Source of the DNA: Casimicrobium huifangae
Lineage (GTDB): Bacteria > Pseudomonadota > Gammaproteobacteria > Burkholderiales > Casimicrobiaceae
Assembly: GCF_009746125.1 (NCBI RefSeq)
Contig: NZ_CP041352.1
Coordinates: 3,704,436-3,768,435, forward strand
Length of the DNA stretch: 64,000 bases
Reading direction: 5' to 3'
Shown: positions 1-64,000 of the stretch, one piece after another
Layout: each line of letters begins with the position of its first letter
Position numbering within the stretch: the first letter of the stretch is position 1
The notes under the pieces: model-generated
Database searches by the model: none
What the model was told of the DNA's origin: nothing
The model's input: only the letters and a program-made list of their open reading frames with translations
Translations under genes and position numbers: made by a program

Positions 1-25
1 AACCCGGATGCGAGCATCCTGGCTA
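1..25. repeat. Palindromic repeat, left copy flanking the macro-domain gene
   Basis: Contains a perfect palindrome, CCGGATGC-GA-GCATCCGG with one base changed in its last arm in this copy. An inverted copy of the same 25 bases lies at 661-685, differing at one position. The pair brackets the gene at 50-640. Seen directly; function unknown. Confidence 0.7.
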
Positions 26-49
26 AGCCGCTACCTCCGTACATTGCCG

Positions 50-640
50 TCATTCTTCAAGCAAGCCTCTATGTTGTGCGAGTACGCCTTTCGCTGTTGA
101 CCGCCATGCCGTTTCGCCGCGCTCTACCTCACGAAATGCGGCAGCCATTTGGCGCGCCACAACGTTTGGCGGAACCATTCCAACCCCGGCGCCCAGTCCT
201 GGTACCAGTACCGACGCAATTTGAGTATGAGCTTGCTGGTTGTGTTGTCGGATCGCAAGCAATGCGGCCCGAAACGCCAAGTAAGTATTCGCTGTACCGT
301 GAATTCTGGAAGGCACACGCATAGTCGGCGCACTAACAAGATATGGAATTGCGTGACTTTCTGTCGGTATGACTAGCGCACATCCGACCGGCAGCTCTCC
401 TGCAAAATCCGAATTAATTCTTGCGCGCAGCCGCTCTTCAACCCCCCAGCCGAAGAAGTGCGAATACGCCAAGTCGATGCCGCCGTCCATGAAACCAAAA
501 CTGTTTGCCGGACTGATAATGGCATCTGCGTTGTGCTGCAGGATGTCTCCGACCTCAGCTATCACCGAGGGTTCTTGAGCAAAGGCCAGGCGCCACGCAG
601 TCGCCAAATCTTCATCGAAAGTGCAAAGGCGAAGCCTCAT
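50..640 (-). CDS. Macro-domain protein (ADP-ribose binding type)
   Basis: A 196-residue protein consisting of a single macro domain. The ADP-ribose loop signature ISPANSFGFMDGGID falls at about residues 42-56, and a second glycine-rich loop, PGLGAGVGMVP, at about 146-156. These correspond to the phosphate- and ribose-binding loops of the family. Members bind or hydrolyse ADP-ribose and its derivatives; some reverse protein or nucleic-acid ADP-ribosylation and some are antitoxins of ADP-ribosyltransferase toxins. No toxin partner is visible here. Base composition is clearly more AT-rich than the sox genes beside it, and the gene sits between two inverted palindromes, so recent acquisition is likely. 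The ATG at 640 has no obvious Shine-Dalgarno sequence. The substrate cannot be told from sequence. Confidence 0.75.
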   Translation of the reverse strand: MRLRLCTFDEDLATAWRLAFAQEPSVIAEVGDILQHNADAIISPANSFGFMDGGIDLAYSHFFGWGVEERLRARINSDFAGELPVGCALVIPTESHAIPYLVSAPTMRVPSRIHGTANTYLAFRAALLAIRQHNQQAHTQIASVLVPGLGAGVGMVPPNVVARQMAAAFREVERGETAWRSTAKGVLAQHRGLLEE

Positions 641-660
641 CGAGGCCAGTCGGAGCGACG

Positions 661-685
661 TAGCCCGGATGCTCGCATCCGGGTT
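661..685. repeat. Palindromic repeat, right copy flanking the macro-domain gene
   Basis: Inverted copy of the element at 1-25, with the perfect palindrome CCGGATGC-TC-GCATCCGG. It lies just upstream of the macro-domain start codon and may fall in its 5' untranslated region. Confidence 0.7.
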
Positions 686-726
686 CCGCTCCCCATCGCG
701 AAGCGATCAAACTGGGGTTCGACAGG

Positions 727-935
727 GATCCCCATGGATTCGCCCCGAGGAGCGGAGCGTTTCGCGGTCCAAGATGCGTTGTCGTCGTGTATTGGCGATG
801 CGTGAGCATCGCGTCCGCACGACGTCCAACGCATCCCGCGAAACGCGAGCACCGCAGGAATCAGGCGAATCCCTGGGGTCGCCTTTCTTTGGTTACTTTC
901 TTTGGCGAAGCAAAGAAAGTGACTGCCCTGCGGCA
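727..935 (+). repeat. Composite structured repeat, copy 1
   Basis: First of three copies of a roughly 200-bp element (others near 48430-48635 and 49540-49755). It begins with a GAGGAGCGGAGC box. A long hairpin follows: outer stem 757-767 pairs perfectly with 836-846, and inside it lie GATGCGTTG/CAACGCATC, CGTCGTG/CACGACG and an apical GCGATGC/GCATCGC. A GAGCACCGCAGG box comes next, then a second hairpin with ten perfect pairs (895-904 with 911-920) around a GCGAAG loop. Short open frames through it are not convincing genes. Confidence 0.75.
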
Positions 936-972
936 TGAGCAGTTCGTTGCAAAGAGCGAACTTCATTTCACC

Positions 973-1054
973 GTCACCCTCTCCCTAACCCTCTCCCCTC
1001 AAGGGAGAGGGAACCAGCGGCGTTCATGGTTCGACGAACTCACCACGAACGGGG
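973..1054. repeat. CCCTCTCCC palindromic repeat followed by a GTTCGTGGTGAGC-type repeat
   Basis: 973-1014 is a pyrimidine-rich arm, ACCCTCTCCC, repeated and then answered by GGGAGAGGG. The same family occurs at 4750-4853, inside soxD, and at 48334-48374. 1021-1054 is a copy of the repeat TTCGACGAACTCACCACGAAC, here shown with its first 20 bases as TTCGACGAACTCACCACGAA, also seen at 48258-48287, 49818-49885 and 49964-49996. With the composite repeat before it, this stretch occupies the place after soxX where soxB is often found. Confidence 0.65.
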
Positions 1055-1086
1055 GAATTGATCACTTGCGCCACGTTCAACAACGG

Positions 1087-1737
1087 TTACTTGTTCACCG
1101 GGCTTGCTGGGTCGAGCAGCAGCGCCATCACATCCTTGATCTGCGCTTCGGTCAGGATGCCGGCATCGCCGAACCTCGGCATGTTCACGCAGGCGTTGTA
1201 GGCGTGGGTGTTCCAGATGCGCGTCCAGGTGTACTTCAGGATCGGCTCGGTCTGGCCGCGGTTCTTGCCGTAGTTCCACAGCGTCGGGCCAATGTTGCCG
1301 TGCGCGATTTCGGCCTTGTCGATCTGGTGGCAGGCGTAGCAGTTGCCACCCGCGGTCGCGCCGGGTGCGTCACTGAACTGCAGGCCGCGGCCGTTCTGCG
1401 CGATGGCTTCACCGCGCTTCCAGTCGCCAAGATACTTGCCGTCTGTCGGATACTTCACCGAGGCCATCGCGGCCGCCTGCAACTGCTCCCGCAGCTTGTC
1501 GTCGAGCGGTTTGCCGGTGCGCGAGGCTTCGGTGCAGGCCTGCTGCAACGGCGACTGATCCAGCCGCGTGAGGCGCGCCGAGGGCGAGTCCTTGAACGAG
1601 GCCTTCATGATGGCCACGATCTCGGCGTCGGTTGGTGCCTTGGCGGCGGGCGGCGATGACGGGCCGGTAGCGCAGCCGACGAGTGCGGCTGCAACGGTAG
1701 CGACGAGACCGGCACCGATCACAAATTGCTTCTTCAT
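1087..1737 (-). CDS. soxX: SoxX, c-type cytochrome subunit of the SoxXA thiosulfate-oxidising complex
   Basis: 216 residues with one haem site, CYACH, at 133-137 and a likely axial Met186 in CVNMPRFG. SoxX partners SoxA; together SoxXA couples thiosulfate oxidatively to the carrier cysteine of SoxY in the periplasm and passes electrons to cytochrome c. The N-terminus ends in LVGC, with Cys22 in a lipobox, so this SoxX is predicted to be a membrane-anchored lipoprotein rather than the usual soluble form. It is the last sox gene of the operon, 21 bases after soxA. ATG at 1737. Downstream are only repeats. Confidence 0.93.
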   Translation of the reverse strand: MKKQFVIGAGLVATVAAALVGCATGPSSPPAAKAPTDAEIVAIMKASFKDSPSARLTRLDQSPLQQACTEASRTGKPLDDKLREQLQAAAMASVKYPTDGKYLGDWKRGEAIAQNGRGLQFSDAPGATAGGNCYACHQIDKAEIAHGNIGPTLWNYGKNRGQTEPILKYTWTRIWNTHAYNACVNMPRFGDAGILTEAQIKDVMALLLDPASPVNK

Positions 1738-1758
1738 GATGTTTCCTTCGGGTCCGGT

Positions 1759-2559
1759 TTAGCGCTTGATCGCGGGTGCGTCCATGGTGCCGTCTTTCGC
1801 CTTCACGCCCATATAGGTGATCAGGTCGATCGAGGCCTGCGAGAGAAACTCCATCTCGGGCATGCGCTGCTGGCGGAAGCAGTCGAGCAAGCGCCACTGC
1901 ATGGTGCGCATTGCACCCTGGCTCACGCGATACGCGGGCCAGGTGGTGAACGCGCGCTGCGCGTTGTCAGCCTTCTGGAAATTCGGCAGGTCCTGCAGGC
2001 GGATGCGCTGACCATCCACACCGTGGCAGGTGGCGCAGGCAAAGTCATACGGGCCGCCCTTGAAGAAGAACATCTTCTCGCCGCGCAGGAATGACTCACG
2101 CTCTTTCGGATGACTCTGCGGCAGGTTTACCTTGGCGCCGCGTGACTGACCGACGACGTAGGCAACCAGTGCCTCATGATCGGTTTGCCGTTCGCTCTGG
2201 TTCAACGAGTGCGGGCGCTTGGTCAGCTCCGCCATCGTGAAACCCTGCAGCGTGACTTCGCAATGCACGATGCGCGATTCGAGATCCATCACGCGATCCA
2301 CGTCGGCGAAGTAGCGCGGCAGCACGGCATTGACGCCCTGCACCTTGCCGGCACCGAGGCCCAGATCGCAGGCTTCAAGCGAGGCATTCTTCGGGCCGCG
2401 CTTCTGCTTCCACAAATCCTCGCCACGCATTTCGAGCAGCTCGGCCGGGTTGCCATCCGCCAGCAACTGGCGATAGCGTTCGATTTCCTTCTGTGCGTCC
2501 TGCGCCATCAACGGCAATGCGGACGCGGCGAGCAATGCCGCCAGCAGTTTTGCTTTCAC
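1759..2559 (-). CDS. soxA: SoxA, catalytic cytochrome subunit of SoxXA (mono-haem form)
   Basis: 266 residues with a signal peptide ending about residue 19 (PLMAQ). Only one haem motif is present, CATCH at 175-179. The region where diheme SoxA proteins carry a second CXXCH here has only Cys64 and Cys100, which in mono-haem SoxA typically form a disulfide. Cys227, in the sequence LLDCFRQQRMP, is the conserved active-site haem ligand that carries a persulfide. Together with SoxX it links thiosulfate to SoxYZ. It lies between soxZ and soxX in the order soxCDYZAX. An ATG at 2559 follows AAGGAGGAG. Confidence 0.95.
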   Translation of the reverse strand: MKAKLLAALLAASALPLMAQDAQKEIERYRQLLADGNPAELLEMRGEDLWKQKRGPKNASLEACDLGLGAGKVQGVNAVLPRYFADVDRVMDLESRIVHCEVTLQGFTMAELTKRPHSLNQSERQTDHEALVAYVVGQSRGAKVNLPQSHPKERESFLRGEKMFFFKGGPYDFACATCHGVDGQRIRLQDLPNFQKADNAQRAFTTWPAYRVSQGAMRTMQWRLLDCFRQQRMPEMEFLSQASIDLITYMGVKAKDGTMDAPAIKR

Positions 2560-2604
2560 CTAACTCCTCCTTAAAAGCAAACTTGATTTTTGTCGGCGAC
2601 AGCG

Positions 2605-2657
2605 CCGTAGCGCGGGCATTGCCCGCCTTGCGTGGGACTGACGGGCAATGCCCGCCC
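2605..2657. repeat. Inverted repeat between soxZ and soxA
   Basis: Two facing copies of GCGGGCATTGCCCGCC-like sequence separated by about 18 bases, each also weakly palindromic. It lies in the only sizeable gap between soxZ and soxA and would form a stable hairpin in the sox transcript, so it could stabilise or attenuate the message. That role is inferred. Confidence 0.65.
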
Positions 2658-2669
2658 TACTGCTTGCGG

Positions 2670-2984
2670 TTACGAGATTGCCGCTTCGTCGGTGCGCTTG
2701 TCACCCTTGTTGTCGGTCCAGGTCACGATGACCTTATCGCCCTTGGCGCCGCCCTTGAAGCTGAAGTTCAGCACCGGGTTTTGCGATACCGACGGGCCGA
2801 GCTGGGCGCTGAGCACAGTCTTGCCGTTCCACGTTGCCGTCACGTTCTGGATGTGGTGGGCCGGGATCACGTTACCCGCGCCATCCTTGCGCTGGCCGGT
2901 TTCCATGATGTGGGCCATCAGCACACGCACTTCGGTGATGCCGCCGTCTTTCAGTTGTGCGCGAATGCGCATCGGATCTGCCAT
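2670..2984 (-). CDS. soxZ: SoxZ, sulfur-compound chelating subunit of SoxYZ
   Basis: 104 residues, the usual SoxZ length, with no signal peptide. It starts MADPMRIRAQLKDG and has the immunoglobulin-like beta fold expected for SoxZ. SoxZ forms the heterodimer with SoxY that carries thiosulfate-derived sulfur on the SoxY C-terminal cysteine and is exported together with it. The gene follows soxY by about 134 bases. The ATG at 2984 is preceded by AGAGGAGAAAG, a good ribosome site. Confidence 0.94.
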   Translation of the reverse strand: MADPMRIRAQLKDGGITEVRVLMAHIMETGQRKDGAGNVIPAHHIQNVTATWNGKTVLSAQLGPSVSQNPVLNFSFKGGAKGDKVIVTWTDNKGDKRTDEAAIS

Positions 2985-3118
2985 GTTCTTTCTCCTCTAA
3001 CTTCTGGTGCCTGACAACCGCGCGAAGCGCCGTCAGGCAAGGCGTCGGAGCGCGCCGTGTGCCCAGGCACACCAGCGGGCCGACAACGCAGCATCACGGC
3101 GCTGCAGCCGGTTGTCGA

Positions 3119-3592
3119 TTAGCCGCCGCAACCACCGAGCGTTACTTTGACTTCCTTGGTGGCCACGTAGTACTTGCCGTTGGCCTTGACCACGGCGTGC
3201 ACGTTGGAGCTCTGGCCCATCTTCACGCGGGTGCCCACGTTGGCTTCGGTGCCCGCCGGAATGTCGAACTGTGCTGACAGCGCGTACGGGTTTTTCTCGA
3301 CGAGGATCGCGATCGACTGCGTGCCGGCGATCTTGCTGGCAACCGCGATCGGCACCACGGCGCCGTTTTCAGCGATGTCCGGCGCGGTGATGGCGATGTC
3401 GCCGGATTTTTCTACGGCCGAGCCGCCCAAGGCCTTCACCACATCATTCAAGGACTTGGCGTCAAACGCGGCCTTGTTCCAGTCCGCAAACGCCGATGCC
3501 GGCAACACACCCGCACTGACGGCGGCGACGACCACGGCAAAACTGCCGCCGGTCTTGAGCGCCTGACGGCGCCCGGTATCAATTGAGTTCAT
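3119..3592 (-). CDS. soxY: SoxY, sulfur-carrier subunit of SoxYZ
   Basis: 157 residues from the chosen ATG at 3592, which follows a clear GGAGG about eight bases upstream; the frame is open further upstream but without such support. The N-terminus has a twin-arginine signal (GRRQALK) and a hydrophobic stretch ending near ASAFA. The protein ends in the diagnostic carrier arm VTLGGCGG, whose cysteine holds the sulfur intermediates during Sox oxidation. SoxY binds SoxZ in the cytoplasm and the pair is carried out by Tat. It sits between soxD and soxZ. Confidence 0.96.
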   Translation of the reverse strand: MNSIDTGRRQALKTGGSFAVVVAAVSAGVLPASAFADWNKAAFDAKSLNDVVKALGGSAVEKSGDIAITAPDIAENGAVVPIAVASKIAGTQSIAILVEKNPYALSAQFDIPAGTEANVGTRVKMGQSSNVHAVVKANGKYYVATKEVKVTLGGCGG

Positions 3593-3684
3593 CGTTGCTA
3601 CCTCCAAAAACCTGATTTGGTTGAATTTTAGGCGCTGTACTGCGGGCGCCTTTGCGTGTTTGTCCGTATATCGGTATGCCACCC

Positions 3685-4908
3685 TTACTGGAACTTGCCG
3701 GCGGCAATCCATTCCGCGATGGCGCGGATTTCAGCGTCCGGCACATGATCCTGCGGTGGCATCGCCGTACTTCCCCAGGCGCCACTGCCGCCCGATTTGA
3801 TGCGCACCGTCAGCAGTCGGATGGCGTCCGTGGGCCGTTGCGCGGCGTACTTCTTGTGCACGTCAAGCAGCGCCGGGCCAACGATCTTGTTGCCGATGCC
3901 GTGGCAAGCGAGGCAGGCGTGGGCCTGCGCCATCTTCATCGGGTCCGACGCGCCACCGGTGGCAGCGGCTGCGCCCCTGTTGCGGGCAGCGAGTGCGACG
4001 AAGGTTTGCGGCGCCGGCTCCAGTGTTTCTGCGCCACGCACACCACCCAGCGTGCGATTCTGCAGCGCAATGTCACCGTGGGCGTTGCGAGCGTAGTCGG
4101 GCAGATGGCTGGTAACCGTGACCTTCGGCGCGCAGTTGGTCATGCAGCTTGAGCCCTGCACGTCGGGCTTGGCGCCCTGCTCCCACAGGCCGTGCTCGCG
4201 CGTCTTGCCGTTGCGGTTGGGCAGGCGGTTCTGCGTGGCCTGCATGTTCTTGTCGGACAGAACGTAGTCCGATGGCACCACACCGCCCATGTTGAGGATG
4301 TAGGCGACCACCGCGTAAACGTCGTCGGTGGTCAGGCTCTTCGGCTGGTTCCACGGCATCGCGCGGTTGATGTAATCCCATAGCACCGAAAGCTCGGAGA
4401 CTTTCATCAGCGTGGTGCGCTGCGGCACAGTGTCGCTGCGCAACGAGGCGACGTGGCCGGTTTTCACGTCTTCGGCAGTGGTGCCGCCGACGATGGGCGT
4501 GAACACTTCGTTCGATTCACCGAACGCACCGTGGCAGTTTTCGCAGCGCGACTCCCACACTTCCTGCCCGCGCGCCACCGTCCCTGCACCCGGCGGCAAA
4601 CCGGTGAAGTCGGGCCGCACGTCGATGTCCCACGCCTTGACCTCGGCCGGCGTGGCCGGGCGGCCAAGTTTGGCGAGTTGCGGTGAGTCGGCGTGGGCAC
4701 TCGCAAAAGCAAGCGCACTCACGAGCGCGGCTTGCAACAATCTCGTGTTCCCTCCCCCCCGGTGGGGGAGGGTTAGGGAGAGAGGGATCGGGCGTCGCAA
4801 GGTCAAACGCCCCCTCTCCCCCGCCCCTCTCCCACGAGGGGAGAGGGGAGCGTTCATCTGCGTATCTACATATGCACGCACCAGCAATCGGTTAACCCAC
4901 CTGAACAT
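3685..4908 (-). CDS. soxD: SoxD, diheme cytochrome subunit of sulfur dehydrogenase SoxCD
   Basis: 407 residues with two cytochrome c domains: CENCH at 122-126 with likely axial Met184, and CLACH at 332-336 with likely Met383. A non-haem pair, CMTNC, lies between them. SoxD takes the electrons that SoxC removes from SoxY-bound sulfane sulfur. The ATG at 4908 has an excellent GGGGAGG site and overlaps the soxC stop by 17 bases, so this start is secure. The signal peptide is therefore extraordinary: residues about 18-54 are encoded by two copies of the palindromic CCCTCTCCC repeat lying between the initiator region and the hydrophobic core LLQAALVSALAFASAHA. Confidence 0.9.
   Translation of the reverse strand: MFRWVNRLLVRAYVDTQMNAPLSPRGRGAGERGRLTLRRPIPLSLTLPHRGGGNTRLLQAALVSALAFASAHADSPQLAKLGRPATPAEVKAWDIDVRPDFTGLPPGAGTVARGQEVWESRCENCHGAFGESNEVFTPIVGGTTAEDVKTGHVASLRSDTVPQRTTLMKVSELSVLWDYINRAMPWNQPKSLTTDDVYAVVAYILNMGGVVPSDYVLSDKNMQATQNRLPNRNGKTREHGLWEQGAKPDVQGSSCMTNCAPKVTVTSHLPDYARNAHGDIALQNRTLGGVRGAETLEPAPQTFVALAARNRGAAAATGGASDPMKMAQAHACLACHGIGNKIVGPALLDVHKKYAAQRPTDAIRLLTVRIKSGGSGAWGSTAMPPQDHVPDAEIRAIAEWIAAGKFQ
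4750..4853. repeat. Paired CCCTCTCCC palindromes inside the soxD signal-peptide region
   Basis: Two palindromic copies (about 4750-4793 and 4810-4853) of the repeat also found at 973-1014 and 48334-48374. Each has a CCCTC-rich arm and a GAGGG-rich arm. The pair lies in frame within soxD without introducing a stop and adds a basic stretch (RGRGAGERGR) ahead of the signal-peptide core. Confidence 0.8.
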
Positions 4909-6241
4909 TGCTAACCTCCCCGTTGGCCGAGACGAGCCAGCTCTGAATCGAGTTGTTGTGATAAATCGACTTGGTGCCGCGCACCTTGCGCAGCTCCGTG
5001 ATCGAGGGCTGCACGTGGCCGGTCGAGTCCGTCGCCCGCGACATCAGGATGGCGTCGCCACCGTCCCAAGTCCAGTCGATATTGAAGCGGGTCAGGCATT
5101 TGTCGAGGACCGGTGTCTCCAGCCGCGCCGTCCGCCAGTTCTTGCCACCATCGACCGAGACATCGACCTTTCTGATCTTGCCGCGACCGCTCCAGGCGAT
5201 GCCGGTGACGTTGAAGTAGCCCTTGTCGATCAGCACCTGACCGCCGGACGGCGAGGTGATCACGCTCTTCACTTCCTGGATGCTGGTGTACTGCCGGTGC
5301 TGGCCGTCGGGCATCAGGTCGACGTAATGAATCGTTTCATCCTTGGTGGCGTAGGGCTGGTCGCCTACTTCAATGCGGCGCAGGTATTTCACCCACGACA
5401 CGCCCTGCACGCCGGGTACCACCAGGCGCAGCGGGTAGCCGTTCTCGGGCCGCAGCATTTCGCCATTCATGCCGTAGGCGACCATCACGTCGTCGAGCAC
5501 GTTGGCCATGTTGATGGTGCGCGTCATGCTGCTGCCGTCGGCGCCTTCGGCAAGCACGAATTTGCCCTTCTTGAAATCGGCGCCGCAGTCATCGAGCAGC
5601 CATTTCAGCGGCACGCCGGTGAACTCGCAGCAGGACAGCATGCCGTGCGTGTACTGCACTGTCGGCACCGCGACATTGCCCCACTCCATGCCGGTATTGG
5701 CGCCGCACTCGATGAAGTGCATGCGCGAGATCGACGGCATGCGCATCAGGTCGTCCATGGTGTAGACCTTGGCCTGCTTGACCAGGCCGTTGATCATGAA
5801 GCGATGCTGCGCCGGGTCAATGTCCCACCAGCCCTGATGATGGCGCTCGAAGTGCAGCCCGCTCGGCGTAATGATGCCAAAGAATCCCTGCAGCGGCGCA
5901 AAGCTCACGCTCGCTGCGCCCACGCGGGTGAGGCCTGGGCTCTCGCGGCGTTGCAGGTTTTCTTCATGTTTGGACGGCAAGCCGTAGGGGCGGGCGGCGA
6001 CTGGCTGGCCGAGGCCCTTGGTGTGCGCCGGCAAATTCAGGATCGCCGGATCGCCCTCGCCGACGTCAGCCGCAAAGGCGCCCTTTAGCAACGCCAGTGC
6101 GCCGGCAGCGCCACCGGCGGCAAGGAAAGCCTTGCGCAGGAAGCTGCGGCGGTCGTCGCGCGACAGCGTCATCGCGTCGCGGGTCAGGAAAAATTCGGGC
6201 GCCTTCTGCAGGCGACCCGGCCGTTGGGGTGGGAAGGTCAT
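4892..6241 (-). CDS. soxC: SoxC, molybdenum-cofactor subunit of sulfur dehydrogenase
   Basis: 449 residues of the sulfite-oxidase family. The N-terminus carries a twin-arginine motif, RRSFLRK, and a hydrophobic stretch for Tat export. The molybdenum-binding cysteine lies in HFIECGANTGMEW. Substrate-pocket and dimerisation regions follow in the usual order, with a C-terminal immunoglobulin-like domain. With SoxD it oxidises the outer sulfur bound to SoxY, allowing full oxidation of thiosulfate to sulfate without stored sulfur globules. I chose the ATG at 6241, which has an AGGA site and follows the regulator stop by 7 bases; the open frame runs further upstream but overlaps the regulator. Confidence 0.94.
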   Translation of the reverse strand: MTFPPQRPGRLQKAPEFFLTRDAMTLSRDDRRSFLRKAFLAAGGAAGALALLKGAFAADVGEGDPAILNLPAHTKGLGQPVAARPYGLPSKHEENLQRRESPGLTRVGAASVSFAPLQGFFGIITPSGLHFERHHQGWWDIDPAQHRFMINGLVKQAKVYTMDDLMRMPSISRMHFIECGANTGMEWGNVAVPTVQYTHGMLSCCEFTGVPLKWLLDDCGADFKKGKFVLAEGADGSSMTRTINMANVLDDVMVAYGMNGEMLRPENGYPLRLVVPGVQGVSWVKYLRRIEVGDQPYATKDETIHYVDLMPDGQHRQYTSIQEVKSVITSPSGGQVLIDKGYFNVTGIAWSGRGKIRKVDVSVDGGKNWRTARLETPVLDKCLTRFNIDWTWDGGDAILMSRATDSTGHVQPSITELRKVRGTKSIYHNNSIQSWLVSANGEVSNVQVG

Positions 6242-6248
6242 GACGGTC

Positions 6249-6671
6249 CTAGCGTGCTTCTTGTTGCGCGGCGAGTGCGGCGTAGGTTGGCGCGCGGGAT
6301 TCAGCATGCACGGCAACCTCGCCCTCGCTCATGAATTGCGATGCGCCGCGCTGCAGGGCCTGAACGTCGGTCTGTTCCATTTCGCGGGCGACCAGGCTGA
6401 CGCAGGCGTTGCGGCAGATCTCGGTGAGCGTACGGTCAGTGATGGTGTAGAGCGCCTGCGCTCCGACCTTGCGGCGGGAGGCCACGCCGGCCATGTGCAG
6501 GTTGGCGAGATGTCGTGACACCGTGCTTTGCGACAGTCCGGTCGTCGTCACCACATCATTGACGCTCTTTTCGAGGTTGCAGATGGTGTGGATGACCTTC
6601 AGGCGCGACGAGTCAGACAGCAGCGAAAAATATCGCGCTACCTTGTCGAAGACAGGTTCGAGCTCCTCCAC
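6249..6671 (-). CDS. ArsR-family regulator of the sox operon (SoxR-like)
   Basis: 140 residues from a GTG at 6671 that lies eight bases after AAGGAGG; the longer ATG start at 6761 has no such site and would run through the operator region. A winged-helix DNA-binding domain is clear: LSDSSRLKVIHTI, then the recognition segment TTGLSQSTVSRHLANL. ArsR proteins of this group repress sox genes until reactive sulfur is sensed through cysteines. Candidate cysteines lie in TICNLEK and EICRNAC. It is the first gene of the sox operon, seven bases before soxC. The name soxR is used for such repressors, but sulfur sensing here is inferred. Confidence 0.85.
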   Translation of the reverse strand: MEELEPVFDKVARYFSLLSDSSRLKVIHTICNLEKSVNDVVTTTGLSQSTVSRHLANLHMAGVASRRKVGAQALYTITDRTLTEICRNACVSLVAREMEQTDVQALQRGASQFMSEGEVAVHAESRAPTYAALAAQQEAR

Positions 6672-6719
6672 TTGCACCACCTCCTTCTTGTCCTTGATCT
6701 GGTTCAAGCGAAGTGAATT

Positions 6720-6760
6720 ATGCGCATACACGCATATTCGCAAATGCGGGTTTTCCCGCA
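6720..6760. promoter_or_regulatory. Candidate operator cluster upstream of the sox regulator
   Basis: Contains a perfect ATGCGCAT palindrome (6720-6727), an imperfect dyad GCATATTCGCAAATGC (6732-6747) and a perfect hairpin TGCGGG-TTTT-CCCGCA (6745-6760). ArsR regulators typically bind such short AT-centred dyads near their own promoter. Direct reading for the dyads; binding is inferred. Confidence 0.5.
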
Positions 6761-6995
6761 ATTATTGTGCTTCGACAACGTTATGGCTTTTTGTTGAAAG
6801 CCTTATTCAATATGGGCTCAATGCATGAAACGCCATAAAGTCGATTCGCGCAAAAAATTGCCTTTGAACCCCAAACAGATGCGCTTTTCGTTACCGAGCT
6901 GAGTTCGGACAGCACCGGTGCAGGTGCCCGATCGGCGTGGCACGTCATCGCACGCGGCTTGTGCTCAGAAATCGGTCAGCGCTGATCAGAAAATG

Positions 6996-7022
6996 AAAAA
7001 GCCCGGCTGAACCGGGCTTTTC
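6996..7022 (-). terminator. Rho-independent terminator after the redoxin gene
   Basis: The GC-rich stem AGCCCGG/CCGGGCT with a short loop is flanked by A and T runs on both sides, so it can work in both directions. On the minus strand it ends transcription of the gene at 7040-7639 about 18 bases after its stop. The stretch 6761-6995 between it and the regulator holds no gene that I can see. Confidence 0.85.
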
Positions 7023-7039
7023 AGGAAGCGAGTGGTCGC

Positions 7040-7639
7040 TTACGGATACTTGATGCTGCAGCCATACGGGGTTGAGGTGGCCACCGTGATCGGCTTGCCG
7101 GCCAGGGTTTCGTCGAGCGCGGCGCGAACAAAGTTCTTTGCCGTTTTAACGTCGGCCGGGTTGGCGCTGCGCTTGTCATCGATCCCGCCGGCATAAACGA
7201 GCTTGCCATTGGGGTCGATCACGTACATATGCGGCGTGGTTTTCGCCTCGTAGGCCATGCCCGCCTTGCCAGTCTCGTCCATCAGCAGATAGCTCGACGC
7301 GCCCTTCCACTCGCCATTCATTTTGGCGTTGAGTTTGGTCGGCTCAAGGTAGTCGGTGGCGGATTTGTTGGTGCTGTTCACCGACAGCCAGACCACGCCT
7401 TTGGCCGTCGCGTCCTTCTGCAAGGACTGCATGTTGTTCGAGTTGTAATGCTTCTGCACGAAGGGGCAGCCGGGGTTGGTCCACTCCAGCACCACGTGTT
7501 TGCCCTTGAAATCGGACAGTTTCACCGCCTTGCCGTTGACGTCGGTCAGTGCGAAATCGGGGGCCGGCTGGCCAATGCTGACAGCGTGCGCAGCCACCAC
7601 GGCAGTGGAAATCAGGAGGGTTGCGAGCGTTCGGATCAT
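7040..7639 (-). CDS. Periplasmic redoxin / AhpC-TSA family protein
   Basis: 199 residues from the ATG at 7639, chosen for its AAAGGAG site; the frame stays open upstream through repeat DNA. A signal peptide ends near AAHAVS. The thioredoxin fold follows: the GQPAPDFALTDVNGK entry, then the reactive cysteine in TNPGCPFVQKHY. Only one cysteine is in that motif, so it is a peroxiredoxin-like or single-cysteine redoxin rather than a CXXC thioredoxin. A second cysteine is near the C-terminus (YGCSIKYP). It lies between dsbD and the sox operon on the same strand, which suggests a periplasmic thiol role, but its substrate is unknown. Confidence 0.8.
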   Translation of the reverse strand: MIRTLATLLISTAVVAAHAVSIGQPAPDFALTDVNGKAVKLSDFKGKHVVLEWTNPGCPFVQKHYNSNNMQSLQKDATAKGVVWLSVNSTNKSATDYLEPTKLNAKMNGEWKGASSYLLMDETGKAGMAYEAKTTPHMYVIDPNGKLVYAGGIDDKRSANPADVKTAKNFVRAALDETLAGKPITVATSTPYGCSIKYP

Positions 7640-7668
7640 GGGGACTCCTTTTAGATTCAATGACGAGT

Positions 7669-7737
7669 GACGAATGACCAATGACGAAACGGGAGCGCGG
7701 CGGCGCGCACCGCACTTTCCGTCATTGGTCATTCGTC
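7669..7737. repeat. Inverted repeat between dsbD and the redoxin gene
   Basis: An 18-base sequence at 7669-7686 (GACGAATGACCAATGACG) is repeated exactly in reverse complement at 7720-7737, with a 33-base loop. The same sequence occurs once more near 62711-62735, beside hemW. It fills the gap between the dsbD stop and the redoxin start. Confidence 0.85.
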
Positions 7738-7769
7738 CAGCAGCGCGAAGCGCGCTCGTCCTGCGGCGC

Positions 7770-9965
7770 CTACAGCGCCGCCAAAGCCTCTTTGACGATA
7801 CCCGTTGTCAGCAGTTCCGGCAAGAGCTGCGCGGGTTTGCCGGGGGCGTGCAGCACGTAGACCGGCACACCGGAGCGGCCCATCGCGGTGAGTGCCTGAG
7901 TAATGCGTTCGTCGCGGTTGGTCCAGTCGGCGCGCATCAGGGTCACGTTTTTGGCAGCAAATGCCTGCTCGATCTCGGCGCGAGTGAGCACCAGCCGCTT
8001 GTTCGCCTGGCAGCTCACGCACCATGCCGCCGTGAAGTCCACAAATACCGGTTTGCCCTCTGCGTTCAGTTTGGCGACAGCGGCGGGATCCCACGGCTGC
8101 CAGTTCGCGCTACCGGATTTGCCGGTCGCCGCCGAGGTCGCCGTCTGCGCCGGCTCGCCAGCCGGCCAGGCCAGCACTGCGGCCACCAGTGCCGCCGCAA
8201 CGCCGACCCAGCGCACTGTGGGGCGCATCGAACCAATCAGCCAGGCGCCGAACGCGAGCCCGACCAGGCCCAGCAGCCCGATCGCCGCACCATCCGCGCC
8301 AGCCTGCAGCGAGAGCACCCAGACCAGCCACACCACGGTGACAAACATCGGGAACGCCAGCACCTGCTTGAAATTGACCATCCACGGTCCCGGTCGCGGC
8401 AGCTTGTCCAGCCACTTCGGGAACCACGCCAGCAACACGTAGGGCAACGCCATGCCTAGTCCGAGCGCGGCGAACACCGCCAGCGCTGCCGCCGCCGATT
8501 GCGTCAGCGCGAACCCGAGCGCGGCGCCCATGAACGGTGCCGTGCACGGGCTGGCGGCGATCACCGCCAGCACACCGGAGAAAAACGCATCAACACCGGG
8601 ATGTTTTGCCTGCATCGACAACAGCGACGACGGCGCCAGCTGCCCGACCTCGAACGCGCCCATCAGGTTGAGTCCGATCAGGAAGAAGATCACCGCCAGC
8701 ACCCACACCACACCGGGGTTCTGCAGCTGGAAGCCCCAGCCGACGGCGCTCCCGGCGCCTTTCAGAGCCAGCAGCGCGCCCGCGAGCACGAGGAAGGAGA
8801 GCACCACGCCGACGGCGTAAAAGATGCCGTGCTGGCGCATCTGCTTCGCGCCATTCGCGGCGCTGCCGGAGTGCTGCGCGAACGACAGAATCTTCAGCGA
8901 AAGCACCGGGAACACGCAGGGCATCAGGTTCAGGATCATGCCGCCGACGAAGGCAAGCGCGAGGGCGGACCAGAAGGTGAGATCGGTGCCACCTGACGTC
9001 GCGCCGCTGGCAGCGCCGGTTGCGGCCAGCGCCGTTGCGCCCGCCGGTAGCGCGAAAGCCGAGGTTGAAACCGTTGCCAGCGTGTTGCCTGACAGTTCGC
9101 CTTTGGCGCCCACCGGCGCCCCGACCGCAGCCAGCAACACCGGGAAACTATCCGTCAGTTTGGCCCCATCCACCAGTTTGAGCTTCACCGCGTAACCACG
9201 CTCGGTCCGGTACACCTGCTGCACGGAGGGATCGCTGATCTGCTCCTGTACCGGGAATACATCAAGCCCGGTCAAATTGCCCGTGTTCGCCGGTGCCGTC
9301 ACGTCGAGCCAGACTTCCCGCGTCGGGTTCGGTGCGGCATATAGCGTCGCCTTCCACGCGCTGGCGTCGCCAGGCTGCGCGGCGCGGGCCGCGACAAAGC
9401 GGGCAGCGGCAGGCCCAGCAGGCGCGTCCTTGCCCTTTTCGCCCACTGGCAACGTCACGGCCACCTCGCCCTCTTCCGGGATGCACACATCCTTGCAGAC
9501 CAGCCACTCGGCCTTGCCTTTCAGCGTAATGCCGTCACCTGGCTTCGCCGAAGTTGGCACGCTCACCGTCAGCGGCAACACCACCTCGCCTTCGTAACCG
9601 AAGTTGATGATCGGCCCGGTTGCGAGCCGCTTCGGCGTCGGCCAGTCGAATTCACCCACACCATAACCAGCTGGAACCTGCCAGGTGATCTTGGTCGGAT
9701 ACCCGGAGTCGCCCGGGTTTTTCCAGTAGGTATGCCAGTGCGGTGCGTGCTTGATCGACAGGCCGATGGTGTTCTTCTCGCCCACCACCAGTGCCGTCTT
9801 CTCGGCGATCAGTTCGACCTCGGCGTGTTCGGTTTTGATCGGCGCGGCCTGCGACAAGCCGGCGAAAAGCAACGCCAACGCCACGGCCCACGTCGTCATG
9901 CCCGCGAAGGCGGGAATCCGGCGTCGTGCTCGACCGAAGGTCAAATTGGAAAAACGTGGCGTCAT
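7770..9965 (-). CDS. dsbD: DsbD/ScsB-type transmembrane thiol:disulfide interchange protein
   Basis: 731 residues in three parts. The periplasmic N-terminal domain (to about 300) has a cysteine pair in [13 protein letters not shown] transmembrane electron conduit with about eight helices carries the paired cysteines [10 protein letters not shown] and [10 protein letters not shown]. The C-terminal thioredoxin domain has the active site AAWCVSCQ. It moves electrons from cytoplasmic thioredoxin across the membrane to periplasmic partners. Next to sox genes it could keep SoxY reduced, as SoxV does elsewhere; that is inference. The start is uncertain: ATG 9965 gives a basic n-region, while ATG 9899 lies inside a REP palindrome. 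Neither has a good ribosome site. Confidence 0.88.
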
Positions 9966-10010
9966 GGTTGAAGGGATTCAGTGAGGTCTGGATTCCCGCC
10001 TGCGCGGGAA
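9894..10010. repeat. Inverted REP pair bracketing the dsbD start codon
   Basis: Each 27-base copy is palindromic around GCGGG/CCCGC. The copies at 9894-9920 and 9984-10010 are inverted and match at about 24 of 27 positions. The first is inside the dsbD signal-peptide region, the second is just upstream, and the preferred ATG at 9965 lies in the loop between them. Confidence 0.85.
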
Positions 10011-10159
10011 TGACAAAGCAGCGACATTGGGAGGCGGACAACGTGAGAGCGGACAGCCGCGTTTTTGGTTCCCGCGACGCGAGACCCAGACCCTTACAAT
10101 TCAAGGGTTTAGAGCCAATTTTAGTGCGCCGCCGCAGCGTCGTGGCGCACGAGCCTGTC

Positions 10160-12820
10160 ATGGAACCCACCTACAACCACAAGGCGGTCGAAGCCGCCGC
10201 GCAATCGCATTGGTCCGCAACCGATGCCTACAAGGCCATCGAGAACGACCCGCGCTTCCCCAAAGGCAAGTATTACGCCTGCTCGATGCTGCCGTATCCA
10301 TCGGGCAAACTGCACATGGGCCATGTGCGCAACTACACGATCAACGACATGATGTACCGCCAGCTTCGCATGCGCGGCTACAACGTGTTGCAGCCGATGG
10401 GGTGGGACGCCTTCGGTCTGCCGGCAGAAAACGCAGCAATGAAGAACGGCGTGCCGCCGGCGAAGTGGACGTACGAAAACATCGCGTACATGAAGAAGCA
10501 GATGCAGTCGATGGGCCTCGCCATTGACTGGTCGCGCGAAATGGCCGCCTGCGATCCTCACTACTACAAGTGGAACCAGTGGCTGTTTTTGAAGATGCTC
10601 GAAAAGGGTATCGCGTACCGCAAGACGCAGATCGTGAACTGGGATCCGGTCGATCAGACCGTGCTCGCCAACGAGCAGGTGATTGACGGCCGCGGCTGGC
10701 GCACGGGTGCGCTGGTTGAGAAGCGCGAAATTCCGGGCTATTACCTCAAGATCACCGAATACGCCCAGGAGCTGCTGGACCCGGTTGCCAATCCCGACAG
10801 CGCCGACTTTCTCAAGGGCTGGCCGGATCGCGTGCGTGCGATGCAGGAGAACTGGATCGGCAAATCCGAAGGCGTGCGCTTCGCTTTCCCGCATGACATC
10901 AGGGACGCAAGCGGACAGCCGATTCAGGACGGCAAGATGTACGTGTTCACCACGAGGGCGGACACCATCATGGGTGTCACCTTCGTGGCCGTTGCGCCGG
11001 AGCATCCGCTGGCGGTGCGCGCAGGGGAGTTGAATCCTGCGCTGGCGGCGAAGATCGAAGCACTCAAGGCTGGCGGTACGACCGAGGCCGAGATGGCGCT
11101 CAAGGAAAAAGAAGGCGTCGCGACGGGCCTGTTCGTGACGCACCCGCTCACCGGCGACAAGGTTGAGGTGTGGGTGGGCAACTACGTGCTCATCACCTAC
11201 GGCGACGGCGCCGTGATGGGTGTGCCAGCGCATGATGAGCGCGATTTTGCATTTGCCAAGAAGTACGGTTTGCCCATTCAGCAAGTCGTCGCACTTGGCA
11301 GCAATGCTTTTGACACGGTTGCGTGGCAAGACTGGTACGGCGCGAAAGGCGATGGACTCGCGGTCAATAGCGGCAAGTACAACGGCCTCAAGTTCAAGGA
11401 TTGTGTTGACGCAGTCGCCGCTGACCTCACAGCCATTGGCCTTGGTGAGAAAAAAATCACCTGGCGCCTGCGCGATTGGGGGATTTCGCGGCAGCGCTAC
11501 TGGGGCACGCCGATTCCGATCATCCACTGCGATGAGCACGGCGCGCAGCCGGTGCCGTTTGATCAGTTGCCGGTGGTGCTGCCGGAAGATTGCATTCCCG
11601 ATGGTTCAGGCAATCCGCTGCACAAACACGAGGGCTTCCACAAAGGTGTCACTTGCCCGAAGTGCGGCAAGCTCGCGCGTCGTGAAACCGACACCATGGA
11701 CACCTTCGTCGATTCGTCATGGTATTTCATGCGGTATGCATCCCCCGGCAACAACGAGGCGATGGTCGATGCGCGCAACGACTACTGGATGCCGATGGAT
11801 CAGTACATCGGCGGCATTGAGCATGCAATTTTGCATCTGCTCTACGCACGCTTCTGGACGAAAGTCATGCGTGACGTTGGACTCGTCAAGTTCAACGAAC
11901 CGTTTACCAAGTTGCTGTGCCAGGGTATGGTGCTCAACCACGTTTACTCGCGCAAAAACGCGAAGGGCGGCATCGAATATTTCTGGCCCACCGACGTGGA
12001 AAACACCTTCGGCGCCGACGGTCGTGTGACGGGCGCCAAACTCAAGAGCGACGGCAGCACCGTGGACTACGGCGGCGTGACGACGATGTCGAAGTCGAAG
12101 AACAATGGCGTCGACCCGCAGGACTTGATTGAACGATACGGCGCCGATACCGCGCGCCTCTATATGATGTTCACGGCACCGCCGGAAGCCACGCTGGAGT
12201 GGAACGACGCGGCCGTGGAAGGCTCGTGGAAGTTCCTGCGCCGCGTGTGGGCCTACGCACACAAGCACGACGCCGCACTGCGTGCCGGAATCGCGGGGCC
12301 GCGTGATGAATCGAAGTTCAGCGACGCCGCGAAGAATCTGCGTCGCGAAATTCACACCACGCTCAAGCAGATCAATTTCGACTTTGAGCGCATCCAGTAC
12401 AACACGGTGGTGTCCGGTTGCATGAAAGTGCTCAACGCACTGGAAGCAGCTGACGTCGCGGCCGTCACGCCGCCGGCACTGGCGGAGTGTTTCTCGATTT
12501 TGTTGCGCGTGCTCTACCCGGTGTGCCCGCACATCACGCAAGCGCTCTGGCAGGAGCTTGGCTACGAGACGTGCTGCGGCGCACTGCTCAATGTGGCGTG
12601 GGCTGATGTTGACGAAAATGCATTGCAAAGCGACACCATCGAACTCGTGCTGCAAGTCAACGGCAAAACCCGCGGCGTGGTTGTGGTGCCATCCGGTGCC
12701 GACAAGGCCGCGATTGAGGCGGCAGCGGCCGCTTCACCGGACGTGGCGAAGTACGGCGAAGGGCGCGCACCGAAGAAGATCATCGTCGTGCCCGGAAGAC
12801 TGGTTAATGTCGTCGTTTAG
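10160..12820 (+). CDS. leuS: Leucyl-tRNA synthetase
   Basis: 886 residues from the ATG at 10160; the frame is open further upstream but the family N-terminus ([14 protein letters not shown]) begins here. Class I signature [11 protein letters not shown] and KMSKS-type motif [10 protein letters not shown] are both present. A CP1 editing domain lies between them (about 220-420), with [11 protein letters not shown] and a conserved [15 protein letters not shown]. The enzyme charges tRNA-Leu in the cytoplasm. The last codons and the TAG stop are part of the GGACGACG repeat array that runs on towards lptE. It is divergent from dsbD and probably co-transcribed with lptE and holA. Confidence 0.98.
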
Positions 12821-13051
12821 GACGTCGCGCGGCTCTGCCGCGCCAGGACGACGCTCGCTGCGCTTGCCAGGACGACGGCCGCTGCGCGGCCTAGGACGCG
12901 AGGTTGGCAACGGGCACTGATCAGGCAAGCGAACGAGAATAGTTGAATGAAGAGAAATTTCTCCCCAGCATTGCGTCTTAGCGCGAAGCGCGTCGTCCTG
13001 GCAAGCGCAGCGAGCGCCGTCCTGGGTCGCGTAGCGACCGTCGTCCTGACC
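12811..13051. repeat. Facing GGACGACG repeat arrays around the lptE start
   Basis: Left array (12811-12904): about three units of CTAGGACGACG or CCAGGACGACG followed by a short variable hairpin. Right array (12973-13051): the same units in reverse orientation, GTCGTCCTGG. The two arrays can pair: 12847-12877 matches the reverse complement of 12991-13021 at 30 of 31 bases. The 113-base loop holds the lptE start at 12947, and the right array is coding sequence for the lptE signal peptide. Confidence 0.88.
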
Positions 13052-13540
13052 TTGGCGGTCGCTTCCTGCGGCTTTCACCTGCGCGGCGCGGCGAGCTACC
13101 CGTTCCAGAGCGTGTACGTGCAGGCGCCAACGACCTTTGGGGTCGGAACGCTGACGGTGGCGGGGGCTGGTGCCCCGGTGGTGCCTGATGTGATTGCGGG
13201 CCTCAGCCGTAACGGCATTGCCCTTAAATCGAAAATCGAGGATGCGGACTTCTCGGTGCGCTTCCTGCAAGTGTTCTTCGACAAGCGCGTGCTCTCGCTT
13301 TCCGGTGGCGGTCGTGCGCGCGAGTTCGAGCTGGAATACCGCGTGCGCTACGAGTTCGTCGACGCCAAGGGACGCCTGTGGGGCGAGCCGGGTGAAATCA
13401 CTATTCGCCGCGACTTTTCGTTCGCCGAATCGCAGGCGCTGGCGAAAGAAGCCGAGGAACGCCAGCTGGTGCGCGACATGCAGCTCGATGCGGCGGCGCA
13501 GATTTTGCGGCGCTTGCAGTCGGTGAAGCGACCGACCTGA
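12947..13540 (+). CDS. lptE: LptE, lipopolysaccharide-assembly lipoprotein
   Basis: 197 residues. The lipobox VASC places the lipidated cysteine at residue 41, followed by CGFHLRGAA, the usual LptE opening. LptE plugs the LptD barrel in the outer membrane and helps place lipopolysaccharide on the cell surface. The long signal peptide is odd: residues about 9-35 (LRLSAKRVVLASAASAVLGR and on) are the translation of a GTCGTCCTGG repeat array, which supplies most of the hydrophobic core. The ribosome site is weak, so the start is less certain than the identity. The leuS-lptE-holA order is common in proteobacteria. Confidence 0.88.
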   Translation: MKRNFSPALRLSAKRVVLASAASAVLGRVATVVLTLAVASCGFHLRGAASYPFQSVYVQAPTTFGVGTLTVAGAGAPVVPDVIAGLSRNGIALKSKIEDADFSVRFLQVFFDKRVLSLSGGGRAREFELEYRVRYEFVDAKGRLWGEPGEITIRRDFSFAESQALAKEAEERQLVRDMQLDAAAQILRRLQSVKRPT

Positions 13541-13555
13541 GCCCGGCGCAACAGC

Positions 13556-13646
13556 TGTAGGAGCAGCTCCGCCGCGACTGTTGGCGCGACGTTAACCATC
13601 AGTCGCGGCCCCGCGCCACTGCGCGCCCTGTCCGCGCTCCTACAAT
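13556..13646. repeat. GTAGGAGC inverted repeat between lptE and holA
   Basis: Starts TGTAGGAGCAGCTCCGCCGC and ends with the inverse GCGCTCCTACA. Related elements lie at 14831-14896, 41920-41986 and 51306-51371. It occupies almost the whole lptE-holA gap and ends a few bases before the holA start. Confidence 0.8.
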
Positions 13647-13652
13647 TCGGTG

Positions 13653-14666
13653 ATGCTCGTCTCACCCGACAATCTCGCCTCGAAGCTGCACGACGGCCTC
13701 AAGCCGCTCTACCTCATCCACGGCGAAGAGACTCTGACCAAGCTCGAAGCGGCCGACGCCATCCGCGCGGCCGCACGCAAAGCGGGCTACAGCGAACGCG
13801 AGCATTTTGTTGTCGAGGCGCATTTCGACTGGAGCCTGGTCACGCAGTCGAGCGACAACCTGTCGCTGTTTGCGACACAGCGCATCGTCGAAATCACCAT
13901 CAACACGGCCAAGCCTTCGGTGGATGCGGCGGAGTTCCTCGCTGGCATCGCGGCCGATCCACCACCCGACACGCTCTTCATCGTCATTCTGCAGAAGCTT
14001 GATCGTGCCGCGACCGACAGCGCATGGTTTGCGGCTTGTGACCGTACTGGGGTGACAATCGCGGCGCCGCTGGTGGAGCGTGACGCGTTGCCGCGCTGGG
14101 TGAAAGCGCGACTGACCGCGACCGGTTTTGACGCATCGCGCGAAGTGATTGATCTGATCTGCGAGCGCTGCGAGGGCAATCTGCTCGCAGCGAAGCAGGA
14201 AATCGAAAAGCTGTCCCTGCTGGTCAAGCCCGGCAAACTGGATGTGGACGATGTCCTCGGCGCTGTGGCTGACGTGGCGCGCTATGACGTAGGCGAGCTC
14301 TCCGAGGCCTTTCTGCGCGGTGACTTGCCGCGTTACGGTCGCGTGCTCTCGGGCCTGCAGGCGGAGGGCGAGCAGGCGCCGCGATTGTCGTGGCAGCTCT
14401 CCGAAGATGTGCATGCACTGGGCAGCATCTTCATGGCGCGCCGCGCAGGTGTGCCGATGGTGCAGGCGCTGCGCAACGCGCGGGTGTGGGGCAAGCGGCA
14501 AAAGGCGATGGAAGTTGCCACCAACCAGATCGACCCGCGCCGGATCGCCACGCTACTCAAGCAGTGCGCCACACTCGACGCGCAGAGCAAGGGACAGGCG
14601 CCCGGCGACGCCTGGCTGACACTGGGCGGCCTCGCTGCGCTGGCGCATGGGGCGCTGGCACTTTAG
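13653..14666 (+). CDS. holA: DNA polymerase III delta subunit
   Basis: 337 residues, the normal size. The N-terminus is LKPLYLIHGEETLTKLEAAD, matching the delta fold in which the Walker A site is degenerate. Conserved segments LFATQRIVEI, RCEGNLLAAKQEIEKL and the C-terminal collar domain follow. Delta opens the beta clamp during clamp loading. Two start codons are adjacent, GTG at 13650 and ATG at 13653; I took the ATG. Because the GTAGGAGC repeat ends just upstream, no separate ribosome site is obvious. Confidence 0.95.
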   Translation: MLVSPDNLASKLHDGLKPLYLIHGEETLTKLEAADAIRAAARKAGYSEREHFVVEAHFDWSLVTQSSDNLSLFATQRIVEITINTAKPSVDAAEFLAGIAADPPPDTLFIVILQKLDRAATDSAWFAACDRTGVTIAAPLVERDALPRWVKARLTATGFDASREVIDLICERCEGNLLAAKQEIEKLSLLVKPGKLDVDDVLGAVADVARYDVGELSEAFLRGDLPRYGRVLSGLQAEGEQAPRLSWQLSEDVHALGSIFMARRAGVPMVQALRNARVWGKRQKAMEVATNQIDPRRIATLLKQCATLDAQSKGQAPGDAWLTLGGLAALAHGALAL

Positions 14667-14706
14667 CCGGGTTTGGCCAGCGCTAGCGAGCTCGCGCCTG
14701 CAGTCG

Positions 14707-14820
14707 TGAGGGTCGTAGCCGCGATGCAGCGTGAGCGGAATCGAGGCATTTTGGTCCAGCCAATTTGCCAGACTCACACACGCGGATCTTCGAGTCCACT
14801 TCGTTGCATCGAGGCTACAG
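14707..14820. repeat. Two repeat families in the holA-rsmE gap
   Basis: Holds facing arms of the repeat GTAGCC-CGATGCAGC with a GGAATCGAGGC box (14707-14747 and 14799-14820). The same family recurs at 15620-15714, on the other side of rsmE, so rsmE is bracketed by it. The GTAGGAGC element at 14831-14896 follows directly. Confidence 0.75.
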
Positions 14821-14830
14821 ATCGGCCCCT

Positions 14831-14896
14831 GTAGGAGCGGCTTTACCGCGACCTCTCACACGAACGCAGACGGCCGCGGCAGAGCCGCTCCTACAA
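14831..14896. repeat. GTAGGAGCGGC inverted repeat at the rsmE stop
   Basis: Arms GTAGGAGCGGCT and AGCCGCTCCTAC are perfect reverse complements about 40 bases apart. The right arm overlaps the last codons of rsmE, so the element may act as its transcript end. Confidence 0.8.
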
Positions 14897-15595
14897 ATTT
14901 GCCAGCAACGCCATCGCGGCCACTGCGGCCGTTTCGGCGCGCAACACGGTGGCGCCGATTCGCAACTTGTGTGAGCAGTGCGCGAGCAACGTCTCACGCT
15001 CGTTAGGCGCAAAGCCACCTTCCGGTCCCACGAACACGTTCAGCGACGCGTGACTCACAGCCCTGGAATTTGCCTGTCCGAGATCGCCTTCTGCATCAAG
15101 CAAAACACTGATCGAGCCCTGCGTTTCCGACAACGCGTCACTCAACGGTATCGGTGCAGCAACGTCCGGAATGCGGTTGCGCCTGCACTGCTCGCACGCA
15201 GCGATCGCCACGCCGCGCCAGTGCTCGACGCGCTTCGCGACATCACCGGGGATGCGTTGCGAACGCTCGGTGTAGAGCGGTTGAATCGCTGCGACGCCCA
15301 GCTCGGTCGTCTTCTGGACCAGCCAGTCCATGCGGTCATTGGCGATCAGTGCGACGTAGAGGGTGACCTTCTGTACCGCTTCGCGTTCGATAGCGACGTG
15401 CTGCGCGGCAGTGACCACAACCTCGCGCTTGCCGATGCTGTTGATGGTCGCAGGCGTTTCGCCACCATGCCCATCAAACAGCACGATGCCATCACCGTCA
15501 CGCAGGCGCAGCACTCGGACGTGCTGGGCAGCCTCGGCCGACAGCGTGAAGGTCGAGTCCGGCGCGACGGCCTCTGAGCAGAAGAAACGCGGCAC
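14891..15595 (-). CDS. rsmE: 16S rRNA (uracil-1498-N3) methyltransferase
   Basis: 234 residues of the SPOUT family. It starts VPRFFCSE from a GTG at 15595, eight bases after an AGGA site; a second GTG at 15619 would add eight residues without support. N-terminal PUA-like domain, then the knotted methyltransferase domain with NVFVGPEGGFAPNE and a C-terminal LRIGATVLRAETA, both RsmE hallmarks. It methylates N3 of U1498 in 16S rRNA. It is on its own, with repeats on both sides. Confidence 0.95.
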   Translation of the reverse strand: MPRFFCSEAVAPDSTFTLSAEAAQHVRVLRLRDGDGIVLFDGHGGETPATINSIGKREVVVTAAQHVAIEREAVQKVTLYVALIANDRMDWLVQKTTELGVAAIQPLYTERSQRIPGDVAKRVEHWRGVAIAACEQCRRNRIPDVAAPIPLSDALSETQGSISVLLDAEGDLGQANSRAVSHASLNVFVGPEGGFAPNERETLLAHCSHKLRIGATVLRAETAAVAAMALLANL

Positions 15596-15619
15596 GGTAC
15601 TAATCCTGTGGCGAACCAC

Positions 15620-15714
15620 GTAGCCTCGATGCAGCGCAGCGGAATCGAGGCATTATTGAATCGAACAACGCCAGCCCCTCGATTCCGCGTTGCTGCATCG
15701 AGGCTACGGAACGC
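15620..15714. repeat. GTAGCCTCGATGCAGCG inverted repeat
   Basis: Facing arms GTAGCCTCGATGCAGCG (15620-15653, with a GGAATCGAGGC tail) and CGATTCCGCGTTGCTGCATC to GAGGCTAC (15680-15714). It fills the gap between rsmE and the alpha/beta hydrolase gene. Confidence 0.8.
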
Positions 15715-15717
15715 AGT

Positions 15718-16518
15718 TCACGATGCATTGGCAAATTTCCACAACGCGCTCAACACTGCATCAGGCGCTTCGCTCGTCATGTTGTGCCCCGCATCGCGGA
15801 TCGTCTCGGCGCGTGCGTTGCGCAGCGCGGCGAGCGCGCCCTGCGCAGCCTTTGGTGGGGTCATCATGTCGTACTGACCGATCAGCACCAGCGCGGGCGC
15901 GTTCACGGCAGCAGCCGCGTCGAGGCCGCCGGTGTACGCCTTGCACGCGGCGAGATCGTTGTGCAGCACGCCCTTTGCCATGCGGCGCATCAGCGCGAGG
16001 CTGTTACCCGGCAGCCATGACCCCGGCACCTTCTGGTTGTTGCCCAGGTGTCCCGCCGGCGCGTAGGACCAGTCGACGATCATGCGCCGCGCCTTTTCTT
16101 CGTTGTTCAGCGCAGCGTCGAGCAGTGCATCCCCCACCGCCATCGGCACAGCAGTCCCCACCAGCGCGAGTCTCGCGACGAGGTCAGCACGCTTCGATGC
16201 CAGCTCCAGCGCGGTCAGCGAGCCCATGCTGTGGCCAATCACGACGGCATTCTTCACCGGCACGGCATCAAGGCAGGCTGCTACCCACGCGGCCAGTTCG
16301 GGCACGCTGGTACACAGCGGCCCTTCGCTCTGGCCGTGGTCCGGCAAGTCTAGGGCGAGCACGTTCCAGCCGTGAAACGCGAAATAGCGCGATTGCAGCG
16401 ACCACACGCTGTGATCGTTGGCAGCACCGTGGATGAAGACAACCGTTGGTTGCATGGCGACGAAGGCGCGAGTGCCGGTGTAGGCGTAGGCAGTGGCGCC
16501 GTTCACTTGAATTTTCAT
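15718..16518 (-). CDS. Alpha/beta hydrolase
   Basis: 266 residues. Oxyanion region VVFIHGAANDHSVW, nucleophile elbow GHSMGS with the catalytic serine, a late acidic residue in QYDMMTPP and a histidine in DAGHNMTS complete the triad. Family members hydrolyse esters, lactones or C-C bonds; the substrate cannot be told here. The ATG overlaps the metY stop as ATGA, so the two are translationally coupled and the hydrolase may act on a small metabolite linked to that pathway. No signal peptide. Confidence 0.85.
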   Translation of the reverse strand: MKIQVNGATAYAYTGTRAFVAMQPTVVFIHGAANDHSVWSLQSRYFAFHGWNVLALDLPDHGQSEGPLCTSVPELAAWVAACLDAVPVKNAVVIGHSMGSLTALELASKRADLVARLALVGTAVPMAVGDALLDAALNNEEKARRMIVDWSYAPAGHLGNNQKVPGSWLPGNSLALMRRMAKGVLHNDLAACKAYTGGLDAAAAVNAPALVLIGQYDMMTPPKAAQGALAALRNARAETIRDAGHNMTSEAPDAVLSALWKFANAS

Positions 16519-17807
16519 TTCGTCTTCTCCGCCGCCTTCAACGCCCGCGCCAGATCGTCGATCAGATCCTTGGCGTCCTCCAGCCCGATCGACAGGCGAA
16601 TAGTGCCCTCGGTGATGCCAGCCTTTGCCAGCGCATCGGCGCCCATGCGCGAGTGCGTGGTGCTGGCCGGGTGAATTACCAGCGACTTGGCGTCGCCGAC
16701 ATTGGCCAGATGCGAGAACAGGCGCAGGCTGTCGACGAAGACCTTGCCCTGCGCGCGCGTGCCCTTGAGGTCGAACGAGAACACGGCCGTCGTGCCCTTC
16801 GGGAAGTATTTCTTCGCGAGCTCGTGGTCGCGATGCTCCGGCAGTTCCGGGTGGTGAATGGCGCCGACGAAAGCGTGCGAGCGCAAAAACTCCACCACCT
16901 TGCGCGTGTTGGCAACGTGCCGCTCCATGCGCACTGGCAGCGTCTCGATGCCCTGCAAAATCTGCCAGGCACTCATCGGCGCCATGCAGGCACCGAAGTC
17001 GCGCAACCCTTCGCGACGGCAGCGCAGCAGAAAAGCGGCGGTGGAAGATTCCTCGGCGAACACCATGTCGTGAAAGCCGTGATACGGCGCGGCCAGCGTC
17101 GGGAAGTTCGCGCGGCCCTTGTCGGAGAGCCAGTCGAAGCGCCCGCTATCCACCAGCAGGCCACCGATCACCACGCCGTGCCCCTGCAGGAACTTGGTGG
17201 CGGAGTGAAACACGATGTCGGCACCATGCTCGAATGGCCGGATCAGATACGGTGTGGTCAGCGTCGAATCGAGCATCAGTGGCACGCCCACCTCATGCGC
17301 GACGGCAGCGACAGCCTCGATGTCGATCAGCAGATTGCCGGGATTGCCCAGCGTTTCGCCAAAGAACAGCCGCGTGTTCGGGCGCACTGCAGCGCGCCAG
17401 GCGTCTACATCCCACGGGTCCACGAACGTCGTCTCGATGCCGAAGCGCGGCAGCGTGTAGTCGAGCAGGTTGTGTGATCCGCCATAGAGAGCGCGGCTGG
17501 CAACGATGTGACTGCCGGCGCCCATCAGCGTGACTATCGCCAGATGCAGCGCCGCCTGGCCGGAGGCGACGGCGATGGCGCCAATGCCGCCCTCCAGCGC
17601 CGCGATGCGTTCCTCGAGCACGGCATTGGTCGGGTTCGAGAGCCGTGAGTACACGTGCCCCGCCCGCTCCATGTTGAAAAGCGCCGAGGCGTGATCCGAG
17701 TCCTCAAACACGAATGACGAGGTTTGATAGATCGGCGTCGCCCGCGCGCCGGTCGCCGGATCAGGCCGCGCACCGGCGTGAACGGAAAGAGTGTCTAGCT
17801 CAAACAT
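16515..17807 (-). CDS. metY: O-acetylhomoserine sulfhydrylase (PLP-dependent)
   Basis: 430 residues of the Cys/Met-metabolism PLP family. Start at ATG 17807 (MFELDTLSVHAG), the usual family opening, though the frame is open upstream. Diagnostic regions are YSRLSNPTNAVLEERIAALE, the cofactor-stacking ALYGGSHNLL, and the PLP lysine in HSATKFLQGHG. The length and the ETLGNPGN segment fit MetY better than the shorter MetZ. It makes homocysteine directly from O-acetylhomoserine and sulfide, the entry of inorganic sulfur into methionine. It is followed with a 4-base overlap by a hydrolase. Confidence 0.85.
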   Translation of the reverse strand: MFELDTLSVHAGARPDPATGARATPIYQTSSFVFEDSDHASALFNMERAGHVYSRLSNPTNAVLEERIAALEGGIGAIAVASGQAALHLAIVTLMGAGSHIVASRALYGGSHNLLDYTLPRFGIETTFVDPWDVDAWRAAVRPNTRLFFGETLGNPGNLLIDIEAVAAVAHEVGVPLMLDSTLTTPYLIRPFEHGADIVFHSATKFLQGHGVVIGGLLVDSGRFDWLSDKGRANFPTLAAPYHGFHDMVFAEESSTAAFLLRCRREGLRDFGACMAPMSAWQILQGIETLPVRMERHVANTRKVVEFLRSHAFVGAIHHPELPEHRDHELAKKYFPKGTTAVFSFDLKGTRAQGKVFVDSLRLFSHLANVGDAKSLVIHPASTTHSRMGADALAKAGITEGTIRLSIGLEDAKDLIDDLARALKAAEKTK

Positions 17808-18182
17808 GAACAGACGTTCGACATTGACGAACGCGACGGTTGCTATGGGTAGGAGTTTACGGCGTGCGACCGCCGCGCAGTCAGCGGCGGAACGGCGGAA
17901 CAAATCCGCGTCACGGCGCCGGAATTTTCAGTGGCATCGGTCCGGACGGATGCCGGACAAGAGCGACGCAGCTTCCAAAAGCGATAAAAATGCGTTGTAT
18001 TTTTACAACAGTAAACGGGCAACTTTATCGACCGAATGGCGTCTGCATGCGGGCTAGAAGCACAAAATGGAAAAAGTCGGAAATACGGAAAATACCCTCT
18101 GAGCCCTTGATGAATGCGGCTTCGGGCAAAAAGCCACTCGCTCGCCGGCAGTCAAAATTGCGTCCGAAAAGGGCGCAGCGAA
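17808..18182. other. Intergenic region without a recognisable gene
   Basis: 375 bases between metY and the HD-GYP gene. The right half is AT-rich for this genome. I see no convincing gene, RNA, or strong terminator; the promoter of metY should lie at its left end. Confidence 0.5.
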
Positions 18183-20051
18183 TCACAGCAATTCGCCCGG
18201 TTGCAGCGGCTCCATCTCGTTGAGCATTTCGTGCATCTTGTCACGCGCCTGGATGAAGGTCGAATCCTTCCCGGCCTCGGCCAGATAGTCATCGAATCCA
18301 TCGCCATGCGAACGGCGCAGATGGTTCACCAGCGAGAGGAAGGTGGTGACCATGCGCGGGTCGAAATGCGTGCCTGACGTGCGTTCGATTTCGAGCACCG
18401 CCTCCTCGTGCGTCCACGCATGCTTGTAGGCGCGGGCATGGGTGAGCGCGTCGTACACGTCCGCCAGCGCAGCGATGCGCGCCACCTCGGGGATGTTGTC
18501 GCCCTTGAGGCCGCGCGGATAGCCGCTGCCATCCCACTTTTCATGATGATGCAGGGCAATCTGCTCGGCTAGCCGGAACGCCGGATGCGAACACTGCTGC
18601 AGGATTTGCGCACCAATAGTGGTGTGCTTCTGCATCACGATAAATTCAGCTTCGGTTAAGCGTCCGGGTTTCATCAGCAAGCCATCGGGAATGCCGAGCT
18701 TGCCAATGTCATGCAGACGCGCAGCGAGCTCCACGTCCTGGCAGAACTTGTGCCCGAAGCCGAGTGCGTTCGCCAGCAGACCAGCCAGCTTGCCGACGCG
18801 ATAGGCATGGCGGCCAAAGGCGTCCTCGCGAAGTTCCGCTGCGACCGCGAGACGCTCCAGAGCATCGCGGTAAAGCTGCTCCGGGACTTCGATTTCTTCC
18901 TTCTGCGAGCCGGGCACCTTCTGGATCGCCATGATGACCGCGCGCACGTCGTCCTTGCCCGGCATGGGAGTCTGGACGCGTTCGCGAATGGCTTCGAGTT
19001 TTCCACGTACAGCGGTCACCTGAGACTTGCCAAGGAATTCGACAAGCTCCCCCAAATAAAGAAGGGCACCTGCATGGTCGTGCCCCTTTTCGTAGGCCTT
19101 CACAAGGAGTACCAGATTGTCACGATAGAGACCTGGATGACTTCTCGTGTGCTTAAGCATCTCGAGCAATTTCGCCACCGCAACCATGAGACTACCGGAG
19201 TACACCTCCACAGCGGCCTCTGCGAGTGCCCGATTCATTTGCAGTCGAGGTGATTTGAAAGCATCGGATAGGCTACGGATCATCGCAAGACGCTCGTCTA
19301 TTGTCGCGTCCTCGCGAAGGCCAATAGCACTCTTCAGCCAGGTCCCTTCGCCAATCACTCGATTCAAAACCCCATGGGCGTCTCTTGGCAGCCCCATTTT
19401 CTCGCACGCTTCGCGCGCAGACTCTGCTGCAAGCGAATAATGTTGAAGTGCCAATGCTGCGCTAGCCATGTTGGTCCTAGCAATCGCGATGAAGCTGGCA
19501 CAGCGTGCGTCGGCCTTGAAGCGCTTGATCAATCGCAGCGCGACAGAAATCGTCTCGCGATACAAGCCCATCGTGTACAGCGCTGCCGTCATGTTGCCAA
19601 ACGCCGCAGCCACGCCCATTTGGTCGCCTAGCTCGTGAGCAAGCACTGCTGCCTTGAGCGCGTATTCCACGCCCCTAGCAGGAATTCCGACATCGGTACT
19701 CATCAGCGCGTAAATGCTTGAAGCCCGACGCAACTCCGGTTTCAGTCCGTTATCAGTTGCGAGATCAAGTGCCCTTTCGACCATCGGAATCGCTTCGATC
19801 GATTTGCCCCTTGGAATGTGAGCAGCAGCGACGTCAAGCAATACGGAAATGCAATCTTGCAAGGGTTCAGGATGCTGACTGAACGCTATCAGACGCGCCG
19901 ACTGTACAAGCAGTTTGAAGTCCTCATCGTTTGGCGACTTCAACATGCCTGCAATGTCAACGCGCAACTGACGAACAAGGTCAGCCAAGCCGTCGCTATC
20001 GAATTCAGTCACGCAGGCGTCTAACAGCCCAATGAGTGCTTGTCGTTCCAT
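18183..20051 (-). CDS. TPR-repeat HD-GYP domain protein (probable cyclic-di-GMP phosphodiesterase)
   Basis: 622 residues. The N-terminal two thirds (about 30-370) are helical, TPR-like repeats (for example LERALD-type helices around GRSIEAIPMVERALDLA, seen here as KSIEAIPMVERALDLA), with no signal peptide or membrane segment. The C-terminal HD-GYP domain has every metal ligand expected: RHAYRVG, HDIGK at about 447-451, MQKHTTIG, ALHHHEKW and the GSGYP box near 508, then ALADVYDAL. It should hydrolyse cyclic-di-GMP in the cytoplasm. It is transcribed divergently from the peptide array, 102 bases away. In Gram-positive bacteria TPR proteins bind short exported peptides; that link here is a hypothesis only. 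Confidence 0.87.
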   Translation of the reverse strand: MERQALIGLLDACVTEFDSDGLADLVRQLRVDIAGMLKSPNDEDFKLLVQSARLIAFSQHPEPLQDCISVLLDVAAAHIPRGKSIEAIPMVERALDLATDNGLKPELRRASSIYALMSTDVGIPARGVEYALKAAVLAHELGDQMGVAAAFGNMTAALYTMGLYRETISVALRLIKRFKADARCASFIAIARTNMASAALALQHYSLAAESAREACEKMGLPRDAHGVLNRVIGEGTWLKSAIGLREDATIDERLAMIRSLSDAFKSPRLQMNRALAEAAVEVYSGSLMVAVAKLLEMLKHTRSHPGLYRDNLVLLVKAYEKGHDHAGALLYLGELVEFLGKSQVTAVRGKLEAIRERVQTPMPGKDDVRAVIMAIQKVPGSQKEEIEVPEQLYRDALERLAVAAELREDAFGRHAYRVGKLAGLLANALGFGHKFCQDVELAARLHDIGKLGIPDGLLMKPGRLTEAEFIVMQKHTTIGAQILQQCSHPAFRLAEQIALHHHEKWDGSGYPRGLKGDNIPEVARIAALADVYDALTHARAYKHAWTHEEAVLEIERTSGTHFDPRMVTTFLSLVNHLRRSHGDGFDDYLAEAGKDSTFIQARDKMHEMLNEMEPLQPGELL

Positions 20052-20153
20052 TTGTACTTACTCGAATGACGCTGTCATAATGAAACCACATTCTCCGCCA
20101 ATCACTGGCTAAGCACAACTAACCCACCAATACGCATCTTCGAAAGCACTTCC
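20052..20153 (+). promoter_or_regulatory. Divergent promoter region between the HD-GYP gene and the peptide array
   Basis: On the plus strand TTGTAC (20052-20057) and CATAAT (20076-20081) are 18 bases apart and resemble a sigma-70 promoter, giving a leader of about 65 bases before the first peptide gene. The -35 box touches the HD-GYP start codon, so the two genes could share control. Seen as sequence; activity is inferred. Confidence 0.5.
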
Positions 20154-20270
20154 ATGGACAAGCAAATCGATCTCGCCCAAGCCGACAACGAATCTTCCTT
20201 TCTGCGCGACCTGCTCGACAACGAAGTCATTCTCATCGGCGGCGGCGAAGCCGTCGGCACCACTTACTAA
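20154..20270 (+). CDS. Double-glycine leader peptide, copy 1 (core EAVGTTY)
   Basis: 38 residues: an acidic leader beginning MDKQIDLAQADNESS and ending LRDLLDNEVILIGGG, then EAVGTTY. Counting back from a cut after the third glycine puts Leu at -15 and -12, Glu at -8, Val at -7, Ile at -4 and Gly-Gly at -2/-1. This is exactly the pattern recognised by C39-peptidase exporters, and such an exporter gene lies at the end of the array. The predicted mature product is seven residues with no cysteine, far shorter than bacteriocins. Its ribosome site is weak (GAAAG). Function unknown; a signal peptide is my favoured guess. Confidence 0.85.
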   Translation: MDKQIDLAQADNESSFLRDLLDNEVILIGGGEAVGTTY

Positions 20271-20292
20271 GCATCAGAAAAGAGCCCCCATC

Positions 20293-20409
20293 ATGGACAA
20301 GCAAATCGATCTCGCCCAAGCCGACAACGAATCTTCCTTTCTGCGCGACCTGCTCGACAACGAAGTCATTCTCATCGGCGGCGGCGAAGCCGTCGGCACC
20401 ACTTACTAA
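20293..20409 (+). CDS. Double-glycine leader peptide, copy 2 (core EAVGTTY)
   Basis: Identical to copy 1 at nucleotide level. From this copy on, the upstream sequence is the repeated spacer, in which AGAG lies eight bases before the ATG and could serve as a moderate ribosome site. Confidence 0.85.
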   Translation: MDKQIDLAQADNESSFLRDLLDNEVILIGGGEAVGTTY

Positions 20410-20431
20410 GCATCAGAAAAGAGCCCCCATC

Positions 20432-20548
20432 ATGGACAAGCAAATCGATCTCGCCCAAGCCGACAACGAATCTTCCTTTCTGCGCGACCTGCTCGACAAC
20501 GAAGTCATTCTCATCGGCGGCGGCGAAGCCGTCGGCACCACTTACTAA
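20432..20548 (+). CDS. Double-glycine leader peptide, copy 3 (core EAVGTTY)
   Basis: Identical to copies 1 and 2, same 22-base spacer before it. Predicted cut after Gly-Gly-Gly, releasing a heptapeptide. Confidence 0.85.
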   Translation: MDKQIDLAQADNESSFLRDLLDNEVILIGGGEAVGTTY

Positions 20549-20570
20549 GCATCAGAAAAGAGCCCCCATC

Positions 20571-20687
20571 ATGGACAAGCAAATCGATCTCGCCCAAGCC
20601 GACAACGAATCTTCCTTTCTGCGCGACCTGCTCGACAACGAAGTCATTCTCATCGGCGGCGGCGAAGCCGTCGGCACCACTTACTAA
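20571..20687 (+). CDS. Double-glycine leader peptide, copy 4 (core EAVGTTY)
   Basis: Identical to the preceding copies. No base differences seen in coding sequence or spacer. Confidence 0.85.
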   Translation: MDKQIDLAQADNESSFLRDLLDNEVILIGGGEAVGTTY

Positions 20688-20709
20688 GCATCAGAAAAGA
20701 GCCCCCATC

Positions 20710-20826
20710 ATGGACAAGCAAATCGATCTCGCCCAAGCCGACAACGAATCTTCCTTTCTGCGCGACCTGCTCGACAACGAAGTCATTCTCATCGGCGGCG
20801 GCGAAGCCGTCGGCACCACTTACTAA
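20710..20826 (+). CDS. Double-glycine leader peptide, copy 5 (core EAVGTTY)
   Basis: Identical to the preceding copies. It is the last unit with the standard core and the last with the standard spacer after it. Confidence 0.85.
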   Translation: MDKQIDLAQADNESSFLRDLLDNEVILIGGGEAVGTTY

Positions 20827-20848
20827 GCATCAGAAAAGAGCCCCCATC

Positions 20849-20965
20849 ATGGACAAGCAAATCGATCTCGCCCAAGCCGACAACGAATCTTCCTTTCTGC
20901 GCGACCTGCTCGACAACGAAGTCATTCTCATCGGCGGCGGCGAAGCCGTCGGTTCAACCTACTAA
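20849..20965 (+). CDS. Double-glycine leader peptide, copy 6 (variant core EAVGSTY)
   Basis: The leader is identical to the other copies, but the last four sense codons read GGT-TCA-ACC-TAC instead of GGC-ACC-ACT-TAC. Only one residue changes, Thr to Ser, while three codons differ silently or conservatively, so the core sequence looks constrained. Its stop is 15 bases from the end of the convergent exporter gene, and no terminator hairpin is visible in that gap. Confidence 0.85.
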   Translation: MDKQIDLAQADNESSFLRDLLDNEVILIGGGEAVGSTY

Positions 20966-20980
20966 GTCGCTATAGAAAGG

Positions 20981-23044
20981 TCACAACCCCACCCGCTTCC
21001 CCGCCGTCGCCACCGTCGAGTCACGGTGCGCGATGATCAGCGAAGTGATGCCGAGGTTTCTTACCGACTGATTGACTGCCTGTTCGCGTTCGTTGTCGAG
21101 CGCGCTGGTGGCCTCGTCGAGCAACAGGAACTTCGGCTTGCGGTAAAGCGCCCTTGCCAGCAGCAACCGCTGGCGTTGCCCACCGGACAGCGCGCTGCCG
21201 GTATTGCCCACCAGTGAATCGACGCCCATCGGCATCCGGCTCACCTCGTCCCAGAGTGCTGCGGCCTGCAGCGATTCCGCCACCCGCGCCTCGTCGGCGT
21301 CCGGGTCGAACAGGCTGACGTTGTCGGTAATCGACCCGGCGAACACATAGTCCTCCTGCATCACCGCCGCGAGTTGCGTGCGCAGGGAGGTCGGGTCTAT
21401 GTCACGGATGTCGAGGCCGTCGATCAGCACTCGCCCCTCGGTCGCCGGCAGCAGACCAACCACGACCTTGGCTAGCGTCGTCTTGCCGGCGCCAGAGCGG
21501 CCAGTAAGCGCGACGCTATCGCCGGGGTCCACCGTAAAGCTGACGTTGCGAAAGATGAACGGGTCGTGCGGCCCATAGCGAAAGCCGAGGTTCTCGACCA
21601 CCCAGGTTGCCTTCGAGAGATCCGGTGCGACCGCCTGACCGCGCTGCTCGCCCGCCGCCAGCGCCACGTCCGCCACCCGTTCGGCATGCAGATCAAGCAG
21701 CCGGAACTCGGTGAATTTGTCGATCAGGTTAGACAAACGGCTCACGAACACCAGCTTGTAGGCGAAGAACGCGAGCAGCATGCCGACGCTGAAGCCACCC
21801 GCCATCACCTCGCGCGCGCCCAGCCAGACGATCAGCACGTTTTCCAGTCCGAACAAGGCGAAGCTCGCCGTCTTGTAGGTCAGCGTGAGCGTCTGCGCGC
21901 GGATGCTGGCGTTGAGCGTGTCCACCACGGCGTTCTGCCAGCGCGACAGGCGGTCGGCTTCGCCCATGTGCAGCTTGATCGCCTGAATGCCGCGCAGGCT
22001 CTCGATGAAGTGCGTCTGCTGCTGGGCGGCAAAGACGAGCTGTTCGTTGACCGCCTCGCGCATCGGACGGAACAGCGCCCAGCGCAGCAGCGCATAGAGC
22101 ACGGCGACCAGCAGCACCACAAACGTCAGGCGCAGGTTGTAGATCGCCATTACAGCGAACATGCTGATCGCAAGCACGCCGTCAATCAGCACCTCCAGCG
22201 AGCTGCCGGTGAGGGTGCGCTGGATAGCGTCCATCGAGGCGAAGCGTGACAGCAGATCACCTACGTGACGCTTCTCGAAGAACGCCAGCGGCAGCCGCAG
22301 CAGATGCGAGAAGAGTTGAGTGAGCACCTGCAACGAAAGGCTGTTGGTCAAGTGCAGCAACAGCCAGCCACGCAACGCACCAATCGCCGTCTGGATCAGC
22401 ACCAGCAAGGCAAAGCCGATCGCCAGCACTGTCATCAGATCACGGTCGGCCGACACCAGCACTTCGTCGACTGTCAGCTGGGTCAGCCACGGCATCGCCA
22501 GCGCGAACACCTCGAAGGCCAGCGCCAGCAATACAAGCCGCAGCAGGGCGCCACGGAACCCGCGGGCGCCGCCGACAATCGACCAGATCGAAAACTTCTC
22601 CACACTGCGCCGCTTCACGAACGACGGCGTCGGCGTCAGTTCGAGCGCAATGCCGGTGAAGTGTTTCGAGAAATCGGCGAGCGACTGCGTCCGTACGCCA
22701 CGGGCGGGATCATGCAGCTCGACGCGATCGGCATGTACGGCGGTGAGCACCACAAAGTGGTTGAAGTCAACGTGCAGAATCGCCGGCAGCCGCAACTGGC
22801 TCAGCGCCGGCAACTCCACGCGCAGGGGGCGAGCAGCAAGGTTCATGCTGTCGGCGATGTCGATCAGGCTCTTCAGCGTGGAGCCCTTCAGCGACACCGC
22901 GTGCTCGCGCCGCATGGTCTGCAGATCAGTCTCGATGCCATGATGACCGGCGATCATCGCGAGACAGGCGAGGCCGCACTCGGCTGCCTCCGTCTGCATG
23001 ATCAGCGGCACCCGGCGGCGGCGGAAGTTGAGGGTGGCGCTCAC
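20981..23044 (-). CDS. C39-peptidase ABC exporter (processes and exports double-glycine peptides)
   Basis: 687 residues from a GTG at 23044 that overlaps the adaptor stop as GTGA; another GTG at 23083 would add 13 residues but lacks a ribosome site. Domain order: C39 peptidase (about 10-140) with catalytic Cys23 in QTEAAECGLAC, His96 in FNHFVVL and Asp112 in LHDPARG; a six-helix exporter domain; an ATPase with Walker A GRSGAGKTT, signature LSGGQRQR and Walker B LLLDEATSALD. All catalytic parts are intact. Such proteins cut leaders after Gly-Gly and pump the core out. Its gene converges on the peptide array, which supplies obvious substrates. Confidence 0.93.
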   Translation of the reverse strand: MSATLNFRRRRVPLIMQTEAAECGLACLAMIAGHHGIETDLQTMRREHAVSLKGSTLKSLIDIADSMNLAARPLRVELPALSQLRLPAILHVDFNHFVVLTAVHADRVELHDPARGVRTQSLADFSKHFTGIALELTPTPSFVKRRSVEKFSIWSIVGGARGFRGALLRLVLLALAFEVFALAMPWLTQLTVDEVLVSADRDLMTVLAIGFALLVLIQTAIGALRGWLLLHLTNSLSLQVLTQLFSHLLRLPLAFFEKRHVGDLLSRFASMDAIQRTLTGSSLEVLIDGVLAISMFAVMAIYNLRLTFVVLLVAVLYALLRWALFRPMREAVNEQLVFAAQQQTHFIESLRGIQAIKLHMGEADRLSRWQNAVVDTLNASIRAQTLTLTYKTASFALFGLENVLIVWLGAREVMAGGFSVGMLLAFFAYKLVFVSRLSNLIDKFTEFRLLDLHAERVADVALAAGEQRGQAVAPDLSKATWVVENLGFRYGPHDPFIFRNVSFTVDPGDSVALTGRSGAGKTTLAKVVVGLLPATEGRVLIDGLDIRDIDPTSLRTQLAAVMQEDYVFAGSITDNVSLFDPDADEARVAESLQAAALWDEVSRMPMGVDSLVGNTGSALSGGQRQRLLLARALYRKPKFLLLDEATSALDNEREQAVNQSVRNLGITSLIIAHRDSTVATAGKRVGL

Positions 23045-24363
23045 AGACGCCCCCGCAGCCGCAGGATGGGTTCGATCAGCCACAGATAAAGCGGCCGTGA
23101 ATCAAGGGCGATGTCGGCCTGAGCCGCCAGCCCGCTGCGCAGCGGCCAGGCCTCGCCATAAGCCGCAATCGACGGCGACGCCAGTGACGCACGTACCCGG
23201 AAAACCGGCTCACGAATGGACGTTGGAAACCCCGTATCGCCCGGCGAGATGACGCTGCGGCCGACCTCGGTGACGGTCGCCGCGACATGGCCAAAGCGCT
23301 CCATCGGGAAGGCATCAATGGCCAGCCTGACACTCTGCCCCTCGCGCAGGAAGCCAGCCGATCGCGTTGGCACGTAAATGTCCGCCATCAGCATGCGCGG
23401 GCCAGTCTGCATCTGCACTAGCGAAGCCCCGGCAGCTACCGTCTGGCCGCTGAAGGCAATGACACGCTCGACGGTGCCATCGCTGGCGGCGGTGACTTCG
23501 TAAGCGCGCCGTGCCAGACTCTCGCGCGATGTCTGCGCCAGACTGGCTTCGTCGCGCGACAGCGTGGCGAGCTTGCCTTCCACCGTGGCGCGCAGCGTGG
23601 GCAACTCGGTGCGGGCGATAGCGAGGTCGCGTTCGATGCCGGCACGGGTGCGTTTGAGCGACTCGAGCTTGACCACCTGCTCGGCGAGATCGTCCTGTTT
23701 TTGCTGCACCTGAAGTTCGGGGGCAAATTTGTCTCGCGCCAGTTGCCGGTAGCGTTCAACCTGCCCCTTAAGTTGTGCCACCCGATCTTCCTGTGCGGCG
23801 ATTTCGCGGCCAAGCTGCGTGGTCTCTGCCGTGAGCGCGTTGATGCGAGCCGTAAGCTGGGTTTGTTGCGCGGTCAGCAGCGCTTGCGCCTGACGCCGTT
23901 CGCCGGCAATCGCGGCGCGACGCGCCTGGGCATCGCGCTCGCCCGCCGCAAACACCGCCTCGCCGCCCGCAGTACGCTCGGTTGATATGGTGGCAAGGCG
24001 CTGCCCGGCTTTGACGCTATCGCCCGCCTTGACATCGACGCTGACCAGGGTACCGGCCTCGGTGGCAGCTACCAGCACCGGATCATTGGCATAGGCCAGC
24101 ACCGCTGGCGCCCGAGCCTTGCGCGTGTACTGTGCGGTGAGCAGAAAGGCAACAAAGGCAATGGCGAGCAAGACACTGCACCAGGCCAGCCAGCGGGCAG
24201 CTCGTGGTGTAGCAACGACCAGCTCACCCCAGGCCCGCTCGCGCTGATGGGCGATGGCCTCCTTGCGATAGAGACCGGTGCGGATTTGGGTCGCGCGAGC
24301 AGAGTCCGCGCCACTGCTGGCGCGATCGCGTTGTGGTTCGCCCTCTCCCTCGGTGCCGGCCAC
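23041..24363 (-). CDS. HlyD-family periplasmic adaptor of the peptide exporter
   Basis: 440 residues. A cytoplasmic N-terminus (FRKEA-like LYRKEAIAHQRERAWG), one membrane helix at about 58-80, a biotinyl-lipoyl half (GTLVSVDVKAGDSVKAGQRL), a long coiled coil (about 140-290), the second lipoyl half (SDGTVERVIAFSGQTV) and a beta-barrel. This is the adaptor type that joins C39 exporters to an outer-membrane channel. No TolC-like gene is in the window, so a channel encoded elsewhere is likely. The GTG start shares one base with the stop of the altronate-dehydratase-like gene, and the exporter follows with a 4-base overlap. Confidence 0.9.
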   Translation of the reverse strand: MAGTEGEGEPQRDRASSGADSARATQIRTGLYRKEAIAHQRERAWGELVVATPRAARWLAWCSVLLAIAFVAFLLTAQYTRKARAPAVLAYANDPVLVAATEAGTLVSVDVKAGDSVKAGQRLATISTERTAGGEAVFAAGERDAQARRAAIAGERRQAQALLTAQQTQLTARINALTAETTQLGREIAAQEDRVAQLKGQVERYRQLARDKFAPELQVQQKQDDLAEQVVKLESLKRTRAGIERDLAIARTELPTLRATVEGKLATLSRDEASLAQTSRESLARRAYEVTAASDGTVERVIAFSGQTVAAGASLVQMQTGPRMLMADIYVPTRSAGFLREGQSVRLAIDAFPMERFGHVAATVTEVGRSVISPGDTGFPTSIREPVFRVRASLASPSIAAYGEAWPLRSGLAAQADIALDSRPLYLWLIEPILRLRGRL

Positions 24364-25895
24364 TACATCACCGCGCCGATATACCAGGGCACAAATTCAT
24401 CGGCACCGTAGCCCCAGCGTTCGCTCTTGCTCGCCTGGCCCGACGCCGTGGCGAGGATCATCTCGAAAATTTCGCGGCCCTTGTCTGTGATCGCCACACC
24501 GCTGTCGACAATGTCGCCACAGTTGATGTCGATATCTTCTTCCTGTCGCGTCCACAGCGCGTTGTTGGTGGCGAGTTTGAGCGAAGGGGACGGCTTGCAC
24601 CCATAGGCTGAGCCGCGACCGGTGGTGAAGCAAATGAGATTGGCGCCGCCTGCGACCTGGCCCGTCGCGCTGACCGGATCGTACCCCGGCGTGTCCATGT
24701 AGACGAAGCCATGTTTGTCTACAGCCTGGGCATATTCGTAGACATCCACCAGCGGCGTGGTGCCGCCCTTGGCGACCGCGCCCAGCGACTTTTCGAGGAT
24801 GGTGGTGAGTCCACCCGCCTTGTTGCCAGGGCTCGGGTTATTGTTCATTTCGCCCTTCAACCGCGCGGTGTATTCCTCCCACCACTTGATGCGGGCAACC
24901 AGCTTTTCGCCCACTTCGCGCGACAAAGCGCGGCGCGTCAGCAGATGCTCGGCGCCGTATATCTCTGGTGTTTCCGAGAGGATCGCCGTACCACCGTGCG
25001 CGACGAGCAGATCGACCGCCGCGCCCAGCGCCGGATTGGCGCTGATGCCGCTGTAGCCATCGCTGCCGCCACATTGCAGGCCGATGGTGATGTGCGAAGC
25101 GGGGACGGGTTCACGCTGCACCTTGTTGGCATCGATCAGCAGTTCGTTGACCAACTCGATACCCTTCGCCACTGCCTTGCCGGTGCCGCCGACGTCCTGC
25201 AGGTTGTAGCTGTGCAGCTTGGGGCCGTCGTCGAGCCCCTCTGCTGCCTTGAAGCTCGAAATCTGATTCGCCTCGCAGCCAAGGCCGATCACCAATGCCG
25301 AATGGAAGTTGGCGTGCCGGGCGTAACCCGCCAGCGTACGGCGCAACAGCGTCATGCCTTCACCATGCACATCCATGCCGCAGCCGACCGAATGCGTAAT
25401 CGCCACGACGCCATCTACATTCGGAAATGCATTCAGTGGCGAATTCGGTCCGGGCCGGAAGTGATCGGCGATCAGCTTGCACACCGTGGCCGAGCAGTTC
25501 ACCGTGGACAGCAAGCCGATGTAATTGCGTGTGGCCACGCGGCCATCGGCGCGCTTGATGCCCATGAAGGTTGCCTGCGGCGAAGCGGCCGCGACCGGGC
25601 GCACATCGACGCCAAAGGCGTAGTCGCGCTCGAAATCGCCCATCGCCAGATTGTTCACGTGCACATGCTCGCCCGCTGCGATTGGTTTGCTGGCAAAACC
25701 GATGATCTGGTTGTAGCGGCGCACCGGCGCACCCTGTGCGATGGCTTTGGTAGCCACCTTGTGTCCGGGTGGCACCATGCCGCGGACGGTGACACCCTCG
25801 CTACGCAGCTCGGTGCCGGAGATGAGTTGCACACGCGCAATGACGACGTCGTCGTTGGGGTGCAGGCGAATGGTGAGTTGGGCAGCAGACAGCAT
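24363..25895 (-). CDS. UxaA-family sugar-acid dehydratase (altronate dehydratase type)
   Basis: 510 residues from ATG 25895 (a TTG further upstream is less likely). An N-terminal SAF domain (about 1-90) is joined to the catalytic UxaA domain with HSVGCGMD, GLGCEANQ, LQCGGSDGYSG and TTGRGSAYGCKPSPSLKLA, including the conserved cysteines. Members dehydrate altronate, galactarate or related sugar acids, and some act on fuconate-like acids. The divergent SDR and FAH genes suggest a pathway through 2-keto-3-deoxy acids, but the sugar cannot be fixed. Its stop codon overlaps the adaptor start, which would place peptide export downstream of a catabolic promoter. Confidence 0.85.
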   Translation of the reverse strand: MLSAAQLTIRLHPNDDVVIARVQLISGTELRSEGVTVRGMVPPGHKVATKAIAQGAPVRRYNQIIGFASKPIAAGEHVHVNNLAMGDFERDYAFGVDVRPVAAASPQATFMGIKRADGRVATRNYIGLLSTVNCSATVCKLIADHFRPGPNSPLNAFPNVDGVVAITHSVGCGMDVHGEGMTLLRRTLAGYARHANFHSALVIGLGCEANQISSFKAAEGLDDGPKLHSYNLQDVGGTGKAVAKGIELVNELLIDANKVQREPVPASHITIGLQCGGSDGYSGISANPALGAAVDLLVAHGGTAILSETPEIYGAEHLLTRRALSREVGEKLVARIKWWEEYTARLKGEMNNNPSPGNKAGGLTTILEKSLGAVAKGGTTPLVDVYEYAQAVDKHGFVYMDTPGYDPVSATGQVAGGANLICFTTGRGSAYGCKPSPSLKLATNNALWTRQEEDIDINCGDIVDSGVAITDKGREIFEMILATASGQASKSERWGYGADEFVPWYIGAVM

Positions 25896-26074
25896 GATGG
25901 TTGGCAGGTCAGCGACGTCAAATAGACGTCTGACGTGAGACAAATACAGCCTCTAATGGTACGTCGTTCCTATAATGGTTTGAAGCACTTGTTTTGTCAT
26001 TCTCGCGACATTGCGACGGACGGCGAATACCGGCGGCTGCGACGCGCTGACACCAACAGAATCTCGGGAGGAAC
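25896..26074 (+). promoter_or_regulatory. Divergent promoter region of the sugar-acid genes
   Basis: A perfect TATAAT lies at 25971-25976 on the plus strand, although no good -35 box is seen. TAATGGT is repeated directly about 20 bases apart (near 25954 and 25974), and GACGTC repeats lie near 25916-25930. These are candidate regulator sites; no regulator gene is adjacent. Confidence 0.45.
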
Positions 26075-26815
26075 ATGGGCGATCGTTTGAAGGGGAAGGT
26101 GGCGCTGGTCACCGCCGCCGGACAAGGCATTGGGCGGGCGTCCGCCATCGCAATGGCAAAAGAAGGGGCGACCGTCTACGCCACCGATGTCAACCTCAAG
26201 CTGCTGGAATCACTGACCGGCCAGCCCGGCATCGTGACGCAAAAGCTCGATGTGCTGGACGACTTGCAGATCAAGTTCACCATTGAGGGCCTGCCGCCGC
26301 TCAATATCCTGTTCAACTGCGCCGGCTTCGTGCATCAGGGCACGATCATGGAGACGCACGACGAAGACTGGGATTTCTCGTTCAACCTCAATGTGCGCGC
26401 CCCGTTCAAGGTGATCCAGGCGGCGCTGCCGCGCATGGTGGCCAACGGCGGCGGCTCCATCATCAACATGGCAAGCGTCTGCGGCAGCATCAAGGGCCTG
26501 CCAAACCGCTTTGTCTATGGCACCACCAAGGCGGCAGTGATCGGCATGACCAAGAGCGTGGCGGCGGACTACGTCAAAGGCGGCATCCGCTGCAACGCTG
26601 TCTGCCCAGGCACCGTGGATACGCCATCGCTACACGACCGTATGGCAGCGCTCGGCGACATCGACGAGGCACGCAAGATGTTTGTGTCCCGGCAGCCGAT
26701 GGGTCGTCTGGCGAAGGCGGAAGAGATCGCCCCGCTGGTCGTCTTCCTCGCGTCCGACGAATCGGCCTTCGCGACAGGCAATGCGTACATGATTGACGGC
26801 GGAATTACGATTTGA
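26075..26815 (+). CDS. Short-chain dehydrogenase, 2-keto-3-deoxy-sugar-acid type
   Basis: 246 residues of the SDR family. The NAD-binding motif appears as TAAGQGIGR, the structural motif as FNCAGF, and the catalytic set is the Ser in NMASVCGS with YGTTK. The Asp in ATDVN favours NAD over NADP. With the FAH hydrolase downstream this resembles the pair 2-keto-3-deoxy-L-fuconate dehydrogenase and 2,4-diketo-3-deoxy-L-fuconate hydrolase of non-phosphorylating L-fucose breakdown. The assignment rests on resemblance and context. Start ATG 26075 follows GGGAGGAAC, a strong ribosome site. Confidence 0.82.
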   Translation: MGDRLKGKVALVTAAGQGIGRASAIAMAKEGATVYATDVNLKLLESLTGQPGIVTQKLDVLDDLQIKFTIEGLPPLNILFNCAGFVHQGTIMETHDEDWDFSFNLNVRAPFKVIQAALPRMVANGGGSIINMASVCGSIKGLPNRFVYGTTKAAVIGMTKSVAADYVKGGIRCNAVCPGTVDTPSLHDRMAALGDIDEARKMFVSRQPMGRLAKAEEIAPLVVFLASDESAFATGNAYMIDGGITI

Positions 26816-26827
26816 CTGCGTCAAATC

Positions 26828-27053
26828 GAGGACGACGCGCCTGCGGCGCTAGGACGACGGTCTCGCTTCGCTTGACCTAGGACGAATGACGCAAAGGTTT
26901 GCGACGTTTTTTGTTTGAAATTGAATCACCTGATGGCAGCGGTTCACTTAGTTGTTTGTCCGGTTACAGGTCCCGTCCTAGACCCGCGCAGCGAGGTCGT
27001 CGTCCTAGGCCGCGAAGCTGGCCGTCGTCTTAGCGCCGCAAGGCGAGTCGTCC
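26828..27053. repeat. Facing GGACGACG repeat arrays upstream of the FAH hydrolase
   Basis: Left array (26828-26884) in the orientation CTAGGACGACG, right array (26974-27053) in the orientation GTCGTCCTAG, with about 90 bases between. Variable short hairpins separate the conserved boxes, as at lptE. The arrays are imperfect reverse complements and could form one long stem ending 16 bases before the next start codon. Confidence 0.85.
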
Positions 27054-27069
27054 TTTTCGGAGAAAACCA

Positions 27070-27930
27070 ATGAAACTTGTTCGATACGGAAAAGCAGGGC
27101 AGGAAAAGCCCGGCATCATCGACACTGACGGCAACGTCCGTTCCGTTGTCGACCTCATCAACGACTGGGATGGCGAGCACCTGACTGCCAAGGTGCTGGC
27201 CAAGATCGCGAAGATCAATCCGGCCAAGTTGCCGCTGGTGAAACCGAAAACGCGCCTTGGGCCGCCGATTGCGCGGCCAGCCAAGTTCGTCGCCATCGGC
27301 CTCAACTTCGCCGACCACGCCGCCGAGTCGAACCTGCCGATCCCTAAAGAGCCGGTGGTGTTCAATAAGTGGACGAGCTGCATTCAGGGCCCGAACGACG
27401 ACGTGATGCTGCCCAAGGGTTCGGTCAAGACCGACTGGGAAGTCGAGCTTGGCGTGGTGATCGGCACCCGCGCCCGCAGTGTCAGCAAGAAGGACGCGCT
27501 CAATCACGTGGTCGGCTATTGCCTGGTGAATGACGTCTCCGAACGCGAATGGCAGATTGAGCGCGGCATGACCTGGGACAAGGGCAAGGGCTTCGACACC
27601 TTCGGTCCGATCGGCCCGTGGCTGGTCACCGCCGACGAGGTCGGCAACCCGCAAAAGCTCGGCATGTGGCTCGACGTCAATGGTGTGCGCCAGCAGACCG
27701 GCAACACCAAGACCATGATCTTCGATATCGCCACTATCGTGTCGTACTGCTCGACGCTGATGACGCTGGAGCCGGGTGACATCATCACCACTGGCACGCC
27801 ACCGGGCGTCGGCATGGGCAAAAAGCCGAACCCGGTGTTCCTGAAGCCCGGCGACGTCATCACGCTTGGCATCGACAAGCTTGGCGAGGCGAAGCAGACC
27901 GTCGTCAAGTTCTCGCCACCCAAGGCTTAG
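27070..27930 (+). CDS. Fumarylacetoacetate hydrolase family protein (diketo sugar-acid hydrolase type)
   Basis: 286 residues. An N-terminal cap (about 1-70) precedes the FAH catalytic domain with metal ligands in DWEVELGVVIG and NDVSEREWQ, and the GDIITTGTPPGVGMGKKP loop. Close relatives include 2,4-diketo-3-deoxy-L-fuconate hydrolase, acylpyruvases and a former ureidoglycolate lyase annotation. The upstream SDR favours the first. It would cleave a diketo acid, for example to pyruvate and lactate. ATG 27070 follows CGGAG. The 5' leader includes the repeat arrays. Confidence 0.82.
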   Translation: MKLVRYGKAGQEKPGIIDTDGNVRSVVDLINDWDGEHLTAKVLAKIAKINPAKLPLVKPKTRLGPPIARPAKFVAIGLNFADHAAESNLPIPKEPVVFNKWTSCIQGPNDDVMLPKGSVKTDWEVELGVVIGTRARSVSKKDALNHVVGYCLVNDVSEREWQIERGMTWDKGKGFDTFGPIGPWLVTADEVGNPQKLGMWLDVNGVRQQTGNTKTMIFDIATIVSYCSTLMTLEPGDIITTGTPPGVGMGKKPNPVFLKPGDVITLGIDKLGEAKQTVVKFSPPKA

Positions 27931-27950
27931 CGCGGGCGGCGTACAACCGG

Positions 27951-30134
27951 TCAGGCGCTGGCAGTGTTCGTTGCGGCGAGCACTGCCGCGACCCATTCGG
28001 CAACGGCTGTCGAATCGCGGTGAATTTCACCCGCTGCGGTGACCATCTGCATGCGCCAGCTGTCACGCGCTTCGCGATCCTGGGCCATTTGTACCGCGAG
28101 CGCAGAATAGTGGGCCGCGTCCGCCGCCACGGTTGCGGTGAGCCCCGCGCGTGCAAGTGCGGCTGAGGCGAAACGGCTCCGCATTGCCGTCCCCGGCAGC
28201 GTCACGATCGGTGTACCCGCTGCCAGTGCGTCCCAGGTAGAGATACCGCCACCCACCGGGAACGGATCCAGCAGCACGTCGCAGGCGGCGATCAACTCGG
28301 TGAATTCGGCGCGTGAGCGGCGACCAAAAAACTTCACCCGACCGCTCGCCGCGCCGAGCGACTGCGCAAAACGACGCTGGATGGCAGCTGTCTGGCCCGC
28401 GTTGGCGGCTTCGGGCAGCAACAGTGTGGCTTCCGGGCATTCGTCGAGCACCTGGCGCAGCGTCGCATCAAACTGCGGCATCAGCTTGAACAGCGATTGC
28501 GGACAGATCAGCAACGGCCCGCCACCACCAAATCCGAGGGCCGTGCGGTCACGCAGCCGTGCGGGCAAAGGCTCCGCCGGATAGTCGGGGAACGGCAGGC
28601 CGGGCAGACGAAGCAGAGATTCCGAATAGAAGCGTTCGTTGCCCACGGGCTCAAGCGCGGCGTAACTGACGTAGGTGTCAATCGCCGGCAGGCCACTGGT
28701 GCAGGGGTGCCCGAGCGTGTTCCACTGCACGCGTGCGAGCCGGGCGTGCGCGAGGTAGTAAGTGAGCGCCTCCATCCCGATCTCGGGATAGATCAGCAAG
28801 TCCAGCCCGGTGGCGGCGATGTGCTCACGGGCGACGGCGAGATCGAACGGCAGGCGGTGCAACGTGGCGCCTTGCGAGATTTTTTGCGCCAGTGAGTCAT
28901 TGATCAGCGGCGGGATCTGGAAAAGGTGCAGATCAATATCGGCTTTCGCGAGCGCCGCGATCACGGCGTGCAGGGCGCGGCCAACGCTGTGGTTGTAGAG
29001 AAACTGCGAACAGACGCCAACGCGCGGCCTGCCACTCCGCCTTGCCTGATCGAGATGCGGTGCGACGAAGGCGAGCGACGGTGCCGCCGCCCGTAACGTC
29101 TGCGCCAGCTCGCCCAGCAGTGCGCGGTCATCATCGCGACCATGATACGAGAGGTAGAACGGCGTGTCGCCGAAGTCGTTGAGTGGATCGTCGAGTCGGA
29201 CGCCGCTCTCGCGCAATCGCTGCAAATTGGCCACGAAGCTCGCCCGCGCTTCGTCGATCTGCGCTTCCGACTCGGGAATCACCGGCAACTGCGTGGCACG
29301 GCGGAAACGCAGGCCACCGTGGTCGCGCACGGCTAGCGCAGCCGCGTAGACACCCTGCGCCGCAACCGGGTTGGCGCTCTCGTTTTCGAGCAGCGCGAGA
29401 TTCATGGTCAGCGTTGCGTTACCAGGGTCGGCCTGCAGGCCATTGCGATACGCGGCGCGCGCCGCATCGGCATTGCCTGCTGCTTCTTCCGCTTGCCCCA
29501 GGGCATTGCATAGCGGCGGCGAGGTCGGCAACCGTTTGACACTTGCGCGCGCCAACGTCAGCGCCTCGGCGCGCTCGCCCAGATCGGTGAGTACATCAAC
29601 CAAGGTTGCACGCGCACCATCGTGGTCTGGCGCGCGCTTGATGCACTCGCGCAGCAGCGTCTGCGCGAGCGCCAGGTCACCGCGCTGGAACGCCGTCAGC
29701 GCGCGGTTGTAGCGGGCATCCACATGCGCGGGATCGATCTGCAAGGCGGCGGCGAACGACGCGTCGGCCGCTGCCAGCTCGCCGGCTCGCCGCAGCAACA
29801 CGCCGAGGTTGTTCTGCGCGGCGGCGAATCCGGGTTTAAGGCGCAGCGCTGCCTGGTAGTCAGCAACGGCATCAGCGTCGCGGCCAAGCGCGGCAAGCAC
29901 CAGCGCGCGATGGTAGTGGGCGTCGGCAACCGGCTGCGGCGAGATGGCGATCACGCGGTCGAGGCGCTCATGTGCAAGCTCGAGCTGCCCCGCCGTCCAC
30001 GCGGCGACTCCGCCGTAATACAGCGCCGCCGGATGATCCGGCTCATCCGCCAGCACCTGCGCGTAGAGCGGCAAGGCATCGGCAGGGCAGCCTGCCTGAT
30101 GCAACTGCACTGCCTGACGAAGGGTATCGTTCAT
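27951..30134 (-). CDS. TPR protein with O-GlcNAc-transferase-like (GT41) catalytic region
   Basis: 727 residues. At least seven TPR repeats fill about 1-270 (for example YYGGVAAWTAGQLELAHERL and LRLKPGFAAAQNNLGVLLRR). The C-terminal half matches the bacterial SPINDLY/OGT-like group: RVGVCSQFLYNHSVGRAL, RVQWNTLGHPCTSGLPAIDT, and PVGGGISTWDALAAGTPIVT, the donor-binding region. Such enzymes glycosylate proteins such as flagellins or adhesins. No flagellar or pilus gene is near. The ATG at 30134 was chosen because the TPR domain begins there, although the ribosome site is poor. Convergent with the FAH gene. Confidence 0.82.
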   Translation of the reverse strand: MNDTLRQAVQLHQAGCPADALPLYAQVLADEPDHPAALYYGGVAAWTAGQLELAHERLDRVIAISPQPVADAHYHRALVLAALGRDADAVADYQAALRLKPGFAAAQNNLGVLLRRAGELAAADASFAAALQIDPAHVDARYNRALTAFQRGDLALAQTLLRECIKRAPDHDGARATLVDVLTDLGERAEALTLARASVKRLPTSPPLCNALGQAEEAAGNADAARAAYRNGLQADPGNATLTMNLALLENESANPVAAQGVYAAALAVRDHGGLRFRRATQLPVIPESEAQIDEARASFVANLQRLRESGVRLDDPLNDFGDTPFYLSYHGRDDDRALLGELAQTLRAAAPSLAFVAPHLDQARRSGRPRVGVCSQFLYNHSVGRALHAVIAALAKADIDLHLFQIPPLINDSLAQKISQGATLHRLPFDLAVAREHIAATGLDLLIYPEIGMEALTYYLAHARLARVQWNTLGHPCTSGLPAIDTYVSYAALEPVGNERFYSESLLRLPGLPFPDYPAEPLPARLRDRTALGFGGGGPLLICPQSLFKLMPQFDATLRQVLDECPEATLLLPEAANAGQTAAIQRRFAQSLGAASGRVKFFGRRSRAEFTELIAACDVLLDPFPVGGGISTWDALAAGTPIVTLPGTAMRSRFASAALARAGLTATVAADAAHYSALAVQMAQDREARDSWRMQMVTAAGEIHRDSTAVAEWVAAVLAATNTASA

Positions 30135-30305
30135 CGTATGGCTGCTGTGCCAACGGGACTGTTCGGCACAGTATCTTTCTGCTGAAATGACGACCACATG
30201 CGGGATGAGGCGTTATTCTTGCGGAAGTCGACTTTTGCAAAAAATCGCCGCAAGCCCTTATCAACTGGTAATTTCATCCAAAAGCCGTTAGCCTGGGCAA
30301 TCGCA

Positions 30306-31775
30306 TCAACGCAACAAAATCAGCGTGGCCAGCCCGAGAAAAATGAAGAAGCCGCCGGTGTCAGTCACTGCCGTCAGCAGCACGCTGGAGCCCGCCGCCG
30401 GATCCTGGCCGCGACGGTAACGCCACATCGGAATCACCACGCCCATCACCGCCGCCAGCAGCAGGTTGAGCGTCATCGCCAGCGTCAGCACGAAGCCGAG
30501 CAGCAGGTTCTGCTCCATCAGGCCGATGACGAGACCAATCGCGCCGCCAAAGATCAAGCCATTGATGCCAGCCACGGCCATTTCCTTGTTGACCAGGCGG
30601 CGGAAGTGTTCGGTACCCACCTGTCCGAGCGCGATGGCACGCGCGATCATGGTCAGCGTCTGGTTGCCGGAATTGCCACCGATGCCGGCGACGATGGTCT
30701 GCAGCACCGCCAGCACCGCCAGCTTGGCGATCGAGCCCTGGAACAGATCGGTCGCCCGCGAAGCGACAAACGCCGTCAGCAGATTCAGCGCCAGCCACTG
30801 CCAGCGGTTCTGCACGCTTTTCCAGACGCTGGCGAAAATGTCCTCTTCCTCACGCAAGCCGGCCTGGGCACGCAAGTCTTCCTCGGCGCTTTCGCGCACG
30901 AAGTCGAGCACTTCGGCGACGGTGACGCGGCCCACCAGCACGCCGTGTGCGTCCACCACTGGCGCCGAGACAAGGTCATAGCGCTCGAACGCTGCTGCGG
31001 CGGAATCGGCATGATCGGTCGGCTCGAAGCGGATTTTCGGCTCGGTCATCACCTCGCTGACCAGCCGGTCTTCGTCGGTAACGAGAATCACGTTGGTGGG
31101 CAGCACGCCGAGCAGCTTGTCCTCGCGATCGACAACGAACACCTGATCGGTGTTGGCGGGCAGTTCGTCAAAGCGGCGCAGGTAGCGCATCACCACTTCC
31201 AGGGTGACGTCCGGCCGCACGTCGACCATCTCGAAATCCATCAGCGCGCCGACCATGTCCTCCTCGTAGGACATCGCCTGCCTTAGTTGCTCGCGCTCCT
31301 CCGGGTCGAGCGACTTCTTGACTGCTTCCACCACCTCACGCGGCAGATCGGGCGCCAGCTCGGCCAGCTCGTCGGTGTCGAGTGTGGCCGCTGCAGCGAC
31401 CAGCTCGGGCGCGTCCATGCTGGCGATGAGGCTCTCGCGCACGGCGTCCGAGGTTTCGACCAGGATGTCGCCTTCACGCTCCGCCTTGACCAGATCCCAG
31501 ACGAACAGGCGCTCATCAAGCGGCAGTGCCTCAAGGATGTGGGCGACGTCGGCGGGATGCAGGCCGTCCAGCGTCGACCGCAAATTGGCGAGCACGCCCT
31601 GCACGATCGGGTTCTGCGACGGGTTGTCGAGGGTATCGGCCAGGCTCTCGGCAAAACCGGACAGCAGCCGATACTGCCGGACCAGCAGGACAACGTCGGC
31701 TAGGGCTTCAGAGAGCGCATCATCCACGCTCGCGCTGCTTGCAACAGGCGACTCTTTTTCGAGAGCTTCAGGCAT
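30306..31775 (-). CDS. mgtE: MgtE magnesium transporter
   Basis: 489 residues. A helical N domain (about 30-150), two CBS domains (about 150-290) and five membrane helices at the C-terminal end. Signature segments are GIGGNSGNQTLTMIARAIALG (20 of its residues: GIGGNSGNQTLTMIARAIAL) and AVTDTGGFFIFLGLATL, where the Asp forms the pore ion site. It imports magnesium through the inner membrane and the N/CBS part closes the pore when magnesium is high. The frame is open upstream, but ATG 31775 fits the family start; the bases before it are pyrimidine-rich. Confidence 0.95.
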   Translation of the reverse strand: MPEALEKESPVASSASVDDALSEALADVVLLVRQYRLLSGFAESLADTLDNPSQNPIVQGVLANLRSTLDGLHPADVAHILEALPLDERLFVWDLVKAEREGDILVETSDAVRESLIASMDAPELVAAAATLDTDELAELAPDLPREVVEAVKKSLDPEEREQLRQAMSYEEDMVGALMDFEMVDVRPDVTLEVVMRYLRRFDELPANTDQVFVVDREDKLLGVLPTNVILVTDEDRLVSEVMTEPKIRFEPTDHADSAAAAFERYDLVSAPVVDAHGVLVGRVTVAEVLDFVRESAEEDLRAQAGLREEEDIFASVWKSVQNRWQWLALNLLTAFVASRATDLFQGSIAKLAVLAVLQTIVAGIGGNSGNQTLTMIARAIALGQVGTEHFRRLVNKEMAVAGINGLIFGGAIGLVIGLMEQNLLLGFVLTLAMTLNLLLAAVMGVVIPMWRYRRGQDPAAGSSVLLTAVTDTGGFFIFLGLATLILLR

Positions 31776-31851
31776 GGAGGGGGAACGTCCAAGGGGATGA
31801 GTGGCGCGATGCGATGGACAGGATTGTAGGGGCAAACATGACGGATATCCG

Positions 31852-32559
31852 TCAGTCCGGCAACTCGACTTGCGGCATCCGTGCGAGGATGATGCCGGTC
31901 TTTTTGCGCAGGCCCGGCGCGCCAAGGTTGCGCTCGTAGAAGCGCGGATTCGGGGCCATCGCAGCGAGCCTGGCAGCCTGCTCGGCCGACAGCTGCGCGG
32001 CGGAGACGCCGTAATAGCGCCGCGCGGCGGCCTCGGCGCCGAAGACACCATTGCCCCATTCGATCACGTTGAGGTAAAGCTCCAGGATGCGCTCCTTGTC
32101 GAGCATGTTTTCCAGCATCAGCGTGATGATCGCTTCCTGCCCCTTGCGCAGATAACTTTTCTCCGGCGACAGGAACAGATTTTTGGCTAGCTGCTGGGTA
32201 ATGGTGGAGCCGCCGGCAACGGTACGGCCCTTGCTGCGGTTCTTCTCCAGCGCAAGCTGGATGCCGTCCCAATCGAAGCCCTCATGCTCCACAAACTTCG
32301 AGTCTTCGGCGGCGATCAGCGCGCGCTTCAGATTGCGGGAAATCTTTTCGTACGGGACCCACTGGTAACGCAACGTCGCGTCGGGCTTTTTGTCATGCAG
32401 TTCGCCCATGCGATAGGCCATGAACGCCGTCTCGCGCGGCGCGTGATCGGCATACCACCAGACCAGCAGTGCGAACCAGCCTTGCACGGCGATGAACAGC
32501 AGCGCCATGCCGATGCAGGCCGCTGCGATCATGCGGATCAGGGTTCGCAATGCCGCCAT
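31852..32559 (-). CDS. mtgA: Monofunctional peptidoglycan transglycosylase
   Basis: 235 residues, GT51 family. A single N-terminal membrane anchor (about 5-30) precedes the catalytic domain with ALIAAEDSKFVEHEGFDWDG, containing the catalytic Glu, and GGSTITQQLAKNLFLSPEKS. There is no transpeptidase domain. It polymerises glycan strands from lipid II on the outer face of the inner membrane. ATG 32559 lies 17 bases after the aroE stop, so aroE-mtgA form an operon, as in other proteobacteria. Confidence 0.95.
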   Translation of the reverse strand: MAALRTLIRMIAAACIGMALLFIAVQGWFALLVWWYADHAPRETAFMAYRMGELHDKKPDATLRYQWVPYEKISRNLKRALIAAEDSKFVEHEGFDWDGIQLALEKNRSKGRTVAGGSTITQQLAKNLFLSPEKSYLRKGQEAIITLMLENMLDKERILELYLNVIEWGNGVFGAEAAARRYYGVSAAQLSAEQAARLAAMAPNPRFYERNLGAPGLRKKTGIILARMPQVELPD

Positions 32560-32576
32560 GATCCCGACAGCGCCGG

Positions 32577-33431
32577 CTACGAGGGCAAAAGCTCGGCGCG
32601 CAATTGCGCCATGACGGGCGCCGCAGGCGGTAACACGCCGCGCCACTGGACGTAGCTTTCTGCGGCCTGTTCAACCAGCATGCCCAGCCCGTCGCAGGTA
32701 CGCGCCGCGCCGCGCTGCCCGGCCCACCGCAAAAACACGGTCGGCGCCTTGCCGTACATCATGTCATAGGCCAGCGCATCGGATGCAAAGATGGCAGCGT
32801 CTTGCGGCAAGGGCAACGCACCGCTAAGGCTTGCCGAGGTGGCGTTAATCACCACATCGAAGCGCTGTCCAGTCGCAACCAGCTGTTCGGCGGTCAATGC
32901 TGTCACGGGGTACTGCGCTGCATAGTGCCCCACCAGCTCCACTGCGGTAGCGTGGGTGCGGTTCACCACCACCAGCGCCTCGGGCTCGCGCAGCAACAGC
33001 GGCCCGATCACGCCACGTACGGCGCCGCCGGCGCCGAGCAGCAACACGCGCTTGCCCCGCAACGCCACCCCCTGATTGGTCTCGATGTCGCGCACCAAGC
33101 CTGCGCCATCAGTGTTGTCGCAATACCAGTGATCGCCGCGCCACATCAGGAAGTTGGCGGCACCTGCCTGCTGCGCGCGCAACGATGCCTCGCGCGCCAC
33201 CGCGAAGGCATCAAGCTTGAACGGCACCGTGACATTGGCGCCAACGCCACCTTCATTGCGAAAGCGTTCCAGGTCGGCAGCAAATTCTCCCAGTGGACAC
33301 AGCCGCGCCACGTAATCGATTTGTTGCCCGACACTGGCCGCAAACATGGCGTGGATGCGTGGACTCTTGCTGTGGGCAATCGGATTGCCAAACACCGCAT
33401 AACGGCCGCTGGCGGGCAACGTAGTGGTCAT
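32577..33431 (-). CDS. aroE: Shikimate dehydrogenase
   Basis: 284 residues. Substrate region FGNPIAHSKSPRIH, the catalytic lysine in NVTVPFKLDAF, the NADP loop LLLGAGGAVRGVIGPLL and VVNRT are all present, with a C-terminal DGLGMLVEQAA. It reduces 3-dehydroshikimate to shikimate. The ATG overlaps the TonB-gene stop as ATGA, and mtgA follows. Confidence 0.96.
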   Translation of the reverse strand: MTTTLPASGRYAVFGNPIAHSKSPRIHAMFAASVGQQIDYVARLCPLGEFAADLERFRNEGGVGANVTVPFKLDAFAVAREASLRAQQAGAANFLMWRGDHWYCDNTDGAGLVRDIETNQGVALRGKRVLLLGAGGAVRGVIGPLLLREPEALVVVNRTHATAVELVGHYAAQYPVTALTAEQLVATGQRFDVVINATSASLSGALPLPQDAAIFASDALAYDMMYGKAPTVFLRWAGQRGAARTCDGLGMLVEQAAESYVQWRGVLPPAAPVMAQLRAELLPS

Positions 33432-34354
33432 GGGGCCTTCGGGAGCGAGCCTGCCGAGCTTTCCAGTTCGCCAGCGCGAGTAAAGCTCCAGGTTCGGGTG
33501 ATGTAGAGAATGTCGGTGTCGCTGCGGATGTCTGGCGGGAACGGTGCGTAAGGCGCAGCCAGTTCGACGATTTTCAGCGCTGCAGCGTCAAGAATCTTCT
33601 TTCCTGAGCCACGATCAATCTCGATGGTTTCGATGCGGCCGTCCGCCTTGATGCCAACGGTCAATACCAGCGAACCGTAGAGCTTCTGCGTGCGTGCCAC
33701 CTCGGGGTAGTTGGCGTTGCCGACGCGCTCCACCTTCTGCCGCCAGTCTTCGACGTAGCGGGCAAAGCGGTACTCGGTTGCGCGGGCACCGATGTGCTTT
33801 TTCTTGGGTCGCTGCTGGTAGCTGTCGAATTCACGGGCGATCTGGGCTTCCAGACGCTGCAATTCGAGCGCCTTGGCAGACAACTCACGGTAAGCATTGG
33901 CGGCATCGACCTTGTTCGATTCCTTGGCTTCGCGATCGGTATTGGTCTGGCTTCTGGATTTGAGCTGCTGCAACAGCTCGCGCGTCTGCCGTTCAAGCGC
34001 CTCCACCTGTTCGCGCGCGGCAGCGAGCTGGGTCTGCTGCGCATCCATTGCAGCCCGTGGCAGGGGTGAACTCAGTCTGCGCCTGGCATCGGTATTGCCA
34101 CCGCCGTCAAGATTGGCTTGCGCCAGAAAATCGGATTGCGACGGCTTCGAGGTGGTTTTGGCGTTGACCAGCGACACCTCCAGCGGCGGAGATATCGCCG
34201 GCGCCTTGAACAGCTTCGGCAATTCAAAATGCATCGACAGCACAATCAGATGCACGCCGAGCGATGCCGCCAGCGTCCAGCGCAGCAACGGACTCATTCC
34301 CGGCGCCACCGAAACCGGCACCGGCGCGTTGATGACCTTGGCAGCGCGCTTCAC
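33428..34354 (-). CDS. TonB-family energy transducer
   Basis: 308 residues. One membrane helix near residues 25-43 (LRWTLAASLGVHLIVLSM), a helical, Gln/Glu-rich periplasmic spacer in place of the usual proline-rich one (about 100-200), and a C-terminal TonB domain: YVEDWRQKVERVGNANYPE, GSLVLTVGIKADGRIETIEI. TonB proteins pass proton-motive force to outer-membrane transporters; no exbB/exbD is next to it, so a variant role at the envelope is possible. It overlaps aroE by four bases and follows the RNB gene closely. Confidence 0.85.
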   Translation of the reverse strand: MKRAAKVINAPVPVSVAPGMSPLLRWTLAASLGVHLIVLSMHFELPKLFKAPAISPPLEVSLVNAKTTSKPSQSDFLAQANLDGGGNTDARRRLSSPLPRAAMDAQQTQLAAAREQVEALERQTRELLQQLKSRSQTNTDREAKESNKVDAANAYRELSAKALELQRLEAQIAREFDSYQQRPKKKHIGARATEYRFARYVEDWRQKVERVGNANYPEVARTQKLYGSLVLTVGIKADGRIETIEIDRGSGKKILDAAALKIVELAAPYAPFPPDIRSDTDILYITRTWSFTRAGELESSAGSLPKAP

Positions 34355-34363
34355 AAAACCATT

Positions 34364-36238
34364 TTAGGCGGTAGTGTCCGTAGCGCTGGCGACCGATTCA
34401 ACGTAGCGAACGTGCAGCGCGGGTTCGAACAGGTCCACCTCGGCAACCGCAAGCACCACCTGCGTGCCAGCCACCTGACTGGGCATGTCGTGGATGCGCT
34501 GGACAATCGGCAGGCGATCAAAACGCACCAGATTTTCGCGGATGACGCGGGCCGTGAGCTTTTCAATGCCCTCCTGCTGGATGAAGCGCAGGCACCAGTA
34601 AAACTCCATCTGCTGCTGAAACTCTGCGTACCCGGCATAGGTGGCATCAAAGTCCGCCACCGCAGCCAGCAACTCTGCGCTGCCGCGCTGGTAGGGCGCA
34701 GATTCACCGGCAATCAACGCCAGCAGCTGCCGCTGGTTGATGAGGTCCGAATAGCGCCGCAGCGGCGACGTCGCCCACAGGTAGTGCGGCACGTTGAGCC
34801 CCTCGTGGGCACCGGCTGCAGTAGACATCTTGGTCTTGCCAGCCGCCTGAACACGGAACATGCCCGCCCAGTGCTTGTCCGCCAGCATGCCCGCCCAGGT
34901 CACGTTGGCAAAAATCATCAGCTCCGACACCAGCGTATCGACCGGCGAACCGCGTTGCCGCACCGAAATCTCGATCCGGCAATCCGCAGCGTCGGGATCG
35001 CTCTGTACGGCGAAGTTGTAGTCGACGCGATTGACCGTCTGTTCGCCCCGGGCGGTAGCCAGTTTTTGTGCAAGCTGATGCAGCACTCGCAGCTCAGCTG
35101 CATGTTTCGATGCCAAGTCATGATCGTTAGCCGCGTCCAGCCACTGCAGTGTGTCAAGCGCGGCAATACGCAAATTGTCTGCAATGCGTACGCGCTCAAG
35201 GCGGGTTTCGGTAGCCGTAACGTTGAGGCCGGCATCCAGCGTTGCGTATAACGACAGCGCGGCAGGTGTCTTGCCCTGGTCAAGAGAAAACGCAGCCACC
35301 ACGTCATCGGGCAGCATGGTGATCTTGTTGCCCGGCATATATACGGTGGACAACCGGTCGCGGGCAACGCGGTCCAGTGCACTGCCTATGGCAAGAGCAG
35401 CAGCGGGCGCCGCAATGTGGATACCGAGACGGTAGCTGCCATCACCCAACGCACTCAGCGAGAACGCATCGTCGATCTCGGTGGTGCTGTCGTCATCAAT
35501 GCTGAACGCTGCCACGTCGGCAACCGGCAGATCCGGCTGTGCCGGGGCGGCCAGATCTGCCGGAAAGGCACTGCCCTTGGGAAATGTCGCCCGCAGGAAG
35601 CGGTCGTAATGCAACGCGTGCGTGGATGGGATCGCCTTTGCACGCGCCAGCAAATGCACCGGCGACATGCGGGCACGATCCGCCGCCGCCACCAGTGCCT
35701 TGTAGGCCAGCGACTGCTTGTCGGGCGCATGCAGCAACTGTGACCATTGACCGGCAATCTCCGGCGGCGCGTTACCAGCTGCCAACGCGATGACCCACGC
35801 CTCCATTTGTTCGGCCTCGCGGGCCTTGCGCTCAATGCTGGCCAGCGCCGCTTTCAGTGCATCCTCCGGTGCGCGCTTGTAGCGCCCCTTGCCGCGCTTG
35901 TAGAAATACATCGGCGCCTGCTGCAAGGCCAGCAGTGTGGCCGTCTGCTGGGTCTCGGTAGCTCCGGCACCGAAGTACTCTTTGGCCAGTTCGCCAAATG
36001 CAAATTCGTCGGCGCTTTCTGCACTCTGCCATAGCAGCATCATGTCAATGTCCGTCAGCTGGCTCTGGGCATCGCCCAGCAACTGCGCAGCACTCGGGGC
36101 TGCAAAGCGCAGCAGCGCATTGGACGATTTCACCTTGATGCGACGCCCACCGGGCAATTCGATCTGCGCGGCAGCGTCGGATTCGGACAGGATGGCGCCG
36201 GCCTTGATCTGGCCGTCGTCTTCAAATACAAGATTCAT
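34364..36238 (-). CDS. RNB-domain 3'-5' exoribonuclease (RNase II/R family)
   Basis: 624 residues. The RNB catalytic segment is clear: FSIDDDSTTEIDDAFS with the metal-binding aspartates near residue 245, then YMPGNKITMLPD and the late WATSPLRRYSDLINQRQL. A short N-terminal domain replaces the cold-shock domains of classical RNase R, and the C-terminal part is a reduced S1-like region. It degrades single-stranded RNA in the cytoplasm. Nine bases separate it from the tonB-like gene and six from the nucleotidase, so all lie in one transcription unit. Confidence 0.9.
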   Translation of the reverse strand: MNLVFEDDGQIKAGAILSESDAAAQIELPGGRRIKVKSSNALLRFAAPSAAQLLGDAQSQLTDIDMMLLWQSAESADEFAFGELAKEYFGAGATETQQTATLLALQQAPMYFYKRGKGRYKRAPEDALKAALASIERKAREAEQMEAWVIALAAGNAPPEIAGQWSQLLHAPDKQSLAYKALVAAADRARMSPVHLLARAKAIPSTHALHYDRFLRATFPKGSAFPADLAAPAQPDLPVADVAAFSIDDDSTTEIDDAFSLSALGDGSYRLGIHIAAPAAALAIGSALDRVARDRLSTVYMPGNKITMLPDDVVAAFSLDQGKTPAALSLYATLDAGLNVTATETRLERVRIADNLRIAALDTLQWLDAANDHDLASKHAAELRVLHQLAQKLATARGEQTVNRVDYNFAVQSDPDAADCRIEISVRQRGSPVDTLVSELMIFANVTWAGMLADKHWAGMFRVQAAGKTKMSTAAGAHEGLNVPHYLWATSPLRRYSDLINQRQLLALIAGESAPYQRGSAELLAAVADFDATYAGYAEFQQQMEFYWCLRFIQQEGIEKLTARVIRENLVRFDRLPIVQRIHDMPSQVAGTQVVLAVAEVDLFEPALHVRYVESVASATDTTA

Positions 36239-36244
36239 CAGGGT

Positions 36245-37153
36245 CTACTGCCTGTTCGTGATGCCGTGCGGAACGTGCCCGGCGGTGACCACCCGGCTGG
36301 CCGATTCCACATGGCGCCGCTGGTCGTCGAAAAAGATGTCGGCGCCGAAGGCGCGCAGGAATTCGGCCTTGTCGAGCCCGCCCAGAAAGAGCGCTTCGTC
36401 GATACGAATGCCCCAGTCACGCAGCGTGCGGATCACGCGCTCGTGTGCTGGCGCCGAACGCGCTGTTACCAGCGCCGTGCGGATCGGCTGGCGATCGCGC
36501 GGGAATCCGGTCTGGATGCGATGGAGCGCCGCCAGGAAGTTCTTGAACGGCCCACCGCCCAGCGGCGTCCCGGCGGCCTGTTGTTCGGATTGGCTGAACG
36601 CGTCAAGTCCGGCTGACTGATAGACGCGTTCAGCCTCGTCAGAGAACAATACCGCGTCACCGTCAAAGGCGATGCGCAGTTCATCATGGGCGGAACTGTC
36701 GGCGGTGCGTTCGCCCACCTGCGGCACGATGGTTGCCGCTGCGTGCCCCGATTCGAGCGCATGCCGGACGTCCTCCGGATCAGCCGACAGAAACAGGTGG
36801 GAACCGAGCGCAGGCACATAGCGCGACGTGTCAGTACCGCCGGTAAACACCGCACGTGTGATGCCGAGCCGGTAGTGTGTGATGGCGTTGAATACGCGCA
36901 GGCCGGTATCAGCGCTATTGCGCGACAGCAGCACCACCTCTACATGCTCTCCGCCACCCTCGTTGAGGCGTAACAGCTTGCGTGTCAGCTCAAAAGCCAC
37001 ACCGGGTTGCAGCAAGTCGTTCTCATGCGCCACCTGATGGCGCTGGTAGGCTTCAACGCCGTCGCGCTCATACACAGCGTGGCTCTCCGACAGATCAAAC
37101 AGCGCCCGCGATGAAATCGCGACAATCAGGCGGTGATCAATGGCGGCCGGCAT
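36245..37153 (-). CDS. Cytosolic 5'-nucleotidase family protein
   Basis: 302 residues. The N-terminal LIVAISSRALFDLSESHAVY, then LLSRNSADTGLRVFNAI and AFDGDAVLFSDEAE are the conserved blocks of the bacterial relatives of vertebrate cytosolic 5'-nucleotidases. This family dephosphorylates nucleoside monophosphates. The Asp in the second DGD block is the likely catalytic region. I chose ATG 37153, ten bases after the methyltransferase stop, because the longer frame overlaps that gene and its extra residues are not family-like. Confidence 0.8.
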   Translation of the reverse strand: MPAAIDHRLIVAISSRALFDLSESHAVYERDGVEAYQRHQVAHENDLLQPGVAFELTRKLLRLNEGGGEHVEVVLLSRNSADTGLRVFNAITHYRLGITRAVFTGGTDTSRYVPALGSHLFLSADPEDVRHALESGHAAATIVPQVGERTADSSAHDELRIAFDGDAVLFSDEAERVYQSAGLDAFSQSEQQAAGTPLGGGPFKNFLAALHRIQTGFPRDRQPIRTALVTARSAPAHERVIRTLRDWGIRIDEALFLGGLDKAEFLRAFGADIFFDDQRRHVESASRVVTAGHVPHGITNRQ

Positions 37154-37163
37154 GGTTGTCGCG

Positions 37164-38522
37164 CTACAGCGGCTTTTGTGCGGAAACGATAAATCCGGGG
37201 ATGGCAACGCCGTTTTCGGTGCGCAGATCAACGTCCTCGAATTCACACGCCACAAACCCAAGCTGGTCAAGCAGCGTGCGCACGTGGCTGGCCTTGTGCG
37301 AGTAACGAAGGCTCTTCTCCAGCACCAGATCCGGTCCGTCTTCCGCAGCACGTTCGCACGAGAAGAAAATCCAGCCACCACGCTTGAGCACCTTGAACGC
37401 GTCGCGCAAAGGTGTTTCGACGGCGCCGACGTAGATGAACACATCGCCGGCGACAACCACGTCAAACTCGTTGGCGTCGGTCGCGTCCAGCGCATCCAGC
37501 AGGTTGACATGGTGGAAGCGTGTGTAAGCCCCGTGCTTCTTCGCTTCCTCGATCATCGGCAGCGACAAATCGACCCCGACAAAGTGTCCGTCGATACGCC
37601 CGACTGAGGCACCCACCAGGCCGGTGCCGCAGCCCAGGTCGAGGATGCTCAGCTTGCGGTCGGGATAGCGGTCCGTGATGAGCTTGGCAATGCGCTGCGG
37701 CACCCGATACTTGAGCGCACCGACCAGATGCTTGTCGAACCGGGGAGCGTACTGGTCAAACACGCCGCGCGTCATCGCTTCGGGTTGCCGCTCTGGCGTC
37801 TCGCCACTGAACGCGGCGCGCAGATAGAGAAACTCGGGGTCATCGGGCTGCAGGCGCAAGGCCTCGGCTATCTGGCGTTGTGCAGTATCGCGGTCGCCCT
37901 GTTCATGAGCCACCATGGCCAGACCGTAGTGCGCGTAGACATCGTCGGCGTTGTCGGCAATGGCATCACCGAACCACTGCCGGGCCTCCGCCAGTTTCTG
38001 CTGAAAGCGCATGGCGCTGGCGATCATGGTCTTGATACCGGGCACCTTGGGGTCGCGTTCGTAGGCGATGCGTAGATGCGCCTCGGCGGCCGCGTAGTCA
38101 CCAAGTGCATTGGCGAGATTGACTGCCAGCTCGCGAAACTTCATGTTGTCTGGCGCCAGTACCAATGCCTTTTCCGCGCTCAAGCGGGCACCAGCGACGT
38201 CACCTTCTGCCCTGAGCGACTCGGCCAGACAATAATGCGGCATCGCCAGCATCGGCGCCAGATCAACGGCGCGTCGCGCTGACGCCAGCGCGCTCTTGGC
38301 GTTACCCGCGCGCAGCGCCAACAGCCAACCTGCCACGTAGATGCGGGCGTCGCTGGCATCTTCCTTCTGCAGCTCATTGAGCGCTGCAGCTGCCTCGGTC
38401 AACCGGCCATCCTGGATGTCACGATCAATCGCCTGAAAGCGCTTTACCTTGGCCTGATCCTTTTCACGCTCGACATCGGCCTTGGTCTTGAGCGCTGGCA
38501 GGGAATACGGAGAACTGGACAT
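37164..38522 (-). CDS. TPR-repeat SAM-dependent methyltransferase
   Basis: 452 residues. About four TPR-like repeats occupy 30-240, then a class I methyltransferase with the SAM motif ILDLGCGTGLVGA at about 295-307, the acidic VGVDLS and VVVAGDVFIYVG. Close relatives are annotated as TPR methyltransferases of unknown target. TPR repeats suggest a protein substrate or partner. It is the gene after mpl, twelve bases downstream, and precedes the nucleotidase. Confidence 0.82.
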   Translation of the reverse strand: MSSSPYSLPALKTKADVEREKDQAKVKRFQAIDRDIQDGRLTEAAAALNELQKEDASDARIYVAGWLLALRAGNAKSALASARRAVDLAPMLAMPHYCLAESLRAEGDVAGARLSAEKALVLAPDNMKFRELAVNLANALGDYAAAEAHLRIAYERDPKVPGIKTMIASAMRFQQKLAEARQWFGDAIADNADDVYAHYGLAMVAHEQGDRDTAQRQIAEALRLQPDDPEFLYLRAAFSGETPERQPEAMTRGVFDQYAPRFDKHLVGALKYRVPQRIAKLITDRYPDRKLSILDLGCGTGLVGASVGRIDGHFVGVDLSLPMIEEAKKHGAYTRFHHVNLLDALDATDANEFDVVVAGDVFIYVGAVETPLRDAFKVLKRGGWIFFSCERAAEDGPDLVLEKSLRYSHKASHVRTLLDQLGFVACEFEDVDLRTENGVAIPGFIVSAQKPL

Positions 38523-38533
38523 ATGAGGATTGG

Positions 38534-39895
38534 CTAAGCGAGAGCGTGCAGGGAAAGTTGAAGTTGTTTGAGCAACTTGTCATGGATGCCACCAAAGCCT
38601 CCATTGCTCATCACGAGAATATGGTCACCAGGGCGTGCGTCACAAGCCACGGCACGTACCAGCTCATCGAGATTCCGGTAGTCGGCAGCGCGCGCACCCA
38701 ACGGTCGCATTGCTTCTGCAACGTCCCAGTTGACGCCGCCGGAGAAGGAGTAAGCGCGCGCAGCGTCGTCGAAACAGGATGACAGACGGGCCCGCATCGC
38801 TCCCAGTTTCATCGTGTTGGAGCGGGGTTCGAACACGGCGAGGATGCGCTCGTCCGGTCTGGCTGCCCGCTTGAGCGCTGTGATCGTGGCAGCGATTGCC
38901 GTCGGATGGTGAGCAAAGTCGTCGTAGACCTTGACACCGCCGACTTCGCCGCGCAGCTCCATGCGCCGCTTGACGCCTTTGAAGCTGGTCAACGCCGCCA
39001 CCGATTGTGCGGGTGAAATGCCGACATGGCGCGCCGCCGCGATAGCGGCCAGTGCGTTGAGACGATTGTGCTGCCCCGGCATTGCAAGCTCCAGCACGCC
39101 AAAGCGTTCGCCACCGAAGTCCACCCGACCGTCGGTCGTCAGATGCCAGCCCTGCTCCACGCCAAAGGCCTCGCGCCCGCTCCAGCAGCCCATCGCCAGC
39201 GCTTCGGCGATCTCCGGGTCAGTGCCGTTGAAGATGACGCGCCCGATGGCGGGGACGATGCGAACCACGTGGTGGAACTGGCGACGGATTGCAGCGACGT
39301 CCGGAAAGATGTCGGCATGATCGTATTCGAGATTGTTGAGTACCAGGGTGCGCGGCTTGTAGTGCACAAACTTGCTGCGCTTGTCGAAGAAGGCGGTGTC
39401 GTATTCGTCGGCCTCGATCACGAAGGGATGATCGTCGGCGACTTTGCCGAGCCGCGCCGAAACGCCGAAGTCCTGCGCCACACCACCGATCAGAAAGCCC
39501 GGATCGCGCCCCGCGTGGGTCAATATCCATGCCAGCATCGACGTGGTGGTCGTCTTGCCGTGCGTGCCGGCGACTGCCAGCACGTGGCGATGCCGAAGGA
39601 CGTGGTCGGCCAGCCATTGCGGTCCGGACACATAGTCCAGATTGGCGTCGAGAATTGCCTCAATCAGGGGGTTGCCGCGGGTGATGACATTGCCAATGAC
39701 GAAACAGTCGGGCTGGAGCTTCAGCTGGTCCGGCGAATAGCCCTCAATCAGCTCGATGCCGAGCGACTTGAGCTGGTCCGACATCGGTGGATAAACGTTG
39801 GCATCGCAGCCGGTGACCTTGTGGCCTGCCTCGCGCGCAAGCGCCGCAAGGCCACCCATGAAGGTGCCGCAAATGCCGAGAATGTGGATGTGCAT
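38534..39895 (-). CDS. mpl: Murein tripeptide ligase (UDP-MurNAc : L-Ala-gamma-D-Glu-mDAP ligase)
   Basis: 453 residues of the Mur ligase family. It begins with a Rossmann segment, HILGICGTFMGGLAALAREAG, the type seen in Mpl and MurC. The ATP site is AGTHGKTTTTSML, and VIEADEYDTAFFDKRSKF is characteristic of Mpl rather than MurC. It attaches recycled tripeptide to UDP-MurNAc. First gene of the minus-strand run mpl to mgtE, with a DUF455 gene diverging upstream. Confidence 0.95.
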   Translation of the reverse strand: MHIHILGICGTFMGGLAALAREAGHKVTGCDANVYPPMSDQLKSLGIELIEGYSPDQLKLQPDCFVIGNVITRGNPLIEAILDANLDYVSGPQWLADHVLRHRHVLAVAGTHGKTTTTSMLAWILTHAGRDPGFLIGGVAQDFGVSARLGKVADDHPFVIEADEYDTAFFDKRSKFVHYKPRTLVLNNLEYDHADIFPDVAAIRRQFHHVVRIVPAIGRVIFNGTDPEIAEALAMGCWSGREAFGVEQGWHLTTDGRVDFGGERFGVLELAMPGQHNRLNALAAIAAARHVGISPAQSVAALTSFKGVKRRMELRGEVGGVKVYDDFAHHPTAIAATITALKRAARPDERILAVFEPRSNTMKLGAMRARLSSCFDDAARAYSFSGGVNWDVAEAMRPLGARAADYRNLDELVRAVACDARPGDHILVMSNGGFGGIHDKLLKQLQLSLHALA

Positions 39896-40044
39896 GAAAC
39901 GCGATAGGGAACGACCTGGCTCAACACGCCTTGCCGTAGAACTCTGGGTAACCGGTAATTATCCCAGCCTTGACCGACCGCAGTAACCGGCGGTCGCTGG
40001 CGGGAGACAATTGATGCCCATCGCCGCAGTATGCCCCGTCCAAC

Positions 40045-40821
40045 ATGACATCGTTGCGCCAGCTATGCCTTGCCGCTCTCGTTGCATCCGATCCGGATGA
40101 CAAGCTGGCAATGGTTTCCTCGTTAGCGAGTGCCAACACCATGCCGGAACCGGCGGAAAGACTGGCCGAGCCAGCCAGCCTGCCCGGTCGCCCGCCCCGT
40201 CCGCATATGGTCGCCCCCAAGGACGTACCGCAGCGCTCCCTGGGCAATGTCGAGGGCCGCGCGGCACTGCTGCACGCGTTGGCCCACATCGAGTTCAATG
40301 CGATCAATCTGGCACTTGATGCTGTCTGGCGCTTTGATGGCATGCCCGAGCAGTTTTACCGCGACTGGCTCAAGGTAGCGATTGAGGAGGCCTATCACTT
40401 CCGCCTGCTGCGCGAGCGGCTGTCGACCCTTGGCTATGCCTACGGCGACTTTCCGGCGCACAACGGTCTGTGGGAGATGGCGGAAAAGACCAAAGGCGAT
40501 GTGCTCGCCCGACTGGCGCTGGTGCCGCGCACGCTCGAGGCACGCGGGCTCGACGCGTCACCGCCGATCCGCGCCAAACTGGCGGGGGCAGGCGACATGG
40601 ACAGCGCTGCCATTCTTGACATCATCCTGCGCGACGAAATCGGCCATGTTGCCATCGGTAATCACTGGTACCGATACGTCTGCGACCAGCGCGGCGTTGA
40701 CCCGGTGATCACCTACGCACAACTGGCAGAGCATCATCGCGCGCCCCGACTGCGTGGCCCATTCAATCTGGAAGCACGGCGTGCAGCGGGTTTCGAGCAG
40801 GCGGAACTGGACGCGCTATAG
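40045..40821 (+). CDS. DUF455 ferritin-like domain protein
   Basis: 258 residues. The four-helix ferritin-like core shows paired metal-ligand motifs: HIEFNAINLALDA, IEEAYHFRLL and LRDEIGHVAIGNHWY, giving the Glu and His residues of a possible di-iron centre. DUF455 proteins are widespread and their reaction is not established. No signal peptide. Divergent from mpl across a 149-base gap in which I see no clear regulatory site. Confidence 0.85.
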   Translation: MTSLRQLCLAALVASDPDDKLAMVSSLASANTMPEPAERLAEPASLPGRPPRPHMVAPKDVPQRSLGNVEGRAALLHALAHIEFNAINLALDAVWRFDGMPEQFYRDWLKVAIEEAYHFRLLRERLSTLGYAYGDFPAHNGLWEMAEKTKGDVLARLALVPRTLEARGLDASPPIRAKLAGAGDMDSAAILDIILRDEIGHVAIGNHWYRYVCDQRGVDPVITYAQLAEHHRAPRLRGPFNLEARRAAGFEQAELDAL

Positions 40822-40901
40822 GCGCACACTCGTGCCCAGGGGCATTTGCACCACGGTCACAACGGGCAGGCGCGCCCAGCAGCGACTGGTCCCCCGATGA
40901 A

Positions 40902-41885
40902 TCACTCAATCGTCACCTTTGCCTCACGGACAAGGTGCGCGAACTTCTCGGTGTCGTCACGGATCTGCTTCGCCATCTGTTCCGGTGTGTTGCCGACGGG
41001 CTCGGCGCCGATGTCTGCCATGCGTTTGCCGAAGTCGGGAGACTGAATGATCTTCATCGATTCGCTCGACAGCCGGGCGACGATCTCCCTGGGCGTGCCG
41101 GCAGGCGCGAGCAGGCCGAACCAGGTGCCGATGTCGAAACCCTTCAGGCCCGATTCGGCCAGTGTTGGTACATCTGGCAGCGCACTTGACCGTTTGGCAG
41201 TAGTGACCGCCAGCGCACGCAGTTTGCCAGCCTTGATGTGTGCCAGCACCGGCGTGACGGTGTCAAACGACATCGCGACCTGACCGCCGAGCAGATCGGT
41301 CGTCAGCGGGCCGCTGCCCTTGTAAGGCACATGCACCAGGCCCACGCCGGAGAGGTTTTCGAACTGGGTGCCGATCAGATGTTGCGCGGTGCCATTGCCG
41401 TTGGAGCCGTAAGTCAATTTGTCCTTGGCGGCCTTGCCCTGGGCAATGAGTTCGGCGACTGACTTTGCCGGGTTCGCAGCGCTGACGGTCAATACATTCG
41501 GCACCAGGGCGATGGTGGTGATCGGCACGAAGCTCTTCTGGAAGTCGTACGGCAACTTTTTGTAGACGCTGGTAGCGATAGCGTGATGCACCGCGCCAAC
41601 GAGCAGCGTATGACCGTCCGGCTTCGCTTTCGCCACGAAGTCGGCGCCGATGGTGGCGCCGGCCCCCGGTTTGCTCTCGACAATCACCGGTTGCCCAAGC
41701 GCTCTGGCGAGCGGCTCGGCGAGCGAGCGCGCCAGCACGTCCGTGGTGCCACCTGCCGGGAACGGCACGATCAGCGTGATGGGTTTGTTCGGCCAGGATT
41801 GCGCGTGAACGCCCGTCGGCAGGCTGGCGGCGAGCGCAATGCCGACTGCAACGGCAAAACGGAGTGGTCGTGAGGTGAAGTTCAT
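40902..41885 (-). CDS. Bug-family periplasmic solute receptor (TctC type)
   Basis: 327 residues with a signal peptide ending in GVHAQ. The mature start SWPNKPITLIVPFPAGGTTDVLAR is the Bug hallmark, followed by ESKPGAGATIGADFVAKAKPDGHTLL. Bug proteins bind carboxylates or related small molecules for tripartite tricarboxylate transporters; no tctAB genes are here. It lies downstream of the dmlA-like dehydrogenase, with a repeat between, so a hydroxy-acid ligand such as tartrate or malate is a reasonable guess. ATG 41885 follows AAGGAGGAA. Confidence 0.92.
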   Translation of the reverse strand: MNFTSRPLRFAVAVGIALAASLPTGVHAQSWPNKPITLIVPFPAGGTTDVLARSLAEPLARALGQPVIVESKPGAGATIGADFVAKAKPDGHTLLVGAVHHAIATSVYKKLPYDFQKSFVPITTIALVPNVLTVSAANPAKSVAELIAQGKAAKDKLTYGSNGNGTAQHLIGTQFENLSGVGLVHVPYKGSGPLTTDLLGGQVAMSFDTVTPVLAHIKAGKLRALAVTTAKRSSALPDVPTLAESGLKGFDIGTWFGLLAPAGTPREIVARLSSESMKIIQSPDFGKRMADIGAEPVGNTPEQMAKQIRDDTEKFAHLVREAKVTIE

Positions 41886-41919
41886 GTTGGGTTCCTCCTT
41901 GTTTATCGTCGTAGTTCAG

Positions 41920-41986
41920 GAGCAGCGTGGTCGCGACTACCGCGTGTGGTCATCGCTGTCGCAGCCGGGGCCGCTCCTGCGGTACG
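41920..41986. repeat. GTAGGAGC-family inverted repeat after the dmlA-like gene
   Basis: A diverged member with arms CAGGAGC and GCTCCTG and a central GTCGCGAC box. It fills the gap between the dehydrogenase stop and the Bug gene and could form a hairpin in their transcript. Confidence 0.6.
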
Positions 41987-41990
41987 CGCG

Positions 41991-43061
41991 CTAGGCGCCC
42001 CGCAGTTCGCGGCACACGGCGTCGGTCACCTGCGCCGTCGTAGCAGTGCCGCCGAGATCACGGGTGTGCAGTGCAGGGGTCGCCGTGATCTTTTCGATGG
42101 CTCGCATCAGGCGTTGCGCGGCGGCGTTTTCGCCGAGATGTTCGAGCAGCATCACGCAGCTCCAGAAGGTACCCACCGGATTGGCGAGGCCTTTGCCCAT
42201 GATGTCGAAGGCAGAGCCGTGGATCGGCTCGAACATCGACGGGTAGCGACGTTCCGGGTCGATATTGCCGGTGGGTGCGATGCCCAGACTGCCGGCGAGC
42301 GCGGCGGCGAGATCGCTCAGGATGTCGGCGTGCAGATTGGTGGCGACCAGGGTGTCGAGGCTCGCGGGGCGGTTCACCATGCGGGCGGTGGCGGCGTCGA
42401 CCAGTTCCTTGTCCCACTTCACATCGGGAAATTCGCCAGCGACCTGGGCTGCGATTTCGTCCCACATGACCATCGCGTGGCGCTGCGCGTTGCTCTTGGT
42501 GACCACGGTGAGCAGCTTGCGCGGCCGTGATTGCGCGAGACGGAAAGCAAAGCGCAGGATGCGCTCAACGCCCGCGCGGGTCATGATGGACACGTCGGTC
42601 GCCGCTTCGATGGGATGGCCCTGATGCACGCGGCCGCCAACGCCCGAGTATTCGCCCTCCGAGTTTTCGCGCACGATCACCCAGTTGAGATCTTCCGGCT
42701 TGCAGCGCTTGAGTGGGCCATCGATGCCGGGCAGGATGCGTGTCGGACGCACGTTGGCGTACTGGTCGAAACCCTGACAGATCTTCAAGCGCAGACCCCA
42801 CAGGGTGATGTGATCGGCGATGTGCGGGTCGCCAGCGGAACCGAACAGGATCGCGTCTTTCCCTTTCAACGCGTTGAGGCCGTCGGCCGGCATCATTTCA
42901 CCGTGCGCACGGTACCAGTCGCCACCCCAGCCGAAATTCTCGAAATCAAACGCGAAACTGCCATCAGCAGCCGCCAGTGCCGCCAGCACGGTTTGCCCGG
43001 CGGGCACCACTTCCTTGCCGATGCCGTCACCGGGAATGGTGGCGATGCGATAGGTCTTCAT
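41991..43061 (-). CDS. Tartrate / D-malate dehydrogenase-like enzyme
   Basis: 356 residues of the isopropylmalate/isocitrate dehydrogenase family. It opens RIATIPGDGIGKEVVPAG and has RENSEGEYSGVGG, where the substrate-binding variation differs from LeuB, plus VTKSNAQRHAMVMWDE and the NAD region GSAFDIMGKGLANPVGTFWS. The sequence and size fit TtuC/DmlA, which oxidatively decarboxylate D-malate or oxidise tartrate. The divergent LysR gene repeats the dmlA-dmlR layout. Start ATG 43061 follows CAGGAGCAAG. Confidence 0.87.
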   Translation of the reverse strand: MKTYRIATIPGDGIGKEVVPAGQTVLAALAAADGSFAFDFENFGWGGDWYRAHGEMMPADGLNALKGKDAILFGSAGDPHIADHITLWGLRLKICQGFDQYANVRPTRILPGIDGPLKRCKPEDLNWVIVRENSEGEYSGVGGRVHQGHPIEAATDVSIMTRAGVERILRFAFRLAQSRPRKLLTVVTKSNAQRHAMVMWDEIAAQVAGEFPDVKWDKELVDAATARMVNRPASLDTLVATNLHADILSDLAAALAGSLGIAPTGNIDPERRYPSMFEPIHGSAFDIMGKGLANPVGTFWSCVMLLEHLGENAAAQRLMRAIEKITATPALHTRDLGGTATTAQVTDAVCRELRGA

Positions 43062-43146
43062 TGCTTGCTCCTGTGTCAGATGATCCGGTTTGCACAAATG
43101 CTAGAAGCGACCAGGCTAGCCAAATCACGTCACAGGTGAAAGCATT

Positions 43147-43163
43147 GTCAACCCATAGTTGAC
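43147..43163. promoter_or_regulatory. Perfect dyad, probable LysR operator
   Basis: GTCAAC-CCATA-GTTGAC, six perfect pairs around five bases, in the 161-base gap between the dehydrogenase and the divergent LysR gene. LysR activators bind such dyads between divergent promoters. The dyad is seen; binding is inferred. Confidence 0.6.
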
Positions 43164-43222
43164 GATATAGTCACGCAACGATTGCAAGTCGTTCGAATCA
43201 AACAGGAAAGTTCAATCATTCA

Positions 43223-44167
43223 ATGGAATCGACGCTACCTGCATCCTCTGCCGGTATTCAACCCGTAGATCTTGGCTTTCTCGTCGCACTGGCTGGCGCT
43301 GGCAGCATGAGCGCGGCGGCTCGTGAGCTCAGCATCTCGAAAGCTGCGGTCAGCAAGCGCCTGGCGCAGATCGAAGCGCGAACGAGGGTAGTGCTGGTCA
43401 ACCGCACCACGCGGCGCATGAGTCTCACCCCGGAAGGTGAAGCGGTGATCGAGCGTGCGCGCGGCATCCTTGCTGACATGGAAGAGCTCGACCGCCTGCT
43501 GCTTGGCACCCGACAATCGCCGAAGGGGTTGCTGCGCGTGAACGCGACACTCGGTTTCGGTCGCAGCCACGTGGCGCCAGTGATCTCACGCTTCGTGCGC
43601 CGCTATCCTGAGGTCGAAGTGCAGTTGCAGCTTTCGGTGAACCCTCCGCCGCTGACCGATGACAGCTTCGACGTGTGCCTGCGCTTCGGTGCACCGCCCG
43701 ATGCCCGTGTCATCGCGCGTCGGCTGGCACCGAATCGCCGTCTGTTGTGCGCCGCGCCTGCCTACCTGCGCGCGCAAGGCGAGCCGCTGACGCCTGCGGA
43801 ACTGGCGCGCCATCACTGCATCGGCATCCGTCAGGGCGACGAAGCCTACGGCGTGTGGCGTATCTCATCAGGCAAAGGTGCCCGGCGGCGCACAGAGACA
43901 GTGAAGACACGCGGACACCTGACCACCAACGACGGTGAGATCGCCGTCAACTGGGCGCTGGACGGCCACGGCATAGTGATGCGTGCCGAGTGGGACATCG
44001 TGCGTTATTTGAAGAGCGGGCGGTTAAGACAGGTGTTGCCGCAATGGGAAACACCAGACGCCGACATCTACGCCGTGTATCGCGAGCAGTTGCAGTTGTC
44101 GACGCGGGTACGCACCTTCGTCGACTTCATCGCTGAAGCATTTGCCGCGATGAAGTCGGCACCATAG
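43223..44167 (+). CDS. LysR-family regulator (DmlR-like)
   Basis: 314 residues. An N-terminal winged helix-turn-helix (about 15-75, GSMSAAARELSISKAAVSKR) and a periplasmic-binding-like effector domain (about 100-300). Divergent from the D-malate/tartrate dehydrogenase-like gene, it most likely activates that gene in response to the substrate acid, as DmlR does. The effector is not known from sequence. Confidence 0.88.
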   Translation: MESTLPASSAGIQPVDLGFLVALAGAGSMSAAARELSISKAAVSKRLAQIEARTRVVLVNRTTRRMSLTPEGEAVIERARGILADMEELDRLLLGTRQSPKGLLRVNATLGFGRSHVAPVISRFVRRYPEVEVQLQLSVNPPPLTDDSFDVCLRFGAPPDARVIARRLAPNRRLLCAAPAYLRAQGEPLTPAELARHHCIGIRQGDEAYGVWRISSGKGARRRTETVKTRGHLTTNDGEIAVNWALDGHGIVMRAEWDIVRYLKSGRLRQVLPQWETPDADIYAVYREQLQLSTRVRTFVDFIAEAFAAMKSAP

Positions 44168-44182
44168 TGCGAGCAGCCGCGC

Positions 44183-44518
44183 TTACCCTGAGAACTTGAT
44201 CTTGGCGGTCAGCAACTGGAACCACATCACCCAGTCGCCCATGAATGAGTACAGCGGCTGCTTGAAGCTCGCCGGCTTGTTTTTCTCGAAACCAAAGTGC
44301 CCCACCCAGGCCCACGCGTAGCCCTGCACGATGCCCACCGGAATCAGCCACCAGAGTTTGGTGATGAAGGCCGTGATCAGCAGCGAAAGGCCAACGGAAG
44401 TGCCGATAAAGTGCAGCACGCGGCAAACCGGGTTGCGATGCTCGCCGAGATAGAACGGATAGAAGGACGCGAAACTCGTGAACTTCTGAGCCGGTACCTG
44501 AGCGATTGCGTCTGCCAT
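44183..44518 (-). CDS. DUF962 / Mpo1-like membrane protein
   Basis: 111 residues. The opening FYPFYLGEHRNPVCRVLHFIG and the later WAWVGHFGFEKNKPA are the conserved histidine-bearing blocks of the DUF962 family (20 residues of the first: FYPFYLGEHRNPVCRVLHFI). Two or three membrane helices lie between. The yeast member Mpo1 is a dioxygenase in fatty-acid alpha-oxidation and uses these histidines for iron; that function is not proven for bacterial members. ATG 44518 follows GAGGAGGATT. Confidence 0.85.
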   Translation of the reverse strand: MADAIAQVPAQKFTSFASFYPFYLGEHRNPVCRVLHFIGTSVGLSLLITAFITKLWWLIPVGIVQGYAWAWVGHFGFEKNKPASFKQPLYSFMGDWVMWFQLLTAKIKFSG

Positions 44519-44606
44519 GATGAATCCTCCTCGTTACGAACGATAGCGCAGACATCGCGAGTGGACAACTGCCAGCGCGGACGGCCTCCCGCGCGTCAGA
44601 CGTTGT

Positions 44607-45473
44607 CTACTCCAGTGGCCGGAACTTGAGCGACAACTGCCGCTGGAACACCTCGGCCTGATCGGGCTTCGGCAGGGGTGACGATTTCAGGATCGCCCTT
44701 TCGACCGCCTCATCGTAAGCCCGGTTACCGCTGGATTTGGTCAGCGTCACCGAGATCACTTCACCGGTTGGCAACTGCGTCACCGTGAACTGCGCCTCCG
44801 GGTTGCCCGGCACTTCGCTGGCGAGGATGATGTTGCCGCGCACCTTGCCGCGAATCTTCGCCACGTAGTCCGCCTCGGCCCTGGCCCGGGCGCGCGCTGC
44901 GGCAGCGTCAGCAGCGGCCTTGGCAGCACGTTCGGCCTCGGCCTTGGCTGCGGCCTCCTTCGCTGCCTTTTCGGCAGCGGCCTGCGTTGCCTGCTGTTCC
45001 TTGAGCGCCTTGTCCTGCGCCGCTTTCAGCTCGCGGGCGCGGATTTCGTTCTGCTTCTTCGCCGCATCAGCGTCAGCCTGCTTTTTGGCGGCGTCCTGCT
45101 TCGCTTTTTCCTTCGCGGCCTCGGCGGCTTTCAGCTCGTCGGCCTTGCGCTTTGCTTCCTTCTCGGCTGCTTTCTGGCGAGCGATGTCGGCTGCGCTCGG
45201 TTGTGGGGGCGGGGGCGGCGGCGCCACTTTCGGTGGTGGCGGTGCTGCAGGTTGGGGTGGCGGCGGAGGCGGAGGCGGCGCGGGTGGTGGTGGCGGTTCA
45301 ACCGGGTCCGGCACCGGCGTCGGCGCAACGCGCGACACCAGCTCCACCGCCACCGGCTCGTGCGTCACCTGCTTCCAGCGTACGCTGAACACCAGCCCGC
45401 CGATCAGCAGTACGTGGACAACGATGGCGCCGATCCACGCTGCGGTCTTCGAGCCTTCGTTGTTGTTGCTCAT
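44607..45473 (-). CDS. tolA: TolA, inner-membrane bridge of the Tol-Pal system
   Basis: 288 residues. One membrane helix (about 10-30), a proline-rich segment (PPPPAPPPPPPPPQPAAPPP region), a long Ala/Lys/Glu-rich helix (about 95-205) and a C-terminal TonB/TolA domain with TVTQLPTGEVISVTLTKSSG. TolA connects TolQR energy transduction to TolB and Pal at the division site. It follows tolR by 12 bases. tolB and pal are not within the window. Confidence 0.95.
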   Translation of the reverse strand: MSNNNEGSKTAAWIGAIVVHVLLIGGLVFSVRWKQVTHEPVAVELVSRVAPTPVPDPVEPPPPPAPPPPPPPPQPAAPPPPKVAPPPPPPQPSAADIARQKAAEKEAKRKADELKAAEAAKEKAKQDAAKKQADADAAKKQNEIRARELKAAQDKALKEQQATQAAAEKAAKEAAAKAEAERAAKAAADAAAARARARAEADYVAKIRGKVRGNIILASEVPGNPEAQFTVTQLPTGEVISVTLTKSSGNRAYDEAVERAILKSSPLPKPDQAEVFQRQLSLKFRPLE

Positions 45474-45485
45474 CAGCAGGGCGCG

Positions 45486-45890
45486 CTAGCCGCCTTCTTT
45501 GGCGACCAGACCCACGCGCTTCACACCCTGTGCGTGCAAAGCGCCGAGCAGACCCACCACTTCGTCGTATTTGACGTTGCGGTCGGCCGCGATGACCACC
45601 GGGCGGTCCTTGACCTTCTGCAGCTCCAGCACCCGGTTCACCAGCGTGGCGCGTGTCAGCTTGCCCTGTGTCGCGCTGCCACCATCGCGCATCGACAGCG
45701 AACCATCGGCCTTCACCGTCACTTCGATCGGATCGGCCTGCGACGGCGTCAGTGGCTGCCCGACGCTGGGCAGCTCAATCTCGCCAGTACGCAGTGATGG
45801 CGTGGCGATCATGAACACTATCAGCAGCACCAGCATGACGTCGATGAACGGCACCACGTTGATCTGGCTGACGAGTTTGCGGCGGCGCAC
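45486..45890 (-). CDS. tolR: TolR, proton-channel subunit of Tol-Pal
   Basis: 134 residues. The single membrane helix contains the essential Asp in NVVPFIDVMLVLLIVFMIA, followed by a periplasmic domain with VVIAADRNVKYDEVVGLL. It starts at GTG 45890 after a GGGAG site. TolR is somewhat separated from tolQ, by 133 bases with no gene in them, which is more than usual. That gap ends in a weak hairpin around 45996-46020. Confidence 0.95.
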   Translation of the reverse strand: MRRRKLVSQINVVPFIDVMLVLLIVFMIATPSLRTGEIELPSVGQPLTPSQADPIEVTVKADGSLSMRDGGSATQGKLTRATLVNRVLELQKVKDRPVVIAADRNVKYDEVVGLLGALHAQGVKRVGLVAKEGG

Positions 45891-46023
45891 GGTCAGGCTC
45901 CCGATTGCGGGTCAGGATCGGGTAGGACGCCGGTGTTGGCAAGTCCGTGAGCCGCAGACAGTGCGAATGCACGGCAAGGCGAAAGTGACAAAGTCATGAT
46001 CGATTCTGATCCGGAATCATGCG

Positions 46024-46698
46024 CTAGGCTTGCCGCTGAAGAATGTTCAGAAACTCTTCCGCAAAGGTCTCAAGCTGCGTGTTGATGCGATCGAGCTGGG
46101 CCTGGAAGCGGTTGTACGCCACCACCGCCGGAATCGCAGCGAACAGGCCGATGGCGGTGGCGATCAGCGCCTCGGCGATGCCGGGCGCCACCTGCGCGAG
46201 CGTGGCCTGGCCGACGCTGGCGAGACCACGGAACGAATTCATGATGCCCCAGACGGTGCCGAGCAGGCCGATGTAGGGGCTCACACTCGCCACAGTGGCA
46301 AGACCGGGCAACTGGTGTTCCAGGCCGTCCATTTCGCGCTGCGTCGCGGCCTTCAGCGCGCGACGGGTACCATCGACCACAGCTTCTTTCGACGCCGTTG
46401 CCTGCCGCTTTTGCTTGATGAATTCACGAAACCCGGCAGCGAAGACATCCGCTTGCGGCCCGAACTTTTCGCGCCCCTCGGCAATGCGGGCGTAGAGCTG
46501 GTTGAGGTCCGAACCCTGCCAGAACGAGTCGTCGAAGCCGGCGTTACGCTTCGCCGCTCGCTTGAGCACGCCGCCTTTGTAGAAGATCAGCCACCACGAC
46601 CACAGCGAGAGCAGCACCAGCAGCAGCATCACCGCCTGCACCGGCACGCTGGCGCCGGTGATCAGGTGAATGAACGAAAGATCGGCGGTGGGTTTCAT
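46024..46698 (-). CDS. tolQ: TolQ, proton-channel subunit of Tol-Pal
   Basis: 224 residues with three membrane helices, MotA/ExbB family. Typical segments are [40 protein letters not shown] and [20 protein letters not shown]. It forms the ion channel with TolR that energises TolA. The ATG overlaps the ybgC stop as ATGA. Confidence 0.96.
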
Positions 46699-47143
46699 TC
46701 GGGTGCCTGCGCGGAAGTATTGGGCATCATGGCTTTCAGCGTATCGCGCATCGACTTCGGCATGCGCAGCGGGCCGGAGAGATCGGCGGCGATGAACGCT
46801 ACTGTGACCGTCGCCGCGAATAACAGTTCTTCGCCACTCGCACCCTGCCGCGTGACGCGTTGGCGGATGACCATGCGGCTGGCACCCACCTCGGTGGGCT
46901 CGGCGGTGACAGTGAGCAGATTGCCCAGCGTTGCCGGCAGAAAGTAATCCGCCTCGACCCGACGCACCACAAACACCGCGTTCTGCTCGCGCTGGATCAC
47001 GTCCAGCTCAAAGCCCGCCGCGCGCAGCCAGTCGCTGCGAGCGCGTTCGATGTAGCGCAGGTAGTTGGCGTAGTAGACGACGGCACCGACGTCGGTGTCT
47101 TCGTAGTAGACGCGGACGGGGATGCTGAACACGCTGCGAGCGC

Positions 47144-47147
<4 letters not shown>
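46695..47147 (-). CDS. ybgC: Tol-Pal-associated acyl-CoA thioesterase YbgC
   Basis: 150 residues, hotdog fold. The active-site segment is [20 protein letters not shown] with the catalytic Asp, then [13 protein letters not shown]. YbgC hydrolyses acyl-CoA or acyl-carrier thioesters and is regularly the first gene of tol-pal operons. It overlaps ruvB upstream and tolQ downstream by four bases each. Confidence 0.95.
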
Positions 47148-48238
<1,091 letters not shown>

Positions 48239-48257
48239 ACAGGTATTGTATTGAGCT

Positions 48258-48374
48258 CCCGTTCGTGGTGAGCCTGTCGAACCATGAAGCCGTAAACCCC
48301 GTAGGGTACGTTCTTAACGCACCTCAAATTAGTCCCCTCTCCCCTTGTGGGAGAGGGCTAGGGTGAGGGGGCGG
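48258..48374. repeat. GTTCGTGGTGAGC repeat and CCCTCTCCC palindrome upstream of ruvB
   Basis: 48258-48287 is an inverted copy of the repeat at 1021-1054. 48334-48374 is a copy of the palindrome found in soxD, with arms CCCTCTCCCC and GGGAGAGGG. Both lie in the gap upstream of ruvB, which otherwise holds no gene. Confidence 0.7.
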
Positions 48375-48429
48375 CGTTGCCAACCAAGTTGGCGGGGTTT
48401 ACCAAGTCGGGGGTTGCCCGACAGCAAGT

Positions 48430-48635
48430 AACTTTCTTTTGCTTCGCCAAAAGAAAGTCACCAAAGAAAAGGCGACCCCAGAGATTCGCCGGGAACCCTG
48501 CGGTGCTCACAACAGGCGGGCGCCGCACAAATCGCCCGATGGCGCGCTAGCCGCGCGCTGGTGGGCTCATGGTGCGACGCTTGGACCGCCTGTTGCTGCG
48601 CTCCTCAGGGCGAATCAATGGGGACCCGGAGTGGT
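48430..48635 (-). repeat. Composite structured repeat, copy 2
   Basis: Inverted relative to copy 1. Small hairpin 48431-48441 pairs with 48448-48458 (11 perfect pairs). Large hairpin has outer stem 48510-48519 (CAACAGGCGG) with 48586-48595 (CCGCCTGTTG), and an apical GCGCGC/GCGCGC. The flanking GAGGAGCGCAGC and GAGCACCGCAGG boxes match copy 1. Its left end overlaps the last codons of the gene at 48615-49454. Confidence 0.75.
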
Positions 48636-49454
48636 AGTTGATTTGATGGCCTCCGGAATCGACTCTACAGCAGTGGGCAAAGAGTCTTGAGTTGTCTTCG
48701 CAGCGGCAAATTCGTCTTCGGCTTCATCGTCAGGCAACGCGTCTGATTCTGGGAACTCCTCGCTTGCTTCCTGTGAGATGTAGCTCATAAGCAGCAGAAG
48801 CTCGAGTGTTGAAAACACTATCGTTGCAAAAGAGGCGTTGATCGAAATTACATTGCACAACGGCGTATTAGGAAGGCTAAACGCCGCCGCAATGGTGATC
48901 ATCCCGATGCAAATGAGAACAAACACGCCCTGAATCGTTTGCAGGTGTAAGCCTGCGACGATGCGCCGCAAATAAAGGATACCGAGTTCGTTAATTTCGT
49001 CTTCGAGACGAAGAAAATATCGCGGCAAAATCGAACCGTCTTTTTTGGTCAACCGAGTGCCTGGCTCAACGATTTTTTCCAGAATCGGCTTCATTGGATC
49101 GAACTGCAGCCAATGTCCTGTCGTGAGCGTCAGAAGAGGCAGCAGATAAACGTCTCGAATTTCGCGTATGTCAGGATCGTCGGAATCCTTGTGCGCGTCA
49201 TAGATTTTTTCAACGAGGCTGCGAATATCTGCAATTCTCTTGAGAGAAGACTCCTTGAGCCCTCTGACGTAATTGTTGAGCACGGCGAGTGCTAAGGCTG
49301 TGCAAACAGCGAAAATTAGAGCTGTAGCCTGAAGCGCTTTTGATGCGCCTTCACGTAATAGCGTCAGCTCCGCGTATGGGACATAAATGTTTAGTAGCGC
49401 AAGCACGACGCACACAATGCCGATGCGAAACCAAGATTTACGGATAAGAGTCAT
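48615..49454 (-). CDS. Hypothetical membrane protein inserted between ruvA and ruvB
   Basis: 279 residues that I do not recognise. Two hydrophobic helices near the N-terminus (about 8-28 and 42-60) and two more at about 170-225 suggest four membrane segments with a central soluble region (about 65-165, HKDSDDPDIREIRDVYLLPL). The C-terminal tail is acidic and low-complexity. The gene is notably AT-rich compared with ruvA and ruvB, and repeats lie on both sides; its last codons (near PEAIKSTTTPGPH) run into the composite repeat, so the true C-terminus may have been altered on insertion. Signs of horizontal transfer are good; function unknown. Confidence 0.7.
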   Translation of the reverse strand: MTLIRKSWFRIGIVCVVLALLNIYVPYAELTLLREGASKALQATALIFAVCTALALAVLNNYVRGLKESSLKRIADIRSLVEKIYDAHKDSDDPDIREIRDVYLLPLLTLTTGHWLQFDPMKPILEKIVEPGTRLTKKDGSILPRYFLRLEDEINELGILYLRRIVAGLHLQTIQGVFVLICIGMITIAAAFSLPNTPLCNVISINASFATIVFSTLELLLLMSYISQEASEEFPESDALPDDEAEDEFAAAKTTQDSLPTAVESIPEAIKSTTTPGPH

Positions 49455-49489
49455 CGTGAGAAATTCAAGGCAATTTCAGCCATATTCTG

Positions 49490-49521
49490 CTGGATAACAC
49501 CGCCGACGCGGTGTTATCCAG
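49490..49521. repeat. Perfect 14-bp hairpin upstream of the inserted gene
   Basis: CTGGATAACACCGC, loop CGAC, then the exact reverse complement. It lies 36 bases upstream of the start codon of the hypothetical membrane protein and has no T-run, so it is not a normal terminator. Confidence 0.8.
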
Positions 49522-49539
49522 TACGTGCCCCTTCAGCCC

Positions 49540-49755
49540 GCGCCGAGGAGCGGAGCAACGGGCAGTCGTGGACCCGAGTAATCTTGCAGGTCCCCGGCGC
49601 AATCGGCATTGGGTTGCCGCGTTGGCTGGCTCACAAATGACCGAATCGCTCCTATGGTCGTGATTCGTCCCGCCCGTTGCGAGCATCGGAGGGCGAAGCG
49701 GGGTGCAGGGGCTAGCCTTTTTGGTTACTTTTTGGGCAATGCCAAAAAGTAACTG
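49540..49755 (+). repeat. Composite structured repeat, copy 3
   Basis: Begins CCGAGGAGCGGAGC. Outer stem 49555-49563 (GCAACGGGC) pairs with 49672-49680 (GCCCGTTGC). The second hairpin is 49724-49735 (GTTACTTTTTGG) with 49742-49753 (CCAAAAAGTAAC). Both stems differ in sequence from copies 1 and 2 but are fully complementary within this copy. Confidence 0.7.
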
Positions 49756-49817
49756 GCCCTGCGCGGCCACAGAGCGCGCTGGTGGCAATTCAATCGACGT
49801 TTGCTCTTCTATTTGCG

Positions 49818-49996
49818 TTCATGGTTCGACAGGCTCACCACGAACGGGGAGGGGAGCCCTTTCGACAGGCTCAGGGCGAACGGGGTAGTGAAGTCGCTCG
49901 CCAATCCACACTTGGCTGGTAGCAATTTGTGGCGGGTCAATACCCGCGCTACGGCGTCACGGGTTCATGGTTCGACAAGCTCACCACGAACGGGGG
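49818..49996. repeat. Cluster of GTTCGTGGTGAGC-type repeats before ruvA
   Basis: Two abutting copies at 49818-49885 (TTCGACAGGCTCACCACGAA, then TTCGACAGGCTCAGGGCGAA) and one at 49964-49996. They end 12 bases before the ruvA stop. With the composite repeat they account for nearly all of the 550-base gap between the inserted gene and ruvA. Confidence 0.75.
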
Positions 49997-50008
49997 AGGA
50001 CAGGACGC

Positions 50009-50593
50009 TTACTTTGCCTTCGACAACAGTTTCAACGCCTGCCGGATCGAATCGTTGAGCGGTTGATCTGCCGGCAAATCGCGGCACGCGGCGGCGGCTT
50101 CTTTTTCGCTGTAGCCCAGCGCCAACAGGGCGTTGACCACATCGTCCGCCGGGCTGGCGACGGCGGGCGCGGCGCCTGCGCCAGCAGCGCTGGCGACAAC
50201 CTTGCCCTTGAGTTCGAGCAGCAGCCGCTCTGCCGTCTTGTTGCCGATGCCTGGCACGCGAGTGAGGCGCTTGACGTCCTGCAGCGCGATGGCCTGATTG
50301 AGCTCGGCGACCGAGAGGCCGGAGAGCACCGCGAGTGCGACTTTGGGGCCGATACCGGTGACCTTGATGAGCTGGCGAAATGCCGCGCGTTCGTCCTGGG
50401 TGGCAAAGCCGAACAGCAGGTGCGCGTCCTCACGCACGACATAGTGCGTCATCAGTTGCACGCGCTCGCCCGTGGCGGGCAGCGCGTAGAAGGTGCTCAT
50501 CGGCACGTCAACCTCGTAGCCGACGCCGCCGACGTCAACGATGATTTGCGGCGGTTGCTTGGCGACGAGCTGGCCGGTGAGGCGTCCGATCAT
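50009..50593 (-). CDS. ruvA: RuvA, Holliday-junction DNA-binding protein
   Basis: 194 residues. It opens [20 protein letters not shown], has two helix-hairpin-helix motifs ([15 protein letters not shown] and [17 protein letters not shown]) and a C-terminal RuvB-binding domain ([16 protein letters not shown]). RuvA tetramers hold the junction open for RuvB. It follows ruvC by 142 bases. Confidence 0.97.
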
Positions 50594-50735
50594 GATTTTT
50601 CTCTGTCAAAAAGTTATCAGCTTGAGCGTCAAATGGCTTCTGCAAAAGGCTCAACGCGCTAAAACGCCAAAAATCGACTATTGGCAATTTGTAACGAAAA
50701 GCCCAGTTCAAATGCGGTTTTCAGCGGAAAGCTGC

Positions 50736-51287
50736 TCACACCATCCGCCCGCCGCGCTGCCGGATTTTGCGCTTGGCGAGCAGTTCTGGCGCCAGCGCGC
50801 CCAAGCCCTGGCGCGAGTGCGCGTGGGTGATGGCGGTGGCGAGCGCGTCGGCGGCGTCGGCCTGTGGTGTGGCGTCGAGCTTGAGCAGGCGTTTGACCAT
50901 CTCCTGCACCTGCTCCTTCGCTGCCTTGCCGTGGCCCACGACGGCCTGCTTGACCTGCAGCGCGGTGTACTCGTGCACCGTCACACCCGCCAGCACCGCA
51001 GCCGTGATCGCGGCACCGCGCGCCTGCCCGAGCAGCAGCGTTGATTGCGGGTTGACGTTGACGAAAACCTTCTCCACCACCACGTCGTCCGGCTTGTGCT
51101 GCGTGATGATGCTTTGCACGTCCTCGGCAATGGTCAGCAGGCGCTCCGGCAGGGTGCCGCTATCGTCGGTCTTGATACAGCCGCTGGCGACGTAGGCAAG
51201 CTTGCTGCCGCTCTGCTCGATCAGGCCAAAACCGGTGCTGCGCAGGCCGGGGTCGATGCCGAGGATGTAGCGGGCGGTGGCTGCCAT
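50736..51287 (-). CDS. ruvC: RuvC, Holliday-junction resolvase
   Basis: 183 residues from ATG 51287 ([19 protein letters not shown]); the frame is open upstream into repeat DNA. The catalytic acids sit in [19 protein letters not shown] and the late [14 protein letters not shown]. It cuts Holliday junctions symmetrically. Confidence 0.97.
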
Positions 51288-51305
51288 CGTTTTCTGGCTG
51301 TTGTT

Positions 51306-51371
51306 GTAGGAGCGGCTCCGCCGCGACGGGCGACGAGGTTCGCCCAAATGTCGCGGCGGAGCCGCTCCCAC
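51306..51371. repeat. GTAGGAGCGGC inverted repeat between ybjQ and ruvC
   Basis: Arms GTAGGAGCGGCTCCGCCGCG and CGCGGCGGAGCCGCTCCCAC are near-perfect reverse complements. It fills the gap between ybjQ and ruvC. Confidence 0.8.
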
Positions 51372-51375
51372 GGCA

Positions 51376-51726
51376 TCAAACGACCATCTTCACGGCCGTG
51401 CCGCTGACGGCCACCATCATCATGCCGTTGGTCTCGCCCAGCACTTCGTAGTCGAAATCAATGCCGATGACGCCGGTGGCGCCCAGTTCCTTTGCGGCGG
51501 CGATCATGTCCTCCAGCGCCGCATTGCGAGCGCCCGCGAGCGCACGCTCGTAGCCCCCCGCACGACCGCCGACGATGTCGCGCACCGAGGAGAACATGTC
51601 GCGGAAGATATTGGCGCCGATGATCGCCTCGCCGTTGACCACGCCAACATACTGGCTGGTGTCGATGCCCGGTGGCGTGGTGGTTGCCACAAAAAAGCCA
51701 TCATCCTTCTTCGAGAACCAGCCCAT
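51376..51726 (-). CDS. YbjQ/UPF0145 family protein
   Basis: 116 residues, complete for the family. It contains [31 protein letters not shown] and the conserved [17 protein letters not shown]. The family forms beta-sheet pentamers sometimes called heavy-metal-binding by similarity; no real function is established. It sits between yebC and ruvC on the same strand, ten bases after the yebC stop. Confidence 0.9.
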
Positions 51727-51735
51727 CGCGCGCTC

Positions 51736-52461
51736 CTATTCCTCAATCACTGCCGAGGTGTAAACGTCCTGCACGTCGTCAATCGTGTCGAAGGCGTCGA
51801 GCAGCTTCTGCATTTTCACGGCATCGTCGCCGGTAAACACTACTTCGTTCTGCGCCTTCATGGTGACTTCGCCGATTTCGGATTTGAAGCCCGCCTTGGC
51901 AAGCGTTTCCTTGACCGTCACGAAATCGTAGGGACCGGTGACCACTTCGATTGAGCCATCGTCATTGGTCAACACGTCCTCGGCACCGGCTTCCAGCGCG
52001 GCTTCCATCAGTTTGTTCTCGTCGGTGCCCGGCGCAAACAGCAGCGTGCCGCAATGCTTGAACAGGAACGCCACCGAGCCGTCGGTGCCGAGATTGCCGC
52101 CGTACTTGCTGAAGGCATGGCGCACTTCACTCACGGTGCGCTGGCGGTTATCGGTCAGGCAATCGACGATAATCGCCGCGCCGTTGATCCCGTAGCCCTC
52201 GTAGCGGATTTCTTCGTAATTGACACCATCCATCTCGCCAGCGCCGCGCTTGATGGCGCGCTCGATGGTGTCCTTGGCGAGGTTGTTGTCGTAGGCCTTG
52301 TCGACCGCCAGCCTGAGCCGCGGATTGCCATCAAGACTGCTGCCGCCCATCTTGGCAGCAACGGTGATTTCCTTGATCAGGCGGGTTGCGATCTTGCCCT
52401 TCTTTGCATCCTGACGCCCCTTGCGGTGCTGGATGTTCGCCCATTTACTGTGACCGGCCAT
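51736..52461 (-). CDS. yebC: YebC/PmpR-family protein
   Basis: 241 residues from ATG 52461 ([20 protein letters not shown]), the invariant start. Other conserved parts are [16 protein letters not shown] and [16 protein letters not shown]. YebC proteins are described as transcription regulators, and more recently as helpers that relieve ribosomes stalled at proline runs. Next to ruvC, as in many bacteria. Confidence 0.95.
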
Positions 52462-52515
52462 AGTGTGCGGACGCACGTCATGGTGCGCCAATATGAAGTG
52501 TCGAAACCAGTGATT

Positions 52516-53154
52516 TTACGAAGCGGCGGCTGCCGGCGCGCCGCTACCCCGTGCCAGCAGCTGTTTGACGGTTTTCAGGCGCAGTACTGCGTCGTTGATT
52601 TCCAGCAAGCTCTGCTTGATGCCGGCCGGCAGTTGCAGCATTTCCACCAACCGTGAGCTGACCCACGACGCGTCGTCCAGCTCGATCGGCTCCGCGAAGC
52701 GGCTGGCGCCGTTCCGCTCGATCACGCGGCCAAGCAACTGGCCCAGTTCGGCATATTCGTCCGGCAGCTTCAGCTTGGGCTCCGGGCGAATCCAGCGCAC
52801 GGCAGCGTGATTGAGCCCGGTGCGGCCCAGCGACGAGCGGACAATCTCGAAGCGGTCCTCGCCCACCACGTCCAGCTGGAAGATACCCGCCTGCGGTACA
52901 TCGTAGGACAGCACACGGACGGCGGTGCCGACGTTGGCGAACGTCTGCTGCGCGCCCACTTCGGCGCCGCTGGTGAGTGTCACCACACCGAACAGCTCAC
53001 CGTCGGCGATGCGTGCCTTGGCCAGTTCAAGGTAGCGCTGCTCGAATACCTTCAAGCCGACGCGACCGCCAGGAAACAGCGTGGCGCTGAGCGGGAACAG
53101 CGAGAGGATTTCCGGAAGTTTTTTCTCCGGCTTGCGGGTGAGGAACGACAGCAT
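52516..53154 (-). CDS. LON substrate-binding-domain protein
   Basis: 212 residues made only of the Lon N-terminal-type domain: LSLFPLSATLFPGGRVGLKV, FEQRYLELAKARIADGELFG and a helical tail. No ATPase or protease part is present. Stand-alone proteins of this kind are common in proteobacteria and of unknown role. It follows rapZ by 29 bases. Confidence 0.87.
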   Translation of the reverse strand: MLSFLTRKPEKKLPEILSLFPLSATLFPGGRVGLKVFEQRYLELAKARIADGELFGVVTLTSGAEVGAQQTFANVGTAVRVLSYDVPQAGIFQLDVVGEDRFEIVRSSLGRTGLNHAAVRWIRPEPKLKLPDEYAELGQLLGRVIERNGASRFAEPIELDDASWVSSRLVEMLQLPAGIKQSLLEINDAVLRLKTVKQLLARGSGAPAAAAS

Positions 53155-53183
53155 GATGTTGGCGGCGCTCTGTGTGCTGGCGC

Positions 53184-54050
53184 CTATTCTGGTTGGGGGT
53201 GCTCGCGGTCGTGGCGCAACACGCGGGCAACGGGTTCGAGCGCTGTTTTCAGCGCATTGGCAACGTAAACGGAGCGATGCTTGCCGCCGGTGCAGCCGAT
53301 GGCAATGTGTATCCGGGCGCGGTTGTCCGCACTAAAGCCGGGCAGTGATGCGCGAACATAGGTGGCGATGGCATCGACCAGAGCGGCCGTCTCCGGCTGC
53401 GCGCGCAGGTAGTCGATCACCGGCGCGTCGCGGCCGGTCAGCGCGGCCAGACCTGGCTCGTAGAACGGATTGGGCAGGATGCGGGCGTCGAACACCAGAT
53501 CGGCGTCAGGCGGGATGCCCTCGCGATAGGCGAAGGACGAAATTTCCAGCAATGGCCTCTCCGCATGCTCAGTAACTGCGGCGGCAAACTGGCGCACGCG
53601 CTGGCGCAGCAGGTGGGTGCTGGTGGCGCTGGTGTCGATGTCGAACGCGCTGGCCGCAACGGCGCGCAGACGCGAGCGTTCTTCGGCAATGGCGTCCTGC
53701 AGGGTGGTGTCGTCGCTGGCAAACGGGTGTTTGCGCCGGGTTTCGGCGAAACGCCGCTGCAGGGTCTGGTCGCTGGCATCAATGCGAACAACGCGCAGCG
53801 GCAGCGCGGGATGAAGTGCGCGGATGCGGGCAACCCCGTGATCGAAGTCCGCCACAAAAGTGGGGGAATGCGCGTTGACGCTAACCCCGAGCGACTGCGT
53901 ATGGGTCGCCAGCATGGCATCAACCGTATCGACCAGCAGCGCGACCGGCAGATTGCTGACGATGGCAAAGCCCACATCCTCCAGCGCGCCGAGCGCGACA
54001 TTTTTGCCGGCGCCGGAGACACCGAGCACGAGGATGATTTGAACTGACAA
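53184..54050 (-). CDS. rapZ: RapZ, RNase adaptor protein (with an atypical P-loop)
   Basis: 288 residues. N-terminal nucleotide-binding-like domain and C-terminal domain with HIAIGCTGGKHRSVYVANAL (the RapZ hallmark). The Walker A reads GVSGAGKN, with Asn17 where Ser or Thr is expected; the codon is AAT. In enterobacteria RapZ controls glucosamine-6-phosphate synthase through small RNAs, but here it is clustered with hprK and ptsN, so a link to the phosphotransferase system is likely. The ATG 54050 is separated from the hprK stop by 16 bases. Confidence 0.93.
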   Translation of the reverse strand: MSVQIILVLGVSGAGKNVALGALEDVGFAIVSNLPVALLVDTVDAMLATHTQSLGVSVNAHSPTFVADFDHGVARIRALHPALPLRVVRIDASDQTLQRRFAETRRKHPFASDDTTLQDAIAEERSRLRAVAASAFDIDTSATSTHLLRQRVRQFAAAVTEHAERPLLEISSFAYREGIPPDADLVFDARILPNPFYEPGLAALTGRDAPVIDYLRAQPETAALVDAIATYVRASLPGFSADNRARIHIAIGCTGGKHRSVYVANALKTALEPVARVLRHDREHPQPE

Positions 54051-54066
54051 GGCAGGAAGGGCTGCT

Positions 54067-55005
54067 TCAGCCCTCCTCCATCAGCTTGGCCTGGCGCTCG
54101 ATGAATTCGCGCGTGGAATCGATGCCACGCAGGTTCAGCACGAAGTTGCGTACGGCGGTCTCGACCAGCACCGCGAGGTTGCGGCCGGCGGCAACCGGGA
54201 TGACCACCTTGCGGATCTTCACGCCCAGAATTTCCTGAAAAGTGGCGTTGACGCTCATGCGGTCAAGCCGCTTGAACTGCTCGTCTGTGTGGTCTTCAAG
54301 ATGCACTATCAGTTTCAGCGACTTGCGCGGCCGCACGGCCGTCTCGCCGAAGGTGGTGCGGATGTTCAGGATGCCGATGCCGCGCACTTCAAGAAAGTCC
54401 TTGAGCACGTCGGGACAGCGCCCCTCGATCAGCTCCGGCGACACTTTGTAGACCTCGACAATGTCGTCCGCAATGAGGCCATGGCCACGGCTGATGAGTT
54501 CCAGCGCCAGCTCGCTCTTGCCGATCGCGGACGCCCCGGTGATCAGCACACCCATCTCGAGCACGTCGAGGAAGACGCCATGCAGTGTGGCATTGGCGGC
54601 CAGCATACGCGACAGATACAGCCGCAGCACATCGACCACATGCGGGCTCGGGTGCGGGCATTGCATCAGCGGCACGTGGGCGCGATCGCACTGCTCGACC
54701 ATGTAGTCGGGAGGCGCGCCGATGCCGCAGATAAAGACCGCGCCCAGTTCATCGACCAGCAGGCGCGCAAAGGTGGCTTGCTGTTCGGCGGGTGGAAGGG
54801 TGCCCAGATAGGCAATTTCGGCCGGCCCGATCAGCTGCACGCGGAACGGGTGAATGAAATTCATGTGGCCAACCAGGCCAACGTCAGCCTGGGCCGTGGT
54901 GTCGCGTGACAGCGTACGCCCGCCGCCATCACGGCCAGCGAGCCAGACCAGATCCAGACGTTCCTGATTGTCGGCAAACAGCCGGGAGAGCTCGACGGTT
55001 CGCAT
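54067..55005 (-). CDS. hprK: HPr kinase/phosphorylase
   Basis: 312 residues. The P-loop GASAIGKSELALELISRGHG is followed by the acidic ADDIVE and the HprK signature EVRGIGILNIRTTFGETAV. In proteobacteria HprK phosphorylates HPr on serine and ties the nitrogen PTS to cell-envelope and carbon signals. Between ptsN and rapZ, with 17 bases to ptsN. Confidence 0.96.
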   Translation of the reverse strand: MRTVELSRLFADNQERLDLVWLAGRDGGGRTLSRDTTAQADVGLVGHMNFIHPFRVQLIGPAEIAYLGTLPPAEQQATFARLLVDELGAVFICGIGAPPDYMVEQCDRAHVPLMQCPHPSPHVVDVLRLYLSRMLAANATLHGVFLDVLEMGVLITGASAIGKSELALELISRGHGLIADDIVEVYKVSPELIEGRCPDVLKDFLEVRGIGILNIRTTFGETAVRPRKSLKLIVHLEDHTDEQFKRLDRMSVNATFQEILGVKIRKVVIPVAAGRNLAVLVETAVRNFVLNLRGIDSTREFIERQAKLMEEG

Positions 55006-55022
55006 GGCCGGTCAGTCGGGCG

Positions 55023-55475
55023 TTATTGCGGCGCGCTGAACAAGGCGTGAATAGCCTTGGGATCGGTCGCCGCCGTGAGCGCGTCGCGGAAGCTGCGATT
55101 GGAGAACCGCTGTGCCAGCTCGGACAGGATTTGCAGATGCTCGTCGGTAGCCGCCTCCGGCACCAGCAACACAAAGATGTCGCGCACCGGCTGGTTGTCG
55201 GGGGCCTCAAACGGAATCGGTGCCTTCGGCCGCGCGAAGAAACCGATGGCGCGGTCAAGACCACGAATGCGGCCATGCGGAATGGCGATGCCCTGGCCGA
55301 GCCCGGTAGAACCCAGCCGCTCACGCGCCAGCAGGCTGTCAACGGTCACGGTGGGGGTCAAGTCGTAGCGCAGCTCGGATTCGAGCGCGATGATCTCGAA
55401 CAGCCGGCGTTTGTTGGCGACATCAAGGTCGAGCAACACATTTTCTGGCGTCAGGAGATCAGCGAGGCGGCTCAC
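55023..55475 (-). CDS. ptsN: PtsN, nitrogen-PTS EIIA protein
   Basis: 150 residues from GTG 55475 (VSRLADLLTPENVLLDLDV), the usual family opening; an ATG at 55508 would add 11 residues from a hairpin region. The phosphorylated histidine is in GIAIPHGRIRGLD. PtsN takes phosphate from NPr/HPr and regulates potassium transport and nitrogen-related functions. First of ptsN-hprK-rapZ. Confidence 0.94.
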   Translation of the reverse strand: MSRLADLLTPENVLLDLDVANKRRLFEIIALESELRYDLTPTVTVDSLLARERLGSTGLGQGIAIPHGRIRGLDRAIGFFARPKAPIPFEAPDNQPVRDIFVLLVPEAATDEHLQILSELAQRFSNRSFRDALTAATDPKAIHALFSAPQ

Positions 55476-55497
55476 AGGTAGCGATATCCGGAAAGCC

Positions 55498-55521
55498 CAT
55501 CCCGCCACATGCGGCGGGATG
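55498..55521. promoter_or_regulatory. Hairpin just upstream of ptsN
   Basis: CATCCCGCC-ACATGC-GGCGGGATG, nine perfect pairs. It lies in the hpf-ptsN gap and lacks a T-run on the minus strand. It could be an attenuator or RNA-processing site. Confidence 0.5.
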
Positions 55522-55632
55522 AACGTGACTAAAGCAGACCAGCGGGGCTTGCCGCTGGCCAGCGACGAAATCCTGCGATTCTAGTGCAGTGCATCAAACA
55601 CCGCCGCGTGCGCCCGTCGCAGGATGGAACGC

Positions 55633-55959
55633 TCAGTTGAGGTCAACGCGCTTGCGCTCGAAACCCTCGTCGCGGCTGACCTGCAGCCTTTCCTTGTGGC
55701 GCAGCACCTGACGATCCAGCCGGTCGGCCAGCTCATCAATGGCGGCGTAGAGGTTTTCGCCCTCGGACGCGGCGTGGATTTCGCGGCCGCTGACATGCAC
55801 ATTCGCCTCAACCTTTTGCCTCAGTTTTTCAACCGACATGACGACGTTGACGTCGATCACGTGATCAAAGTGACGATTGACCCGATCAAGCTTGGACACC
55901 ATGTAGGCGCGCAGCGCATCGGTAACCGCAACGTGATGGCCGGTAATGTGCAGATTCAT
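55633..55959 (-). CDS. hpf: Ribosome hibernation promoting factor
   Basis: 108 residues, the short form typical when next to rpoN. It starts MNLHITGHHVAVTDALRAYM and has DVNVVMSVEKLRQKVEANVH and the ASEGENLYAAIDELADRLDR segment. It binds 30S/70S ribosomes in stationary phase. The gene follows rpoN by 65 bases. Confidence 0.95.
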   Translation of the reverse strand: MNLHITGHHVAVTDALRAYMVSKLDRVNRHFDHVIDVNVVMSVEKLRQKVEANVHVSGREIHAASEGENLYAAIDELADRLDRQVLRHKERLQVSRDEGFERKRVDLN

Positions 55960-56024
55960 GAACGTACCTCTCGATAACTGGATTGATTGTCCGGCGCAGC
56001 GATCCGTTCCCCGACAGCGTGGTA

Positions 56025-57692
56025 TCAGTTGCGCCTTCTCAGGTTGACCGGGGCGATGTTTTGCAGTTCCCGGTACTTGGCCACAGTCCGGCGCGCAACG
56101 ATGATGCCCTGTTCTCCAAGCATTTCAGCGATGCGGCTGTCGGTCAGCGGCTCGTTGGCATCCTCCTCTGCAATAAGTGACTTGATCATGGCGCGGATCG
56201 CCGTCGAAGACGCAGCGCCGCCGGCATCGGTAGCCACGTGGCTGCCGAAGAAATACTTGAGTTCGAAGGAACCGCGCGTCGAAGCAAGGAATTTCTGTGT
56301 GGTGACGCGGGAAACGGTCGATTCGTGCAGGCCAAGTGCGTCGGCCACTTCCCTGAGCACCAGCGGGCGCATGGCGACCTCGCCGTGATCAAAGAACGCC
56401 TGTTGTCTTTCCACAATCTCGCTGGCTACCCGAAGAATCGTGTCGAACCGTTGAGCTACATTCTTAACCAACCAGCGAGCTTCTTGCAACTGGGTTGACA
56501 GCGGAGTGGAACGACCTTCCTTCTGGCGTTGCAGCATGTCGGCATAAACCGTGTTGACGCTCAGCCGCGGCACCGCCACCGGATTGAGTTCGGCCACCCA
56601 GCGCCGCTTGCTGCGGCGCACGATAACGTCAGGAATCATCTGCACCGATGAGACATCGGCAAACGGTGCGCCGGGTCGCGGCGTCAGCGTCCGGATCACC
56701 GCATGAGCGGCCTTCAGATCCTCATCATCAATGTCGAACAGCTTGCGGATCTGCACGTAGTCGCGGCGCCCGAGCGCATCCAGCGCCTCAGCCACGATGC
56801 GGCGGGCGAGACGGACATCGGCATTGTTGCGATGCGACGCCAGCTGCAGCAGCAGGCATTCACGCAAGTCGCGGGCACCGACACCGGGCGGATCAAAGCC
56901 CTGCAACAGCCGCAGCGCAGCGGCCCAGTCCGCCTCGGCGATGATCGCTTCACCACTCATTGCATCGACATCGCGCGGCAGCAGGGCCTCAATGTCTTCG
57001 CGGGTCACGCCGAGAAAGCCATCCTCGTCGAGACACTCGATCATGGCGCGCAACAGTTGCTCCACCTCGGGAGAGGCGTCAACAAACGGCAGCTGCGAGC
57101 GCAGGTGTTCGGTCAGGCTCTCCGGGGCTGATCGTTGCGACTCGAACGATTCGTCGTCGTCGTCGAAGCTGCCTGCCCCGGAACTGCCCCACTCCGAGAA
57201 ATCAAGGCTCGGCTGGTCACTGTCGGCGCCATCGCCCGCGCCCGGCGCGGTCGCCGTAGCGGCCTCAAAGTCACTGCCTGGTACGTTATCGCCGCCCAGA
57301 TCGGATTCGAAAACACCCGCTTCAAAGGCGTCCCCGGTATCCGCGCCACCGTCGTTGCCATCCGTCGCATTGATCGCGTCCGCGCCGTTGAGCACCTCGA
57401 AGCCAGCTGTGTCAATGCGCTCTGCTGACGCCGCCGCCAGCACATCGCTGCCGTCCAGCACGCTGTCACGCTCGGGCGCAGCGGCCAGCGCATCAAGCGA
57501 CACCACCAGACCACCGTCACCCTCATCGCCGCCGTCGGCATCAGCCAGCTCCAGCAGCGGGTTTTCAGCGAGTGCGGCGGTGATCTCCTGTTGCAGTTCG
57601 AGGGTGGACAGCTGCAACAGCCGGATCGACTGTTGCAGTTGCGGCGTCAGCGTCAGGTGCTGCGCCAGTTTGAGTTGAAGTCCTGCCTTCAA
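56025..57692 (-). CDS. rpoN: RNA polymerase sigma-54 factor
   Basis: 555 residues. Region I has QLKLAQHLTLTPQLQQSIRL, region II is a long acidic, low-complexity stretch (about 55-190), then the core-binding region, the helix-turn-helix (LGLHESTVSRVTTQKFL) and the RpoN box ARRTVAKYRE near the C-terminus. It directs transcription at -24/-12 promoters with enhancer-binding proteins. Region II is longer than in many relatives. Six bases after lptB. Confidence 0.97.
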   Translation of the reverse strand: MKAGLQLKLAQHLTLTPQLQQSIRLLQLSTLELQQEITAALAENPLLELADADGGDEGDGGLVVSLDALAAAPERDSVLDGSDVLAAASAERIDTAGFEVLNGADAINATDGNDGGADTGDAFEAGVFESDLGGDNVPGSDFEAATATAPGAGDGADSDQPSLDFSEWGSSGAGSFDDDDESFESQRSAPESLTEHLRSQLPFVDASPEVEQLLRAMIECLDEDGFLGVTREDIEALLPRDVDAMSGEAIIAEADWAAALRLLQGFDPPGVGARDLRECLLLQLASHRNNADVRLARRIVAEALDALGRRDYVQIRKLFDIDDEDLKAAHAVIRTLTPRPGAPFADVSSVQMIPDVIVRRSKRRWVAELNPVAVPRLSVNTVYADMLQRQKEGRSTPLSTQLQEARWLVKNVAQRFDTILRVASEIVERQQAFFDHGEVAMRPLVLREVADALGLHESTVSRVTTQKFLASTRGSFELKYFFGSHVATDAGGAASSTAIRAMIKSLIAEEDANEPLTDSRIAEMLGEQGIIVARRTVAKYRELQNIAPVNLRRRN

Positions 57693-57698
57693 TGTCGC

Positions 57699-58421
57699 CT
57701 ACAAACGGAAATGCTCGCCCAGATAAACCTTGCGAACCGACTCATTACCGATGATCTCGTCGGGATGTCCGTCGGCCAGCACCCGGCCTTCGCTGATGAT
57801 GTAGGCGCGGTCGCAGATACCGAGCGTTTCGCGCACGTTGTGATCGGTGATCAGCACGCCGATGCCACGCTCGCGCAGGAAGCGCACGATGCGCTGGATC
57901 TCAATCACCGCAATCGGATCAACGCCGGCGAAAGGCTCGTCAAGCAAAATAAAGCGCGGCCGCGAGGCCAACGCACGGGCAATTTCGAGACGGCGGCGTT
58001 CGCCGCCCGACAGTGCCACTGACGGCGTATCGCGCAGGTGAGCGATGGCCAGGTCATCAAGCAGCGCCTGCAGTTCGCGGGCGATGACGGAGTCATCCTT
58101 CTCCCGCAATTCAAGAATGGCGCGGATGTTCTCGCCCGCTGTCAACTTGCGGAAGATGGAGGCTTCCTGCGGCAGATAGGAGAGCCCCTTGCGCGCGCGC
58201 TCATGAATCGGCAGGTGGGTCAGCTCGGTCTGATCAAGCTTGATGATGCCGCCGTCAGCGGCGACCAGGCCCACGATCATGTAGAAGCAGGTGGTCTTGC
58301 CGGCACCGTTCGGCCCCAGCAAGCCCACCACCTCACCGCTGTCTACGGTGAGTGATACGTCGTGAACGACGGTGCGTGACTTGTAGCGCTTCTTAAGCGC
58401 AACGGCTGAAAGCTGGCTCAT
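57699..58421 (-). CDS. lptB: LptB, ATPase of the lipopolysaccharide exporter
   Basis: 240 residues from ATG 58421 ([20 protein letters not shown]). Walker [10 protein letters not shown], signature [15 protein letters not shown] and Walker [14 protein letters not shown] are intact, with the LptB-type [18 protein letters not shown]. It powers LPS extraction from the inner membrane with LptFG. It overlaps the end of lptA by 29 bases. Confidence 0.97.
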
Positions 58422-59043
58422 TGCGCTTTGGCGGTGTGGCGGCCTTCGCGGCCGCGGGTTTGGCTGCAGGTTTGCTGGCGTCCGCAGCAGCGCCGTCTTT
58501 TTTGGGCGCTTCTTCCTTGTCACGCGGCTGCAGCACGAAGGTCACGCCCTTGCCCTCACTGGCGCGCTGTTTGGACTCACGCGCCTCGTACTTGCTGGTC
58601 TGGGTGTTGTAGGTAATGTAGTTGGCGCGCGTTTCGTCGTCGCCAACAAACAGGATGGCGTTGCCGAACAGTTCGACGATGCCCTTGCCGCTGTCGTAGT
58701 CCACGCGATCGGCGACGCCCTGCGCCCAGTCACCGTTGTCGGTGCGCTGCCGGAAGCAGACCGGTTTGCCGGTCAATGTGGCGTTGTAGTTTTCATCCGC
58801 CGAGGTCTGCGCGGTGCCTTTGTCGGCCGCGATGCGCAGCGTGCCCTGGGTGATCACCACCGACTTTTCGAGCCGATAGAACCCCTTGGCGTGGTCGGCG
58901 TCACCATCGATGGCGTTGATGGTGACCTTTTCCTTGCGGTCGGCCTTTTCGGCGTGCGCGAGCACGGGTGCCAGCACCGCGAGCAACAAGGCAATTGCAC
59001 TTGCTGTCCGGTATCGGTGGTTTGGGTACGGCAAATTTGTCAT
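58393..59043 (-). CDS. lptA: LptA, periplasmic lipopolysaccharide bridge protein
   Basis: 216 residues from ATG 59043, which has AAGGA six bases upstream; the ATG six bases earlier would be too close to that site. Signal peptide ends in LAHAEKA. The OstA/LptA beta-jellyroll region has [13 protein letters not shown] and [21 protein letters not shown] Lys/Ala-rich tail follows. It chains LPS between LptC and LptDE. Follows lptC by 13 bases. Confidence 0.95.
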
Positions 59044-59056
59044 GGCCATTCCTTGA

Positions 59057-59686
59057 TCAATCCTTGCTGGCTGCGTCTTTCGGGCGCAGCTCGATTTCGA
59101 TACCGCGACTGGTTTGTCCCTGCTTTTTCTCGGCGTCAACCTGCAAGCCCTGAGTCACCATCACACGGTCACCGCTGACGGTGCGGGTGGTCGATTCGGT
59201 GCGCGCCTGCTGGGTCTTCGGGAACACGGTAAGCGTTTCGCTCTCGTACGTCACGGCGTCGCGACCGGGGCTGGCCGCCTGCCGCGCAACCACCTTGCCG
59301 GAGAAATCCACCTGTTCCAGTCCGCCGCCGGCAGTCGCGCTGCTAAGCACTGCGCGTGCCGCGCGGACATCCATTCTTGGTTTGCCCGCAGGTTCATTCT
59401 CGTAGCGCGGTTCGTAAACCACGGTGCTCTGCGTCGCCGGCACATGCACCGCCAGACCACCGATCATGGTGCTCTCAATGCGGCCATCTGCTGCAGTTCG
59501 TTCGATCCGAAAGCCCTGAATGAAGTGATCGGGGGCGGGTAACGCTGAAGCCTTCTGTGCCCTTACGCTATCCGTCACCCGTGCATCGAGCCAGAACGTC
59601 AGCACCGCAAAGATGGCCACCGCAAACAGCGGAAACAGCGCGGCCAGCCGGTCCTGCCGTTTGCGCCAGACCAGCGTCGTGCTCAT
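59057..59686 (-). CDS. lptC: LptC, inner-membrane lipopolysaccharide transfer protein
   Basis: 209 residues. One membrane helix at about 15-33 (FPLFAVAIFAVLTFWLDARV) and a periplasmic jellyroll with FRIERTAADGRIESTMIGGL and ESETLTVFPKTQQARTESTT. It hands LPS from LptB2FG to LptA. The ATG overlaps the kdsC stop as ATGA. Confidence 0.94.
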   Translation of the reverse strand: MSTTLVWRKRQDRLAALFPLFAVAIFAVLTFWLDARVTDSVRAQKASALPAPDHFIQGFRIERTAADGRIESTMIGGLAVHVPATQSTVVYEPRYENEPAGKPRMDVRAARAVLSSATAGGGLEQVDFSGKVVARQAASPGRDAVTYESETLTVFPKTQQARTESTTRTVSGDRVMVTQGLQVDAEKKQGQTSRGIEIELRPKDAASKD

Positions 59687-60237
59687 GTGCCGCTGCCTGT
59701 CAGGTAGCGTTGCACCAGCTCATCCAGCCGGCCCTGCACGCGCAGCACCGCCTCGATCATCTCGCGCACCGCGCCATCGCCGCCATTGAGCGTTGCCAGC
59801 CAGTGCGCGCGCTGGCGAACAGCGGCGGCGGCATTCGGCACCGTCGCGGCCAGCCCGGCCTGCACTAGCGCTGGCAGGTCGAGCCAGTCGTCGCCGATGT
59901 AGGCGACATTGGCAGCGGGCAAGGCCCATCGTTCACAGATCGCAGCGAAAGCGACGCCCTTGTTGCGCTCGCCGCTGACCAGCTCAACATCCAGCTCACG
60001 GGCACGGCGCTCGACAGCGGGGCCGCCACGCGCGGTGAGCATCGCCACCTTCCAGCCGGCCTGTTTGGCAAGCGTGATGCCAAAGCCATCAAGCACCGAG
60101 AACGACTTCATCTCGTCGCTGCCGAAGTAATTGAGCTTGCCGTCGGTCAGCACGCCGTCCACGTCACAAACGAGCCCGCGCACGGCGAGCATGCGCTCGG
60201 CAACGGTGGGGGGGCGGGGGGTCATCAGTCGTGCCAT
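59683..60237 (-). CDS. kdsC: KDO-8-phosphate phosphatase
   Basis: 184 residues, HAD family without a cap. The catalytic motif is VCDVDGVLTDGKL; then TARGG and IGDDWLDLPAL. It removes phosphate from KDO-8-phosphate in LPS core synthesis. Next to kdsD, whose product acts two steps earlier. Confidence 0.96.
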   Translation of the reverse strand: MARLMTPRPPTVAERMLAVRGLVCDVDGVLTDGKLNYFGSDEMKSFSVLDGFGITLAKQAGWKVAMLTARGGPAVERRARELDVELVSGERNKGVAFAAICERWALPAANVAYIGDDWLDLPALVQAGLAATVPNAAAAVRQRAHWLATLNGGDGAVREMIEAVLRVQGRLDELVQRYLTGSGT

Positions 60238-60248
60238 TACCGGTTCTC

Positions 60249-61232
60249 TTAAACCACTTTCGCGCGCAGCAGATCATGCATGTGCAGGGCGCCGACCAGC
60301 TTGCCGGCAGCGTCCACCACGAGAAGCTGCGTCTTGCGGCCCTGTTCGAGCACTGAGACCGCTTCGACCGCCAGCTCGTCGGGGCCAATGCTGACCGGCT
60401 TCACCGTCATGAAGTCAGCCACTTTCGCAGCGCTGAAGTCGGAAACTTTCGGCAGACAGCGGCGCAGATCGCCATCGGTGAAGATGCCGGCCACGGCGCC
60501 GTCCGGGGTGACGACTGCCGTCATGCCCATGCCTTTGCCGGTAATCTCGAACAGCGCCTGCGCCACGGTAGCGTCGAGTGCCACAGTCGGGATGGCGGTG
60601 CCAATGCGCATGACGTCGCGCACGTGGGTGAGCAGGCGCCGCCCGAGCGAGCCACCCGGATGCGAGCGCGCGAAGTCCTCTGCGGTAAAGCCGCGCGCCT
60701 CCAGCAGGGCCATCGCCAGTGCGTCGCCCAGCGCCATCGCGGCGGCGGTGCTGGCCGTTGGCGCCAGCCCGAGTGGGCAGGCTTCGGTGCTGACACCCGC
60801 GTCAAGCGTGATGTCGGCCTCGGTGCCAAGCGTGGAATTTTCGTTGCCGGTGATGGCAATGATGCGGGCGCCGACGCGCTTGATTGGCGTCAGCAAGGCG
60901 TTGACCTCGGCCACCTCGCCGGAATTGGACAGTGCGATCACCACGTCGTCGGCCGTGATCATGCCCATGTCGCCGTGGCTGGCCTCGGCCGGATGTACAA
61001 AGAACGCCGGCGTACCGGTGGAGGCTAGCGTCGCTGCGATCTTGCGGCCGACGTGGCCGGACTTGCCGATGCCGGTCACCACTACACGACCACTGGCGTT
61101 CAGAATCGTCTGCACCGCCGCCACCAGCGGCGCGCCGACGCGGGATTCCACCGCCGCAATCGCGGCCGCCTCGGTGGCCAGCACCGAGCGAGCGCGTCGC
61201 AAGACAGCGACAGAATCTACTGCAATATCCAT
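60249..61232 (-). CDS. kdsD: Arabinose-5-phosphate isomerase
   Basis: 327 residues. An SIS domain (about 30-180) with VVTGIGKSGHVGRKIAATLA and FVHPAEASHGDMGMI, then two CBS domains (about 205-325). It converts ribulose-5-phosphate to arabinose-5-phosphate, the first step of KDO synthesis. It is the first gene of the long minus-strand block down to rapZ; I see no clear promoter in the 236 bases upstream. Confidence 0.96.
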   Translation of the reverse strand: MDIAVDSVAVLRRARSVLATEAAAIAAVESRVGAPLVAAVQTILNASGRVVVTGIGKSGHVGRKIAATLASTGTPAFFVHPAEASHGDMGMITADDVVIALSNSGEVAEVNALLTPIKRVGARIIAITGNENSTLGTEADITLDAGVSTEACPLGLAPTASTAAAMALGDALAMALLEARGFTAEDFARSHPGGSLGRRLLTHVRDVMRIGTAIPTVALDATVAQALFEITGKGMGMTAVVTPDGAVAGIFTDGDLRRCLPKVSDFSAAKVADFMTVKPVSIGPDELAVEAVSVLEQGRKTQLLVVDAAGKLVGALHMHDLLRAKVV

Positions 61233-61468
61233 GCTAGGCAGTATAGCGGGCTGGCTTGAGGATTGCTGTCGGGAGTCGCGAGACCGGTGTTCCCTAGCTG
61301 TCAGCTTTTTAGCTCAAGGCCCATTCGAAAAGGGCCCGTAACGATAAAGAGCACCAAGTCGAGATTTGGTCAAATCAGCATTGAAGCCCTATTCACACGG
61401 CTGTTTGCGCCAAAAGCTGTGGAGAAATCACGACGGGCCAATCGCTGATTTTCGCCTTGTCGCGTCCG

Positions 61469-62713
61469 TCAGGTGAGGAATTTTTCCAGCATCCGGTTCA
61501 AGAAGCGCTGGCCCCTTTCCGTCGGACGCACGACCTCATGCGTGCGCACCAGCAGTCCCTCGCGCTCAGCCTCGTCCAGCGCCCGACTGACCAGCGACAC
61601 GGGGTAGCCAGCACGTTCGGAGAACCACGCCACCGGGAAACCTTCCGTCAGCCGCAACGCGTTCAGCATGAACTCGAAACCAACCTCGCCACGAGTGACC
61701 TCGCGCCGCTCGAAGACGCAGCTGGCCGGGTCCGCGCTGAGCGCCTTCTGCATGTAGTCACGCGGCTGCTTCACCCGTTCCGTGCGCACGATCTTCGCCT
61801 GCTGTCCGGAGCCCGGCGGTCCGCCCGGCGTGGTCAGTTTGCCGTGGGCACCCGCGCCAATCGCCACATAGTCGCCAAAGCCCCAGTAGTTGAGGTTGTG
61901 CTGGCAGCGTCGCCCCGGCCGGGCGTGGGCCGAGGTTTCGTAGTGCTCATACCCTGCCTCGCTGAGCAGCTGCTCAACGCGCAACTGCATGTCCGCCGCC
62001 AGATCGTGGTCCGGCAGCGGTGGCGGCTTCTTGGCGAACACCGTGTTCGGCTCCAGCGTCAGTTGGTAGAACGACAGGTGCGGCGTGCCGAAGGCGAGCG
62101 CCGCCCGCACATCGATCTCGCACTCCACCATAGTTTGCGCCTCGCCCCCGGTGCGGCTGGCGGGCAGCGCGAACATCAGGTCAAGATTCACGTTGCCGAT
62201 GGTGGCGAGGCCGATCTCGATCGCGCGCCGCGCCTCGGTGCCGTTGTGAATGCGGCCCAGCGCATGCAAATGCGCATCGTTGAAACTCTGGATGCCGATG
62301 GAAAGCCGCGTGACGCCCGCCTCGCGAAAGCCTGCAAACTTCTCCATTTCAAATGTTCCGGGATTCGCCTCCAGCGTGATCTCCGCCTCCGGCGACAGCC
62401 GCGTCCGTGCCCGCACCCCGGCGAGCAGATCGGCTATCGCCTGCGCCGAAAACAGACTGGGCGTGCCGCCACCGATGAAGACCGTGTGGATCGTGCGGCC
62501 CCAGAACTCGGGCAGTTGCACTTCGAGATCGCTCATCAGCGCGTCGATGTATTCGCGTTCCGGTACGCCAGTGGAACCGTCAGGCCGCTCATGCGAATTG
62601 AAGTCGCAGTAAGGGCACTTGCGCACGCACCACGGGATGTGGATGTAGAGCGAGAGCGGCGGCAGAGCGGTGAAGTGGGGGCCGAGCATCGTTAGCGGCG
62701 CTTGCAGCGCCAT
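61469..62713 (-). CDS. hemW: HemW, radical-SAM haem chaperone
   Basis: 414 residues. The radical-SAM cluster motif is CVRKCPYCDF, with Phe after the third cysteine pair position as in HemW and unlike the coproporphyrinogen dehydrogenase HemN. GGGTPSLFS, EITLEANPGTFE and the C-terminal HemW domain (YWGFGDYVAIGAGAHGKL) follow. It is thought to bind and deliver haem to respiratory proteins. ATG 62713 has no strong ribosome site. Confidence 0.93.
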   Translation of the reverse strand: MALQAPLTMLGPHFTALPPLSLYIHIPWCVRKCPYCDFNSHERPDGSTGVPEREYIDALMSDLEVQLPEFWGRTIHTVFIGGGTPSLFSAQAIADLLAGVRARTRLSPEAEITLEANPGTFEMEKFAGFREAGVTRLSIGIQSFNDAHLHALGRIHNGTEARRAIEIGLATIGNVNLDLMFALPASRTGGEAQTMVECEIDVRAALAFGTPHLSFYQLTLEPNTVFAKKPPPLPDHDLAADMQLRVEQLLSEAGYEHYETSAHARPGRRCQHNLNYWGFGDYVAIGAGAHGKLTTPGGPPGSGQQAKIVRTERVKQPRDYMQKALSADPASCVFERREVTRGEVGFEFMLNALRLTEGFPVAWFSERAGYPVSLVSRALDEAEREGLLVRTHEVVRPTERGQRFLNRMLEKFLT

Positions 62714-62752
62714 GACGAGTGACGAATGACCAATGACGTTTGCTGACGGCGA

Positions 62753-63625
62753 TCAGTAGCCATGAATCGCATTGTCGGGAAAAGTCTTCGCCTTCACTTC
62801 AGCAACGTAACTGCGGATCGCATGCTCGATGCTGTCATTGCCCGCCATGAAATTCTTTACAAAGCGCGGCAGCTTGCCGCGCGTGATGCCGAGCATGTCG
62901 TGCAGCACCAGCACCTGCCCGGAGCAATCCACACCCGCACCGATGCCGATGGTCGGGATTGGCAGCGACGCGGTGACTTCTGCTGCGAGCGCCGACGGAA
63001 TCAGCTCCAGCACCAGCAGCGTGGCCCCTGCGTCGGCGAGCTCCCGCGCATGCGTCTTCAGCGTCGCGGCGGCCTCCTCGGTCTTGCCCTGAATGCGGTA
63101 GCCGCCAAGCGCGTGCACGGACTGCGGGGTTAGCCCGAGATGAGCGCACACCGGTACGCCGCGCTCGGTGAGAAAGCGCACGGTCTCCGGGGTCCAGCCA
63201 CCACCTTCGAGCTTGACCATCTGCGCGCCCGCCTGCATCAGCGTGGTGGCACTCGCCATCGCCTGCTCGCGCGACTGCTGATAACTGCCGAACGGCAGGT
63301 CACCGATGACAAACGCCGTGCGGTTGCCAGCGGCGACACAACGCACGTGGTAAGCCATGTCCTCCAGCGTCACCGGCAGCGTACTGCTGCGGCCCTGCAG
63401 CACCATACCCAGCGAGTCACCCACCAGCAGCAGCTCAACACCGGCGTCGTCCGCCACGCGCGCAAAGCTCGCGTCGTAGCAGGTGAGCATGGTGAGTTTT
63501 TCACCAGCGGCGTGCAGCTCACGCAGGCGGAGCAGGGTGATCGGTTTGCGTGCGGCGGGGTTGGTGGTGGCTTCCGGCGGGTGGGACGACATCGGCGTAG
63601 GCATGGGTGGCAAACGGGTCGCCAT
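62753..63625 (-). CDS. panB: Ketopantoate hydroxymethyltransferase
   Basis: 290 residues. Conserved parts are [32 protein letters not shown], the metal and substrate region DLPFGSYQ, and VKLEGG. The C-terminal [20 protein letters not shown] is typical. It makes ketopantoate for coenzyme A. panC is not in the window. The N-terminus has several possible starts; the longest is given. Confidence 0.96.
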
Positions 63626-63705
63626 TATGCGGAACTCGCGGATGTCGTGAAGGCGCGGCTGCCTGCGTCTACTGAATCACGTCAGCCCATCTGCTGGAGA
63701 CCGCC

Positions 63706-64000
63706 ATGCAACTTCGCCTTTTCCACACCGCCCACAGCCGCGATTCGATGCTGATGCCCATGGACGACCGTCAGTTGAATCTGATGCTGCAGTTCAAGAT
63801 CCAGCTGATTCGCTGCGAGCCGACCACGCACTTCAACGCTGCGGGCACCTACTGCACTGGCAACGGCATCCTGCATGACGGTTCCTACGGCCAGTTTCAC
63901 CTCGAAGCCTGGACTGACCGCGAGTGGAGCGACTTCAGCCGCAACTTCGCCAACATCATCACCCGTTACTGGGATGACAAGTTCGAGCTCACGCCGAACC
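63706..64000 (+). CDS. Hypothetical protein, cut off by the window end
   Basis: 98 codons from ATG 63706 to the end of the window without a stop. The start follows a GGAGA site. The sequence (MQLRLFHTAHSRDSML, then LNLMLQFKIQLIRCEPTTHF) resembles no family I can name. The codon usage matches the neighbouring genes, so it is likely real. It diverges from panB. Confidence 0.65.
   Translation, partial: MQLRLFHTAHSRDSMLMPMDDRQLNLMLQFKIQLIRCEPTTHFNAAGTYCTGNGILHDGSYGQFHLEAWTDREWSDFSRNFANIITRYWDDKFELTPN

Follow-up and report, generated by a model that had tools for sequence, protein, structure and literature searches.

Peptide signals of the RRNPP type (Rap, Rgg, NprR, PlcR, and PrgX systems) are short when mature, leave the cell by Sec or PptAB-like export, return through an oligopeptide permease, and act through an HTH domain or a Spo0F phosphatase as output. 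Streptococcal double-glycine pheromones have longer cores, of at least about 17 residues, and are detected by histidine kinases in the membrane. DSF quorum sensing couples a cell-cell signal, a fatty acid detected by a membrane kinase, to RpfG, an HD-GYP c-di-GMP phosphodiesterase with a receiver domain. For Gram-negative bacteria, Dirix et al. (2004, cited in PMC3262810) reportedly predicted double-glycine peptides with their C39 transporters as possible signals. According to one survey, descriptions of quorum sensing usually assign enzyme-made small molecules to Gram-negative bacteria and peptide signals to Firmicutes, and RRNPP propeptide genes adjoin the gene for a cytosolic TPR receptor (PMC10075063). 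That survey searched Firmicutes and viruses, and its main text contains neither "HD-GYP" nor "double-glycine" (PMC10075063). The competence and Blp pheromones of streptococci are described as carrying a double-glycine leader with hydrophobic residues at -4, -7, -12, and -15, the leader positions bound by C39 peptidases, and as being exported by ComAB and BlpAB (PMC7018657).

A conserved cassette, in which a TPR-HD-GYP gene diverges from a peptide array that is followed by genes for a C39 ABC exporter and an HlyD adaptor, is present in a 64,000-nucleotide stretch of the Casimicrobium huifangae genome (the window, contig positions 3704436-3768435; Table 1). The array consists of six tandem 38-codon reading frames on the + strand (20154-20965). 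The repeat unit of 139 bp and the product length of 38 residues given in the initial annotation agree with the reading-frame coordinates and with TRF (period 139, 5.9 copies, 99% matches, score 1600). Its description of the six genes as identical is accurate for the first five; the sixth is a near-copy in which three core codons are changed (GGC/GGT, ACC/TCA, and ACT/ACC), one of them a conservative T to S replacement. The reading frames confirm a seven-residue core, EAVGTTY in five copies and EAVGSTY in the last. Queried against its own single-contig genome of 4.47 Mb (E <= 10), the peptide matched the six copies only, and copy 1 matched no family in Pfam, NCBIfam, or PHROGs.

Table 1. Coordinates of cassette features in the window
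Feature	Position	Strand	Details
TPR-HD-GYP protein, proposed receptor	18183..20051	-	622 aa; divergent from array; Pfam HD_5 E 2.8e-36
Palindrome ATGACnnnGTCATA, possible operator	20066..20079	.	within 102-bp divergent intergenic region
Peptide gene copy 1	20154..20270	+	38 aa; core EAVGTTY
Peptide gene copy 2	20293..20409	+	core EAVGTTY
Peptide gene copy 3	20432..20548	+	core EAVGTTY
Peptide gene copy 4	20571..20687	+	core EAVGTTY
Peptide gene copy 5	20710..20826	+	core EAVGTTY
Peptide gene copy 6	20849..20965	+	core EAVGSTY
C39 peptidase ABC exporter	20981..23083	-	Pfam Peptidase_C39, ABC_membrane, ABC_tran
HlyD-type periplasmic adaptor	23041..24363	-	Pfam HlyD_3 E 1.7e-14

The leader of every copy ends in LRDLLDNEVILIGGG. 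If the cut follows the third glycine of IGGG, Leu falls at -15 and -12, Glu at -8, Val at -7, Ile at -4, and Gly at -2 and -1, and the C39-type pattern earlier claimed for every position holds; all six copies then have hydrophobic residues at -4, -7, -12, and -15 ahead of the terminal glycine pair. A cut after the second glycine would move the register by one position. Leaders of the relatives' peptides are of the same double-glycine type.

The exporter gene converges on the array and lies 15 bp beyond its last copy. Its product contains PF03412, PF00664, and PF00005, all above the Pfam cut-off and together the domain set of a PCAT, so that the double-glycine peptides have a cognate C39 ABC gene beside them; among its closest matches of known structure are a bacteriocin-type PCAT, HlyB, and ComA. 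The C39 domain contains QTEAAECGLACLAM, whose Cys we take to be the catalytic one. The first in-frame start codon is a GTG at 23083, but translation may begin later, since most alignments with distant relatives start at residue 22-23. The adaptor matches NCBIfam type_I_hlyD at E 6.6e-31, under that model's curated cut-off.

The commonest function of C39 exporters is the export of bacteriocins (PMC7018657), and the cores, which vary between species, might accordingly be very short bacteriocins or microcins. This reading is improbable. Class II bacteriocins and microcins are recognized by cores of tens of residues and a linked immunity gene, whereas the window core has seven residues (6-9 across the cassettes), and the gaps beside the array, 15 bp to the exporter gene and 102 bp to the TPR-HD-GYP gene, leave no space for an immunity gene. 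The tandem cores are, moreover, near-identical and linked to a TPR-HD-GYP gene.

This TPR-HD-GYP partner was absent from the initial annotation. The protein has a TPR-type N-terminal domain (residues ~1-390) and a C-terminal HD-GYP domain in which both motifs are intact (HDIGK for HDxGK and HHEKWDGSGYP for HHExxDGxGYP); judged by these motifs, it is a putative c-di-GMP phosphodiesterase. Its N-terminal half reads as TPR by family profile: TPR_12 was matched by 18 of the 23 members of the receptor family alignment, among which the window's own copy matched no Pfam family. No 19-residue stretch with a mean hydropathy of 1.6 or more was found in the window protein, which looks cytosolic.

Like RRNPP systems (PMC10075063), the cassette pairs a peptide gene with the gene of a putative TPR protein, here assigned from sequence. 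The PDB matches of the receptor profile are TPR proteins, many of them generic, among which are the Rap chains RapJ (4gyo, E 1e-8) and RapF (4i9c, E 1.7e-7). The differences are several. RRNPP systems are Gram-positive, whereas the window cassette belongs to a Gram-negative member of the Burkholderiales; tandem peptide arrays are a feature of the cassette, unlike RRNPP; and a double-glycine leader beside C39 and HlyD genes takes the place of PptAB (PMC7018657) or of the Sec route. Instead of an N-terminal HTH or a Rap-type phosphatase/anti-activator, the receptor candidate joins a TPR-like region to a C-terminal HD-GYP domain. Since its output domain and its predicted export route both depart from those that define RRNPP, and since it lies outside Firmicutes, the cassette does not appear to be a member of RRNPP; an independent system that would work in a similar way is the best description. 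The streptococcal pheromones share the leader pattern and the C39 ABC exporter (PMC7018657), but the cassette has cores of only 6-9 residues and, as predicted, a cytosolic TPR-HD-GYP partner. In comparison with RpfG and DSF, the window cassette has a peptide encoded by genes of its own and a putative TPR domain. Judged by titles and abstract starts among the matches listed, the open-access literature does not describe a peptide/TPR-HD-GYP pairing, which agrees with the initial remark that no such system had been described but is not proof of absence.

The cassette is interpreted here as a peptide signalling system, with a probability of roughly 0.7. The double-glycine leader would serve for recognition of the 38-residue precursor, the C39 domain would cut behind GGG, and the released heptapeptide EAVGTTY would leave the cell through the ABC/HlyD type I exporter and a TolC-like channel. 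It would then be re-imported, probably by an Opp/Dpp-type importer, and bind the TPR domain of the presumably cytosolic TPR-HD-GYP protein, whose gene diverges from the array, altering the c-di-GMP phosphodiesterase activity of this protein. Cleavage and type I export can be predicted with more assurance because well-known families would carry them out; uptake, binding, and the enzymatic output we infer. Tandem gene copies would raise the dose of the signal, and, since most species have a core of their own, the signal would be self-specific. With slightly more reserve, it is probable that the cassettes together represent an undescribed form of Gram-negative peptide quorum sensing, independent of RRNPP, in which species-specific, C39-exported pheromones of 6-9 residues are read by TPR-HD-GYP proteins and switch c-di-GMP turnover.

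A search with the peptide alignment covered 64 genomes of the family, 17 of the genus and 47 others. Peptides were found in 15 of the 17 (weakest in G006, E 3.5e-5, and G013, E 8.5e-5), and nothing convincing was found in the other 47 (best E 0.16). A C39 gene is present in the same 15 genomes, which bears out the C39 exporter proposed initially. Long TPR-HD-GYP matches occur in 13 of the 17, although a contig end truncates that of G003; only a C-terminal fragment, also at a contig end, is present in G014, and G007, whose array sits at a contig end, has no match. The reduced genomes G008 and G016 (2.5-2.6 Mb) match neither peptides nor C39 nor TPR-HD-GYP. Oligopeptide-binding proteins of the SBP_bac_5 family number nine in the window's genome and five each in G008 and G016; because they also occur in these two system-free genomes, no dedicated importer was identified.

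Besides that of the window, the cores read in the genus are EAASSLY, DTIVGLY, ESLTNTH/ESLTNCH, EVVILGI, EISGNFR, EFSGLLN, EIAVVGS, EGLFNFQ, DVITSGY, DVSLGLY, DVIVGLY, ETSLSSY/EVSLSAY, EAAQMYG, and DVVQMGG. Their length is seven in every array listed (G013, with runs of N, was left out). Since the cassette region is mostly syntenic across the genus, co-occurrence there would not by itself prove a functional link.

Searched across 399 genomes of the order with up to four candidates scored per genome, the TPR-domain profile (A2) matched 16, including 12 that do not belong to the genus; in a search of family f23, a TPR-domain profile matched 24 of 28. A class-wide search (TPR profile A3, E <= 1e-15), with at most five first-look candidates scored per genome, matched only the window's own genome among 369 and so, at this sensitivity, gives no support for an occurrence outside the order. 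Twelve complete cassettes were found in two other families of the order, 11 in f23 and one in f20 (L173-L178, L304-L309). Each contains HlyD and C39 ABC genes, 1-5 double-glycine peptide genes, and 1-2 TPR-HD-GYP genes; the C39 ABC proteins are 47.7-51.2% identical to that of the window, and the TPR halves, in the six cassettes measured, 16-23%. Peptide genes diverge from a TPR-HD-GYP gene in all 12, and the gene order is that of the window in 10, the exporter lying beyond the receptor's far side in L175 and L178. The genes flanking the distant cassettes show no match to the window's neighbours; other parts of the window are matched by three L176 genes and one L175 ABC ATPase (32% identical). 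These differing neighbours rule out mere synteny as the cause of the adjacency. The galactarate dehydratase gene beside the adaptor (24363-25943) was considered as a cassette member and rejected, as neither the G002 and G009 loci nor any of the 12 distant cassettes contain it. An exporter tree that included 24 of the 30 submitted loci gave no single origin for the cassette exporters, which fall in two clades, one enclosing the non-cassette entry G248.

Distant cores include CGDVIWG/GGDIHWG/GGDIVWG, GGDVFVG/HGDVHVG, QAVMVFL, SGDVIF/AGDVIF, CGEVIMA, DVTVVIA/DVTVVIG, IGDVVFA, IGDTII/IGNTII, SGDVAFG, CGEVVFY, GGMVDLG, and SAAVCF. Lengths of seven and six prevail, with single genes of eight (SLAIIEIY), nine (G174), and 10 residues (one G307 copy). 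Less certain loci are those of G336, where the receptor is cut, and G174, where the double glycine is followed by nine residues; a Burkholderiaceae bin record (L193) contains both receptor and peptides. The recurrence of the cassette with a usually different heptapeptide suggests a previously undescribed peptide language of Gram-negative bacteria.

The pairing also recurs without the exporter. At unrelated loci, three TPR-HD-GYP genes, either paralogous or distant, each have a divergent GGG-peptide gene beside them, with the seven-residue cores TGHGSGV (G010), EVVIGTK (G006), and VGDASLC (G056, of another genus). The G006 second-locus receptor has a degenerate HD motif; a contig end truncates a fourth receptor of this kind (G003, L122) and makes its flank unreadable. 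No C39 gene lies in the 20-kb surroundings of these loci, two of which are the second loci of genus members G010 and G006. The genome of G056 (85% complete) has one peptide gene and its receptor and no C39 match at E <= 1e-8, the one departure from the expectation that peptide genes should not occur without a C39 exporter; in the genus, 15 of 15 peptide-bearing genomes have one.

The 24 best TPR-HD-GYP loci were inspected in f23. The top 12 by score adjoin a double-glycine peptide, three of them only by a looser pattern, and one locus is truncated at a contig end. The 11 lower-scoring loci have no leader-like double-glycine peptide within ~1.5 kb; six of these have HDIGL or HDIGT, and three lack an HDxG motif of the kind sought. 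In two of these 11 genomes, G131 and G248, a convergent GGG-peptide gene lies ~1-1.2 kb past the receptor (YGDSPCI and EIGPYW).

The background of the motif was estimated with a strict pattern (E/D/Q/N, hydrophobic, any two residues, hydrophobic, GGG, 4-10 residues, stop). It had no occurrence in 1,069,578 bp from 75 loci fetched for an HD-GYP match (L194-L268) and 39 occurrences in 435,448 bp of cassette and paralogue loci, equal to 37 distinct genes owing to the overlap of L040 and L079, with one locus (L123) from another genus. Because most cassette loci had been fetched by their peptide hits, this contrast indicates a low background and not an unbiased enrichment. The peptides beside the receptors of G827, G826, G336, and G174 were missed by the strict pattern, which requires E/D/Q/N at -8, and found with the looser one, which gave 36 hits in the 1,069,578 bp and three leader-unlike hits at L284 and L292; given this background, the four assignments rest also on position and leader.

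Selection on the core was observed by comparing all pairs of copies within 19 arrays; the codon counts omit G819 (an array of two copies), the G307 copy with the long core, and copies truncated at contig ends. Core codons were the same in 335 cases, synonymous in 111, and nonsynonymous in 41, and the last 20 leader codons in 868, 233, and 307. The resulting ratios of nonsynonymous to synonymous differences, 0.37 for the core and 1.32 for the leader, are pair counts of non-independent events, unscaled to sites. The contrast is most distinct in G440: summed over the three pairs formed by its three QAVMVFL copies, the cores have 13 synonymous and no nonsynonymous codon differences, and the leaders 27 nonsynonymous ones. 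The signal comes from relatives, since in the window array every difference lies in the last copy's core and none in a leader. Within the f23 and f20 arrays compared (29 pairs), identity is 0.58 in the leader (-16 to -4) and 0.83 in the core; between 15 arrays of the genus, it is 0.62 in the leader (-16 to -1), 0.54 without the glycines, and 0.20 in the core. Being kept inside a genome and changed between species, the core is most likely the product. At the level of sequence, a kept leader with a core altered between species is the pattern of a species-specific pheromone.

These counts bear on three further explanations. That the reading frames are untranslated and the repeat acts at the DNA or RNA level has a negligible probability: five units are identical in DNA, and scans of 19900-21200 for sigma-70-like promoters and terminators found none, but core differences in divergent arrays are biased to synonymous changes, the leader motif is retained in relatives despite diverged DNA, and an Rfam scan of 16000-27000 returned nothing at gathering score.

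It is also conceivable, though unlikely, that the TPR-HD-GYP protein senses unexported precursor or free cores inside the cell and thereby reports the state of export, not the presence of neighbours. The apparently cytosolic receptor, the neighbouring and divergent peptide and receptor genes, and an SBP_bac_5 search that found no dedicated importer would all fit. Precursor sensing should, however, constrain the leader, yet selection within divergent arrays keeps the core; and C39 and HlyD genes adjoin 14 of the 17 distant peptide-receptor loci examined, the exceptions being two extra G440 loci and G056.

Quite unlikely, finally, is a role as secreted matrix or surface material (public goods or structural), with the HD-GYP protein merely regulating production through c-di-GMP. 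Enzymes of c-di-GMP metabolism often control secreted matrix, and tandem copies increase dosage; but 6-9 residues are short for such a role, cores are almost wholly different between species, and several genomes have one peptide copy only (the loci of G002, G009, G392, G820, G817, G826, and G827 and the first locus of G006 are single-copy). The initial annotation had left the choice between a signal and an abundant structural peptide. The first is favoured over the second on two grounds: TPR-HD-GYP genes are tied to the peptides at loci independent of one another, and the core, which changes little within arrays, differs between species. What is seen directly in these genomes is the gene content, the motifs, the recurrent linkage of peptide, TPR-HD-GYP, and C39-HlyD genes, and the selection on the core.

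In keeping with the signalling interpretation, the TPR half is less conserved among 12 relatives than the HD-GYP half (47-76% vs 70-93% identity to the window protein). Core and TPR distances are correlated in 12 genomes (Mantel r 0.36, p 0.007); given HD-GYP distance, the partial correlation is not significant (r 0.20, p 0.07, 12 genomes). Co-variation of core and receptor beyond phylogeny is therefore only suggestive.

Should the signalling interpretation be correct, the cassette would unite peptide pheromones, type I export, and c-di-GMP signalling, and its species-specific cores would diverge like the pheromones of Bacillus and Streptococcus. With about 30 peptide-receptor pairs of known sequence, specificity, import across two membranes, and output are directly testable with synthetic peptides.

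The palindrome ATGACnnnGTCATA between the receptor gene and the array is a possible operator. It was not seen at the distant cassettes scanned. Within the genus it is retained in nine of nine aligned loci, exact in five and degenerate in four. The window's genome has five exact copies, against none of a reversed control; the four outside the cassette lie near genes for beta-lactamase-fold, glucose/sorbosone dehydrogenase-like, DUF1800, and periplasmic binding proteins.

At seven loci of family f23, another family of the Burkholderiales, a second TPR-HD-GYP gene adjoins the first (L173, L174, L177, L178, L304, L305 and L306). It follows the first in tandem at six of the seven, and at L178 it lies across the peptide array, on its far side. 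Each of these loci would have two receptors for a common peptide pool. Where the receptor has HDIGK, other TPR-HD-GYP relatives (L282-L284 and L286-L288) carry HDIGL or HDIGT, and no double-glycine (GG) peptide gene was found adjoining them; these proteins are possibly non-enzymatic receptors or solos. A 343-residue protein at L187 has, of the receptor architecture, only the TPR portion; the HD-GYP domain is absent.

Genomes G131 and G248 each have a GGG peptide gene that is convergent with a lower-scoring TPR-HD-GYP gene and lies approximately 1-1.2 kb beyond it, possibly representing a looser form of the pairing between peptide and receptor. The receptor-like and peptide genes of G248 sit on a different contig (L183) from its HlyD and C39 ABC genes (L310, contig C37), and so the cassette may be split. 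Both L310 genes belong to the cassette clade, one of two that hold cassette exporters in the exporter tree; neither a receptor nor a peptide gene was found in the 15 kb examined there. In C. huifangae (G000) itself, a second C39 exporter (L125) shares 46% identity with that of the cassette, and the surrounding 20 kb contains no recognisable GG peptide gene.

Genome G005 contains two arrays with different cores, DTIVGLY (L039, contig C296) and ESLTNCH/ESLTNTH (L040/L079, contig C546), each adjoining a C39 gene or the end of one; either the genome has two systems or the bin is mixed. At a locus from a Burkholderiaceae bin (L193, JACCYC010000312.1), the receptor is accompanied by two GG peptide genes whose cores differ, GVPSFE following GGG and SIVCTFG following AGG.

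In the divergent intergenic region of the window, the palindrome ATGACnnnGTCATA is a candidate operator. The C. huifangae genome holds five exact copies, versus none of a reversed control. The other four copies are close to genes, some apparently for exported products, which hints at a small regulon shared among these sites.

Coordinates of the palindrome, peptide genes, second exporter, TPR-only protein and repeats
Feature	Source	Position
ATGACnnnGTCATA, candidate operator	window	20066-20079
ATGACnnnGTCATA, other exact copies	G000:C1	1082635, 1824552, 1998073, 4219492
GGG peptide gene, YGDSPCI	L181 (G131)	10614-10787
GGG peptide gene, EIGPYW	L183 (G248)	9337-9489
Second C39 exporter	L125 (G000:C1)	416292
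TPR-only protein	L187 (G440:C5)	6602-7633
Short imperfect tandem repeats, 24-26 bp	window	12842-13048
Short imperfect tandem repeats, 24-26 bp	window	26974-27052
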